A stretch of 64,000 bases of DNA from Nymphaea colorata (taxonomy: Eukaryota > Streptophyta > Magnoliopsida > Nymphaeales > Nymphaeaceae): NCBI RefSeq assembly GCF_008831285.2, contig NC_045150.1:8880001-8944000 (forward strand), read 5' to 3'. The notes under the pieces were generated by a model that saw only the letters and a program-made list of their open reading frames with translations, did not search any database and had not been told where the DNA came from. Numbering within the stretch: position 1 is the stretch's first letter; every line of letters begins with the position of its first letter. Position numbers and translations under genes: made by a program. Shown piece after piece: positions 1-64,000 of the stretch.

Positions 1-2800
1 AGCCTCCAGTTGGTCGTAGAAAACAGTTTTCTTTTCATACATAATGATAGAAATACATTCAAAATGGCCATTCTTCCCCGATGAAAGATATTGTTGCTTT
101 CCAAATGGGTGTTTTTATTATGTTGTATCAAAAAACTAAAGGTTTCATCAATGGTTTTATTATGTGTCTGTGTACCTTTTTCAACCCTCCACTGGTAAGA
201 GAATTTTTGAGAAATGTTATTAAAGTTTTGAGAATGTCAGGGTCATCTCTACTGTTATTAAAGTCGGGTCTGAATCAACCCATTTGAATCAAATGCTAGA
301 AAGTTTAATGTTACGACTTCTGCAGGGGGCTCGTTTCGTATTTTGCTGATTTTCATTATTTTCTTATTAATGTCAAAAATCCGTTTTGTTTCCCTTAATC
401 TTTTGGAAACTCAATTCTGAAACTGTGCAGTGGCATGTTGATATTCAATCAATACAATTCCAAGAGGAAAAAAGAAAACTTTTATTCGGTTCAACTTTTT
501 TTAGTCATTTTTAATAAGCAACTGGAAATACATTAATATGTGGTCCCAAATCTCGTTTTCACAAAATACAAACACAACCTTCAAAAAACTGGGGAGCAAT
601 GTGGATTTCAGATCGTTAAAGCCGAACTACTGGGCCGGGGTAGGCACATGACCTGGCCCGTACGTGGGTCGGGTAGAAGCCAGAACCAAATGTATAGAGC
701 CAAAATAACCTGGACCAGCCATCTTCTTTTACAGGCCCAATAGAAAGTACAAGCACATGATCCATCCATAAATGGCTCTGAAAATGTGGCAGGAGAAAAG
801 GTGATAGATACAAGGCTGCGGGTGCACGCTTACACTCTATAATCTATATATATCATCATCCTTTTGGAAGAATGGAACTCATATCACGTGTAAATGAAGA
901 TATTGCCATTATATATATGTATATATATATAAAGTGATAATAAATTGTATATGAAGTGATAATATTTTAGTTGATAGACTAAAATATTAGGTATCCATTG
1001 TATATTTGCAGTTTAGATGAATAGCGTCCATAATAAATAACACAACTTCTATAAGTTGGTATGGACAATTGCCCACAGCAGCCACAGCGTGGCACCGCTA
1101 CTCATTGGCACATATACATAACAGCTTAGAAAATCAAAATAACAAGGCATTTTTTCATAGTATTTAGACGGAGCAGCTACCTACACTATGTCATTCAAAA
1201 CTAACTACACCAATGGCGTAACTAGGATTTTTTAGTCATGGGGCATTGGTATTCGTGGCACAAATTTGGTGTTGGCATAGCATATAATTTTAAAGTCATA
1301 ACAATGTAAGGTTGAGATATTATAATGTGATTTTTAATGGACTCATGTGGGAAGAGGCGCACCTTAGCCAACAAGTAGCTTCGCTACTGAACTGTACTGT
1401 GCACACATGACTAACTATGTCAACTCAACTCATATCTAAGCTTGGCATCGGGCCGAGTAATGGGCAGTCGGTCCAATTTGACCCCTAAAAAGAGGAACTG
1501 GGATCAAGTTAGCTCGCTAAGCTTGATTCAGCTTGATAAGATATGTCAAATGTTATTTTTTATTAATTTACAAATATAATTATAATATTTTATTATAATT
1601 AATTGTATTTATATCATAGTCATAATTTTTTTTTAAAAAAAATGCGATAAATTAAATAGCCGTTTAAAACTAAAAAAACATGTTTTAAAAAAACGTTAAA
1701 AACGATCACGTTTTTTTCACCTTTTTAACTTTTTTTAGTTTTTTTTAGTTTTTTGATGTCAAACAGTTTTTTTTTCATTTTTCATTTGTTACAAATCTAC
1801 TTAACTTGTGATGTTTGTGTTCTTATTTTTTCACTTATTTTATTTTTTATTTTTTTAGTTTTTTAAAAAATTTAAAAATTTATCTTTTTTTTTCGTTTTT
1901 TTAAGCTTGTCATATTATACTTGAGAAAACTTCACCATTTAAAACTTTTTGTGACTATAATTTATATATTATTTTATATTAAAAATAAATTAACCAATCA
2001 AGGTTGAATCGAGCACAAGCCCAAGCCCAAGTTTCTACTATGTTTGGCTGACCTGATCCCTATTCTATTAGGGCATGCCCATCTTTTCCTGAAAATAACC
2101 AACGAAGGAAGCCGCGTTTGGTTGTCATGCAAACCACGACGGAGTTCACGATCTGAACCAGTTGCCAGTCTCCCACGGATCAATTTCGGGATATCGGTCA
2201 CGTGAAGACGGCGAGGGAGAACTCTTTCGGTTGGAAAAAAAAAAGGATTTTCCAAAACCAACCTTTTTTATACCAAACGTGCGACCCTCAAACCCCATGT
2301 TTTCCGCATTCCTCTTCCGGTCTTTGAAAATTTTAACAGCAAATGACCAACCGCGGTGTTTCGAACAACCAATATTATGCTCTTGCCACTATCTCCTGGA
2401 GATCCAGACGGATTGGATATCTCACGAATCCCCATTCCTCTCGTTGACGCAATCTACCAGGATTATACGAATCCGAATCCAAACAAGGCAGGGCCTAAAC
2501 TTAGAGAAAATGCCATCTGATCCGGATAAAGTACCACTTTCTCCCTACCCGATATTATGTCGTGCAGTAATGGTGACCTTTTTCAGCATGAACACGGCAT
2601 TCCCCATTAGTCACTTCAAACACGGACACTATGGTACTTGAATCCAGATCCGATCCAAAATTCTGAATGTTAGGATATAAGGGCAGCCCAAGTCCCCGAT
2701 TGGATCCGATCCTTCTCCGACCCGTTGACGCTACAATCCAGGCCACAATGGTCATTTTAACTGCAAGAAATCGGCGTGGGTAATTGTTATAGAAGGACAG
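1..2800. other. Intergenic AT-rich DNA, no gene recognised
   Basis: No open frame here resembles a known protein, and the short ones lack supporting splice structure. The stretch around 1560-1990 is extremely A/T-rich with long T runs. A short stretch near 1440-1540, rich in GGCCGAG-like and GCTTGAT motifs, looks like decayed repeat DNA. A short (TA)n tract lies near 925-951. The leftmost bases could be the 3' flank of a gene outside the window, but nothing seen supports that. Confidence 0.5.
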
Positions 2801-2934
2801 GGTATTTGCGTCAAATAGGTTCAGAACATGCACCGATCGTTCCTTGCACTTCCGGGGCTCGTTTTGAGAGGGAGCGAGCGAGGGCGACGCGTCGGAATCC
2901 CTGGCTCACGGTGTCAGCTCTGAACCGAGCTTCC

Positions 2935-3252
2935 TGAGAGAGAGAAGAGACGAGAAGAGATAGAGAGAGGGAGGGAGAGGGAGACGGTGGAAACGTGATC
3001 CTTGAGGTCTCTTGGAGCAACAATTTGCTTTGCATGAAGCGTTGAACTCGGCGCTCTGTGGAAACGATCGAGTCATCCTCAACGACGGCGAAGACTTTGA
3101 TTCGGAGCTTTCTGAGAGCAGGAGCCTCAACTTTCAGATAGCGTCGATCGTCATGAGCACCCCCGTAGGAACTCTCTAAAAGAAATGCTGATGAATAGGA
3201 AGAGAAAAGTTGTTTCTTGCTAGGGGGCGAGAGAGAGAGAGAGAGAGAGAGA
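2935..3252 (+). promoter_or_regulatory. GA-rich 5' leader/promoter tracts of the SCAR gene
   Basis: Two purine tracts precede the SCAR start codon: an imperfect GA-rich block at about 2935-2987 and a pure (GA)12 run at 3229-3252, ending 94 bp before the ATG. GA/CT microsatellites are common in plant core promoters and 5' UTRs and can bind GAGA-type (BBR/BPC) proteins. The tracts are seen directly; a regulatory role is inference. No convincing TATA box was identified. Confidence 0.45.
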
Positions 3253-3346
3253 CGACGTTCAGTCGGTTGAAGAAAGTGGCCGATAGAGAAGTAGGAAGCG
3301 CGTCGCCTCGCGTTAGATTTAGCAGTGTCCGCGGGAAGGAGGCGCC

Positions 3347-6300
3347 ATGCCTCTGGTGCGGTTCGAGGCGAAAAATGAGTACGGGCTGGGAGACCCTCTG
3401 CTTTACAGAGAAGCGGAGAAGGACGGACCGAAGGCACTCCTCGAAGGCGTCGCCATCGCTGGACTCGTCGGGATTATCCGGCAGCTGGGCGATCTCTCGG
3501 AGTATGTTTTTCTGTGTCCTAAGTCTCCCTCGTTTTCTCGGTACTGTAAAGTGCTGGACTTGAACTTTCTTGCTTTTGTGTTGCCGTCTGAGACTCGTGT
3601 ATTGGAATTTTTAGGCTCGCATTTTTCTCTGTTCTGCTATAGTATCGCGTGAAACCCTGTTCCATTCGAAATAAAGATGTTACAGAGTGTTCTTTTGCGT
3701 TTTCATACGTCGTCCTTTTCCATCTGTAGTTTCTGATACACCATCTCTGGTATGAGTAGAGCACTAGAAAACTTACGAAAATGCAGTTCAGAATTTCAAT
3801 TCAGTTTTCTCTATTCTTTGGTTTTTGTAGGACTTCAACTATGAGGAGATTCTGACTTTTACCTAAATTTGATTTTGAACGCTGGACGCTTCGTAGGTCA
3901 CCGCCGTCTTTGCTTGATTCTTACTTTCTCCAAGTTGTCTGACCAGTATGGTGCACGACGGGAGTTGTTATCTAATTGATTATATTCCTCAAATGAGAAA
4001 TTGTAACGAATGTAGGTGTTAATTTTCTCACTTCAAGTATGATGCTCAATGTCTTTACGACAAAATGTAGCATAATGAGCTGAACGCTCTTTCGTCGAGA
4101 TACAATATGTGTTGCGGTTCCATATGTTAAAGGCGACATGAAATTTAAAGGTTGTATTGGAGATTTTGAACCAAAGCTGGGTTAATAATATGGTCTGCAT
4201 CAGTTTAGGACTACAAACGCTTGTAAGTTAATAGATCGGTTTAACTTCTTCCAAATAGTATCATTATGTGGGAGAAGAGGGCGCGGCCTGCCAGAACTAG
4301 GAAGGCACTCTGTTTTCTTTAACCTCCAGACCTTTACAATCTCTTGTTTATGAGACACCTTTTTCGGTTTTTCCTAGTCAAGTTCCCCAGTTACTCTACC
4401 GTTCGAATATGGTGAGTCTATCTCGTGACGTCCTTCACCTTTTCTTTCCCATCCTTCCTTTTTTTGTGTTATTTGAATATGAGGTTTAATATCTCTTGCC
4501 TTGTAAACTACTCCTTTCTACGAAGAACACAATGCCTGCAGGCCGCAACATTAAGGTATCTTGCAAAGTCACTGAAGAGCTTTTTGAAAAATGGAATTGC
4601 TTCGTCAAGAAAAGAAAATAGTGACAGTGCTGTACCCATTGGCATTGGTGACGTTCTCAATGTTCTTATCAGTTATGTTACCAAACTTATCAGTAGGTAT
4701 TTTAGGTTTGGACTCGATATTTATGTCACTGCTAGTCTGTAGTTTATGAACTAAGTCTTGGCCATCATACGAATTTTGATTTTGTCTTTCACATTGCTTG
4801 ATCCATGTCTTTTTGTTTCTTCTTCTGCTTTGTTCCTTCTAATGTAGAAAAGATTGCTTTTGCAATCAAGAGCTGATCTTTTTTCCTTATATTTGCAATT
4901 AAGTTCTATTTCCATCTTTTTCCGGTATTTGAAGCTTTCAGTTGGAAAGTTTCAAACTTCATTGAATCATGGGTTTGTGACATATTTTGTTTCTGAGCTA
5001 GTTAAGAGTAAAATTGGCTGTTGGGAAAAAACAATGACGTCTTAACATTCTTAGATTGATGTTAACATGGTCATTTCTTTTTGTGTTTTCTCTTGTCTAG
5101 TTTTGCAGCTGAGATTTTTCATGATTTACATGAACAAGTGATCGCTACTGCTGAAAGAGGCCAAGATATAATGCTTCGTATCCAACAGATTGAGGCAGAG
5201 CTTCCTTCTCTTGAGACAGCTGCTTTAGCTCAGACAAGTCACATTCATTTTGCTTACAATCCAGGTATTATCTTAAGCTTGTATGTCGCATTCCAAATCA
5301 CTAACCTGCATTACCTAGTCAAACATCCAATAGATATTCCTTTAGAAAATTTTGGTTCTTGCTGACTATCCAGTTTACTCCTTTTGTAGAATAATCATTC
5401 TTTTCCTTTAATTGGTTGGATCAATGATGTCTGGAACTATTATGTCCTCTCAAGCATCAAAGAGTTTGTCACTAACTCTGAGGCTAGAGATTTGAACACA
5501 TACATTGGCTGATCTGTTTGCATATGTAGTGTTATGCAGCTTAATTTTCAGAAAAGTGTTTGATGCAAAAGGTTCGCTATCACATTCAACAGTGAGAAAC
5601 ATGAAAAAAGCTTGCCTAATAAAGAATATCTTTTACAGGTTCTGATTGGCATGCTACTGTTCGAACAGAAGAAAATCATCTTACTCGTGGTGATCTGCCT
5701 GGGTTTATCATGGATGCTTATGAAGAGTCCCGTGGTCCACCTCGTCTATTCTTGCTTGACAAGTACAGTTATAGTATTTGCCTTCCTCTTAAAACATGTC
5801 CATGGTTATGGGTGCCTGACGCCACTGACACAAGGGATCTTCTTGTCTCAGGTTTGATGTTGCTGGTACTGGTGCCTGTTTAAAGAGATATTCAGATCCA
5901 TCTTTCTTTAAGATGGAATGGGCCACGTCAGAACTACTTAAAGCAGAGAAGTTTAAGCAAGAGAGGAAAATCCTGAGGGTATACAATATATGTTTCAGTA
6001 CTGTGAAAAGCAAGCTAATAGTTCTATGTACTGCATATAGTCTACTAGGAATTCTTTCTTCTTGTGCTGTTAAAGTTATATGAACTTTACTTCAAAAATT
6101 AGTTTCTTGATAGTATGCTTGGCAAAGTAAACGATTAATCATTTCATCTTGCTGGATGATGTTAGAAAAAATATCAAATATAGGGGTTTCCCAGATGCAA
6201 TATTATGGGATTAAATGAAGCCATTTGTTACACAAGAACTCCCATAAAAACTATAGCTTTGCTAATGGAAAAGATGTAAGGCATACCACCAGTGCTGTAG

Positions 6301-9300
6301 CATTTTTCTGTTCTAGCATTCCTAGCTATTGCAGCCGTTTCTCAGGAACTGTAGACTATATGAACAGAAGGACTTTATTTGTTTGAGATGTGTCTCCCTG
6401 CGATATTTCATCTTTTCTTTTAAGACTATTCATTTCAATGGTTCATCTAACTAGATCAGCCTTTTTTGTTTCAGTTCAATTTCAATTAGCAACTCACTTC
6501 ATCTCGTCAGTGTTATAGTTTATGTTATTTTGCTTAATTGTTTATTCCCTGGTTTATAGTTTAAGGTTGCCTTTGGATAGAGTAAGGATTTACCTTTTTC
6601 GTCTCCATGATTGTTTCCTCCCAACTTTCAGAAGAAAAAAAGACAACCAAACTATGATATCTAGAGTTTTTACTTTTCCTTTTTCTTCAATTTCCAGAAA
6701 AAATCAAGAAAACGGAGAAGTGTAGAAGCACTAGACGCCGGCTCTCTGTCTGGGGCTCATACCAGGTGCATATTTTTTATATTTCAGGTATGTGTATTCG
6801 AGTCATGTTTATGAATTTGAAGTGCCTAACTATTGCGTGGTTTTCATGCTTTGGATTGCAGTGATCAAAATCCCAGCGGTGAGAATATCTCAACTGTTAT
6901 GAAATCCAAGTCCAGTAGCACATCCCAGCTACTAAGCTCAAGCACCAAGATAAGCTATATGGAGCCTTTGCTTGACATAAATGTTCCATCTGAATGCGCG
7001 AAAGTAGAAACAGTTTTCTTAGATACAGCAATTACAGACTCGCAGTGCATTAATGTTGTGACCTCTGTTATTTCTGAACATCAAGCTAAACCAGACATAG
7101 ACAATGAATTTCTGTGTGAGTCATCCCATAGGGGAAAAATTCCTGAATCAGCACCTTTCATTGGAGCTGAGAATATTGAACTTATCAGTGCTCAAAATAA
7201 TTCTGGCTTCCATGTTGTCGAGGACGAGAATCAAGCTACAGCAGCTGTGACAGAAGGTTTTTCTGAATTTCATGTGGAGCAGACCGCATCTACACCTAGC
7301 AATGTGGCTCAACATACAGTTTTGGTTGATGAAAATAAACCAGTGTCCTCTTCTGGTGAAAGCCAGGATAATGAAGTAGCTAGTGAGCTAGACAGTTATG
7401 CGGATGCACTTAACTCCATGGAATCAGAAGTTGAAACAGACTCAGAGAATAGACTTATGGAGGAAATGGAGTTCCAACATGCTGATAAAGAACCAGAGGT
7501 GACATCAGGAAAAAAGCAGAAGGAGCTCCCGCCCTGCACTTCAAACTGCTCTGATCTTGAAACTGAAACAGACTCAGAGAATAGACTTATGGAGGAAATG
7601 GAGTTCCAACATGATGATAAAGAACCAGAGGTGAAATCAGGAAAAAAGCAGAAAGAGCTCCCGCCCTGCACTTCAAACTGCTCTGATCTTGAAACTGGCA
7701 GTGGTCCATCTGAAAGTTCCTCTCAGGTTGACCTTGAAGACTATAATGTTCCAGGAAGTGCAGTCCTTACTGTGTTCGAAAGTGAAGCCTGCACATCTCC
7801 TAATGATGAAACAGCAAAAGAAATCATTTGCAGTTCTATAGAGAATAATAATGTGGCTTGTCCTGTTATCCTTGATGAACAATTTCCGGTAGGTAACAGT
7901 CATGAATCGGTTCCAGGTAAGTTCTGTCATGCGACTTCTGCATACTCATGCCCAAGTGATGGCCTATTGGGGGTTGAACCACCAGAGCATTTGGATTTCA
8001 TTCCAGGAGACGGTTGCAAGACACAGGGACACCCATCAGTTCCCATTATTGTTCAGTCATTTACTACTGATGGTCCTGTGGTTCAAGAAAAGAAGCCTAA
8101 ACCTGGAACAGTGCTAAATATGCCACCTGAGAATGTGATCCCTACTGATGTTAGTGACTTGAATCCCAACAAGGTGGGTCAAGAAAAAACTCTCCTTGTT
8201 GAGTCATTTGAGTTTCAAATACAACATGTAAAACAATATGAAGAATTTTCAAAGGAAAATTCTATGGACTTGACCATACTTGAATCATCAATGGAGTTTG
8301 ATAATTATAATAAAATAAATGAAGAGAAGGTACGTGAGGCTGATGTTTTGCCCTGTGACCGTGAACTGCCATCACCTTCCAAAGTGGGGGTCCAATCTGA
8401 TGTATCCATTTCTGAAGATGGGTGTCTAGACAATGGTTTTGAGAAGGAAAAAGCAGCCAGCAAACAGCTATCCAACAAGTCAAGTGACATCAACAATTGC
8501 GAAAACTTGTCGGATGAAGCTGGTCGAGAAGACACTCCGAAAGAACAGGAAGCTGGAGGACTTGTTCAGTCTGCATTTGCAGACATGGATTCCAGATCTG
8601 TTTTTCTTGAACAACCTAGTTCTGAACCAGAATCCCCAAGACATTCTCCTTCTTCTAGATCACATCACTCTGACTGTTCATCTCCACCATTAGAGCATAT
8701 GAAGATATCTTTTCATCCCATAAACGACATGGATGCTTCCACACTAAATGTGGATTGTCCTGATGAGCACAATTTCGATGAAAGTGTTAGAGATGCCTTC
8801 GACTCATCTTTTCATCATATTCCTGAGTGTATGATTCCTTTAGGTGAAATTGATAAGAGAGGATCTACTGATGAACTTAGTTTCATTCCATGTAATTGGA
8901 GTATGCACTCCATTTCTATGTTTGAAGAACCAGTAACACCAAAAGAAGTAGACAGCGAAATTTATTCAGATGATGATGCATCCTGCAAGCCATCTCTCAA
9001 TTTCTCAGAGGATATGCTTAGTCAGGGTTCGGAACCAAATTCAGAACAGTGGGAATGCAGCAAACTAAATGGACAAAAAGATGCACTATGTGACAGTTTG
9101 CATATAGTATCCCCATCCAATTCTTTTTCTAGTTCTTTGGGAATGGAGAAAGCAAGTAATCACCCTACAGATTGCCCTTGTGAGACTAAGGATGCAGGAA
9201 CTCTCAACTGTTCGAGGTCAAGAACAAGCTCGACAGCTGGATCAGTAGATCTTTTAGCTTCTGGACTTCAGATTTCACAGATGAATTTGCAAGAGAAAGA

Positions 9301-11309
9301 GTCAAACCCAAATCAAAAATTGGGTTCTGTCTCACCTAAGACTGCTGTGATACCACCAGTTCCTCCCCCTCCACCACAATGGGGTTACAGAAAATCCTTA
9401 ATCCCTGCAGTACAAGGTCAAAAATCCCATCAGACAGTTTCGACTCGTCAACCAACAGATGTGCAAACACTGGAACACGTATCCACTGATCAATTGAAGC
9501 CTTCTGTGCCATTGTCACCAAAAGAGTCAATTGCTTCTCATGATATCATTGTAAATTCGCGTTCTTTTTTGTTTCCATTTGCCCATACTTACTTGTAATT
9601 GAAGCTTTGTTGATTTTAACACAGTATTCCACATTTACAGATACGGAAACCTAAAACACTCAATAGGAGTCCACAAATCCAGCAGCAGAGTGGTCGTGAG
9701 TTGTTGCTTGAACAAATACGGACCAAGGTTGATACTCTTTCTGCTAGTTCATTTTTTCATATTTCATATGTCTGAGACCTAAATATTGGTTGATTATGTT
9801 CAGGACATTTTGGAATTTCCTGAGTAGAGTTTTCTCTTATTCCTCATGATATCTGAAATGATCTGAAATGCTGCAAAAATTGGGCATGCTTGTGTGGATT
9901 TGTCAGACCCTGAAATGTTCAGGTGCTACTTGAGTCTTGGGATGCACACTAAAACCTAATAAAACCACGATGCTGTAGATGCTACTTCAGAGATAGCAAA
10001 CATATTTAAAGAGGCCTCTGTCTGTTAAGTGAAGCACAGATAAAAAAAAATGCAAGCCTGAAGTTTGTGGAGGTTTGCTTGTTCTATACTCATATGAACG
10101 TTCACTAACATCATGGCCTTCGACATTTATTGGCCAAAATCTATGGAGGAAGCTGCCTAATGAGAAGAACCCTAGCATGCATAGCCTGCTGATGATAATT
10201 ATAATTTCATGCTAATGCTTTTGTACTGTTAATATTTTTAGTTTGAAGGAAGAGCAAAGAAAAGATTAAGAAATATCATCTTTACTTGTGGCCAATATAA
10301 TTCATTTGTATTTCTCCAACTCATGGTTCATTTCATACTACATATTTCGGTATGTGTATGCATGCATTCACATTTGTGCAATTCAATAAATTCTTGCACA
10401 CTGTGATGTTCCCTTCTGTTTTGGTTGTTATATACTATATACTATACACTATATAGTGGCGTAACTGTAACATTACGATCCTTTTAAGTAGGTAAATTTG
10501 ATACAAGTGGTTGACACCGCTAATTGTGTATGTGTGTGTGCTCTTTTCCCTAAATCTAGATCACTGGTAGATCTTGTCCTTCATTGATTGCTTATGGTGC
10601 AGTTTGACGGAAGAACACACTAACAAACAAACACCCTCCAGATGCAGTGGTAGTCATCTAGGATGAGATAACTTGTTTGTTTGGGATATCATGTTTGTTT
10701 GGATGTTTCTGTACTTGCATATGTCTTATTGCATATCCCATACTTGTGGATGTTTCTTCTACTATTTGTTTAGATGGGTTGGTCCAAAGACTAGAGTATT
10801 GTTGTTTCTAAATTTCAAGTGCTTGCCCTGTGACAGGAATATCTTGTTTGATTTTCCTTCTACTTTTGTTGTTCTTTTAACCAGAATGTATCCCCAATTT
10901 CCCTTTTACGTGCCTAATTTTACATTTTTTTACTTGTTCCGAATTTCCAGTCATTCAGCTTGAGGCGCACAGTCACCACCAGGTCTAGCCTCTTTGTGCC
11001 AAGACCAGCCACAAACATCAATGTTGCTGCTATTCTGGAGAAGGCAAATGCGATCCGCCAGGTTCAGCACAATCCTTGTTCTTTAGTAATTAATTTGGAT
11101 GTTTTTTGGGCCGATCTGGAATTACTACCCTATTGGGTAGACCCTTTAATGCAGTTCCTTCTTCTGCTTATGAATGATATTTATGTCCTGCTTATCCCAG
11201 TGGTCATGGTATCTACCATTTAGAGAACCTTCTCACACAGTTCTTTGAACAGGCTTTTGCTGGTAGCGACAATGAAAGTGACGATGATGCAAACTGGAGT
11301 GATGACTGA
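3347..11309 (+). CDS. SCAR: SCAR/WAVE-family protein, activator of ARP2/3 (nine exons)
   Basis: The encoded protein would be the plant SCAR/WAVE subunit that activates ARP2/3-driven actin nucleation in the cytoplasm. Exons read 3347-3501, 5101-5264, 5639-5762, 5852-5978, 6698-6765, 6862-9550, 9641-9727, 10951-11061 and 11253-11309. All introns are GT-AG, the frame is continuous and the total is 1193 aa, within the size range of plant SCARs. The N-terminal SCAR homology domain (about residues 1-190) starts [14 protein letters not shown] and includes [12 protein letters not shown] and [17 protein letters not shown] basic stretch KKSRKRRS follows at residue 191. Exon 6 encodes a long acidic, Ser-rich, low-conservation middle. 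A proline run lies near residues 1044-1053. The C-terminus has a VCA module: WH2-like [11 protein letters not shown] (about 1129-1140), central [14 protein letters not shown] (about 1162-1175) and an acidic tail ending NWSDD. The start is chosen by conservation. Which SCAR paralogue it is (SCAR1-4 type) is not resolved. Confidence 0.93.
7433..7696 (+). repeat. In-frame 132-bp tandem duplication within SCAR exon 6
   Basis: Two adjacent 132-bp copies (7433-7564 and 7565-7696) encode two 44-residue blocks at about residues 404-447 and 448-491. Each begins [14 protein letters not shown] and ends NCSDLET. By eye they differ at three bases, two of which change an amino acid (A to D, T to K). The duplication keeps the frame and lies in the unstructured acidic middle region. 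Confidence 0.93.
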
Positions 11310-12117
11310 ATTTCGTGTAAGTGGTGGTAACATATGTGGGTTCTCTTCATGAGGCTATGAGTGACCTTGCGTGGGCAGTGATTTCCTTGCAAATCAAGCT
11401 GCCATATCTCGTGCCCACACCACACCTTGGTCAACTATTCAAGTGCCCCTCAGCCAAATGATCCTGACTCAGCCACTGGCTATGAGGACCATAGCTTCAA
11501 AGGATTCCCTTGATATGTTAGCCGCATCTCTTGTCAATATGTGAATAGGTCCCTTCTGTTGTATCAGTTTGTTGCAGTCCCATCACCCATGAGCGTGATG
11601 GCCCTCATTTAGCATTTGATATCGACCAAGAATCTGCACATGAACAAGTTATTCTAGTTCCTAAGTTCAGCCGATTCTTTTCCATTGGTTTTGTGCCGTA
11701 AAATCAGGCAAACCAAGCATCTGCACATGAACCAACAGTAGCTGATGCATTACTTAGGGCATTTAAGCCCATTCAGGCTAGAACGAGTGACCATGTTATG
11801 CTCAGAGATTGATCTAGCCTGTATTCAATTACCTATTTCTAAGCAGAGGATTTCTGCATTTTTCGGACTGTTTAGAGGGATGATCCTCGAACCTATTTTA
11901 ACCTTGGAGTTCTCTGTCATCGATCTGACCCTGATTTTATCTTTACAAGCTCAAACTTGTTTGGTCACTATTGAATTTTACTGGCATGGAGCACTTCTAG
12001 CTATATGATATGACGATCAGATTCGTCTCCCAAGTCCAGTGCCCATCCATTGGAAAGTTTGTAGAAAGGCAGAAACGAATGTTTTACTACCCCAGTGGGT
12101 ATATAACAAAAAATTTA
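11310..12117. other. SCAR 3' flank
   Basis: This is the expected 3' UTR and downstream flank of the SCAR gene. No canonical AATAAA signal stands out close to the stop codon. An 87-codon open frame at 11745-12008 resembles no family I recognise and is not called a gene. Confidence 0.4.
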
Positions 12118-12441
12118 TGGCGCGTTTGGATGACACCTTTCTCTAACCTAGTTTTATAAAAATTAGGGTTTTCGAAAACAAAGTTTTTCTAATGAGTTTT
12201 AGAAACTTTGTTTTTTCTGTTTGGGTGACACACCCAAAACCTGGCTTTTTGTAAGGGAATCAGATCTTTTAATATCTTTTACAAAACCAGGTTTTGGAAG
12301 CAAAACCTGGTTTTGAAGTGTCACCAAAACACTCCTTTAGTGTTGTCATCTAAAGTTTCAAACACGCGTAACATGGCGTCGAAGAAGGAAAACCACTTTT
12401 TACGTCCAAAAATTGGCTTTAAGGTGTAACCTAAACGACCC
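12118..12441. mobile_element. MITE-like element with imperfect terminal inverted repeats
   Basis: The left end reads GGCGCGTTTGGATGACACC. The reverse complement of the right end reads GGGTCGTTTAGGTTACACC. Aligned, these form imperfect inverted ends of about 20 bp around a roughly 320-bp non-coding body. Inside are repeated AAAACCTGGTTTTG / CAAAACCAGG motifs in both orientations. The layout and ends resemble hAT-type non-autonomous elements of plants. I could not fix a target-site duplication, so the exact ends are provisional. Confidence 0.55.
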
Positions 12442-14232
12442 CCAATACTTGGCTTTCACTAAACTTTCCAATATATTTACTTTCCTTTAGCAAAATTTGT
12501 TTCTACAAATGTTGTAAAGAGCGGTATCACTTCGCTGGCCATTCCACGCATCGATTGATAGGGAGTGGCCTATATCAGGTTATATTTCACTTTTTTTCAT
12601 TTAAAAACCAATCACATAATCTAAAACTTATTTAATATAAAATGAAGTTCTTGTTAAAATATATTTTAAACAAAATATAGACATAGTGGACTCTTTATAG
12701 ATATTAATTTAACATAACAAAGTTTTAATTTCAAGTTGTTTTTATGAAAAGTATTGATATTTCTACTAATGAAATTTCAATGTTGTAAGAGCCGTTCATT
12801 TTTTTAGTACTAACAAAAACATCATTTGACTCTAAAAGAATTAACCTAATATACGTTTCTCATGATAATATTCTTAAGCACATATCTAGGGTTGGATTGT
12901 GCCAAAAAAGTGTTTTATCAATCAAATTTAAGACATCTGGTTTTTATTCCTAAAGTGATATGGAATGCATTATGTTTTTTCTTTTTTCTACCTCTCTGGT
13001 GCCTTTTTTCCTCTTTTTGTACTTAATGACAGCTTGTCACCCATTTGCTAATGCACTTGAATCCATCTTATCATAATTCCTGGCATCTTATCATACTGCC
13101 GCTGATTTTCATTACTTATGCTTAAGTACTTCCGAAAATTTAGGTTTTATGTCTTCTGGTTGATCTTTTTCTTTGACGTTTTCAATAAAAAATGGTGCCT
13201 GAAAAATGAGACCTAATCACACACTCAATTAGACGAAACCCCAACGCCAATAAGCATCCTTGCACAAAAAGGGTCCGTGTTAATTTGTTAATAAACTCAT
13301 TTTTTCCTTTTACATAAATTTTTTGAAATTAGTTCTTGAATTTAACTTGTAAACAATAACTAATCTTTTTAGCTGAAGTGATTCAAATATCTTTTGGAAA
13401 AAAAAAAAGTGAATTTAGACGGTGATCCAAATCCATTTGTAAATTTGTAATTGCATAGCCACACTGGTATGCCATTATCATGACTAAAGTAAGGCAAATA
13501 TATGATGGCAGTTCGTGAAAGCCGAAGCCATCCTCCTTTTTCATTCCTTCAGTGTACAGGAATGTTTCAGGATCTGTGCATAGTCATATAATATACCCTT
13601 CAATTTGAGTGTTGAGTATGTAATTGTCCAAACAAGCAGTACCCATAAAAATTGAATTGAAGATGCATCATCATCAGCATGACATTCAAGCCGATCAACT
13701 ATAATACACCCCTCTCAGCAATGTAAATGGTAGGTTGATTAATTGTCCAGTCAATTGCCTAGACCATGAAAAAAAAAAAAATCTGAGTCAAACGGTCTAA
13801 AGCTTAAGATGAGGCTGCATATGAAATTGGCGTATACACATATATACCGCTTTCCATTACCTACATGAAAATTGTCAATGTAATTCTTTAATGTTTATAA
13901 AAATACCAATAACAAAGGCAGTACAATTTTAGTTCTTGATGATGAAACGAAGTGGATTTTAAAAGAAATAATTGCATTGATTGCTGTCATTGCAATACAT
14001 CCATATTATATGCCAAACTGAAGTGCCATCCCTTGGGATAATAAATCTTGTGGGCCAAAAGAAAAAGTTAAAAAGAAACAAAGAATCCCCCTTTCTTTTC
14101 TATTATGATTATGACATATCAACATCCAAAATCAGTAACGGGCCATCTTTCAACTCTTTCGTTACTTGAACAGGCCTATATGTTAAAGTAAAACTTGTTG
14201 TCTTCTTCATCTGTGGTGTAGAGGACGGCGCA
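12442..14232. other. Intergenic AT-rich DNA
   Basis: No coding frame, RNA gene or clear mobile element was recognised. The stretch is AT-rich with A runs near 13390-13410 and 13770-13780. Confidence 0.4.
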
Positions 14233-14405
14233 GGGTCAGAATTTTTTTTAGGGGCGGGCCAAACAGTTCAACTTTGAATTCGGGTATGGTCAAACTGAAT
14301 CTGAATCTAAAAAATACATTGCATAACTAAAATTTTTAAATGTATTTTTTTTTTCAATTAATTGGGGTGGGGCCATGGCCTAGGTGCCGCCCCCCTGGTG
14401 GAGGA
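14233..14405. repeat. Dispersed repeat fragment, copy 1
   Basis: This stretch matches 28886-29050 in the same orientation. Shared landmarks in order are AGGGTCAGA, a T run, GGGCGGGCCAAACAGT, a GGTCAAAC segment, TTAATTGGGGTGGGGCCATGG and a C-rich end. It is probably a decayed fragment of a transposable element. No coding capacity is visible, and the family is not identified. Confidence 0.6.
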
Positions 14406-14448
14406 GATCAAATGCTCATAGACTTCCAGCCAACTATAGTGAATTCAG

Positions 14449-14594
14449 TGGCCATTTGGTTACACGAATAGATTGTTGTCATTCTATTAATCTACTTTTG
14501 GAGCATATTTATGGAATATTGTATTATAGTCCAAAGATTTGGAGCAGATGAGTGCAACAGTAATAAACTGTTTCCATTTCCGAATGGCCCCTTA
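14449..14594. mobile_element. Candidate small MITE
   Basis: The left end GGCCATTTGG faces a right end CCGAATGGCC that is nearly its reverse complement. They bound a 146-bp AT-rich body with no coding capacity. Flanking TTCAGT and TTAGTG could be remnants of a target-site duplication, but this is weak. Confidence 0.35.
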
Positions 14595-15493
14595 GTGATG
14601 TGATGTCGAGAGAGGAATAAGTCAAACATCAAAGATTAGGGGCATAGGTGTGTGGGCAATTGCCCACATAGACCCAAAAAAAGTGTTTATTTTTATACTG
14701 AAACTTCATGGTAGTTTTTCTTATTTACATACAGGTACCTCTTGAAAATTTTAAATTATATAACTAGTGCCCCTTAACCAAATTTTTCTTGCTTCTTGCT
14801 TCACCTCATATATTGTTTTTGAAATATAATCAGCAAGTGGTTTGGACTTGGACTTCCTCCCAAGAGAACCTTCTCTCAATTCAATTATGTAATTAGTGAA
14901 TGAACTATATGACAACAAAAAAATATGACAATTTTTGCACCATATGGACACCAAAAGTTAGGGATTTTTTTTTGCGTTTTTTTTTTCCCAAGTTATTTGG
15001 AAGTACGGGTTTGAAGCCTTTACCTTTGATCGTAGCTCCTTCACTGGAGTCATGTGTAAGCAAGGTGTTTGCTTTCATCATTAGTCGTGTACCAGACCCG
15101 ATTATGACAGAGCTTTCAATATGTTAACCAGCTCATATATGAACTTGTTTGCTTTCTTAATTAACAAATCTGGATTGGAGGATCTTATATCTGACTGAAT
15201 TGCCTTGAAAAAATTGATATAGAAAAAAACTGAACACCCAATTAAGAAATTAAATCGGATTCAAGTTCAGAATGAGATTTAGTTCTTTAATGAATATTTC
15301 TATATCCAATGTCCATACATTTTGAAGGTGACTTATTATTTTTCTTCCTCTTACCACGGGAGGCATTGATGCCCTGACAATTTCATTTAATATTGACGCT
15401 TATGAATCTAAGTTTTTCTTTCTTTATTTTAACACCAACTACAGCGATAGACTGATTAGTTAGTTTTTAGTATTCATAATCAACATTTTTCTG

Positions 15494-15550
<57 letters not shown>

Positions 15551-18500
15551 AGTCATTAAATGATGTCCAGTTATCTAGAGTCACCTAGCCATTTAACCAA
15601 CACAGTCCATCTAAAACAAATGATAGTTGAGAGAAAAAAAAAAAATACAAAGTATTATTAAATGACGAAATGGCCATCAGTCGCCGGTCAATTTTCTTAC
15701 ACACACATATATATATATATATACCGATGATGAACAACTTCAACCCTCGAAGGTTGGGAGAAAAAAAGCATTGCGACACTTTTGTCATCTACTATTAATT
15801 TCCACCTTTTTCAATTTTTTTCTCAACCCTTGATCTGAAAAAGATCAATGGCTGATAATGTTATAGGATTTAAGTGTTATTATCGCTTTTAAGTCACTCC
15901 GCCATCTAACCTGGTCCTTTCGATCCAATATGATAGACGATTATAAAAAATCAAATAAAAAAAAGATTATGAGTATTTTCATTTGCACATTTTTGTTTTT
16001 GCTTTCCTCTCAACTATTAAATGAATGGTCCTAATTGGATGATTGAATAAGTCCACATAACCAAAAAAAGCATCATTCACTCAATATATATATATATATA
16101 TATATAATAATGACCACATGCTTCACCTCAAAGAGGCCTTAAAAGGTTGCCTTCTCCTCCAAAACATTTGGAACCGGTTTAATGGTAGAGTTATGGGTTG
16201 GAGGGTTATGGCACAGTGAAAGATGGGTCACTTTCCAAGAATAGCGTAGCCTCTCGAACTTGGTGATGAAATCGTTTGACTCACTCCAGTCAAAGTCTCC
16301 CATTGTTTTTTTTCGCATTTTTCACTGGACGTGCAGAGCAAGATGGCGTGAGGCGATCAGCAGCGCGGACCATCCACCGCAGCTGAACCTAATTTTGTCC
16401 ATTATTTATTTTATACAACGCCCGTGATCCATCGTGACGCTTTTGTTCCTTTGTTTTCATCTCAACCGACTGTCACAATAGATGAGGTGACGTTAATGAA
16501 CAAGCTTGTTGATTCCGGTTATCCAAGTGACTGTTCAATTCTCTGTGTCGTCGTTTGTTGAAATTTCAACAATTCATGCTTCATGTCCTGTACATAATTT
16601 ATTTCATAAAAACATGGAAATTATTTTTTAATAAAAATGAACTAGGTCACATCTGACTGGTCAAATTTTGGAAAAGTATATGAGAAAAGCAAGAAAATTG
16701 ACAAATTAATGATCCATAACATGCGACACCATATATGTTGGATTATTTGATAGTTTACTTTCTAATTTTGGGTCGTCTCATGGCCACCCAGTCTCTTTTG
16801 ACCCGTTTCTTTCTAGATCAAATCATATAAATGTGGTCCGAGTTGTGTCCAAGACAATGCAGGTAAATGAAATTTTATAAATAAAATTCAAAGGCCATTA
16901 AACATGAAGAGAGAAACTCATGAGTCGTTTGAAGTTTGTTGTCACAATATATATATGTGTGTGTGTGTATTTTTCTAAAATTCGACTTTATAAAATATAT
17001 GATCTTAAATTTGTTTGGAAGAGAAGCATATTGTAAATTAATCATTTTTTGTTTAATAATGACCTCTAATAATGAAAGAAATGAACTGCCCTTATACCAT
17101 CAAAATTCTTGTGTACTAGAAAAATCAATAATTTTTCCTAAAAGTAACTTGAATGAAGACATGTCTTATGTTAATTTAACATTTACAATCATATACAAAT
17201 GTTCACATTTTGTTTAAAATACTTTCCGCAAGATTTTGGGACGTGTCGTCTTTGTCCTAGACCTAGGCGGTGCGGAATATTATATATAAATAAAGGATAG
17301 AGAGCACCTGCCACACTCAAGTTTATTTTTCATAGATGATATATTCTCTTATTCCTCTAACCCTACAGATAAGATAATAAATATATATGTAACACAGGCC
17401 GGCCTGTCACCTGAAACCCGAGCCCAGCCCGACAATTGAAACCCGAGCCTAAGCCTAACTCGATTAAATTATAAATATATATTTTTAATATAAAATAAAA
17501 AAATATAAAATATATTTTTGAGAAAGTTTAGCCCAATGAAACGAAAAAAGCAAAAGCTTCCAATCTGTGTTATTCCTTTCAAAATATAAGAAAAAAAGAC
17601 AATCAATGTGCATCAAATGTCTCTCTCCCCTCTTGAACTTGGTGGCAACTTGTCACCCTTTTCTTAACTGAATGTTTTCTATTTTGTCAGCTCTCTCTTA
17701 GACTCTAGGAAAAGTTTGTATCAGAGGTCTTCCTCAATAATATTTGTCTTCATCCCATATACTTTCAAAGAGAAAAAAAAAATGGCCCATTTATACATTT
17801 TGAAAAATATAATAATTATTGAAGGCATATACGCATATGATGTTCTTTTCGGTATTGCCGTCGTAGAAATTATTGAAGTGGGCAGCCAACCTTCCAATTC
17901 CCAACTGAAAGCATAATAATTCTAAAGAAAACATTCAATCACTCACTAACAGAAATAAACTTTATTCCAATGTTTATTACCAAGACCAAACCGATGTGTT
18001 CATCTCATGTCTTCTTTATCACGATAATGGAGAAAATCTTTGGTAATTATCATGCTTCTTTAATGTTATTTATTTATCTCTACGATAAATATGAGCCCTA
18101 ACATTTGCGTGAAAGTCAGGTAGAAGATTTCATTTCTCAAATATTCATCTACCTAACTACCTTCTTCAACAATGGAAACAGAAAAAAAAAAAAACTTTCC
18201 CCAGAAAAATCTACTTCTTCATCCACAATATAAACAAAAATTAGTAAATATTGTATTCTTGGTTAAGTCCTTTTCCAGTCTATAAGCAGCAGTGGCACGC
18301 CATTTTTCTCTTCTGGCTTATGCATTCGAAGCCAAAGCAGGGAAGAAAAGCCTTCCCCAATAATTTTTTGTTCTTAATTATGAATCATGATATGTATCCA
18401 ATCAAATGACCTCAGATAAGTCGGATATATATGAAAAAAAGAAAAAGAAAGTTAACCCCATGCAATTAAAAAATTGGATCAGATTTAGAATTCAAAAAAT

Positions 18501-20200
18501 GACATCTAATTACAATAATACTCAATTGGAATGACATGTAAGTTTTAATAAAATATTTTACATCCAATATCCATATATTTAAAAAGTGGCATTGTATCTT
18601 AGCACTGTACCGAGTATAAACTTTTTTTTGTTCTTATTCTTATCAAAAAATTCGACCCGAATATTCCAGCGCACCTTGCTTTGAATATTCTTGTATAAAC
18701 TCAATCAACCCTTTTTTTTATTCCTCAGTGAATAAAATGGTTATTCCCTCTGGAGACAACCCCATGTAACTAAAATTTATATTTTGGAGGAACTCTACTC
18801 AATGAATACTTTATTCAGCATCTGTTTTTTTTAGTGCGATACAACTCCAAACTTTCTTCAATGGAATGAGTGAGCTAATAATATTAAAACACCTCTGTCT
18901 CATGCTCTCCATGTCCCAGAATGCTACTTTTCAGCCCTTAGCTAATTTTTCAAAAATATTTTATTATTTATATGTTAACAAACTTTATATATTATTATCA
19001 AATATATATATATATATATATGTATATACAGTGACTTGACCTCAATTTAACGGTGACTAGGCGACTAAAAAACAAGAGAAATAACACCTGATGATTAACA
19101 TTGATTTATTTTTAAAATATATGCGGTGGGGAATTTCTACTTTTATAATCAAGTGAACTTATCATCTGGCATCGAGTAACTGTTCAAGACTGGATGCGCC
19201 TCTGTGCTCAGATGTATTACTGTTCCTTGTTTTTATCCACTTCAGTACAAGACTCTGGTTTTCATTTATTTACAACAAAAAATTACTGAAGGGCCTAGTT
19301 ATTCTTTGTAATCCCAAAATCATGCCTGGCATTCCTAATATTATGGATGCAGATCTCACCTTTTCCATGGCCGATTCAAATAAGGTTTGACCCGAAACAT
19401 TGTCTCATAATGCAAGAGTAGCGGTGAAGTTGAGTAAATTCACGGTAGTACGTAACTTTTGGAATTGGTGAATTTGTTTTGTTTTATTAATGATGTGATT
19501 GGATTTTGTCCAATTCACGGTTGTTATACACGGTTAAGCGGGGAAAGTAAAATATGATGCCTGCTTGTGAGATTATGCCCAAAAGCTGAGGTTTCAAGTG
19601 ACAAATTTTCCGCAGCAGCCGTAAGTATCGCGTTCCTGTTCAAAGGTGGCATGGACGACGCGGTGAAATTCTTCTCCCAATGTTTATCTTTTTCCTGCCT
19701 TTCTGATATGTCATTATCACCTCTATCTGTGGCGCAGAATCGTTTATCTTCAAACGGTGAAAGGGCTTGCCTTCTTAATCTCCATCTACTTCGAGTACTC
19801 TGTCGACTCTATTTCAACCACTCCCAGTATTTTCTTCGATGCTATTACTGTTTATTTGACCACCACAGAGAGTTCCTGTATTGCTGGATTATTATCGTAC
19901 GAAGAATCCTGATAAAGATCATAGGCACGTTTAATGCATATATTCTTGGGACACTTTGTACAGAAAAGATTGCCCTTTATTGAGTATACCATCTTTTCGA
20001 GCGAGAGGAAGCTGCAGGTTTTTCTAAAAATTGTTTTCTTCTTGTTTATTAATAAGCCCGATTGTGATTTAAATTTTTAGTTAAATTAGTTCTCTCTGTT
20101 AATAGGAGTCTACCAAGAACAGGATTTTGATAGTTTTTTTGCCATTTTTAAAAGCTTAAAATTAAAGAAGGAAAAAAAGTTAAGGAAACAAGGAAGCATG
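14595..20200. other. Intergenic AT-rich DNA with microsatellites
   Basis: No gene is recognised across this stretch. It contains several (TA)n tracts (near 15495-15547, 15709-15723, 16085-16106 and 19003-19021), one (GT)n run near 16957-16968, and short GAAACCCGAGCC-type repeats near 17410-17460. The longest open frame (19567-19983, 138 codons) has no recognisable domain and no codon or splice support. Confidence 0.45.
15495..15547. repeat. (TA)n microsatellite
   Basis: An uninterrupted TA dinucleotide run of about 53 bp, the longest AT microsatellite in the intergenic region between SCAR and PEPC. Confidence 0.95.
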
Positions 20201-20236
20201 CTCCATAGCAGAGAAAAAGACATTCAAAGAAACTCT

Positions 20237-20243
20237 TATATAT
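20237..20243 (+). promoter_or_regulatory. Possible TATA box of the PEPC gene
   Basis: TATATAT lies about 510 bp upstream of the PEPC start codon, followed by a CT-rich leader. The long gap would need a long or intron-containing 5' UTR. A possible acceptor, TCGTGCAG, sits about 100 bp before the ATG near 20656. This is inference from position only. Confidence 0.3.
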
Positions 20244-20352
20244 GGGCAACCCTAAGATCATGTAGGCACTGCCTGTAAGGAGTACAAGAATTCATAGTCC
20301 ACGTTTTTGCTCTTCAATGTGGGGAGAAATCTTTATCGGAGTTTAGATTTTA

Positions 20353-20436
20353 GAGGTTTGCGAGACTAATCTTCTAACTTTGCGCTTCCTTTTGGAGGTT
20401 TTGCGAGGCCAGTCTTCTACTTTTTGTGCTTCTTTT
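20353..20436 (+). repeat. Degenerate 42-bp tandem duplication in the PEPC leader
   Basis: Two adjacent copies (20353-20394 and 20395-20436) share GAGGTTT.GCGAG, AGTCTTCTA-like and TTTGTGCTTC-like blocks in the same order with several substitutions. They lie in the probable 5' UTR or promoter of the downstream gene. Confidence 0.6.
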
Positions 20437-20752
20437 CTTTAACTGACTACGTGGTTTCGCTGTTCTGTTTTCGAATACAAAAATCTATGTTTTAGTTCTT
20501 TTTAGGCTTGTTGGCTCGTTTATTTTCGCTTCAATGTGCTAAAATCGCTGAGGTTTCTGTTCTTGTTTTTGGTTTTTCTTCTGTGCTGGACACTGTTATG
20601 TTCTTGAAAGTCTCGATCTTTAGTGGGTGTTCTTAATCCCGTCAACTTCGTGCAGGCTTTACCGATTTCCTTTATCGATCTTCCTTCAATTTGACGACCA
20701 TCGAGTGCATTTGAACTTGTGACCGTCTTCTTCTTCTTTCCGCTGGGTAGCC

Positions 20753-23700
20753 ATGTCGAAACTGGAGAAGCATGTTTCCATTGATGCGCAGTTGAGGCTC
20801 GTGGTGCCCGGGAAAATCTCCGATGATGATAAGTTGGTGGAATATGATGCAATTCTTCTGGATCGGTTCCTTGACATTCTTCAAGCATTGCATGGTGACG
20901 ACATCCGTGAGACGGTACAAATAGGGACTGCCCAGCTCGTTATTTAATTTGTAACATGTTCTTGTTGCTTACATTGTCTGATTGAAGAGAATCTGCTCTG
21001 CCTGATCGTTTCCTGCGCCTAATGAATTTTTATTTGTGTAGACGAATATGCTTGCTTCGGTTTGACAGTCTATATTTCACTGATCATGCTAGGGATGATC
21101 CGATGTTGATCTTGCTGATCCTTGATGCAGGTGCAAGATTGCTATGAGTTTTCAGCAGAGTACGAGGGGCAGCATGATCCTCAGAAGCTTGAGGAGCTTG
21201 GCAATATGCTGACGAGTTTGGATCCAGGAGATTCTATTGTTGTAGCTAAGTCCTTTTCTCACATGCTTAACTTGGCAAACCTAGCCGAAGAGGTGCAGAT
21301 CGCATACAGAAGGAGAATCAAGCTTAAAAAGGGTGATTTTGTGGATGAGAATTCAGCTGCCACTGAATCAGATATTGAGGAGACCATTAAGAGGCTGGTG
21401 GTGCAATTAAAGAAATCTCCTGAAGAAGTTTTTGATGCCCTTAAGAATCAGACTGTTGATTTGGTCCTCACTGCACATCCAACTCAGTCGGTTCGCCGAT
21501 CATTGCTCAAGAAGCATGGAAGGTACCCCAGAATTATGCACGTCCTCTTTGATGTTAGAGAATTCAAGGACTTCCTATCCCTCGCATGTTATTAACTATA
21601 TAACTTAGTTTGTTGAGACCATGAATTGGTATTGCACCTGCAGACATGTGAAAAGAGTCAAGATAGTGAAACCGGACTTCAATGGTCATACTCTGCAAGT
21701 ATGCTTGATTGATATATGCTTAATAGTTGCAACTTGCAACTAGGAATGCATCAAATTACTGATTGGGGTAATAGAGGAGCCTTAGATGGTCTCTTCGAGC
21801 TTCACTCAGTCACAGAGTCCACATATACAACTGGCTGCGTGTTCCAGATGTGAACTATCCATTCAGATCAAATCAACTGGTTCCTTTACAGATTCAGTCA
21901 ACACGTTCCAAATCCCAGCCCCTAGCTTGACTGACTGCCAACCAAAGACCATCTTAGTTTGTTAAAAATTTCTAAAAGCAAGTCAGGCTTTGATGTATCT
22001 GTTCGTTGGACAGAAGGTGCCACTGCTAATTGCAGTATTTTCCCTCTCTTCCATTTATTATTTATATTTATCTTTCCATACTGCACAGTGGATCTCCAAA
22101 TTAATCCCAATTTAAGAATAAGTAGCATGCAGAAGTCATGTCGATGGACAGTGAGAGAGAGAGAGGGAGAGGGAAGAGAAAGAGGGACGGAGGGAGAAGA
22201 TGGCACATCTTTTTACTCAATACATTCTGATATGCAGGATTCGCAATTGTCTTATTCAATTGAATGCAAAGGACATTACCCCTGATGACAAGCAGGAGCT
22301 GGATGAGGCTCTCCAGAGAGAGGTAGTTTTTCTCTCCTAGATTCACTAACCACGTTGAAACCTATATTATGGTGATTGTGTTCGAGTTTGCTAGTTGACT
22401 TGTGATGCACATTGGCCAAACTTGGAAATGTTGCTGCTACAGCACCTTTGACATGTCAATATTGGTATATGTGAATCTTTCTTCACAATTAATAGGAGTA
22501 ACTTGCAAAAAAGACAACCATATATGGGTGTTTATGATATGCTTTGTTTTTACTTAATTTAATTTTCTTATAGCAAAATTATAGATGGACAGTGCTGAAA
22601 ATCCTATGTATGAAATTCCATTTTTAGCATATCTACCAGTGTAGTTGAAAGTCACCAAGTTTCCAGCATCACACACAATGGGGTAGCAATTCTGGGATTG
22701 GGCATGCATTGGATCATGTTGCTGTACTATGTCGGTTTCGGATACTGTTATTATCTTGGACCAACGTATGAAATCTGTGTTGCAAATTCCTTTTTATTTG
22801 TTAGATTGCTATATCTGGCTGACATAATACTGTATATGCCCCTCAGCCACTTAACTGCATTAGTTTGTGATTCTAGAGATGGTTCCAAGTTCTCATATAT
22901 TACTCACTTAAACTAATTAAATGGCTGTTAATGTCTAAATTTTTTGGAACAACTCCATAATGTTTCATGGTTATATTCAGCCTAACACATATAACAGCCC
23001 TTTGTTTTTAAAAGCCTAGATGCTTTTGAACATTATGAGCACTTGAAACTGCAAGAGTCAAAATTAGAGCACCTGCCAGTCTTATGGTTGTGCCAATACA
23101 GTTGGCAGTTAAAGACATTCATTGTGAATAAATATAGCCTTGTAACCTTGACAATTGACATGATGTGATCTGTTTGTTATAAGTAACTGACCTTTGCATG
23201 TTTGTTCCTTTAAATATTGCAGATTCAAGCAGCATTTCGAACTGATGAAATCCGGCGAACTCCACCAACACCTCAAGATGAGATGCGAGCTGGGATGAGT
23301 TATTTCCATGAGACAATTTGGAAGGGTGTCCCCAAGTTCTTACGTCGAGTTGATACAGCTTTGAAAAACATAGGGATAAATGAGCGAGTGCCTTATAATG
23401 CTCCTCTTATTCAATTTTCTTCTTGGATGGGGGGTGATCGTGATGGTAAATTTTTGCTGCTTCAAGTTCCTTTGCTCCCTTTCCTCTAGCCAACTTTTTC
23501 TTCTTCTAGCCAACCTGTTCTTCTGCTGAACCCTTTTATCTATCTTGCTTCCATCTTGGAATATTTCCAGGCATATAGTTTCATGAGTATGTGTCTCTTT
23601 GGTTGTATTTTTGTGCATGTCCTCACCTCTCTCTCTCTCTCTCTCTCTCTTCCACACACACACAGATATGCATGCACATACTGTGATGGATGGAGTCTCT

Positions 23701-26700
23701 GGGTACAAGGCTGATGTTTTCTCATGAGCAGCATCCATCCGTCCTCTTGTTTAGGGATCAATGAGAAGCTGCAAGAATATCAATAAATTCATGCCATCTC
23801 CATAACAACATCCATACAATATTGAATGCAGGAAATCCTCGAGTGACTCCTGAAGTGACGAGGGACGTGTGCTTGTTGGCTAGAATGATGGCTGCTAACT
23901 TATACTACTCTCAAATAGAAGATCTAATGTTTGAGGTATTAAATATATATTGTGCTTTTGTGCTTTCATAGTTGAGCAAGAAAATATGACTAGTCATATC
24001 TACCCATGCTTGCACATGCACATGTGTGTGCATATCCAAACATACATTGGGAATTTTTGTGTCAATCGACCATATTATGACTTGCAATTCTTTTCTTCTT
24101 TCTTTTCAGTTATCTATGTGGCGCTGCAGTGATGAGCTACGGCTTCGAGCAAATGAACTACATAGCTCTTCACGAAAAGATGCAAAACATTATATAGGTA
24201 TGCAGATAGAAACAGATTGTAGCATGTATGCTTTCTTTGCCTAGGGACCCAGGACATGCTAACATTGTCTTCATAAGAATGAAGCTTGATCAGAAACTGA
24301 TGGTTAATGGAATATCCAGTTTATGTGTGATGTTGCAAGATTTAGTAGCTTGACAAAAAAAGATGAACCAGAGAATATTTTGCTGGAGGAGCAATAATTT
24401 GTTATTGGAAATTTGAAGGGAAAGAAGGAGGCCCATCTTTGAGAAAATCTTACATGCTTTTGTTTTATTTTTTTTTTGTTTTTGTTTTGTTTTTTTTTTT
24501 TTGAAATCCAGAGGGCCAGGCTCTCCTGGTTCTGTCCATACTCCAGGGGACTTTGGTGATAATTAATTGTTTTCTTTATAAGAAAAATAAAGGCAACAGG
24601 TTCCTGGTTCTGAAAGTCAAAACCCTGAAAATCTACGAATGAATTAGCAAGATTTTACCAACTTTGCTGCTTCCTTGATGGATAACATTTTTATTGTCGT
24701 GTTTAAGAAATATTAGCTGTTTGGTGGACATGAGGCTTTTGCATGATGCTGCCCGATTTTCCCTGTATTGACTGTTCTCGTATTATCACTTTCAGAATTT
24801 TGGAAAAAAATTCCTCCAAATGAGCCTTATCGAGTTATACTTGGGGAGGTTAGAGATAAGTTGTACAATACCAGGGAGCGTTCTCGCCACTTGCTAGCCC
24901 ATGGACTTTCTGATATTCCTGAGGAAGCAACTTTTACGAACGTTGAGCAGGTGATTTTCTAGCTTCTTGATCTTCTTTCTTATTCTTGTACTCATTAGAT
25001 CGACATGAAGTTCTTTTATTTTAACTCCCTGTAATGCTTTAGTAAATCGTAGTGTAATGAAGTTTTTAAGGAATTAGGATTGCAGTTGGTTCATGGTTGT
25101 ACTTTAACGTCCTTTCCTATTACTGTTGATTCAGATGCTAATCCTTTTTCCTTGATCTTTTTTTGTGATTATAGTTTCTCGAACCTCTTGAGCTATGTTA
25201 TAGATCACTCTGTGCGTGTGGTGACCAGCCAATTGCCGATGGCAGCCTTCTGGATTTCTTGCGACAGGTTTCAACATTTGGTCTCTCACTCGTACGTCTA
25301 GATATCAGACAGGAGTCTGACAGGCATACTGATGTTATGGATGCAATTACTAAGCACTTAGGAATAGGTTCATACCGTGATTGGCCAGAGGAACAGCGTC
25401 AAGGATGGCTGCTGTCGGAACTCCGTGGAAAGCGACCATTGTTTGGTCCAGACCTTCCAAAAACTGAAGAAATTGCTGATGTGCTCGAAACACTTCATGT
25501 GATTGCCGAACTACCCTCTGATAATTTTGGAGCATACATTATCTCAATGGCCACAGCTCCATCAGATGTTCTTGCTGTTGAGCTTTTGCAACGTGAATGC
25601 CATGTGAAAAAACCACTGAGAGTGGTTCCATTGTTTGAGAAACTTGCTGATCTTGAAGCTGCACCTGCTGCTGTAGCTCGGCTCTTTTCAATTGACTGGT
25701 ACAGGAACAGGATAAATGGGAAGCAAGAGGTTATGATTGGATATTCAGACTCTGGCAAGGATGCTGGAAGACTATCAGCTGCCTGGCAGCTATACAAAGC
25801 TCAGGAGGAGCTTGTAAAAGTTGCCAAGCAATATGGTGTCAAGTTGACAATGTTCCATGGTAGAGGAGGAACAGTTGGAAGAGGTGGTGGACCTACTCAT
25901 CTTGCCATCCTGTCTCAGCCACCTGATACTATTCATGGATCTCTTCGCGTCACTGTCCAAGGTGAAGTTATAGAGCAGTCATTTGGAGAGGAGCATTTAT
26001 GTTTCCGTACACTCCAGCGTTTCACTGCTGCTACCCTTGAGCATGGGATGCATCCTCCAGTTCCACCTAGGCCAGAGTGGCGTGCTTTGATGGATGAAAT
26101 GGCTGTGGTGGCAACTAAGGAGTATCGATCTGTTGTATTTCAAGAACCACGTTTTGTGGAATATTTCCGTCTTGTAAGTATTCTTCACTTGATTTTCATA
26201 CAGAAATACTTGATCTTGAATGTGTTTTACAGCCCAATGTATTATTTTCTTCATGAAGCACTGAATAGTTATATATGCTGATATCATCTCGAAAGTCCCT
26301 TTTACCCTGCAAAAGTTTTGTTTTCTGCACTGACTGTTACGTTTTTAAATTTTTTATTTTTAACAGTTCATTTCATGTTATTTTATGTAAATGTGTATAT
26401 TCTGTACTTTTCTCTTCTACTGTATGCTTTAGTTGCCTTTTTCTTGACTTTCCATGGTTGTATCATCTTCTTTGATTAAGAACTTGATTATGTTGGCTTC
26501 GTTTGCTGGTTTTCCTTCTTGGGAAGAAATACTTTAGGGATTTTAGAAAGTTATGGTTAATATACTTGTAGACGAAATTCTATAGCTTAACACAGATACA
26601 CTTTCTAACTTAGCAATGCATTAAATTCCACAGGCAACTCCAGAGCTGGAATATGGACGAATGAACATTGGAAGCCGACCATCCAAGCGTAAACCTAGTG

Positions 26701-27501
26701 GGGGAATAGAATCACTTCGTGCAATCCCATGGATTTTTGCTTGGACACAGACTAGATTTCATCTTCCTGTTTGGTTAGGCTTTGGAGCAGCATTCAAACA
26801 TATTCTTGACAAGGACATCCGGAATCTTAGCATGCTACAAGCCATGTACAATGAATGGCCGTTTTTCAGGGTTACACTTGATTTAGTGGAAATGGTATTT
26901 GCAAAGGGCGATCCTGGCATTGCTGCGCTATATGACAAGTTGCTGGTATCTGAAGACCTTTGGGCATTTGGGGAGCGTCTGCGTGCAAACTATGAGGAAA
27001 CCAAAAGCCTCCTTCTTCAGGTAAAAATAGCTATTGCTATTTTAAGCTTTGTGTAGCTTGTATATGAAAGAGAATGCATGGCATAAGATAGATGTGTTGT
27101 TCTTCAGAAGTGCCTATCCAAATTTTTCGGTTGTTCACCTTTCTATGAACTGGTTTGAGGTTTCTTCATTTTCCTGTTTATCTGAAAACTTCACCTTTGG
27201 TCAGGTTGCTGGCCACAAGGATCTTCTTGAAGGAGATCCCTACCTGAGACAGAGGCTGAAATTGCGAGATTCATACATCACAACACTCAATGTGTGCCAA
27301 GCATGCACTCTGAAACGTATCCGTGATCCCAATTTCCATGTGAAGGTGAGGCCTCATATATCAAAGGAGATCATGGAGTCAAACAAAGCAGCTGCAGAGT
27401 TGGTTAACCTGAACCCGGCAAGTGAGTATGCTCCAGGCCTGGAGGACACCCTTATATTGACCATGAAGGGAATAGCTGCTGGAATGCAAAACACTGGTTA
27501 A
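20753..27501 (+). CDS. PEPC: Plant-type phosphoenolpyruvate carboxylase (ten exons)
   Basis: PEPC (EC 4.1.1.31) is a cytosolic enzyme that carboxylates phosphoenolpyruvate with bicarbonate to oxaloacetate. Exons are 20753-20914, 21131-21522, 22238-22322, 23223-23445, 23832-23935, 24110-24197, 24796-24950, 25175-26173, 26634-27020 and 27205-27501. All introns are GT-AG, the frame is continuous and the product is 963 aa, normal for the family. The N-terminus keeps the regulatory phosphorylation motif [11 protein letters not shown] (Ser9). Catalytic signatures are VLTAHPTQ (His170), GGDRDGNP (283-290), [11 protein letters not shown] (592-602) and [14 protein letters not shown] (630-643). It ends in QNTG. 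The Ser9 motif and QNTG end mark the plant type and exclude the bacterial type. Ala772 (in IFAWTQ) and Arg882 (in [10 protein letters not shown]) match the C3 state at the positions known as 774 and 884 in Flaveria, so a housekeeping or anaplerotic isoform is inferred. Ser9 implies control by PEPC kinase; Arg886 and Asn961 match the malate/aspartate inhibitor site. Confidence 0.97.
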
Positions 27502-28810
27502 GGTGGACTGTGGCCTCTTGTTTGGCTTAAGCTCTGTTAAGAGAACTTTTTATTTACTCCCCTTAGGATCTGTGTAATCTGGGGATATATAGTTTCTTGA
27601 GCGGTCTGTTTGTGTTGAGGAGGGGTTTTGCTGCTAAACACTCCTCTTGCCTAAAGTTGCTTGTAAGACTTCTTTTTTGTTCCTACAAGTATTTATTAGT
27701 AATCCGTTAATTATCTATATCCGAATCGCCATGCATGGTGCACTAATTTCAGCTGTCCTAAACATGTGTACTATATTCAGTATTCAGTAGGTACGAGACC
27801 CTTAGGTGCAAGACCCGTAAGGAATTTCTAATATGAAAGACCGGGAGAAAATCAAAAAGAAAAAAGAGATAGAATGTGTTATTTTAATAATTTAGCATCA
27901 ATTAATAGCTTTTTTTTCCCCTTAATTTTATCTTGACCTTCCATCTTGGAAAGACCAATAAAAGATGATTCTTTTATAAGTCTTGTTCCTAAAGGTCGTG
28001 TGTCTATTAATTTCACTGTAAATAAACACAATTTTAATATACACTTATTTTGGAAAAAGGATTGTACAAATACGCACTGATATGAGAACTTATGTTTTCG
28101 TAAAAATAGTAGAAAGCTCATAGATTTACATAAAACAATGTCCTTTTTTCTTCCCGAACCTTATAACGTAATTTACATACATTTTTAGTAGAAGAAAAGT
28201 TTTCTATCATATAATTTTAGCATAATATAGGAAATTTAGTAACTTAAAAAATCGATTGCCTCACTGTCAACTATTTTGTAAGACTTGAAAGTTCATTTTT
28301 TATGTTCAAAACATCTTCATTGTATATATATGCATCTTAATACCTTCTAAAATTAAGAAGTTTGGCAATGTATCAAACTTCAGGAGGTGGTAGCTCAAAT
28401 TTTGTAATGTCCGAAAGAAACGATCTAAAATGAATTTCTGTTAAATGAATCGTATTGAAATCGAATCTAGAAGTAATAAAGGGAAAGAGTCCTCGGAGTT
28501 ACTAGATCGCTGACTGTTTGATTTATTTCGGTGTATATATAGTATATACAGTCCGAGGCATTTTTCGCCTTTCCTCGTTCCACCTATTCTCACTCTCTCT
28601 GTCTCTCTTATATATGGAGCGAGATTTCACAGTAAGCCCTAGCTACAAGCCGTGGCTATCACGGAGGCTTATCGCCAACTATGCCTGATCATGTTCTTGA
28701 CATATATATGAGTTTACATGCTCATATGATAGCTTAGTTTAAATAGGGAAATGTAGCCCGATTCGGAACCCCCAACTTTTATTCATGTTCCAAGTATTCC
28801 TTATCTAATC
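27502..28810. other. PEPC 3' flank and intergenic DNA
   Basis: The first few hundred bases are the likely PEPC 3' UTR, T-rich with no perfect AATAAA close to the stop. Beyond it no gene is recognised. The 80-codon minus-strand frame at 27879-28121 is AT-driven and unlike any known family. Confidence 0.4.
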
Positions 28811-28946
28811 TTAAAAATGTGGATATTCCAGGGTCAGAACAAGGGCCAAACAGTATAATCTCGGATCTGATTAAAAATGTGGATATTCTAGGGTCAAAAC
28901 AAGATTTTTTTCTGGGGTAGGCCAAACAGTATAATCTCGGATCTGA
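28811..28946. repeat. Local tandem duplication
   Basis: Two copies start with TTAAAAATGTGGATATTC at 28811 and 28871 and end with CAGTATAATCTCGGATCTGA. The second copy carries an extra T-rich segment of about 16 bp before GGCCAAACAG. The repeat overlaps the left part of the dispersed repeat below. Confidence 0.8.
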
Positions 28947-29050
28947 GTAGGATCAAACCGAACCCGAACATAAAAAGCACAACTATTTTTTTTCAATATT
29001 TTTTTTTAAATTAGTTGGGGCGGGGCCATGGTCTGGGTGTCCCCCCTCCC
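28886..29050. repeat. Dispersed repeat fragment, copy 2
   Basis: Related to 14233-14405 in the same orientation. Both share AGGGTCA, a T run, GGCCAAACAGT, TTAGTTGGGGCGGGGCCATGG-like DNA and a C-rich end. Non-coding; probably remnants of one transposon family flanking the PEPC gene on both sides. Confidence 0.6.
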
Positions 29051-30430
29051 TCCACCGCTGCTGCATTCCGTTAAAAAGGTGCTCTAGTAACAAGACGAGT
29101 TCAAATTTTGATATCACTCATACGTATTATCATGCTAGTACGCTACTATACTAAAGTGCCTTTGCAAAAGTGTTTGTTCTTGTCCGTGAGGTGGTTGACA
29201 CGGTAAGTAGGGCGAGTCAGTATCATTATTATTTTTGAACCCTTAAGGTGTCAATTTCCTATAGTACAAGCGGGAGACACTGATATACAAGGTGAAGCAT
29301 GCAGGACACTTTACTCGAGACACCAAAAGTATGTTATACCCTTTGGGGATGAGGGGAAGGGTGAGATTTTGGCCTTACGGTATGATAAAATACTCCCCCT
29401 ACTCCCTCAGCTACTAAAATATAAACCATTGGTTCATTTGACCATAAATATGATTTTTCAAGCCCCTTACAGATTTTGGGGCAGATTGTTGACGTCTAAA
29501 ATTTGAAGATGCTCTTGTTTATGCTTCAGTTGTGTGATGAAAAAGAAAAGTTGTTTATCACCACTGATTCATGCAAAATATAAGTTATAGTGAACAAAAA
29601 ATTCACGAATTGCAAGACAGTAGCATATATATAGAGTAACTCGATATTGGCAACTTTAATCCAAACAACTGGTGCAAACTCTCCATGTCACTCTCTCCTT
29701 TCGGCCTTTCATGTCAAACGTTCAATGAAAAGAGAGTTGTTTGTGTCCAAGAAATAATCGTCGAGGATTAAACCTTTCTGCACGCACGAATAAATTAAAT
29801 GGATCTAATCCGAACCTAGGCAAACAATTAAAGAACCAAGAACTAACATTCGTGAAAGTACCTCAATGTGCATCTATTGAGGGAGACTATTCCAATATGG
29901 CCTCCAAATTAAGTGCTAAACTATAAATAATGTTATACTAATTCTAGGCTCACTCGAGTCTGATTTTTTGCTGGAATTAAAAACCAAGAAACTTAAAACA
30001 AAAATAAACTCTTGTAAATGACGTGCACGCATGTCGTCGCCATATATAGAAGTCAATATGGATGATTGACCATACGGGCTTATAGTTTCCTTATTACTTT
30101 TCGAACGTTTGCTTTCCATAAAGATGTAGCAACAGCAGCTAATAGTGTGAAACTTCCTCTAGTTCACGATTTTGATTGAACATGATTTCTGCATCTTAGA
30201 CGTGCACGCCAATTACAAATTTTTTGAATCTAAAAACGACACACTGTTTTTGTTATAGGAAACACAATACGATAATGAATATCATTTTTAAATTTGAGAA
30301 CAAAACATTCCACGCAATTACACAATGTTTCTTGAAATAAAAACATGATGATATTTAAACAAGTGTGTTGTAATAATATAATGTTCTTCGTACCAAACAT
30401 TTTCTCAAGGATGGATGCCTTATTAAGAGC
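29051..30430. other. Intergenic DNA, no gene recognised
   Basis: No coding frame with recognisable homology. The 61-codon plus-strand frame at 29741-29926 and the 67-codon minus-strand frame at 29916-30119 have no known domain and no splice context. Confidence 0.4.
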
Positions 30431-32045
30431 AGCACAGAGCCAAAAGACTCAACTCGGACCCTAACCCGAACCCGAACCGCACAAAAACGGGAAGGTGTCC
30501 CGCCAAAAACAGGAGGGAGGGGCTTCAAAGAGCGAGAGGATAAACGAGTGACCAGAGAACGGCGCGGGGGGAGTGAGAAGGAGAGAAGGGAGACGGAGTC
30601 CCACGATAACTGGTGGCCGAACCCCGACGACCTTGGAGACGGATGCCCACAAGAACGTCGCAGAGAGGCAGCCCTCCTCCTTTGCCGCTTCATCCGCTTC
30701 TCCCGCCCTGTCGCCCATCAAGAACCCGTCGCAGCTTCTCCCGTCCCGTCGCCGATCAAGAATCCATCCCAGCTTCTCCCGTCCCGTCGCCGATCAAGAA
30801 ACCATCGCAGCTTCTCCCGTCCCGTCGCCGATCAAGAATCCATCGCAGCTTCTCCCGTCCCGTCGCCGATCAAGAATCCATCGCAGCTTCTCCCGTCCCG
30901 TCGCCGATCAAAAATCCACCCCGTTTACCTTCCTCTTTCAAAAGGCTCTCCGTCAACATATTTTGGCATTCCCTTGCGAAGGTCGCTGTAGAATCCCCCT
31001 AAAATACTGTAAGAGATCTCCCCACCTCACTCTCACTTTTTCCCTCTCTATCTTTCCCTGTGCATGTAATTGTCCTCGTCGCTGTCGTCGTCTTCGTCTT
31101 CTTCCCTCGAGAAATTGTTCGTTACTCAAGGTTTCAAACCCTAAGCGATCTGCTGTGACTAAAATTTCTTCGAGCGATCGTCATCTTCGTTGTCGTCCTC
31201 GCCTTTAAGAAATTAAATTCTTGGCTCCTTTGTGGTTCTGGGATTCTCAAACCCAAGGCGATACTGCTTCTCCTAAAATGCGTTAATTTCACACCGACAT
31301 CATCTTGCTGTATGAAGATTTTCAAACCGTGGCCCACTCTTCTGCCCCGTCAATAATTCTGAGCAACGAAGAAGAGGACCTCCCTCCGCTCGTTTTTGAA
31401 TTTCACTGCGGGTTCTCTTTCTCATCACGCTCTTCCATTTCTGCCTCTCTCTTCATCTTCATCCGCGTCCTTCAACTGCCACACCGAAAACACCCGCTGG
31501 CCGCCGCACCAGGAACTGCCTTCTCTCTCTCGCTCTTTCTGTTTCCCTCTCTCAATGTCGCTCAGAGCGACACCTCGCTGGCGAGCGAAGGGAACCTTCT
31601 GAGTGAAAGTTTTAGAATCCCATAGCTCAAAGCGATGGTTTTCCGTCTGAGGGTTCCCTCGTTCACCCTCACTTTGCGCGAGGTTTTCAGAAACCCATCG
31701 CCCAAAGCGAGAGCCAAGGTTTCCCATCGCTCAGACCGATGGTTTTCCGAGCGAGGGTTTTCTGTTCCGGCTCAGAGTGAGGGTTTCTGACGGACCGCGC
31801 CCTCCGGCTCCGCGGCTCTGTACGGCAGCACCACCGTCTGTCTACGTCTTCGTTCCTGCCTGCTGCAGCGCTGTTTCCATGGCTCCGCCTGATCGCTGCT
31901 GGTATGTATGTCTTCCTCCCTTTCTCACACACACACTGTGTCTCTCAGAGAGTCTGATCTCACCCATCGCCTCTCTCTCTCACACAGTGACCCTCCGCCG
32001 CTCTGCCGGTTTGGGATTTGGGATTGCTTCCAAAAGGTATGACTA
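30431..32045 (+). other. GC/CT-rich promoter- or 5'UTR-like island, gene not established
   Basis: This block is clearly richer in G+C than its surroundings. It changes from a mixed segment into CT-rich pyrimidine DNA with CTCTCT and CACACA runs, as many plant promoters and leaders do on the sense strand. A possible first exon is ATGGCTCCGCCTGATCGC at 31879-31901 followed by GTATGTATG, and a possible second segment runs from the CACACAG acceptor (about 31987) to a GTATGA donor at about 32037. The two join in frame, but I could not carry the frame into later DNA. It may be a non-coding transcript, a decayed gene start or a captured promoter. A degenerate motif resembling CCATCGCTCAGAGCGATGG recurs about four times between 31618 and 31790. 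Confidence 0.35.
30692..30919. repeat. 38-bp minisatellite, six units
   Basis: Six head-to-tail units start at 30692, 30730, 30768, 30806, 30844 and 30882. The unit begins CGCAGCTTCTCCCGTCCCGT and ends GATCAAGAATCCAT. The first unit is diverged, units 2 to 5 differ by only a few bases, and the last has small changes. Because 38 is not a multiple of three, each unit shifts frame; all three plus-strand frames are open through it. Confidence 0.95.
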
Positions 32046-32673
32046 AAGATATATTCTACTTTCACTTCTATCTATTGCTGCATCTCAATTTGAAATGATC
32101 GTATCGTGGTAGTTTTTTTTCGTTGATCTGAAGGTTGCCAAACTGAATGTTGCTGCTTATCCTCATACTAGTATTAGTACCAGTAATAGTAATAACCGAA
32201 ATGGTTTCTATAAGTTTTTTGTATCTCCGTGTCATATTTTTTTAGGGCTACCATGCCATACGAGGTGCATACCCATTCTGTTCCTGCTCACTTCTACATT
32301 AGTATCCATGTCATGAAAATTGGTTGTTGATTTGGAAATGATGTGTGGTTGTGTGCTTGAGAACATATATGATAAAGAGTGATGCCTTGATTGGGACTGA
32401 AGATTAAAAATTCTATTGATTTTGCAGGATAGAGAACGTATATGTTATAGAATGATGCCTTGATTGGAATCAAAGTACAAAATTTTTTTCCAGCTGCCAC
32501 ACGTGAATATGTTCCATTAGTGGATGCGGTATGGAAAGACCCTGCTCATCTTGCAGTTGCCTGTGTTCTGTTTTTTTCTTTTTCTTTTTTCAAGTGCATG
32601 ATCTTGCTATCTGTGATTTTGAATGGTAACACCTTTGCTGCATGATGGAGAACATCTACATATGTTAGACTGT
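32046..32673. other. Non-coding DNA downstream of the CT-rich island
   Basis: T-rich, intron-like sequence. A short internal duplication contains GATGCCTTGATTGG near 32382 and 32454. A segment near 32490-32550 could encode a short peptide between splice-like sites, but I do not recognise it and it does not join the upstream candidate exons in frame. Confidence 0.3.
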
Positions 32674-33097
32674 ATGCTAGATAGGTGTGATTAGGCACTT
32701 ACCATTTTGCATAGCCTGGAATCTGGTTATTTCAGTGGTAGTTGCTTCTTGGTAGATTGCAGAATATGTGTTCATGGTGTATGTGGTAATACTACATTTG
32801 AGTGAATGTGAGTCTGTTGTTGAATAGAAGATTGTTTAGCTATACTTGCAGTCTTGCACTAGGTAATTTTTTTTTGCTAAAAATACATAAGAGAATCTAT
32901 CTTGTCCTATACAACCAGTGATGGCTGTGTTTGTAGCTTTATAGTTATATCGATTGGCTATTTATGGGTGATGCCATTCCTGTGAATGCTAAGGTTTTCT
33001 TTTGCTTCCTTTTTCTAATACAGGTATTTGAAGCTTCAGAATGTTTTTTTGTGCTCAAACCTGTGTAAGCATATGTCTGAGTGGTATAAAGGGAATA
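32674..33097. repeat. Diverged direct repeat, copy 1
   Basis: About 424 bp matching 34862-35305 in the same orientation. Landmarks in order are GGCACTTA, CATTTTGC.TAGCCT, GTTATTTCAGT, TGTTTAGCTATACTTGC, ACATAAGAGAATCTATCTTG, TGGCTGTGTTTGTAGC, TAATACAGGTATTTGA and GAGTGGTATAAAGGGAAT. Non-coding. Confidence 0.85.
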
Positions 33098-34861
33098 ACT
33101 GAATGATTATTGTCTGTTAATGTGTAACATAGAACATCATCATTAATTTCTCAAATATTTTGAAAGTATCCTGACATTATTGACTTAAAAGGTGGCAGAA
33201 AATACAAGTAACATATCACCCTTTTTTATAATGTTACAAATATATCATGATAGACGATAATATTACAATTTGTGAGTAAAGCTTTTTCATCTTGTATTAT
33301 AACTTATAAGCATACAGTCTCTTTTATATAGCTAAAAAAATAAGTCTTCTGCTGAGGTCCGAGGACTATGCTATAAAAATACTCATTATGCATGTTTTCA
33401 ATTTTTATTTTTAGTTCTCCTGGAAAAATATTGTTTTCTGAAAAAGCTTCTAACAAGAATATTATTGACAAACCTACCACAATTTGTTCTTAGTTGCTAT
33501 TCGGATGACAGGCAAAAACCATGTTTTAAACCTGGTTTTCATTCGTAACCAGATTTTTTGTCTGCCACCCAGTTAGTGGGTTCTTCAATTAGTAATTTAA
33601 CTGGGATTAATAAAACCTGGATTCAGTCAAAACCTAGTTGCAGCCAGGTTTTGGAAAAGCTGGGACATGACAGCCCTTTCAACCCTATATCCAGTTTATT
33701 GGGTTGAGGAGTGTCAACCAGACCCATTATAATCTAGTTTTTGGGTAATCCAGGTTTATCAAGCACCAGACTTTGAGGTAGAAACAAGGTTTATTATAGA
33801 CCCAGATTTGTACGAGATTTATTATAGCCAAGAGCTTCCTCTTTGAAGATGATGGATGTCAATATTCACAGCTGACCATGTCATCAAAGTCGTGTGGTGC
33901 TCTCTACTCGAAACAATTTTAAATTTTAACTGAAGTTTTACCATAATCTGACTTGCAACTCTCTCTGCTTGTCTTTCATTGTTGTTCTACATGGACTTGT
34001 GACTTTGGCACTGGAATTTCTTAAAATGGGTGCTATCATGTCGGGTGAATTAGATATATTGACCTTCTGGGCTTTTTCCTCCGAAGCTGTTATTACTTTT
34101 CATCCAAAAATACCCAATTTTATTTTATCTCTAATATCCTATAGATGGTTCAAATTTAATTGATCTTTTTCTTGATATGAGGTCAATTTTTGTGAGTGAG
34201 TAATTTTAATCTTATGGTGCTGATTGGCTTTCTTTATTCATTGTTAGGGTGATGATCCAGAAGAATAGATCCTAGATAAATTGTCACAGTATAAATTCTA
34301 TTGATAATGGCTTTTGGACCCGTTTTTCCATTCTCTTACTCTATAATTCTGCAGTTTATTGTGTTTCAATTCGGAATTAGTATTCCTTCTGTACGGAAAT
34401 AGTCTTCATTTTGATATGAAGTGTTTGAAAGCAACTTTGGGACTATGTAGGTTGCTTTATTATCTGCATCTCTTTGTGCATTCTTACTTTAATAAAGTTG
34501 ACTGCTAGTTAGTTCACATTTTCTAATGCTTTTGAAGTATGTTTCGTCTATGTTCTTTTGATCTTTCCATGATCAACATGTTCTTTTCTAGGGTGTTTTA
34601 TGTCTTCCTTTTAGGTCACTTTTCCTCCTTCTTCTAAGAGTTCTCTCATTCACTCTAGATGCTATCTTGGAGCTTATTGGATGCAAAAAAGGACAAAAGA
34701 TCATTCAACATATGACTATTCAATATTATCTTATCATTACCGACAACAATATTTCTGTTATGCATATGTTGTACAAATTTTATTGGACCAAAAGATGGTC
34801 CCAGAGATTTGCTTGACTTTGAACCGTTTGTTGGACATGCATGAATAGTATCAACTATCAA
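33098..34861. other. Spacer between the direct-repeat copies
   Basis: T-rich, intron-like DNA with no recognisable coding frame. It contains a MITE-like segment at about 33495-33800. Confidence 0.4.
33495..33800. mobile_element. MITE-like remnant related to the 12.1-kb element
   Basis: The left end CTATTCGGATGACA resembles the start of the 12118 element (CGTTTGGATGACA). The body carries the same kind of motifs in both orientations (AAACCTGGTTTT, AACCAGATTTT, CCAGGTTTTGG). The right end is not well defined, so this is probably a decayed copy. Confidence 0.4.
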
Positions 34862-35305
34862 ATGCTTGATAAATGTGACCTAAGCACTTAATTCTGGTAG
34901 ATTCGCCCATTTTGCGTAGCCTCGAAGCTAGTTATTTCAGTAGCAGTTGCTTCATGGTGGGGTAACAAAATCTGTGTTCATAGTGTATGTGGTAACACTA
35001 AAATATGAGTGGATGCGAGTCTGTGGCTGAGTTGAAAATTGTTTAGCTATACTTGCTGTCTTGCACCAAGTAATTTTTTGGCTAAAAGTACATAAGAGAA
35101 TCTATCTTGTCTCATACAATCAGTCATGGCTGTGTTTGTAGCTTTTTAGTTATATCGTTTGGCTATTTATGTGTGATTTCATTACTGTGAAAGCTAAACT
35201 TTCCTTTTGTTCTTTTTTCTAATATTCAGGTATTTGATGCTTCAGATTGTTCTTTGCGCTCCTGAAACCTGTTTTAGCATATTTCTGAGTGGTATAAAGG
35301 GAATT
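34862..35305. repeat. Diverged direct repeat, copy 2
   Basis: About 444 bp matching 32674-33097, with substitutions and small indels throughout, so the duplication is not recent. Like copy 1 it ends in a splice-acceptor-like TTCAGGTATTTGATGCTTCAG context and GAGTGGTATAAAGGGAAT. Confidence 0.85.
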
Positions 35306-36408
35306 AGTAAGTTGCAGAATATATCTTCCTTGTAAAAGCATTTTTTTTACGCACCATAATTGCAGAACTTTCTTTTGCTCTATGTTAATTGATTTCACTT
35401 CTATTTCATGCTGACTTCATGTTCCCCAGTTAGTTGCTCTATGGGACTTGTGGGCATCATATTTTCTGTGCAAATTGGCTTATTATTGATGTTCGAACAT
35501 TACTGATGATTACAGTGATGATTATAGCTGATGTTTGGTGAGTCATGCATTAGTTGCGTCACTGATGACCAATCTATGATGCACTTCCTACATAATTGAA
35601 ACTCTGGTCATCAGTAATGCACTTCCTTCATCATTGAAACACTAGCAGGATATCTAGTGTCTTGCTTTGTGATGGGGCGACTCCATCACTTATAACATTT
35701 AGTGATGCATTGTCTGCATAAAGAAATGTTTGTTTTCTTGTAGTGACAATTTTAGATTCTATATTTTTTAATTCTCGATGGTATGAATAATGAATGTTGT
35801 CCTTGTTGTTGAAGTATGTATCTAATCATGTGCATTCAATGTGTATGCATAATGTTAAGTTTGCTTTTTTGTTTTCTTATTTCAGAGTAATGTGCAAGCT
35901 AAAATTTAGGTTCAAAATTGTATGATGTGCTAACTCGTACAAATTTTAGTGGCTAATAAGTTATCACACGTTCTTTTAAATTCCTCTTCAAGGAGGAAAA
36001 TATACTCCAAGTCACAACACAAAACTTGGTGAATGCTGACAAGAGGTAAATGCTCACAAGGGAGATAAACAAGAGAAGATGATGCTGGAAACACTTAAAA
36101 AATTTGTAAAAATACTTGAAAGTACAAAGGGGAATAGTGTTCAAGAAGGGATCAATCCCCTATATATATAAAAGAGACCTTATGTGCTAGCTATTGGAGG
36201 TTATCCAATGTCTCTAAATAGAGCTGTTGGAACCTTCAACAGCTAGTTGATTTTGATCCAAAAGGAAAATATATAAAAACAATAGAAATAGAAAATGCAA
36301 AAAAATATTTATACTAAAACCTATATACAAAGCCAACTTAGGGTATGTATATATCAAAGGAAATACATGCACACACACACACACACACGTATATAATTAT
36401 ATATGTAA

Positions 36409-36453
<45 letters not shown>

Positions 36454-36885
36454 AAATCAAAATACACTTAGTATGTATAACGTAACTACTGTTTTAACAG
36501 TCTTCAGCAGGTTATTTTACCGTATTCTACATTTATTTACGTTTGTTTTGCTATGTTATTTAAGTTGACAAGTTTCACTTGCCCTTAAACGTATGGTTTT
36601 TGAAAAATAAGTTGTGCTGCCCTTTTCTTCTTTTACCAAATATTTGTGAAACCTTGGAATTCTTTTTGCATTATATTGTGCGCTTTTTAAAAGTGTTCAC
36701 TTTAAAAATGATAAAATTTCAAAATTATTACAATTTTCATGATTGTTGAATCAAGTGTTTGGAACATTTCAAACCTTTTTGGATTTTTTAAATCTTTGAC
36801 ACTGATTAACGTTAACTAGGTTTTTAAGTCATATATATGTCCAAAGTTGGAAGAAAATTCTCACCAGACTTAAATTATAAAGTTT
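35306..36885. other. AT-rich DNA left of the retrotransposon
   Basis: No gene recognised. It includes a (CA)n run at 36370-36388 and an (AT)n run at 36411-36450. The last 300 bases resemble the degenerate T-rich repeats right of the retrotransposon. Confidence 0.4.
36370..36450. repeat. Compound (CA)n and (AT)n microsatellite
   Basis: A (CA)9-type run at 36370-36388 is followed by interrupted AT sequence and a 40-bp pure AT run at 36411-36450. Confidence 0.9.
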
Positions 36886-36890
36886 TATAC

Positions 36891-37177
36891 TGTAGAAACA
36901 CGAACCACACAGAGAGAGAGTGGAGAACGAACACACAATCTACGTGGAAAACCTCAGAAAGAGGTGAAAAACCACGGGGAGGCTCTGACCTAGGGGCACA
37001 CCGCAACCCTAGGAGAGAGAAAAATTATATTTCACTTACTTCAACACTAAACACAAGTGACAATATAAAGAGGGAGAGAGGAGAAGCCGCCTAGGGTACC
37101 GAGCCCGCCTCGGTACCCGCGCCCCATAGAACCGGGTCCAGGAATGGATCCGGTTCCCACAGCAACATATTCTAACA
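36891..37177 (-). repeat. 3' LTR of the copia element
   Basis: 287 bp, apparently identical to 41813-42099. It contains a perfect 10-bp inverted repeat GGGTACCGAG / CTCGGTACCC with a 5-base loop at 37094-37118, and a second imperfect one (AACCGGGTCC / GGATCCGGTT) at about 37131-37157. On the sense (minus) strand TTTATATTG near 37062 is TATA-like. The pol stop codon (37172-37174) lies inside this LTR. Confidence 0.97.
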
Positions 37178-40015
37178 CTCCCCCTCAAGCTTGGCATACA
37201 TGTCAAACATGCCAAGCTTGCTAACATTCTTTTCGAATGAAGAAGTACAAAGCCCTTTAGTTAGGACGTCTGCAACTTGATCTTCAGACTTCATATATGG
37301 CAGAATCAGCTCCTTTGAGTCAATGCGTTCCCGGATAAAATGACGATCAATCTCCACATGTTTGGTCCTGTCATGTAGAACTGGATTATTGGCAAGATTA
37401 ATCGCAGACTTGTTGTCACAGTACATCTTCATTTTATCTCCCAATTCCACACCAATATCAGTCAAAAGAATCTTCAGCCACAGCATCTCTGTAACCCCCA
37501 TTGCAACAGCCCTGTACTCAGCCTCCGCACTAGACCTCGAACATACTTCTTGCCTCTTACTTCTCCAAACAACTAGGTTACCTCCAAGAAAGATACAATA
37601 CCCTGTAGTAGACCTCCTTGTGTCAGTGCAACCTGCCCAATCTGCATCTGAGTAGCCCTCAATGGTAAGTTTGTCCTGTCGAGTATACAACAGTCCTTTT
37701 CCTGGGTCATTCTTTAGATATCCCAACACTCTTTCTGCACTCTTCCAGTGACAATCCGTGGGAGCATGCATAAATTGACTTAGCACATTTACCGCATACG
37801 TGATATCAGGGCGAGTTAGAGTAAGATAGATAAGCTTACCTACTAGCCTCTGATATCGCCCTTTTCCTTCCTCATCCAGAATAGTGCCCGTCTTGATACT
37901 TATCTTAGTTCCCGACTCTATAGGAGTAAGATAGGGCCTACAACCAAGTTTGCCTGTCTCCTTTAGTAAGTCAAGAGTGTACTTCCTTTGATTCATAACC
38001 AGCCCTGTCTCTGATCGAGCAATCTCTATCCCCAGAAAGTATCTCAGCTTACCCAGATCCTTGAGGTCGAATTCCTTAGATAATCTCTCCTTCATCTTTC
38101 TGTTTTCTTCTTCGTCACTGCCAGTGACAATCATATCATCAACGTAGACAAGGAGAAGACTCACCAGACCACCTCTCTGCTTTATGAATAGGGTATGATC
38201 TCCATTTCCTTGCTTGTACCCAGTAGACTTCATAACGATCCTTAGTCTCTCAAACCAAGCTCTAGGCGACTGCTTCAAGCCATACAAAGCTTTCTTGAGG
38301 TGACAACATTTTCCCTCTTGAACATACCCGGGAGGCATGCTCATATAGACTTCTTCCTCCAGATGGCCGTTCAAGAACGCATTTTTAACATCAAGCTGGT
38401 CCATGCGCCACTTCCTGTGCACAGCAAGAGCAAGAATAACCCTCACGGTCTTCAACTTTGCAACAAGGGCAAAGGTCTCAAGATAGTCGATTCCATACTT
38501 CTGACTGAACCCCTTTGCAACCAAACGAGCTTTATATCGATCTACAGTGCCATCAGGTTTGTACTTCACGTTGTAAACCCACTTAGAGCCAACTAGGTGT
38601 GTCCCCTTAGGAATATCAACAACTTCCCATGTTCTGTTCTTAGCTAACGCACCCATCTCCTCTGTCATAGCATTTAACCACTTGGGATCATCCTTAGCAT
38701 CATCCACCGACCTGGGAATAACAACTTTGGATAAGGTTGTGATAAAACATTTGTAATTTGTACTGAGCTTAGCATAAGAAACAAATCTCTGAATAGGGTG
38801 AGAAGTACATGACCTGGTGCCTTTGCGCACAGCAATGGGGAGCTCTTCATTCGATGGACTTGGGTCATCCGGGGAGATCACAGGATTGGGATTGGTTCTA
38901 TCCTCATCACCAACATCTTCCACTGTAGCTTTCTCCTTTCTGACATAAACCTGGCCAAACAAGTGATCCCGGGCAACAATGGGCTGAGCATCCACCGTGA
39001 CCCCTTCCATATGGCTGCCCTTCTCATTACTGACCGTGACCGTGTCAATCACACTGGGACTAACCTTGTAATCCAAAAACTCCATAAACTGAATTAGCTG
39101 ATTAGAGGAATACTCTTCCCCTTTGTTCCCAAGACACTCCCCCTGAAGAGGATTCACCGAAAAATACGACTCATGTTCATGAAATGTGACATCCCTCGAA
39201 ACATACACTTTGGAAGTAGTGGGATCCACACATTTATACCCCTTCTGAGTGGAAGAGTACCCCAGGAAAACTCCTTTAATAGACCGGGGATCAAGTTTTT
39301 TGAGAGTAGGGCTATGATTATGCACAAAACAACTGCACCCAAAGACACGAGGAGTAAGAGGCCACAGATTCTGGGTGGGCCACAGGGTAGAATAAGGAGA
39401 CTGACCATCCAACACCCTAGTAGGCATACGGTTAATGAGATGTGCACTAGTGAGAAGTGCATCACCCCAATACCGCTTCGGGACATGACGTTGGAACATA
39501 ATGGCCCGGGTAACATTCAATAGATGACGATTTTTACGTTCAGCTATACCATTTTGAGGAGGGGTATAACTACAAGAGGTTTCATGAACAATACCCTTGC
39601 CTTTCAAGAATTCATCAAGGGATTGGGAGACATATTCCCGTGCATTATCCGTACGGAAAGCTTGAACAGTAGTATGGAATTGAGTCTCAACAAAGGCAAC
39701 AAAGTTTTTCACAACTGCTGGAACCTCACTACGTTCTCGCAACAAGTACACAAACGTACATCTAGAGTAATCATCAATAAGCGTCAAAAAATAGTGACAA
39801 CCACCACACGTGGGTACTCCAGAAGGACCCCAAACATCGGAATGAACTAAGGCAAACGGATGAGTGGTTTTATTCAAAGAAATAGGGTACGAAGCCCTGA
39901 CATGTTTAGCCAATTGACACACTTCACAAGCGAAGGAGTCAATTGAGACAGAAGCAAACAAATGAGGAAACAACTTCTTTATTAACTGGAAGGGGAGATG
40001 TCCAAGACGCTCGTG
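37172..40015 (-). CDS. pol: Copia integrase, reverse transcriptase and RNase H (downstream of in-frame stop)
   Basis: This frame continues directly from the gag-protease frame after the TGA at 40016-40018 and has no clear ATG of its own. It codes for the polyprotein parts that integrate and copy the element. Counting from the Leu codon at 39971-39973, it shows the CxxC half of the integrase zinc finger (FACEVC, about 14-19), the integrase triad D46, D109 and E145 (a D,D35E spacing), the RT motif YVDD at 610-613 and RNase H acidic residues D776, E817 and D853, with SRSSAEAEYRA. It ends in LEGEC, the stop falling a few bases into the 3' LTR. RT has ETFALVAKL where ETFAPVAKL is usual in copia elements, a possible mild lesion. 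Expression would need readthrough or an intact partner element. Confidence 0.93.
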   Translation of the reverse strand, partial: HERLGHLPFQLIKKLFPHLFASVSIDSFACEVCQLAKHVRASYPISLNKTTHPFALVHSDVWGPSGVPTCGGCHYFLTLIDDYSRCTFVYLLRERSEVPAVVKNFVAFVETQFHTTVQAFRTDNAREYVSQSLDEFLKGKGIVHETSCSYTPPQNGIAERKNRHLLNVTRAIMFQRHVPKRYWGDALLTSAHLINRMPTRVLDGQSPYSTLWPTQNLWPLTPRVFGCSCFVHNHSPTLKKLDPRSIKGVFLGYSSTQKGYKCVDPTTSKVYVSRDVTFHEHESYFSVNPLQGECLGNKGEEYSSNQLIQFMEFLDYKVSPSVIDTVTVSNEKGSHMEGVTVDAQPIVARDHLFGQVYVRKEKATVEDVGDEDRTNPNPVISPDDPSPSNEELPIAVRKGTRSCTSHPIQRFVSYAKLSTNYKCFITTLSKVVIPRSVDDAKDDPKWLNAMTEEMGALAKNRTWEVVDIPKGTHLVGSKWVYNVKYKPDGTVDRYKARLVAKGFSQKYGIDYLETFALVAKLKTVRVILALAVHRKWRMDQLDVKNAFLNGHLEEEVYMSMPPGYVQEGKCCHLKKALYGLKQSPRAWFERLRIVMKSTGYKQGNGDHTLFIKQRGGLVSLLLVYVDDMIVTGSDEEENRKMKERLSKEFDLKDLGKLRYFLGIEIARSETGLVMNQRKYTLDLLKETGKLGCRPYLTPIESGTKISIKTGTILDEEGKGRYQRLVGKLIYLTLTRPDITYAVNVLSQFMHAPTDCHWKSAERVLGYLKNDPGKGLLYTRQDKLTIEGYSDADWAGCTDTRRSTTGYCIFLGGNLVVWRSKRQEVCSRSSAEAEYRAVAMGVTEMLWLKILLTDIGVELGDKMKMYCDNKSAINLANNPVLHDRTKHVEIDRHFIRERIDSKELILPYMKSEDQVADVLTKGLCTSSFEKNVSKLGMFDMYAKLEGEC
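37178..37188 (-). other. Polypurine tract
   Basis: TTGAGGGGGAG on the minus strand directly abuts the 3' LTR, the expected position for priming plus-strand DNA synthesis. Confidence 0.9.
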
Positions 40016-41356
40016 TCATCGCAGAACAGTAGATCTATCGTTCACACCAGACAAGTGACCACTCGTGGCAGAAATCAATGCTGAAGCAACTTGTACCGGC
40101 AGCCTGTAGAGCCCATCAGTAACCGAACCAATCCCAATCTTCTTCCCCGTCACCAAGTCCTGCAGGGAACAATGATCAGCAGAGAAAATCAGATTACAGT
40201 TTAATTCTTTAGTAATACTGCTGACAGAGAGTAAGTTGACAGGAATATTGGGAACATGCAGGGCATTGTGAAGACGGTATTTGTTCAACAGGGACAAGCT
40301 CCCTTTCCCAGCCACAGAGATAGAAGACCCATCTGCCATAGACACGCGTTGCTTGCCAGAAGAAAGTTGATATTCTTGAAAGAGTTTAGAGTCCCCTGTC
40401 ATGTGGTGAGTGGCTCCACTATCAACAATCTTGAGTTGAGCAGGGGACAACTTGGACTTTGCACCACTAGAAGAATTGCTCTGACTGGAATCAGACACAG
40501 AAGGGCTACGCTTGCCAGAGGGAGGACGACCTCTGACCAGTCTCTTCTCGGGATGAAGATCCCAACAGAAATCCACCGAATGCCCCAACTTGTGGCAATG
40601 AGTGCAATGTCGGGCAGGACGCTGCCCAGTCCCTGAGGCACGGCTGACAAAGGCAGAAGGGCCATGACCGGTGTCAAGATGCATCACCTGGCGACGTTGT
40701 TCTTCAGACTCAACACGAGCATATACTTCCTCTATCCCCGGAATCTCATCACCATTAAGAATCTGGCTACGAATAGACTCAAATTCATCCCGCAGGCCTC
40801 CCAGAAACAGAAACGTACGGTCCATCCATTCCTTTTCCCAGTAGAGGGAATGATCTGAACCGCATGTCCACTCATCAGTCACATGATAATCTAACTCCTC
40901 CCACTTGGTCTTCAGGGCAGCATAGAAGGCAGCAACAGACAAATCACCCTGTGTCAGAGAGTAAATACTGCGTTTAATCTGATAGGTGCGCAAATGTCTC
41001 TTCTTGCGACCATACATCTTTGCAAGCACAGTCCACATATCAAAAGAGGTCGGCTTCCGCAGAATGAGGGGCTGAATATCGGATGACACGGAGCTGATAA
41101 TCCACACCTTCACTTGGCTGTCCTCCAACGCCCACGTCGCCCATTGAGGATCAGATTTAATGGGCGCAGGTTTGTCGCCAGTGATGTAAGAGAGACGCCC
41201 ACGGCTAGTAATCCCAATCTCGAGAGCGGCAGACCAAGATAGGTAATTGTCCTTGGTCAGACGGATGGAGGTGACCTGGAGCGGCACGTTCTCAGTCTTG
41301 GAGGCGCTGCCCGTGTCAAGAACGGCATCTTTTTGAGTCCCCATCGCTTCTGCCAT
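40016..41356 (-). CDS. gag: Copia Gag and aspartic protease (ends at premature TGA)
   Basis: 446 codons from the ATG at 41354-41356, beginning MAEAMGTQKD. The N-terminal capsid region contains LTKDNYLSWSAALE, typical of plant copia Gag. A CCHC zinc knuckle (CTHCHKLGHSVDFC, about residues 251-264) binds RNA. The protease active site is DSGATHHMTG (about 313-322). The frame then enters the GAG-pre-integrase region and stops at TGA (40016-40018), exactly where the family has a conserved Trp before His-x-Arg-Leu-Gly-His. The frame downstream is intact, so a TGG-to-TGA change is the simplest explanation. One continuous polyprotein is the norm for the family. Confidence 0.93.
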   Translation of the reverse strand: MAEAMGTQKDAVLDTGSASKTENVPLQVTSIRLTKDNYLSWSAALEIGITSRGRLSYITGDKPAPIKSDPQWATWALEDSQVKVWIISSVSSDIQPLILRKPTSFDMWTVLAKMYGRKKRHLRTYQIKRSIYSLTQGDLSVAAFYAALKTKWEELDYHVTDEWTCGSDHSLYWEKEWMDRTFLFLGGLRDEFESIRSQILNGDEIPGIEEVYARVESEEQRRQVMHLDTGHGPSAFVSRASGTGQRPARHCTHCHKLGHSVDFCWDLHPEKRLVRGRPPSGKRSPSVSDSSQSNSSSGAKSKLSPAQLKIVDSGATHHMTGDSKLFQEYQLSSGKQRVSMADGSSISVAGKGSLSLLNKYRLHNALHVPNIPVNLLSVSSITKELNCNLIFSADHCSLQDLVTGKKIGIGSVTDGLYRLPVQVASALISATSGHLSGVNDRSTVLR

Positions 41357-41400
41357 CACAAACTAGCACACAGCAACAAGAGGCACAGCAGCGGGAATGA

Positions 41401-41460
41401 GGCAACGGCGTCGGGAAGGAGGCAACGGCGTCGGGAAGGAGGCAACGGCGTCGGGAAGGA
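41401..41460. repeat. Three exact 20-bp repeats in the retrotransposon leader
   Basis: Three consecutive copies of GGCAACGGCGTCGGGAAGGA lie between the primer-binding site and gag. A second, longer duplicated block with GGAACAGAGGACGGCGGCGG lies at about 41593-41735. The leader is strongly G+C-rich compared with the rest of the element. Confidence 0.93.
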
Positions 41461-41800
41461 GGCAGCGGCGACGGCGGCTGGAATGAGGCAGAGGCAACGT
41501 AAAGCAGGCGACGACGCAACACAGAGGCCACCCACGGTGGCAGAAACAAAGAACGGGACGAACGGAGGACCGCGGAGGCGTAACAGAGGGCGGCGGAACA
41601 GAGGACGGCGGCGGCAGAGCAGGGCGACGTCACAAGGGCAGCAGCGACGCCGGAACAGAGGACGGCGGCGGCGGAACAAAGGACAGCGGCGGCAAAGCAG
41701 GGCGACGTCACACGGGCAGCAGCGGCGCCGGAACTTCAACGGCGTCGGGCGACGAAAAAACTTGACGATCCTTGGAAAAAACGCTTCTCCAACTCCGCTG

Positions 41801-41812
41801 GCTCTGATACCA
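41801..41812 (-). other. Primer-binding site (initiator tRNA-Met)
   Basis: TGGTATCAGAGC on the minus strand sits directly next to the 5' LTR. It is the standard plant copia PBS, complementary to the 3' end of initiator tRNA-Met. Confidence 0.96.
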
Positions 41813-42099
41813 TGTAGAAACACGAACCACACAGAGAGAGAGTGGAGAACGAACACACAATCTACGTGGAAAACCTCAGAAAGAGGTGAAAAACCACGGG
41901 GAGGCTCTGACCTAGGGGCACACCGCAACCCTAGGAGAGAGAAAAATTATATTTCACTTACTTCAACACTAAACACAAGTGACAATATAAAGAGGGAGAG
42001 AGGAGAAGCCGCCTAGGGTACCGAGCCCGCCTCGGTACCCGCGCCCCATAGAACCGGGTCCAGGAATGGATCCGGTTCCCACAGCAACATATTCTAACA
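41813..42099 (-). repeat. 5' LTR of the copia element
   Basis: 287 bp, apparently identical to 36891-37177. Its outer edge is followed by TATAC, the second copy of the target-site duplication. Confidence 0.97.
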
Positions 42100-42104
42100 T
42101 ATAC

Positions 42105-42790
42105 CAATCGTTTTTAAATACCATTCCTGATTTTGGATGACATAACTAGTATATATTTGCAAACTTGTGAAACTATTTTTATTCAAGTCAACTTTTTTAA
42201 AAACAATTCCTAATTTTGGATGGCATGAAATTTTATCAAGCTTTTTTAGTGGCAGCCAACAATGCCTTTTTGTTTTGTTGCCAAATATTCCTAAAGCTTC
42301 CTAGCTTTTTAAGTTTATTTTGGACCTTTCTTAAAGATTTCTCCTAAAATCGTATAAGTCACAAATTTTTACAATTTTTCAAATAAGTGAACGTTTTTTC
42401 TCTAATTTTCTTGACTTTTGAACAAAAAGTTAATGCAGTTCATTCTTTTTGATTTTTTTCTAAATCATTGCAACTCATAAGCGTTCATGAAGTTTTGAAG
42501 TTATATATGTTTGCAAATTTGTGAGAAAATTATCATCAAAATTCGCTTTTTGTAGATTTTTTTTCTCTTAACTTTTTATGAACATTTCAAACTATCATGC
42601 ACTTTTGCTTTTCTTTCCAAATCTTCGTAAAAGTTTCCTAGTTCTTTTAAAATTTTATTATCCGCTATTTCTACCAAAATATGTTAAAAGTGCAACAAAC
42701 TTTTACAAATTTTGGATTTTTGTCAACATTGATTTGTCTAAAATTTTCATGATCTGAATTGAGGATTGAAAATTTTTAAATTTTTTTGAG
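42105..42790. repeat. Degenerate T-rich tandem repeats interrupted by the retrotransposon
   Basis: Segments with TTTGCAAA.TTGTGA, CCAAAT.TTC.TAAA.TTCCTAG and ACAAA.TTTTACAA recur about 340 bp apart (near 42160 and 42500; 42280 and 42615; 42360 and 42700). Related text, such as ACCAAATATTTGTGAAACCTTGG, appears left of the element near 36635-36660. This suggests the element landed inside an older degenerate repeat. Alignment by eye only. Confidence 0.45.
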
Positions 42791-43111
42791 CTTTTTAAAA
42801 GCTTTTGCACTCATTAGCAATTTTGTAAAATACATATCGTAACACGTATCGGTTAGGTCGACCTTTACATGCATCGTAACATATCGTAAAATAATTGAAA
42901 ATCTAAGAAAATTATGATTAGTGTGCTTTTTATAAAAAAAGCCATTCCTTTCACAATTAACATTCATGATTCATCATTAGTAGTAAGTAATAGAACATTA
43001 GTAAAATAAAGTTTAAAAGTTTTTTTACGCCATATGAAAAACATAGAATCAGAAATTGTTTACTACCAAATGAGAATTGAATTAAGTAACATATGAACAA
43101 TTATCTTCAAT
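42791..43111. other. Spacer between degenerate repeats and the satellite array
   Basis: AT-rich with short CGTAACACGTATCGG / CGTAACATATCG motifs near 42837-42890. No gene recognised. Confidence 0.4.
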
Positions 43112-46100
43112 GAGATATATACTATATGAACAAGTTGTGATCTTCAATGATTCCTTGGATTGTTTTGCCAACAAGGTGGATATAAATATTTGAATCCTGA
43201 ATTAGGACATTCCAACATTGGACAATTATCTTTGCTGTTCCCCATTCAATGATTTTGTATTGAATATTTAATATGTATTAATTGTACAAGGAAAGTTAAA
43301 ATCCTTATTATTGGCACAAGGATCATTTTCATTGCCTATGACCTTTCAACTTGTTTATTGGGAGGCTTCGGAGATCGCCCACATGATGTTGAAAATTGGA
43401 TTGTAGACCACGGTCATATACATAAATCCAAACGCAAGTACAACATCTAACTAAGATCATGTTAGACCTGTGATCTAAATTCTAGTTGAAAACACCTAAA
43501 GCCGGACATATCAGACCTCTGGTCCGGACCCTTGATATGAATTTCAACATCTATACCGGATCACATGATGCCCTCTACCAAATTCAACATCTCAATTGAA
43601 TCAGATTCAGCCTCTAATCCAAGTCATTGGTCCCGAATGAAAATCCAACGTCTAAGACGAATCAGATTAGACCTCTGATTCCATTTGAGATTTTAATTCC
43701 GAGCTCAACAACTTATCCGGGTCAGATCAGACCTCTGATCCAACTTCCCAATATGACATTGTGTATCATTGGTATGATATTATTTCTCATCAAATAAATG
43801 TTGGATGTATGATTGGTGGTTCGGGAAGATGATTGTGGACGATTTTTGGAAAAGAGATGTGTATTGTATTAGCAATTATGATATTCAATTATTCTTTGGA
43901 CAATGTTGTCAAGAAGATTGATATAAACATTTGAATGAAGGCTTGGGATATTCCCACCTTGGAAAATTGTCTTTGATGTCTCCCATTCCAAGATTTTGTA
44001 TTGAATATTTCATATGTTATAATTGTAGATGGAAAAATTGAAATCTTCACCCATTTGACAAAGATCATTTTTGTTACTCTTGTCCTTAGGACTTGTTTAT
44101 TGGGATGCTTAGGATATCAACCACTTGATGTCAAAAAAAGGATCGTATATCCCGATCGTGCACTTAAATGCAAATCCAAGTACAACATTTAAATACATCA
44201 TATGAAACATGAGATCTGCACTCTTGTTTTAACATCCAAATCCAACACTCGAAGGCGGGCAGATAAGACCTCTGGTCCAGACCCAAGATATGAATTGGGT
44301 TAAGCATCTTATTTAAATCATTGATCCCAAACCAAAATCCAACACTTAAGCCGGATCAGAGTAGAGTTCTGACTTAGGCCGAGATTTTATGTCCGATTTG
44401 AACACCTTGTCTGGGTTAGATGGACCTCTAATCCAAATTCTCGGATGACATATTCTATGATTTCTATGATATTCTTTCTAATCAAATAAATGTAGGACCT
44501 ATGATTGACGGTTTAAGAAGTTGATTGTTGCGTGTTTTAGAAAAAGAGATGCATACTATATGAACAATTTGTGATCTTCAACGATTCTTTGGATTGTTTT
44601 GCCAACAAGATCGATATAAATATTTGAATCGTGAATGAGGACATTCCAACATTGGATAATTATCTTTGTTTTTCCCCATTCAATGATTTTGTATAGAATG
44701 TTTAATATGTATTAATTGTATATGGAAAATTAAAATCCTTATTGTTGGCACAAGGATCATTTTCATTGTTTATGACGTATCAACTAGATTGTTTGGAGGC
44801 TTAGGAGATCGCCCACATGATGTTGAGAATTGGATTGTAGACCACGGTCATAGACATAAATCCAAACGCAAGTACAACATCTAACTAAGATCATGTTAGA
44901 CCCGTGATCTAAATTCTAGTTGAAAACACCTAAAGCCGGACAGATCAGAGGTCCGGACCCTTGATAGGAATTTCAACATCTATACCAGATCACATGATGC
45001 CCTCTACCAAATTCAACATCTCAATTGAATCAGATTCAGCCTCTAATCCAAGTCATTGGTCCCAAATGAAAATCCAACGTCTACGACGAATCAGATTGGA
45101 CCTCTGATTCCATTTGAGATTTTAAAACCGAGCTCAACAACTTATCCGTGTCAGATCTGACCTCAGATCCAACTTCCCAATATGACATTGTGTATCATTG
45201 GTATGATATTATTTCTCATCAAATAAATGTTGGATGTATGATTGGTGGTTCGGGAAGATGTTTGTGGACGATTTTTGGAAAAGGGATGTGTATTGTATGA
45301 GCAATTTATGATATTCAATTATTCTTTGGACAATGTTGTCAAGAAGATTGATATAAATATTTGAATGAGGGCTTGGGATATTCCAACCGTGGAAAATTGT
45401 CTTTGATGTCCCCCATTCCAAGATTTTGTATTGAATATTTCATATGTTATAATTGTAGATGGAAAAATTGAAATCTTCACCCATTTGACAAAGATCATTT
45501 TTGCTACTCTTGTCCTTAGGACTTGTTTATTGGGATGCTTAGGATATCAACCACTTGATGTAAAAAAGTGGATCGTATATCCCGATCGTGCACTAAAATG
45601 CAAATCCAAGTACAACATTTAAATACATCATATGAAACATGAGATCTGCACTCTTGTTTTAACATCCAACTCCAACACTTGAAGGAAGGCAGATAAGACC
45701 TCTGTTCCAGACCCAAGGTATGAATTGGGTTAAGCATCTTTTCAGATCCCAAACCAAAATCCAACACTTATGCCGGATCAGAGTAGACTTCTGATTCATG
45801 CCGAGATTTTATATCCGATTTCAACACCTTGTCTGGGTTAGATAGACCTCTAATCCAAATTCTCGGATGACATATTCTATGATTTCTATGATATTCTTTC
45901 TAATCAAATAAATGTAAGACGTATGATTGACGGTTTAAGAAGTTGATTGTTGCGTGTTTTAGAAAAAGAGATGCATACTATATGAACAATTTGTGATCTT
46001 CAATGATTCTTTGGATTGTTTTGCCAACAAGATCGATATAAATATTTGAATCGTGAATTAGGACATTTCAACATTGGATAATTATCTTTGTTGTTCCCCA

Positions 46101-49100
46101 TTCAATGATTTTGTATTGAATGTTTAATATGTATTAGTTGTACATGGAAAATTAAAATCCTTATTGTTGGCACAAGGATCGTTTTCATTGTTTATGACCT
46201 TTCAACTAGATTGTTGGTTGGCTTCGGAGATCGCCTAGATGATGTTGAGAATTGGATTGTAGACCATGGTCATGGACATAAATCCAAGCGCAAGTACAAC
46301 ATCTAACTAAGATCATGATGGACCTGTGATCTAAATTCTAGTTGAAAACACCTAAAGCCGGACAGATCATACCTCTGGTCCGGACCCTTGATATGAATTT
46401 CAGCATCTATACCGGACCACATGCTGCCCTCTACCAAATTCAACATCTCAATTTTATCAGATTCAGCCTCTAATCCAAGTCACTGGTCCCGAATGAAAAT
46501 CCAACGTCTAAGACGAATCAGATTAGACCTTTGATTCCATTTGAGATTTTAAATCCGAGCTCAACAACTTATCCGGGTCAGATCAGACCTCTGATCCAAC
46601 TTCCCAATATGACATTGTGTATCATTGGTATGATATTATTTCTCATCAAATAAATGTTGGATGTATGATTGGTGGTTCGGGAAGATGATTGTGGACGATT
46701 TTTGGAAAAAGGATGTGTATTGTATGAGCATTTTATGATATTCAATTATTCTTTGGACAATGTTGTCAAAAAGATCGTTATAAATATTTGAATGAAGGCT
46801 TGGGATATTCCAACCGTGGAAAATTGTCTTTAATGTCCCCCATTCCAAGATATTGTATTGAATATTTCATATGTCATAATTGTAGATGGAAAAATTGAAA
46901 TCTTCACCCATTTGACAAAGATCATTTTTGTTACTCTTGTCCTTAGGACTTGTTTATTGGGATGCTTAGGTTATCAACCACTTGATGTCAAAAAGTGGAT
47001 CGTATATCCCTATCGTGCACTTAAATGCAAATCCAAGTAGAACATTTAAATACATCATATGAAACGTGAGATCTGCACTCTTGTTTTAACATCCAAATCC
47101 AACACTTGAAGGCGGGCAGATAAGACCTCTGGTCCCGACCCAAGATATGAATTGGGTTAAGCATCTTATTTAAATCATTGATCCCAAACCAAATTCCAAC
47201 ACTTATGCCGGATCAGAGTAGACTTCTGATTCATGTCGAGATTTTATATCCGATTTCAACACCTTGTCTGGGTTAGATGGACCTCTAATCCAAATTCTCG
47301 GATGACATATTCTATGATTTCTATGATATTCTTTCTAATCAAATAATTGTAGGACGTATGATTGACGGTTTAAGAAGTTGATTGTTGCGTGTTTTAGAAA
47401 AAGAGATGCATACTATATGAACAATTTGTGATCTTCAATGATTCTTTGGATTGTTTTGCCAACAAGATCGATATGAATATTTGAATCGTGACTTAGGACA
47501 TTCCAACATTGGATAATTATCTTTGTTGTTCCCCATTCAATGATTTTGTATTGAATGTTTAATGTGTATTAATTGTACATGGAAAATTAAAATCCTTATT
47601 GTTGGCACAAGGATCGTTTTCATTGTTTATGACCTTTCAACTAGATTGTTGGTTGGCTTCCGAGATCGCCTAGATGATGTTGAGAATTGGATTGTAGACC
47701 ACAGTCATGGACATAAATCCAAGCGCAAGTACAACATCTAACTAAGATCATGTTAGACCTGTGATCTAAATTCTAGTTGAAAACACCGAAAGCCGAACAG
47801 ATCAAACCTCTGTTTCGGACCCTTGATATGATTTTTCAACATCTATACCAGATCACATGATGCCCTCTGCCAAATTTAACATTTCAATTGAATCCGATTC
47901 AGTCTCTAATCCAAGTCATTGGTCCCGAATGAAAATCCAACGTCTAAGACGAATCAGATTAGACCTCTGATTCCATTTGAGATTTTAAATCCGAGCTCAA
48001 CAACTTGTCCGGGTCAGATCAGACCTCTGATCCAACTTCCCAATATGACATTGTGTATCATTGGTATGATATTATTTTTCATCAAATAAATGTTGGATGT
48101 ATGATTGGTGGTTCTGGAAGATGATTGTGGACGATTTTTGGGAAAGGGCTGTGTATTGTATGAGCAATTTATGATATTCAATTATTCTTTGGACAATGTT
48201 GTCAAGAAGATTGTTATAGATATTTGAATGAATGCTTGGGATATTCCAACCGTGGAAAATTGTCTTTGATGTCCCCCATTCCAAGATTTTGTATTGAATA
48301 TTTCATATGTCATAATTGTAGAAGGAAAAATTGAAATCTTCACCCATTTGACAAAGATCATTTTTGTTATTCTTGTCCTTAGGACTTGTTTATTGGGATG
48401 CTTAGAATATCAACCACTTGATGTCAAAAAGTGGATCGTATATCCCTATCGTGCACTTAAATGCAAATCCAAGTAGAACATTTAAATACATCATATGAAA
48501 CATGAGATCTGCACTCTTGTTTTATCATCCAAATCCAACACTTGAAGGCGGGCAGATAAGACCTCTGGTCCAGACCCAAGATATGAATTGGGTTAAGCAT
48601 CTTATTTAAATCATTGATCCGAAACCAAAATCCAACGCTTAAGCCGGATCAGAGTAGACTTCTGATTCATGTCGAGATTTTATATCCGATTTCAACACCT
48701 TGTCTGGGTTAGATGGACCTCTAATCCAAATTCTCGGATGACATATTCTATGATTTCTATGATATTCTTTCTAATCAAATAAATGTAGGACCTATGATTG
48801 ACGGTTTAAGAAGTTGATTGTTGCGTGTTTTAGAAAAAGAGATGCATACTATATGAACAATTTGTGATCTTCAATGATTCTTTGGATTGTTTTGCCAACA
48901 AGATCGATATGAATATTTGAATCGTGACTTAGGACATTCCAACATTGGATAATTATCTTTGTTGTTCCCCATTCAATGATTTTGTATTGAATGTTTAATG
49001 TGTATTAATTGTACATGGAAAATTAAAATCCTTATTGTTGGCACAAGGATCGTTTTCATTGTTTATGACCTTTCAACTAGATTGTTGGGAGGCTTAGGAG

Positions 49101-50273
49101 ATCGCCTAGATGATGTTGAGAATTGGATTGTAGACCACGGTCATGGACATAAATCCAAGTGCAAGTACAACATCTAACTAAGATCATGTTAGACCTGTGA
49201 TCTAAATTATAGTTGAAAACACCTAAAGCCGGACATATCAGACCTCTGGTCCGGACCCTTGATATGAATTTCAACATCTATACCGGATCACATGATGCCC
49301 TCTACCAAATTCAACATCTCAATTGAATCATATTCAGCCTCTAATCCAAGTCATTGGTGTCAAATGAAAATCCAACGTCTAAGACGAATCAGATTAGACC
49401 TCTTATTCTATTTGAGATTTTAAATCCGAGCTGAACAAATTATCCGAGTCAGATCAGACCTCTGATCCAACTTCCCAATATGACATTGTGTATCATTGGT
49501 ATGATATTATTTCTCATCAAATAAATGTTGGATGTATGATTGGTGGTTCGGGAAGATGATTGTGGACGATTTTTGGAAAAGGGATGTGTATTGTATGAGC
49601 AATTTATGATATTCAATTATTCTTTGGACAATGTTGTCAAGAAGATTGTTATAAATATTTGAATGAAGGCTTGGGATATTCCAACAGTGGAAAATTGTCT
49701 TTGATGTCCCCCATTCCAAGATTTTGTATTGAATATTTCATATGTTATAATTGTAGATGGAAAGATTGAAATCTTCACCCATTTGACAAAGATCATTTTT
49801 GTTACTCTTGTCCTTCGGACTTGTTTGTTGGGATGCTTAGGATATCAACCACTTGATGTCAAAAAGTGGATCTTATATCCCGATCGTGCACTTAAATGCA
49901 AATCCAAGTAGAACATTTAAATACATCATATGAAACATGAGATCTGCACTCTTGTTTTAACATCCAAATCCAACACTTGAAGGCGGGCAGATAAGACCTC
50001 TGGTCCCGACCCAAGATATGAATTGGGTTAAGCATCTTATTTAAATCATTGATCCCAAACCGAAATCCAACACTTAAGCCGGATCAGAGTAGACTTCTGA
50101 TTCATGCCGAGATTTTATATCCGATTTCAACACCTTGTCTGGGTTAGATGGACCTCTAATCCAAATTCTCGGATGACATATTCTATGATTTCTATGATAT
50201 TCTTTCTAATCAAATAAATGTAAGACGTATGATTGACGGTTTAAGAAGTTGATTGTTGCGTGTTTTAGAAAAA

Positions 50274-51009
50274 GAGATGCATACTATATGAACAATTTGT
50301 GATCTTCAATGATTCTTTGGATTGTTTTGCCAACAAGATCGATATAAATATTGGAATCGTGAATGAGGACATTCCAACATTGGATAATTATCTTTGTTGT
50401 TCCCCATTCAATGATTTTGTATTGAATGTTTAATATGTATTAATTGTACATGGAAAATTAAAATCCTTATTGTTGGCACAAGGATCGTTTTCATTGTTTA
50501 TGACCTTTCAACTAGATTGTTGGTTGGCTTCGGAGATCGCCTAGATGATGTTGAGAATTGGATTGTAGACCCCGGTCATGGACATAAATCCAAGCGCAAG
50601 TACAACATCTAACTAAGATCATGTTAGACCTGTGATCTAAATTATAGTTGAAAACACCTAAAGCCGGACAGATCAGACCTCTGGTCCGGACCCTTGATAT
50701 GAATTTCAACATCTATACCGGATCACATGATGCCCTCTGCCAAATTCAACATCTCAATTGAATCAGATTCAGCCTCTAATCCAAGTCATTGGTCCCGAAT
50801 GAAAATCCAACGTCTAAGACGAATCAGATTAGACCTTTGATTCCATTTGGGATTTTAAATCCGAGCTCAACAACTTGTCCGGGTCAGATCAGACCTCTGA
50901 TCCAACTTCCCAATATGACATTGTGTATCATTGGTATGATATTATTTCTCATCAAATAAATGTTGGATGTATGATTGGTGGTTCGGGAAGATGATTGTGG
51001 ACGATTTTT
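50274..51009. repeat. Half-monomer A of the satellite (example from unit 6)
   Basis: The first half of each unit begins GCATACTATATGAACAATTT and contains TGATCTTCAATGATTCTTTGG and GATATAAATATT. It aligns along its length with the second half (B), which begins GTGTATTGTATGAGCAATTT with TGATATTCAATTATTCTTTGG and shares the TATTTGAAT and CCCCATTC landmarks. The 1.43-kb unit is therefore an ancient dimer of halves of about 0.7 kb, now well diverged. Confidence 0.85.
50604..50919. repeat. Subrepeat block inside half A (unit 6)
   Basis: Six tandem segments start with an AACATCTAA-like word at 50604, 50653, 50708, 50748, 50809 and 50869 (49, 55, 40, 61, 60 and about 51 bp). Most then carry a GATCAGATTAGACCTCTGATCC-like core. 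The core forms a short inverted repeat, for example GATCAGA-CC-TCTGATC at 46581-46596 in unit 3. Half B has at least three more degenerate versions. Seen by eye; spacing is irregular. Confidence 0.75.
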
Positions 51010-51744
51010 GGGAAAGGGCTGTGTATTGTATGAGCAATTTATGATATTCAATTATTCTTTGGACAATGTTGTCAAGAAGATTGTTATAGATATTTGAATG
51101 AATGCTTGGGATATTCCAACCGTGGAAAATTGTCTTTGATGTCCCCCATTCCAAGATTTTGTATTGAATATTTCATATGTTATAATTGTAGATGGAAAGA
51201 TTGAAATCTTCACCCATTTGACAAAGATCATTTTTGTTACTCTTGTCCTTCGGACTTGTTTATTGGGATGCTTAGGATATCAACCACTTGATGTCAAAAA
51301 GTGGATCGTATATCCCGATCGTGCACTTAAATGCAAATCCAAGTAGAACATTTAAATACATCATATGAAACATGAGATCTGCACTCTTGTTTTAACATCC
51401 AAATCCAACACTTGAAGGCGGGCAGATAAGACCTCTGGTCCCGACCCAAGATATGAATTGGGTTAAGCATCTTATTTAAATCATTGATCCCAAACCAAAA
51501 TCCAACACTTATGCCGGATCAGAGTAGACTTCTGATTCATGCCGAGATTTTATATTCGATTTCAACACCTTGTCCGAGTTAGATGGACCTCTAATCCAAA
51601 TTCTCTTGTCTGGGTTAGGTGGACCTCTAATCCAAATTCTAGGATGACATATTCTATGATTTCTATGATATTCTTTCTAATCAATTAAATGTAAGACGTA
51701 TGATTGACAGTTTAAGAAGTTGATTGTTGCGTGTTTTAGAAAAA
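51010..51744. repeat. Half-monomer B of the satellite (example from unit 6)
   Basis: The second half of the unit, homologous to half A but with its own substitutions and fewer copies of the AGACCTCTGATCC core. It runs to the next GAGATGCATACTATATG. In this unit it also carries the private 36-bp duplication listed separately. Confidence 0.8.
51569..51640. repeat. 36-bp tandem duplication private to satellite unit 6
   Basis: Two adjacent copies (51569-51604 and 51605-51640) both start CTTGTC, contain GGACCTCTAATCC and end AAATTCT. All other units have one copy. It explains the 1471-bp length of this unit. Confidence 0.93.
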
Positions 51745-54700
51745 GAGATGCATACTATATGAACAATTTGTGATCTTCAATGATTCTTTGGATTGTTTTG
51801 CCAACAAGATCGATATAAATATTTGAATCGTGAATTAGGACATTCCAACATTGGATAATTATCTTTGTTGTTCCCCATTCAATGATTTTGTATTGAATGT
51901 TTAATGTGTATTAATTGTACATGGAAAATTAAAATCGTTATTGTTGGCACAAGGATCGTTTTCATTGTTTATGACCTTTCAACTAGATTGTTGGTTGGCT
52001 TCGGAGATCACTTAGATGATGTTGAGAATTGGATTGTAGACCACGGTCATGGACATAAATCCAAGCGCAAGTTCAACATCTAACTAAGATCATGTTAGAC
52101 CTGTGATCTAAATTATAGTTGAAAACACACCTAAAGCCGGACAGATCAGACCTCTGGTCCGGACCCTTGATATGAATTTCAACATCTATACCGGATCACA
52201 TGATGCCCTCTGCCAAATTCAACATCTCAATTGAATCAGATTCAGCCTCTAACCCAAGTCATTGGTCCCAAATGAAAATCCAACGTCTAAGACGAATCAG
52301 ATTAGACCTCTGATTCCATTTGAGATTTTAAATCCGAGCTCAACAACTTATCCGGGTCAGATCAGACCTCTGGTCCAACTTCCCAATATGACATTGTGTA
52401 TCATTGGTATGATATTATTTCTCATCAAATAAATGTTGGATGTATGATTGCTGGTTCGGGAAGATGATTTGGGAAAGGGATGTGTATTGTATGAGCAATT
52501 TATGATATTCAATTATTCTTTGGACAATGTTGTCAAGAAGATTGTTATAGATATTTGAATGAATGCTTGGGATATTCCAACCGTGGAAATTTGTCTTTGA
52601 TGTCCCCCATTCCAAGATTTTGTATTGAATATTTCATATGTTATAATTGTAGATGGAAAGATTGAAATCTTCACCCATTTGACAAAGATCATTTTTGTTA
52701 CTCTTGTCCTTCGGACTTGTTTATTGGGATGCTTAGGATATCAACCACTTGATGTCAAAAAGTGGATCGTATATCCCGATCGTGCACTTAAATGCAAATC
52801 CAAGTAGAACATTTAAATACATCGTATGAAACATGAGATCTGCACTCTTGTTTTAACATCCAAATCCAACACTTGAAGGCGGGCAGATAAGACCTCTGGT
52901 CCCGACCCAAGATATGAATTGGGTTAAGCATCTTATTTAAATCATTGATCCCAAACCAAAATCCAACACTTATGCCGGATCAGAGTAGACTTCTGATTCA
53001 TGCCGAGATTTTATATCCGATTTCAACCCCTTGTCTGGGTTAGATGGACCTCTAATCCAAATTATCGGATGACATATTCTATGATTTCTATGATATTCTT
53101 TCTAATCAAATAAATGTAGGACATATGATTGACGGTTTAAGAAGTTGATTGTTGCGTGTTTTAGAAAAAGAGATGCATACTATATGAACAATTTGTGATC
53201 TTCAATGATTCTTTGGATTGTTTTGCCAACAAGATCGATATAAATATTTGAATCGTGAATTTGGACATTCCAACATTGGATAATTATCTTTGTTGTTCCC
53301 CATTCAATGATTTTGTATTGAATGTTTAATATGTATTAATTGTACATGGAAAATTAAAATCCTTATTGTTGGCACAAGGATCGTTTTCATTGTTTATGAC
53401 CTTTCAACTAGATTGTTGGGAGGCTTAGGAGATCGCCTAGATGATGTTGAGAATTGGATTGTAGACCACGGTCATGGACATAAATCCAAGCGCAAGTACA
53501 ACATCTAACTAAGATCATGTTAGACCTGTGATCTAAATTCTAGTTGAAAACACCGAAAGCCGAACAGATCAAACCTCTGTTTCGGACCCTTGATATGAAT
53601 TTCAACATCTATACCGGATCACATGATGCCCTCTGCCAAATTCAACATCTCAATTGAATCAGATTCAGCCTCTAATCCAAGTCATTGCTCCCAAATGAAA
53701 ATCCAACGTCTAAGACGAACCAGATTAGACCTCTGATTCTATTTGAGATTTTAAATCCGAGCTCAACAACTTATCCGGGTCAGATCAGACTTCTGATCCA
53801 ACTTCCCAATATGACATTGTGTATCATTGGTATGATATTATTTCTCATCAAATGAATGTTGGATGTATGATTGGTTGTTCGGGAAGATGATTGTGGACGA
53901 TTTTTGGAAAAGAGGTGTATTGTATGAGCAATTTATGATATTCAATTATTCTTTGGACAATGTTGTCAAGAAGATTGTTATAAATATTTGATTGAAGGCT
54001 TGGGATATTCCAACCGTGGAAAATTGTCTTTGATGTCCCCCATTCCAAGATTTTGTATTGAATATTTCATATGTTATAATTGTAGATGGAAAGATTGAAA
54101 TCTTCACCCATTTGACAAAGATCATTTTTGTTACTCTTGTCCTTCGGACTTGTTTATTGGGATGCTTAGGATATCAACCACTTGATGTCAAAAAGTGGAT
54201 CGTATATCCCGATCGTGCACTTAAATGCAAATCCAAGTACAACATTTAAATACATCATATGAAACTTGAGATCTGCACTCTTGTTTTAACATCCAAATCC
54301 AACACTTGAAGGCGGACAGATAAGACCTCTGGTCCAGACCCAAGATATGAATTGGGTTAAGCATCTTATTTAAATCATTGATCCCAAACCAAAATCCAAC
54401 ACTTAAGCCGGATCAGAGTAAACTTCTGATTCATGCCGAGATTTTATATCCGATTTCAACACCTTGTCTGGGTTTGATGGACCTCTAATCCAAATTCTCG
54501 GATGACATATTCTATGATTTCTATGATATTCTTTCTAATCAAATAAATGTAAGACGTATGATTGACGGTTTAAGAAGCTGATTGTTGCGTGTTTTAGAAA
54601 AAGAGATGCATACTATATGAACAATTTGTGATCTTCAATGATTCTTTGGATTGTTTTGCCAACAAGATCGATATGAATATTTGAATCGTGAATTAGGACA

Positions 54701-57471
54701 TTCCAACATTGGATGATTATCTTTGTTGTTCCCCATTCAATGATTTTGTATTGAATGTTTAATGTGTATTAATTGTACATGGAAAATTAAAATCGTTATT
54801 GTTGGCACAAGGATCGTTTTCGTTGTTTATGACCTTTCAACTAGATTGTTGGGAGGCTTAGGAGATCGCCTAGATGATGTTGAGAATTGGATTGTAGACC
54901 ACGGTCATGGACATAAATCCAAGCGCAAGTACAACATCTAACTAAGATCATGTTAGACCTGTGATCTAAATTCTAGTTGAAAACACCTAAAGACGAACAG
55001 ATCAGACCTCTGTTTCGGACCCTTGATATGAATTTCAACATCTATACCGGATCACATGATGCCCTCTACCAAATTCAACATCTCAATTGAATCAGATTCA
55101 GCCTCTAATCCTAGTCATTGGTGTCAAATGAAAATCCAACGTCTAAGACGAATCAGATTAGACCTCTGATTCTATTTGAGATTTTAAATCCGAGCTCAAC
55201 AACTTATCCGGGTCAGATCAGACTTCTGATCCAACTTCCCAATATGACATTGTGTATCATTGGTATGATATTATTTCTCATCAAATGAATGTTGGATGTA
55301 TGATTGGTTGTTCGGGAAGATGATTGTGGACGATTTTTGGAAAAGAGGTGTATTGTATGAGCAATTTATGATATTCAATTATTCTTTGGACAATGTTGTC
55401 AAGAAGATTGTTATAAATATTTGAATGAAGGCTTGGGATATTCCAACCGTGGAAAATTGTCTTTGATGTCCCCCATTCCAAGATTTTGTATTGAATATTT
55501 CATAGGTCATAATTGTAGATGGAAAAATTGAAATCTTCACCCATTTGACAAAGATCATTTTTGTTACTCTTGTCCTTAGGACTTGTTTATTGGGATGCTT
55601 AGAATATCAACCACTTGATGTCAAAAAGTGGATCGTATATCCCGATCGTGCACTTAAATGCAAATCCAAGTACAACATTTAAATACATCATATGAAACTT
55701 GAGATCTGCACTCTTGTTTTAACATCCAAATCCAACACTTGAAGGCGGACAGATAAGACCTCTGGTCCAGACCCAAGATATGAATTGGGTTAAGCATCTT
55801 ATTTAAATCATTGATCCCAAACCAAAATCCAACACTTAAGCCGGATCAGAGTAAACTTCTGATTCATGCCGAGATTTTATATCCGATTTCAACACCTTGT
55901 CTGGGTTTGATGGACCTCTAATCCAAATTCTCGGATGACATATTCTATGATTTCTATGATATTCTTTCTAATCAAATAAATGTAAGACGTATGATTGACG
56001 GTTTAAGAAGCTGATTGTTGCGTGTTTTAGAAAAAGAGATGCATACTATATGAACAATTTGTGATCTTCAATGATTCTTTGGATTGTTTTGCCAACAAGA
56101 TCGATATGAATATTTGAATCGTGAATTAGGACATTCCAACATTGGATAATTATCTTTGTTGTTCCCCATTCAATGATTTTGTATTGAATGTTTAATGTGT
56201 ATTAATTGTACATGGAAAATTAAAATCCTTATTGTTGGCACAAGGATCGTTTTGATTGTTTATGACCTTTCAACTACATTGTTGGTTGGCTTCGGAGATC
56301 GCCTAGATGATGTTGAGAATTGGATTGTAGACCACGGTCATGGACATAAATCCAAGCGCAAGTACAACATCTAACTAAGATCATGTTAGACCTGTGATCT
56401 AAATTCTAGTTGAAAACACCGAAAGCCGAACAGATCAGACCTCTGGTCCGGACCCTTGATATGAATTTCAACATCTATACCGGAACACATGATGCCCTCT
56501 GCCAAATTCAACATGTCAATTGAATCAGATTCAGTCTCTAATCCAAGTCATTGGTCCCGAATGAAAATCCAACGTCTAAGACGAATCAGATTAGACCTCT
56601 GATTCCATTTGAGATTTTAAATCCGAGCTCAACAACTTATCCGGGTCAGATCAGACCTCTGATCCAACTTCCCAATATGACATTGTGTATCATTGGTATG
56701 ATATTATTTCTCATCAAATAAATGTTGGATGTATGATTGGTGGTTCGGGAAGATGATTGTGGACGATTTTTGGAAAAGGGATGTGTATTGTATGAGCAAT
56801 TTATGATATTCAATTATTCTTTGGACAATGTTTGTCAAGAAGATTGTTATAGATATTTGAATGAATGCTTGGGATATTCCAACCGTGGAAATTTGTCTTT
56901 GATGTCCCCCATTCCAAGATTTTGTATTGAATATTTGATATGTTATAATTGTAGATGGAAAGATTGAAATCTTCACCCATTTGACAAAGATCATTTTTGT
57001 TACTCTTGTCCTTCGGACTTGTTTATTGGGATGCTTAGGATATCAACCACTTGATGTCAAAAAGTGGATCGTATATCCCGATCGTGCACTTAAATGCAAA
57101 TCCAAGTAGAACATTTAAATACATCGTATGAAACATGAGATCTGCACTCTTGTTTTAACATCCAAATCCAACACTTGAAGGCGGGCAGATAAGACCTCTG
57201 GTCCCGACCCAAGATATGAATTGGGTTAAGCATCTTGTTTAAATCATTGATCCCAAACCAAAATCCAACACTTATGCCGGATCAGAGTAGACTTCTGATT
57301 CATGCCGAGATTTTATATCCGATTTCAACCCCTTGTCTGGGTTAGATGGACCTCTAATCCAAATTATCGGATGACATATTCTATGATTTCTATGATATTC
57401 TTTCTGATCAAATAAATGTAGGACGTATGATTGACGGTTTAAGAAGTTGATTGTTGCGTGTTTTAGAAAAA

Positions 57472-60400
57472 GAGATGCATACCATATGAACAATTTGTGA
57501 TCTTCAATGATTCTTTGGATTGTTTTGCCAACAAGATCGATATAAATATTTGAATCCGGAATTAGGACATTCCAACATTGGATAATTATCTTTGTTGTTC
57601 CCCATTCAATGATTTTGTATTGAATATTTAATATGTATTAATTGTACATGGAAAATTAAAATCCTTATTGTTGGCACAAGGACCGTTTTCATTGTTTATG
57701 ACCTTTCAACTAGATTGTTGGGAGGCTTAGGAGATCGCCTAGATGATGTTGAGAATTGGATTGTAGACCACGGTCATGGACATAAATCCAAGCGCAAGTA
57801 CAACATCTAACTAAGATCATGTTAGACCTGTGATCTAAATTCTAGTTGAAAACACCTAAAGCCGAACAGATCAGACCTCTGTTTCGGACCCTTGATATGA
57901 ATTTCAACATCTATACCGGATCACATGATGCCCTCTACCAAATTCAACATCTCAATTGAATCAGATTCAGCCTCTAATCCTAGTCATTGGTGTCATATGA
58001 AAATCCAACGTCTAAGACGAATCAGATTAGACCTCTGATTCTATTTGAGATTTTAAATCCGAGCTCAACAACTTATCCGGGTCAGATCAGACTTCTGATC
58101 CAACTTCCCAATATGACATTGTGTATCATTGGTATGATATTATTTCTCATCAAATGAATGTTGGATGTATGATTGGTTGTTCGGGAAGATGATTGTGGAC
58201 GATTTTTGGAAAAGAGGTGTATTGTATGAGCAATTTATGATATTCAATTATTCTTTGGACAATGTTGTCAAGAAGATTGTTATAACTATTTGAATGAAGG
58301 CTTGGGATATTCCAACCGTGGAAAATTGTCTTTGATGTCCCCCATTCCAAGATTTTGTATTGAATATTTCATAGGTCATAATTGTAGATGGAAAAATTGA
58401 AATCTTCACCCATTTGACAAAGATCATTTTTGTGACTCTTGTCCTTAGGACTTGTTTATTGGGATGCTTAGAATATCAACCACTTGATGTCAAAAAGTGG
58501 ATCGTATATCCCGATCGTGCACTTAAATGCAAATCCAAGTACAACATTTAAATACATCATATGAAACTTGAGATCTGCACTCTTGTTTTAACATCCAAAT
58601 CCAACACTTGAAGGCGGACAGATAAGACCTCTGGTCCAGACCCAAGATATGAATTGGGTTAAGCATCTTATTTAAATCATTGATCCCAAACCAAAATCCA
58701 ACACTTAAGCCGGATCAGAGTAAACTTCTGATTCATGCCGAGATTTTATATCCGATTTCAACACCTTGTCTGGGTTTGATGGACCTCTAATCCAAATTCT
58801 CGGATGACATATTCTATGATTTCTATGATATTCTTTCTAATCAAATAAATGTAAGACGTATGATTGACGGTTTAAGAAGCTGATTGTTGCGTGTTTTAGA
58901 AAAAGAGATGCATACTATATGAACAATTTGTGATCTTCAATGATTCTTTGGATTGTTTTGCCAACAAGATCGATATGAATATTTGAATCGTGAATTAGGA
59001 CATTCCAACATTGGATAATTATCTTTGTTGTTCCCCATTCAATGATTTTGTATTGAATGTTTAATGTGTATTAATTGTACATGGAAAATTAAAATCCTTA
59101 TTGTTGGCACAAGGATCGTTTTGATTGTTTATGACCTTTCAACTACATTGTTGGTTGGCTTCGGAGATCGCCTAGATGATGTTGAGAATTGGATTGTAGA
59201 CCACGGTCATGGACATAAATCCAAGCGCAAGTACAACATCTAACTAAGATCATGTTAGACCTGTGATCTAAATTCTAGTTGAAAACACCGAAAGCCGAAC
59301 AGATCAAACCTCTGTTTCGGACCCTTGATATGAATTTCAACATCTATACCGGATCACATGATGCCCTCTGCCAAATTCAACATGTCAATTGAATCAGATT
59401 CAGTCTCTAATCCAAGTCATTGGTCCCGAATGAAAATCCAACGTCTAATTCCATTTGAGATTTTAAATCCGAGCTCAACAACTTATCCGGGTCAGATCAG
59501 ACCTCTGATCCAACTTCCCAATATGACATTGTGTATCATTGGTATGATATTATTTCTCATCAAATAAATGTTGGATGTATGATTGGTGGTTCGGGAAGAT
59601 GATTGTGGACGATTTTTGGAAAAGGGATGTGTATTGTATGAGCAATTTATGATATTCAATTATTCTTTGGACAATGTTGTCAAGAAGATTGTTATAGATA
59701 TTTGAATGAATGCTTGGGATATTCCAACCGTGGAAAATTGTCTTTGATGTCCCCCATTCCAAGATTTTGTATTGAATATTTCATATGTTATAATTGTAGA
59801 TGGAAAGATTGAAATCTTCACCCATTTGACAAAGATCATTTTTGTTACTCTTGTCCTTCGGACTTGTTTATTGGGATGCTTAGGATATCAACCACTTGAT
59901 GTCAAAAAGTGGATCGTATATCCCGATCGTGCACTTAAATGCAAATCCAAGTAGAACATTTAAATACATCATATGAAACATGAGATCTGCACTCTTGTTT
60001 TAACATCCAAATCCAATACTTGAAGGCGGGCAGATAAGACCTCTGGTCCCGACCCAAGATATGAATTGGGTTAAGCATCTTGTTTAAATCATTGATCCCA
60101 AACCAAAATCCAACACTTATGCCGGATCAGAGTAGACTTCTGATTCATGCTGAGATTTTATATCCGATTTCAACCCCTTGTCTGGGTTAGATAGACCTCT
60201 AATCCAAATTATCGGATGACATATTCTATGATTTCTATGATATTCTTTCTAATCAAATAAATGTAGGACGTATGATTGACGGTTTAAGAAGTTGATTGTT
60301 GCGTGTTTTAGAAAAAGAGATGCATACCATATGAACAATTTGTGATCTTCAATGATTCTTTGGATTGTTTTGCCAACAAGATCGATATAAATATTTGAAT

Positions 60401-63161
60401 CGTGAATTAGGACATTCCAACATTGGATAATTATCTTTGTTGTTCCCCATTCAATGATTTTGTATTGAATGTTTAATATGTATTAATTGTACATGGAAAA
60501 TTAAAATCGTTATTGTTGGCACAAGGATCGTTTTCATTGTTTATGACCTTTCAACTAGATTGTTGGGAGGCTTAGGAGATCGCCTAGATGATGTTGAGAA
60601 TTGGATTGTAGACCACAGTCATGGACATAAATCCAAGCGCAAGTACAACATCTAACTAAGATCATGTTAGACCTGTGATCTAAATTCTAGTTGAAAACAC
60701 CTAAAGCCGAACAGATCAGACCTCTGTTTCGGACCCTTGATATGAATTTCAACATCTATACCGGATCACATGATGCCCTCTACCAAATTCAACATCTCAA
60801 TTGAATCAGATTCAGCCTCTAATCCTAGTCATTGGTGTCATATGAAAATCCAACGTCTAAGACGAATCAGATTAGACCTCTGATTCTATTTGAGATTTTA
60901 AATCCGAGCTCAACAACTTATCCGGGTCAGATCAGACTTCTGATCCAACTTCCCAATATGACATTGTGTATCATTGGTATGATATTATTTCTCATCAAAT
61001 GAATGTTGGATGTATGATTGGTTGTTCGGGAAGATGATTGTGGACGATTTTTGGAAAAGAGGTGTATTGTATGAGCAATTTATGATATTCAATTATTCTT
61101 TGGACAATGTTGTCAAGAAGATTGTTATAACTATTTGAATGAAGGCTTGGGATATTCCAACCGTGGAAAATTGTCTTTGATGTCCCCCATTCCAAGATTT
61201 TGTATTGAATATTTCATAGGTCATAATTGTAGATGGAAAAATTGAAATCTTCACCCATTTGACAAAGATCATTTTTGTGACTCTTGTCCTTAGGACTTGT
61301 TTATTGGGATGCTTAGAATATCAACCACTTGATGTCAAAAAGTGGATCGTATATCCCGATCGTGCACTTAAATGCAAATCCAAGTACAACATTTAAATAC
61401 ATCATATGAAACTTGAGATCTGCACTCTTGTTTTAACATCCAAATCCAACACTTGAAGGCGGACAGATAAGACCTCTGGTCCAGACCCAAGATATGAATT
61501 GGGTTAAGCATCTTATTTAAATCATTGATCCCAAACCAAAATCCAACACTTAAGCCGGATCAGAGTAAACTTCTGATTCATGCCGAGATTTTATATCCGA
61601 TTTCAACACCTTGTCTGGGTTTGATGGACCTCTAATCCAAATTCTCGGATGACATATTCTATGATTTCTATGATATTCTTTCTAATCAAATAAATGTAAG
61701 ACGTATGATTGACGGTTTAAGAAGCTGATTGTTGCGTGTTTTAGAAAAAGAGATGCATACTATATGAACAATTTGTGATCTTCAATGATTCTTTGGATTG
61801 TTTTGCCAACAAGATCGATATGAATATTTGAATCGTGAATTAGGACATTCCAACATTGGATAATTATCTTTGTTGTTCCCCATTCAATGATTTTGTATTG
61901 AATGTTTAATGTGTATTAATTGTACATGGAAAATTAAAATCCTTATTGTTGGCACAAGGATCGTTTTGATTGTTTATGACCTTTCAACTACATTGTTGGT
62001 TGGCTTCGGAGATCGCCTAGATGATGTTGAGAATTGGATTGTAGACCACGGTCATGGACATAAATCCAAGCGCAAGTACAACATCTAACTAAGATCATGT
62101 TAGACCTGTGATCTAAATTCTAGTTGAAAACACCGAAAGCCGAACAGATCAAACCTCTGTTTCGGACCCTTGATATGAATTTCAACATCTATACCGGATC
62201 ACATGATGCCCTCTGCCAAATTCAACATGTCAATTGAATCAGATTCAGTCTCTAATCCAAGTCATTGGTCCCGAATGAAAATCCAACGTCTAATTCCATT
62301 TGAGATTTTAAATCCGAGCTCAACAACTTATCCGGGTCAGATCAGACCTCTGATCCAACTTCCCAATATGACATTGTTTATCATTGGTATGATATTATTT
62401 CTCATCAAATAAATGTTGGATGTATGATTGGTGGTTCGGGAAGATGATTGTGGACGATTTTTGGAAAAGGGATGTGTATTGTATGAGCAATTTATGATAT
62501 TCAATTATTCTTTGGACAATGTTGTCAAGAAGATTGTTATAGATATTTGAATGAATGCTTGGGATATTCCAACCGTGGAAAATTGTCTTTGATGTCCCCC
62601 ATTCCAAGATTTTGTATTGAATATTTCATATGTTATAATTGTAGATGGAAAGATTGAAATCTTCACCCATTTGACAAAGATCATTTTTGTTACTCTTGTC
62701 CTTCGGACTTGTTTATTGGGATGCTTAGGATATCAACCACTTGATGTCAAAAAGTGGATCGTATATCCCGATCGTGCACTTAAATGCAAATCCAAGTAGA
62801 ACATTTAAATACATCGTATGAAACATGAGATCTGCAGTCTTGTTTTAACATCCAAATCCAACAGTTGAAGGCGGGCAGATAAGACCTCTGGTCCCGACCC
62901 AAGATATGAATTGGGTTAAGCATCTTATTTAAATCATTGATCCCAAACCAAAATCCAACACTTATGCCGGATCAGAGTAGACTTCTGATTCATGCCGAGA
63001 TTTTATATCCGATTTCAACCCCTTGTCTGGGTTAGATGGACCTCTAATCCAAATTCTCGGATGACATATTCTATGATTTCTATGATATTCTTTCTAATCA
63101 AATAAATGTAGGACGTATGATTGACGGTTTAAGAAGTTGATTGTTGCGTGTTTTAGAAAAA
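57472..63161. repeat. Two copies of a 2,845-bp higher-order satellite repeat
   Basis: Units 11+12 (57472-60316) and 13+14 (60317-63161) form two consecutive 2,845-bp blocks, nearly identical to each other and more alike than neighbouring single units. Within each block the first unit (1433 bp) has GGAAAAGAGGTGTATTG and GGGAGGCTTAGG. The second (1412 bp) has GGAAAAGGGATGTGTATTG, GGTTGGCTTCGG and a 23-bp deletion in half A (near 59450 and 62295). Partial unit 15 again has the first-unit markers. Confidence 0.9.
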
Positions 63162-64000
63162 GAGATGCATACTATATGAACAATTTGTGATCTTCAATGA
63201 TTCTTTGGATTGTTTTGCCAACAAGTTCGATATAAATATTTGAATCGTGAATTAGGACATTCCAACATTGGATAATTATCTTTGTTGTTCCCCATTCAAT
63301 GATTTTGTATTGAATGTTTAATATGTATTAATTGTACATGGAAAATTAAAATCCTTATTGTTGGCACAAGGATCGTTTTCATTGTTTATGACCTTTCAAC
63401 TAGATTGTTGGGAGGCTTAGGAGATCGCCTAGATGATGTTGAGAATTGGATTGTAGACCACGGTCATGGACATAAATCCAAGCGCAAGTACAACATCTAA
63501 CTAAGATCATGTTAGACCTGTGATCTAAATTCTAGTTGAAAACACCTAAAGCCGAACAGATCCGACCTCTGTTTCGGACCCTTGATATGAATTTCAACAT
63601 CTATACCGGATCACATGATGCCCTCTACCAAATTCAACATCTCAATTGAATCAGATTCAGCCTCTAATCCTAGTCATTGGTGTCAAATGAAAATCCAACG
63701 TCTAAGACGAATCAGATTAGACCTCTGATTCTATTTGAGATTTTAAATCCGAGCTCAACAACTTATCCGGGTCAGATCAGACTTCTGATCCAACTTCCCA
63801 ATATGACATTGTGTATCATTGGTATGATATTATTTCTCATCAAATGAATGTTGGATGTATGATTGGTTGTTCGGGAAGATGATTGTGGACGATTTTTGGA
63901 AAAGAGGTGTATTGTATGAGCAATTTATGATATTCAATTATTCTTTGGACAATGTTGTCAAGAAGATTGTTATAAATATTTGAATGAAGGCTTGGGATAT

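What the first reader, a model, noticed from the sequence alone, without database searches (positions are those of the whole stretch)
43112..64000. Satellite with nested periodicity (about 50 bp, 0.7 kb, 1.43 kb, 2.85 kb)
The array shows up to four levels of repetition: short subrepeats with an inverted-repeat core, two diverged halves of about 0.7 kb, a 1.43-kb dimer unit repeated at least 14 times, and a 2,845-bp higher-order block. The unit is much longer than common plant satellites of 150-180 bp. I do not recognise the family, and it occupies a third of the window up to its edge.
Basis: seen in the sequence. Interest (0 to 1): 0.75.

Follow-up and report, generated by a model that had tools for sequence, protein, structure and literature searches.

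The report
Old low-copy nested plant satellite array
A 29-kb stretch of repeated, non-coding plant DNA, built of small repeats inside larger ones, is one of seven such arrays found in this genome, which seem to have been copied between chromosomes together with the DNA around them and then evolved separately.

Summary
The array is real. It runs from window ~43,112 past the window edge to ~C13:8,952,260 (29.1 kb, 20 full dimers). The unit is 1,409-1,471 bp, two diverged halves (~740 + ~690 bp). Dimers 9-16 alternate, giving the 2.85-kb level; a two-dimer segment recurs nine dimers later. The "50-bp" level is an irregular ~60-bp base repeat with an imperfect dyad core, without evidence of compensatory change.

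The family is low-copy: seven arrays on seven large sequences, two remnants, two unplaced C2-type contigs, plus three loci with the ~60-bp base repeat alone. The two halves form two clades; within each, copies group by chromosome, except edge copies and C3 in the larger tree. So the dimer predates the spread and homogenisation is mainly local. Flanks are shared between arrays in two classes, R1 and R2. Flank class predicted where the C1 array falls; R1 arrays themselves are not shown to be one clade. Arrays therefore probably spread inside duplicated blocks rather than as free repeats.

Best reading: non-coding satellite, no demonstrated function, amplified locally, dispersed by block duplication. 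A centromeric role is unlikely but untested. Species probably Nymphaea colorata (inferred). New member of a known kind.

The parts
43112..64000 (+). Satellite array; continues beyond the window to ~C13:8,952,260 (29.1 kb in all, 20 complete dimers)
   Evidence: BLAST, HMM and unit alignment
45981..47415 (+). Example dimer (unit 3): A half ~740 bp, then B half ~690 bp
46360..46625 (+). ~60-bp base repeats of the A half of that dimer (three detected, starts near 46,360, 46,514 and 46,572)
   Evidence: HMM scan
47117..47300 (+). ~60-bp base repeats of the B half of that dimer (three detected, the last weak)
   Evidence: HMM scan
54616..64000 (+). Higher-order zone in the window: alternating dimers 9, 10, 11 and so on (2.85-2.87-kb period)
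   Evidence: unit identities
30031..36887 (+). R1 5' flank shared with C2, C4 and the C2 remnant (in part); left end at the same base in C13, C2 and the C2 remnant
30696..30918 (+). 38-bp tandem repeat (5.9 copies) inside the R1 5' flank
36888..42110 (-). Copia-type retrotransposon inserted into the R1 5' flank of C13; absent at the same place on C4
42111..43088 (+). Rest of the R1 5' flank, directly before the array, shared with C4

Best explanation
A low-copy, non-coding nested satellite family. A ~60-bp base repeat with a dyad core was amplified beside a particular neighbour segment. In one lineage a ~0.7-kb piece holding several base repeats was doubled into a dimer. Arrays of that dimer were then copied, with kilobases of flanking DNA, so that they now lie on at least seven chromosomes. 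Since then each array has been homogenised mainly within itself, by unequal exchange or gene conversion, least at its edges. Shown: nested structure; dimer older than the spread; grouping by chromosome; shared flanks. Inferred: the exchange mechanism, the order base repeat to dimer, joint copying of array and flank, and lack of a sequence-specific function. Silent heterochromatin is expected but untested.
For: A and B halves split with full support and in each half all six chromosomes form single clades in a tree of 87 half-units. Flanks are shared right up to or near the array in two classes. The C1 array, whose flanks are R2, falls with the R2 arrays C3 and C10 in both halves. Flank and array divergence are of the same order. 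Interior dimers of C13 are up to 99.9% alike, edge dimers 19 and 20 only 93.0-95.6% like the others. The base repeat alone, beside the same neighbour segment, is found at C1:35.72, C3:21.07 and C5:0.51 Mb.
Against: Arrays with R1 flanks are not shown to form one clade, and C2 and C4 halves are closer to the R2 arrays C3 and C10 (87.0-89.0%) than to C13 (84.3-85.5%). C2 lacks the R1 3' flank in the 3.2 kb read and C12 lacks the R1 5' flank. Edge copies: 9 of 12 edges match their own array best. In the larger tree C3 is not a single clade. The direction base repeat to dimer is not proved.
Confidence: 0.72

Rival explanations
1. The R1 block is a giant non-autonomous mobile element (about 52.7 kb in C13, 30,031 to C13:8,962,757) that carries the satellite as cargo and moves by defined ends.
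For: C13, C2 and the C2 remnant begin their similarity at the same base with different DNA before it. C4 has an inverted partial copy of that end beyond its array. Direct copies of pieces of DNA flank the C13 block on both sides.
Against: The end occurs only at four places in all (three pattern matches, control 0, plus the window's own). No common right end: C2 remnant and C4 go on alike beyond the C13 limit. The inverted copy was seen on C4 only; none in C13 or the C2 remnant. No transposase found, though not all ORFs were searched.
Confidence: 0.15
2. The arrays are centromeric or another chromosome-structure satellite.
For: At most one array was found per large sequence; C13 and C2 arrays lie near mid-contig.
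Against: Found on 7 of the 15 sequences of 7 Mb or more (C1-C15; lengths); positions 0.09-0.91; about 13-43 kb; near genes on C13. Gaps may hide arrays.
Confidence: 0.05
3. The ~60-bp dyads are binding sites of a protein and the arrays act as docking or regulatory platforms.
For: Dyad arms pair in 74% of cells against 13-23% when slid by 1-3 columns; the base repeat is on one strand throughout the arrays scanned.
Against: No covariation beyond arm shuffles: paired 73.3% when shuffled, p 0.098; double changes 20 against 15.1, p 0.086; within loci p 0.27 and 0.28. Perfect inverted repeats enriched in only 3 of 12 half-units.
Confidence: 0.04
4. The array is an assembly artefact.
For: No raw reads here; C92 and C589 are unplaced contigs of C2-type units, so the C2 array is not fully resolved.
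Against: Seven arrays with coherent phylogeny and shared flanks; C589 repeats the right edge of the C2 array.
Confidence: 0.02

Closest known systems
Plant satellites with long monomers (over 5 kb possible; Gong et al. 2012 as cited in PMC7004042, passage read)
   Same: Long unit, tandem, homogenised within an array
   Different: Here only seven small arrays, no link with centromeres shown; the unit has visible ~60-bp and 0.7-kb ancestry
Tandem repeats in 3' UTRs of Ogre retrotransposons that grew into satellites in Lathyrus sativus (PMC7004042, passages read)
   Same: Satellite grown from a short tandem repeat that lies beside a constant neighbour segment
   Different: Here the neighbour segment holds no identified retrotransposon domain; at C5 it holds an exon-like piece of unknown family
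Helentron (HINE) elements with satellite-like central repeats in Crassostrea gigas (PMC7492417, passages read)
   Same: Repeat arrays associated with array-specific flanking modules
   Different: There 14,591 arrays of 100-500-bp monomers were screened and the most abundant proved to lie in transposons; here seven long arrays and no transposon signature established
Segmental duplications carrying tandem repeats (general knowledge)
   Same: Array and flanks diverged to a similar degree
   Different: Arrays have gone on homogenising, up to 99.9% between dimers inside C13

Membership tests
Satellite DNA | Long head-to-tail array of similar units | tested here: met
   20 complete dimers in 29.1 kb, 93.0-99.9% pairwise
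Satellite DNA | Non-coding | tested here: inconclusive
   Only one ORF of 90 aa or more lies in the array in the window (96 aa, 56,704-56,994, minus); it was not searched further
Satellite DNA | High copy number in the genome | tested here: not met
   Three pattern searches gave 118, 102 and 45 matches, at seven arrays, two remnants and two unplaced contigs among the rows listed (100, 100 and 45); one listed C8 match (L006) proved unrelated, the C3:717 kb match was not checked
Satellite DNA | Higher-order repeat structure (common, not required) | tested here: met
   Dimers 9-16 alternate; 8/17 and 9/18 99.9% alike
Centromeric satellite | Enrichment of CENH3 | not testable with these tools
   No ChIP data
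Centromeric satellite | Present on every chromosome | tested here: not met
   Arrays on 7 of 15 large sequences among the listed matches; assembly gaps are a caveat
Transposon-borne tandem repeat | Defined ends shared by independent copies | tested here: inconclusive
   Left end shared by C13, C2 and the C2 remnant; no shared right end
Transposon-borne tandem repeat | Target-site duplication | tested here: inconclusive
   Only split, 83-98% similar direct pieces outside the C13 block; other loci not testable because right ends are unknown
Transposon-borne tandem repeat | Transposase, Rep/helicase or retrotransposon domains of the block's own | tested here: inconclusive
   In the window only the later Copia has them; two other ORFs of the 5' flank and two outside had no Pfam match; not every ORF was searched

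The most novel reading that the evidence does not exclude
The R1 block is a giant, very low-copy mobile unit with a fixed left end that carries a living satellite as cargo: ready-made nested arrays were transplanted between chromosomes and restarted their own homogenisation at each new site.
Probability: 0.15. Interest if true: 0.65.

Novelty: new member of a known kind. Interest (0 to 1): 0.4.

Why it matters
Satellite families are usually met as huge numbers of copies whose origin is lost. This one is small enough for most steps to be visible: base repeat, dimer, spread with flanks, local homogenisation, edge decay. It is a usable natural experiment on how plant satellites start and spread, probably in an early-branching lineage (species inferred). 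It overturns nothing.

Tried and rejected
DNA searches with the unit and a half-unit consensus listed only C10, because very common words are skipped; three pattern searches replaced them. A C8 place with one mismatch proved unrelated. C4:25.04-25.08 Mb holds inverted pieces of both R1 flanks, but the three stretches fetched there (16 kb of about 46 kb) hold no satellite. Rfam: nothing in the window. Whole-genome duplication as the source of the C13 block: the full-length PEPC relative is on C9; no array or R1 5' flank on C9 is among the listed matches (lists capped or best candidates only), so this is unlikely rather than excluded. An exon-like piece at the C5 locus: no Pfam family, no credible solved structure. 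Covariation of the dyad: not supported. Edge copies as a general proof of joint copying: mixed. Literature: listings for water-lily satellites, for chromosome-specific or block-duplicated plant satellites and for long-monomer ones showed nothing that I recognised as this family; these were listings only. Passages of five papers were read; no whole paper.
Full report
OBSERVATION. The window is G000:C13:8,880,001-8,944,000 of a 407.8-Mb assembly in 783 contigs. A tandem array starts at window ~43,112 and, followed into the next stretch, ends at ~C13:8,952,260, 29.1 kb in all. It holds 20 complete dimers of 1,409-1,471 bp, 14 of them 1,431-1,436 bp. Each dimer has an A half of about 740 bp and a B half of about 690 bp, 67-70% identical in the long BLAST rows. 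Dimers 8 and 9 recur as 17 and 18 at 99.9%. Dimers 19 and 20 at the right edge are only 93.0-95.6% like the rest.

SUBREPEATS. In 11 of 12 half-units from six arrays, short self-similarity exceeded dinucleotide shuffles (0 or 1 of 100 as high); common lags were 60-61, 97-102 and 145-162; the twelfth, a C13 B half, had none. An HMM of the base repeat, seeded on the C5 locus described below and rebuilt from its hits, finds 109 base repeats in the C13 array, all on the + strand, and none in two controls (10 kb of C8 and 20 kb of the window). The base repeat has an imperfect dyad, GGATCAGA-N7-TCTGATCC. Its arms pair in 74.2% of cells against 13-23% when slid, but shuffling the arms among the 127 distinct combinations of locus and arms gives 73.3% (p 0.098); double changes are 20 against 15.1 (p 0.086); within loci p is 0.27 and 0.28. 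So the dyad is a feature of the consensus; compensatory change is not shown. Perfect 7-bp inverted repeats were enriched in 3 of 12 half-units.

GENOME-WIDE DISTRIBUTION. Three patterns gave 118 matches (reversed-pattern control 5; 100 listed), 102 (control 0; 100 listed) and 45 (control 0; all listed). The listed places show arrays on C1 (33.416-33.428 Mb), C2 (19.272-19.295), C3 (2.690-2.707), C4 (25.096-25.115), C10 (within 19.576-19.620), C12 (14.796-14.812) and C13; remnants at C2:31.910-31.911 Mb and C11:386 kb; and two unplaced contigs. Limits come from the stretches read; inner parts of C2, C3, C4, C10 and C12 were not all read. Two other listed matches are not arrays as far as known: C8:5.547 Mb is unrelated and C3:717 kb was not followed. 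In the first 8 kb of C92 and 6 kb of C589 the units are C2-like (six longest matches 95.6-98.9% and 93.0-97.7%). C589 repeats the right edge of the C2 array, so these contigs may be another haplotype or an unresolved part of it. More diverged copies can be missed, and the counts are not a copy number.

PHYLOGENY. A maximum-likelihood tree of 87 near-full-length half-units from six arrays (partial ones were left out) separates A from B halves with full support and, within each, every chromosome forms one clade. Thus the dimer existed before the spread and homogenisation has stayed mainly inside each array. C3 and C10 are sisters in both halves (100/99 in A, 100/97 in B). In a second tree of 100 rows (C13 thinned to 19; C1 and the C2 remnant allowed as partial rows of at least 340 model positions) C1 joins C3 and C10 in both halves (100/99 and 100/96), as its flanks predict. 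Not all C1 rows group together: its 5' edge copy falls with C3 (98/89) and its 3' edge copy with the 3' edge copy of C3 (99/97). C3 itself is not one clade among the B halves there. A BLAST test of 12 edges was mixed: 9 match the interior of their own array best, 3 do not (both C1 edges and the C4 5' edge).

FLANKS. The arrays share their surroundings in two classes. R1: C13, C4, C12 and the C2 remnant share the 3' flank; C13, C2, C4 and, for a shorter stretch, the C2 remnant share the 5' flank. R2: C1, C3 and C10 share 5' and 3' flanks up to the array. C2 has no R1 3' flank in the 3.2 kb read beyond its array; C12 has no R1 5' flank in what was read but carries pieces of the R1 3' end about 6 kb upstream. 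R1 flank pieces are mostly 80-92% identical to C13, the weakest 68%; R2 pieces are 77-91%, the longest (4.2 kb) 88.5%. Array half-consensuses are 83.0-87.5% identical among C13, C2, C4 and C12 and 90.1-91.5% between C3 and C10; but C2 and C4 are closer to C3 and C10 (87.0-89.0%) than to C13, so R1 arrays are not shown to be a clade. Joint copying of array and flanks is the simplest reading, with later rearrangement.

LEFT END OF R1. At window 30,031 the similarity of C13, C2 and the C2 remnant starts at the same base while the DNA before it differs. A pattern from that end matches three places in the genome (control 0); the window's own copy is missed because of an inserted base. C4 has an inverted partial copy of the end beyond its array. 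To the right, similarity with C13 stops at C13:8,962,757, while C4 and the C2 remnant go on alike. This is the basis of the mobile-unit reading, which I keep at 0.15.

LATER CHANGES IN C13. A Copia-type element (36,888-42,110, minus strand; gag, integrase and reverse transcriptase domains) is missing on C4, where the match resumes after 10 bases. About 575 bp of the C13 3' flank are inverted relative to C4, C12 and the C2 remnant.

ORIGIN. The neighbour segment at window 35,301-36,342 recurs at 67-76% at several places, five of which were read: C1:35.72, C3:21.07, C5:0.51, C2:24.19 and C11:0.387 Mb. C1, C3 and C5 have runs of the ~60-bp repeat downstream, without the rest of the 1.43-kb unit (14, 6 and 27 detected); C11 has a partial half-unit; C2:24.19 has none in the 4 kb fetched. 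At C5 the base repeats form their own 386-bp unit (3.3 copies). I infer that the base repeat beside this segment is older than the dimer; the direction is not proved.

SPECIES. Unnamed. Genome size, and chromosome sizes that I derived from SSR counts and densities in PMC9601493 (43.1 and 35.0 Mb for chromosomes 1 and 2, against 44.0 and 36.3 Mb for C1 and C2 here), fit Nymphaea colorata (409 Mb, 14 chromosomes, PMC7015852); passages read, contig lengths. The contig count does not match simply (783 here, 804 scaffolds in print), so this is an inference.

FUNCTION. No evidence for a function was found and none was excluded. The array starts about 16 kb downstream of a PEPC gene (Pfam PEPcase on one exon, E 3.9e-136). 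Scattered positions, small size and absence from 8 of 15 large sequences among the listed matches speak against a centromeric role, which needs CENH3 data. The most likely account is local amplification by unequal exchange plus rare block duplication, with silencing expected but untested.

VERDICT. The structure is ordinary in kind (a nested satellite) and unusual in being low-copy, long-unit and traceable through shared flanks.

Noticed in passing
C10:19,629,248-19,629,888 (L041) and window 25524-26145: A 622-bp piece of a PEPC exon, 98.9% identical to the exon beside the C13 array, lies about 9.8 kb upstream of the C10 array in the same relative orientation; far younger than the arrays. It hints at exchange between array neighbourhoods, or at chance or misassembly.
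   Followed up: partly
L054 (C10:19,584,001-19,593,000): The C10 array contains a composite ~3.2-kb unit: a ~0.67-kb satellite piece alternating with runs of an unrelated-looking ~306-bp tandem repeat, three times in 9 kb.
   Followed up: partly
L041:3618-4418 and C3:2,684,236-2,684,713: A V-type ATPase subunit D gene (Pfam ATP-synt_D), intact on C10 and broken on C3, lies at the outer limit of the R2 5' flank.
   Followed up: partly
window 28578-30010 and C13:8,962,757-8,963,065: Four pieces of the DNA left of the R1 block recur in direct order just right of it (83-98% identical), as if the target had been duplicated or was a repeat.
   Followed up: no
window 34157-34405: About 235 bp match at 75% some 14 unplaced contigs at identical score, in places about 12 kb apart; an rDNA-like or other high-copy repeat, not identified.
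   Followed up: no
window 6833-9598: A 921-aa open frame without a Pfam match, with a 132-bp internal tandem duplication at 7432-7697; it reminds me of plant SCAR proteins (recalled only).
   Followed up: no
L050:168-299, L048:4-132, L051:18-98: An exon-like piece of an unidentified gene, in varying decay, lies upstream of the base-repeat runs on C5 and C3 and at C2:24.19 Mb.
   Followed up: partly
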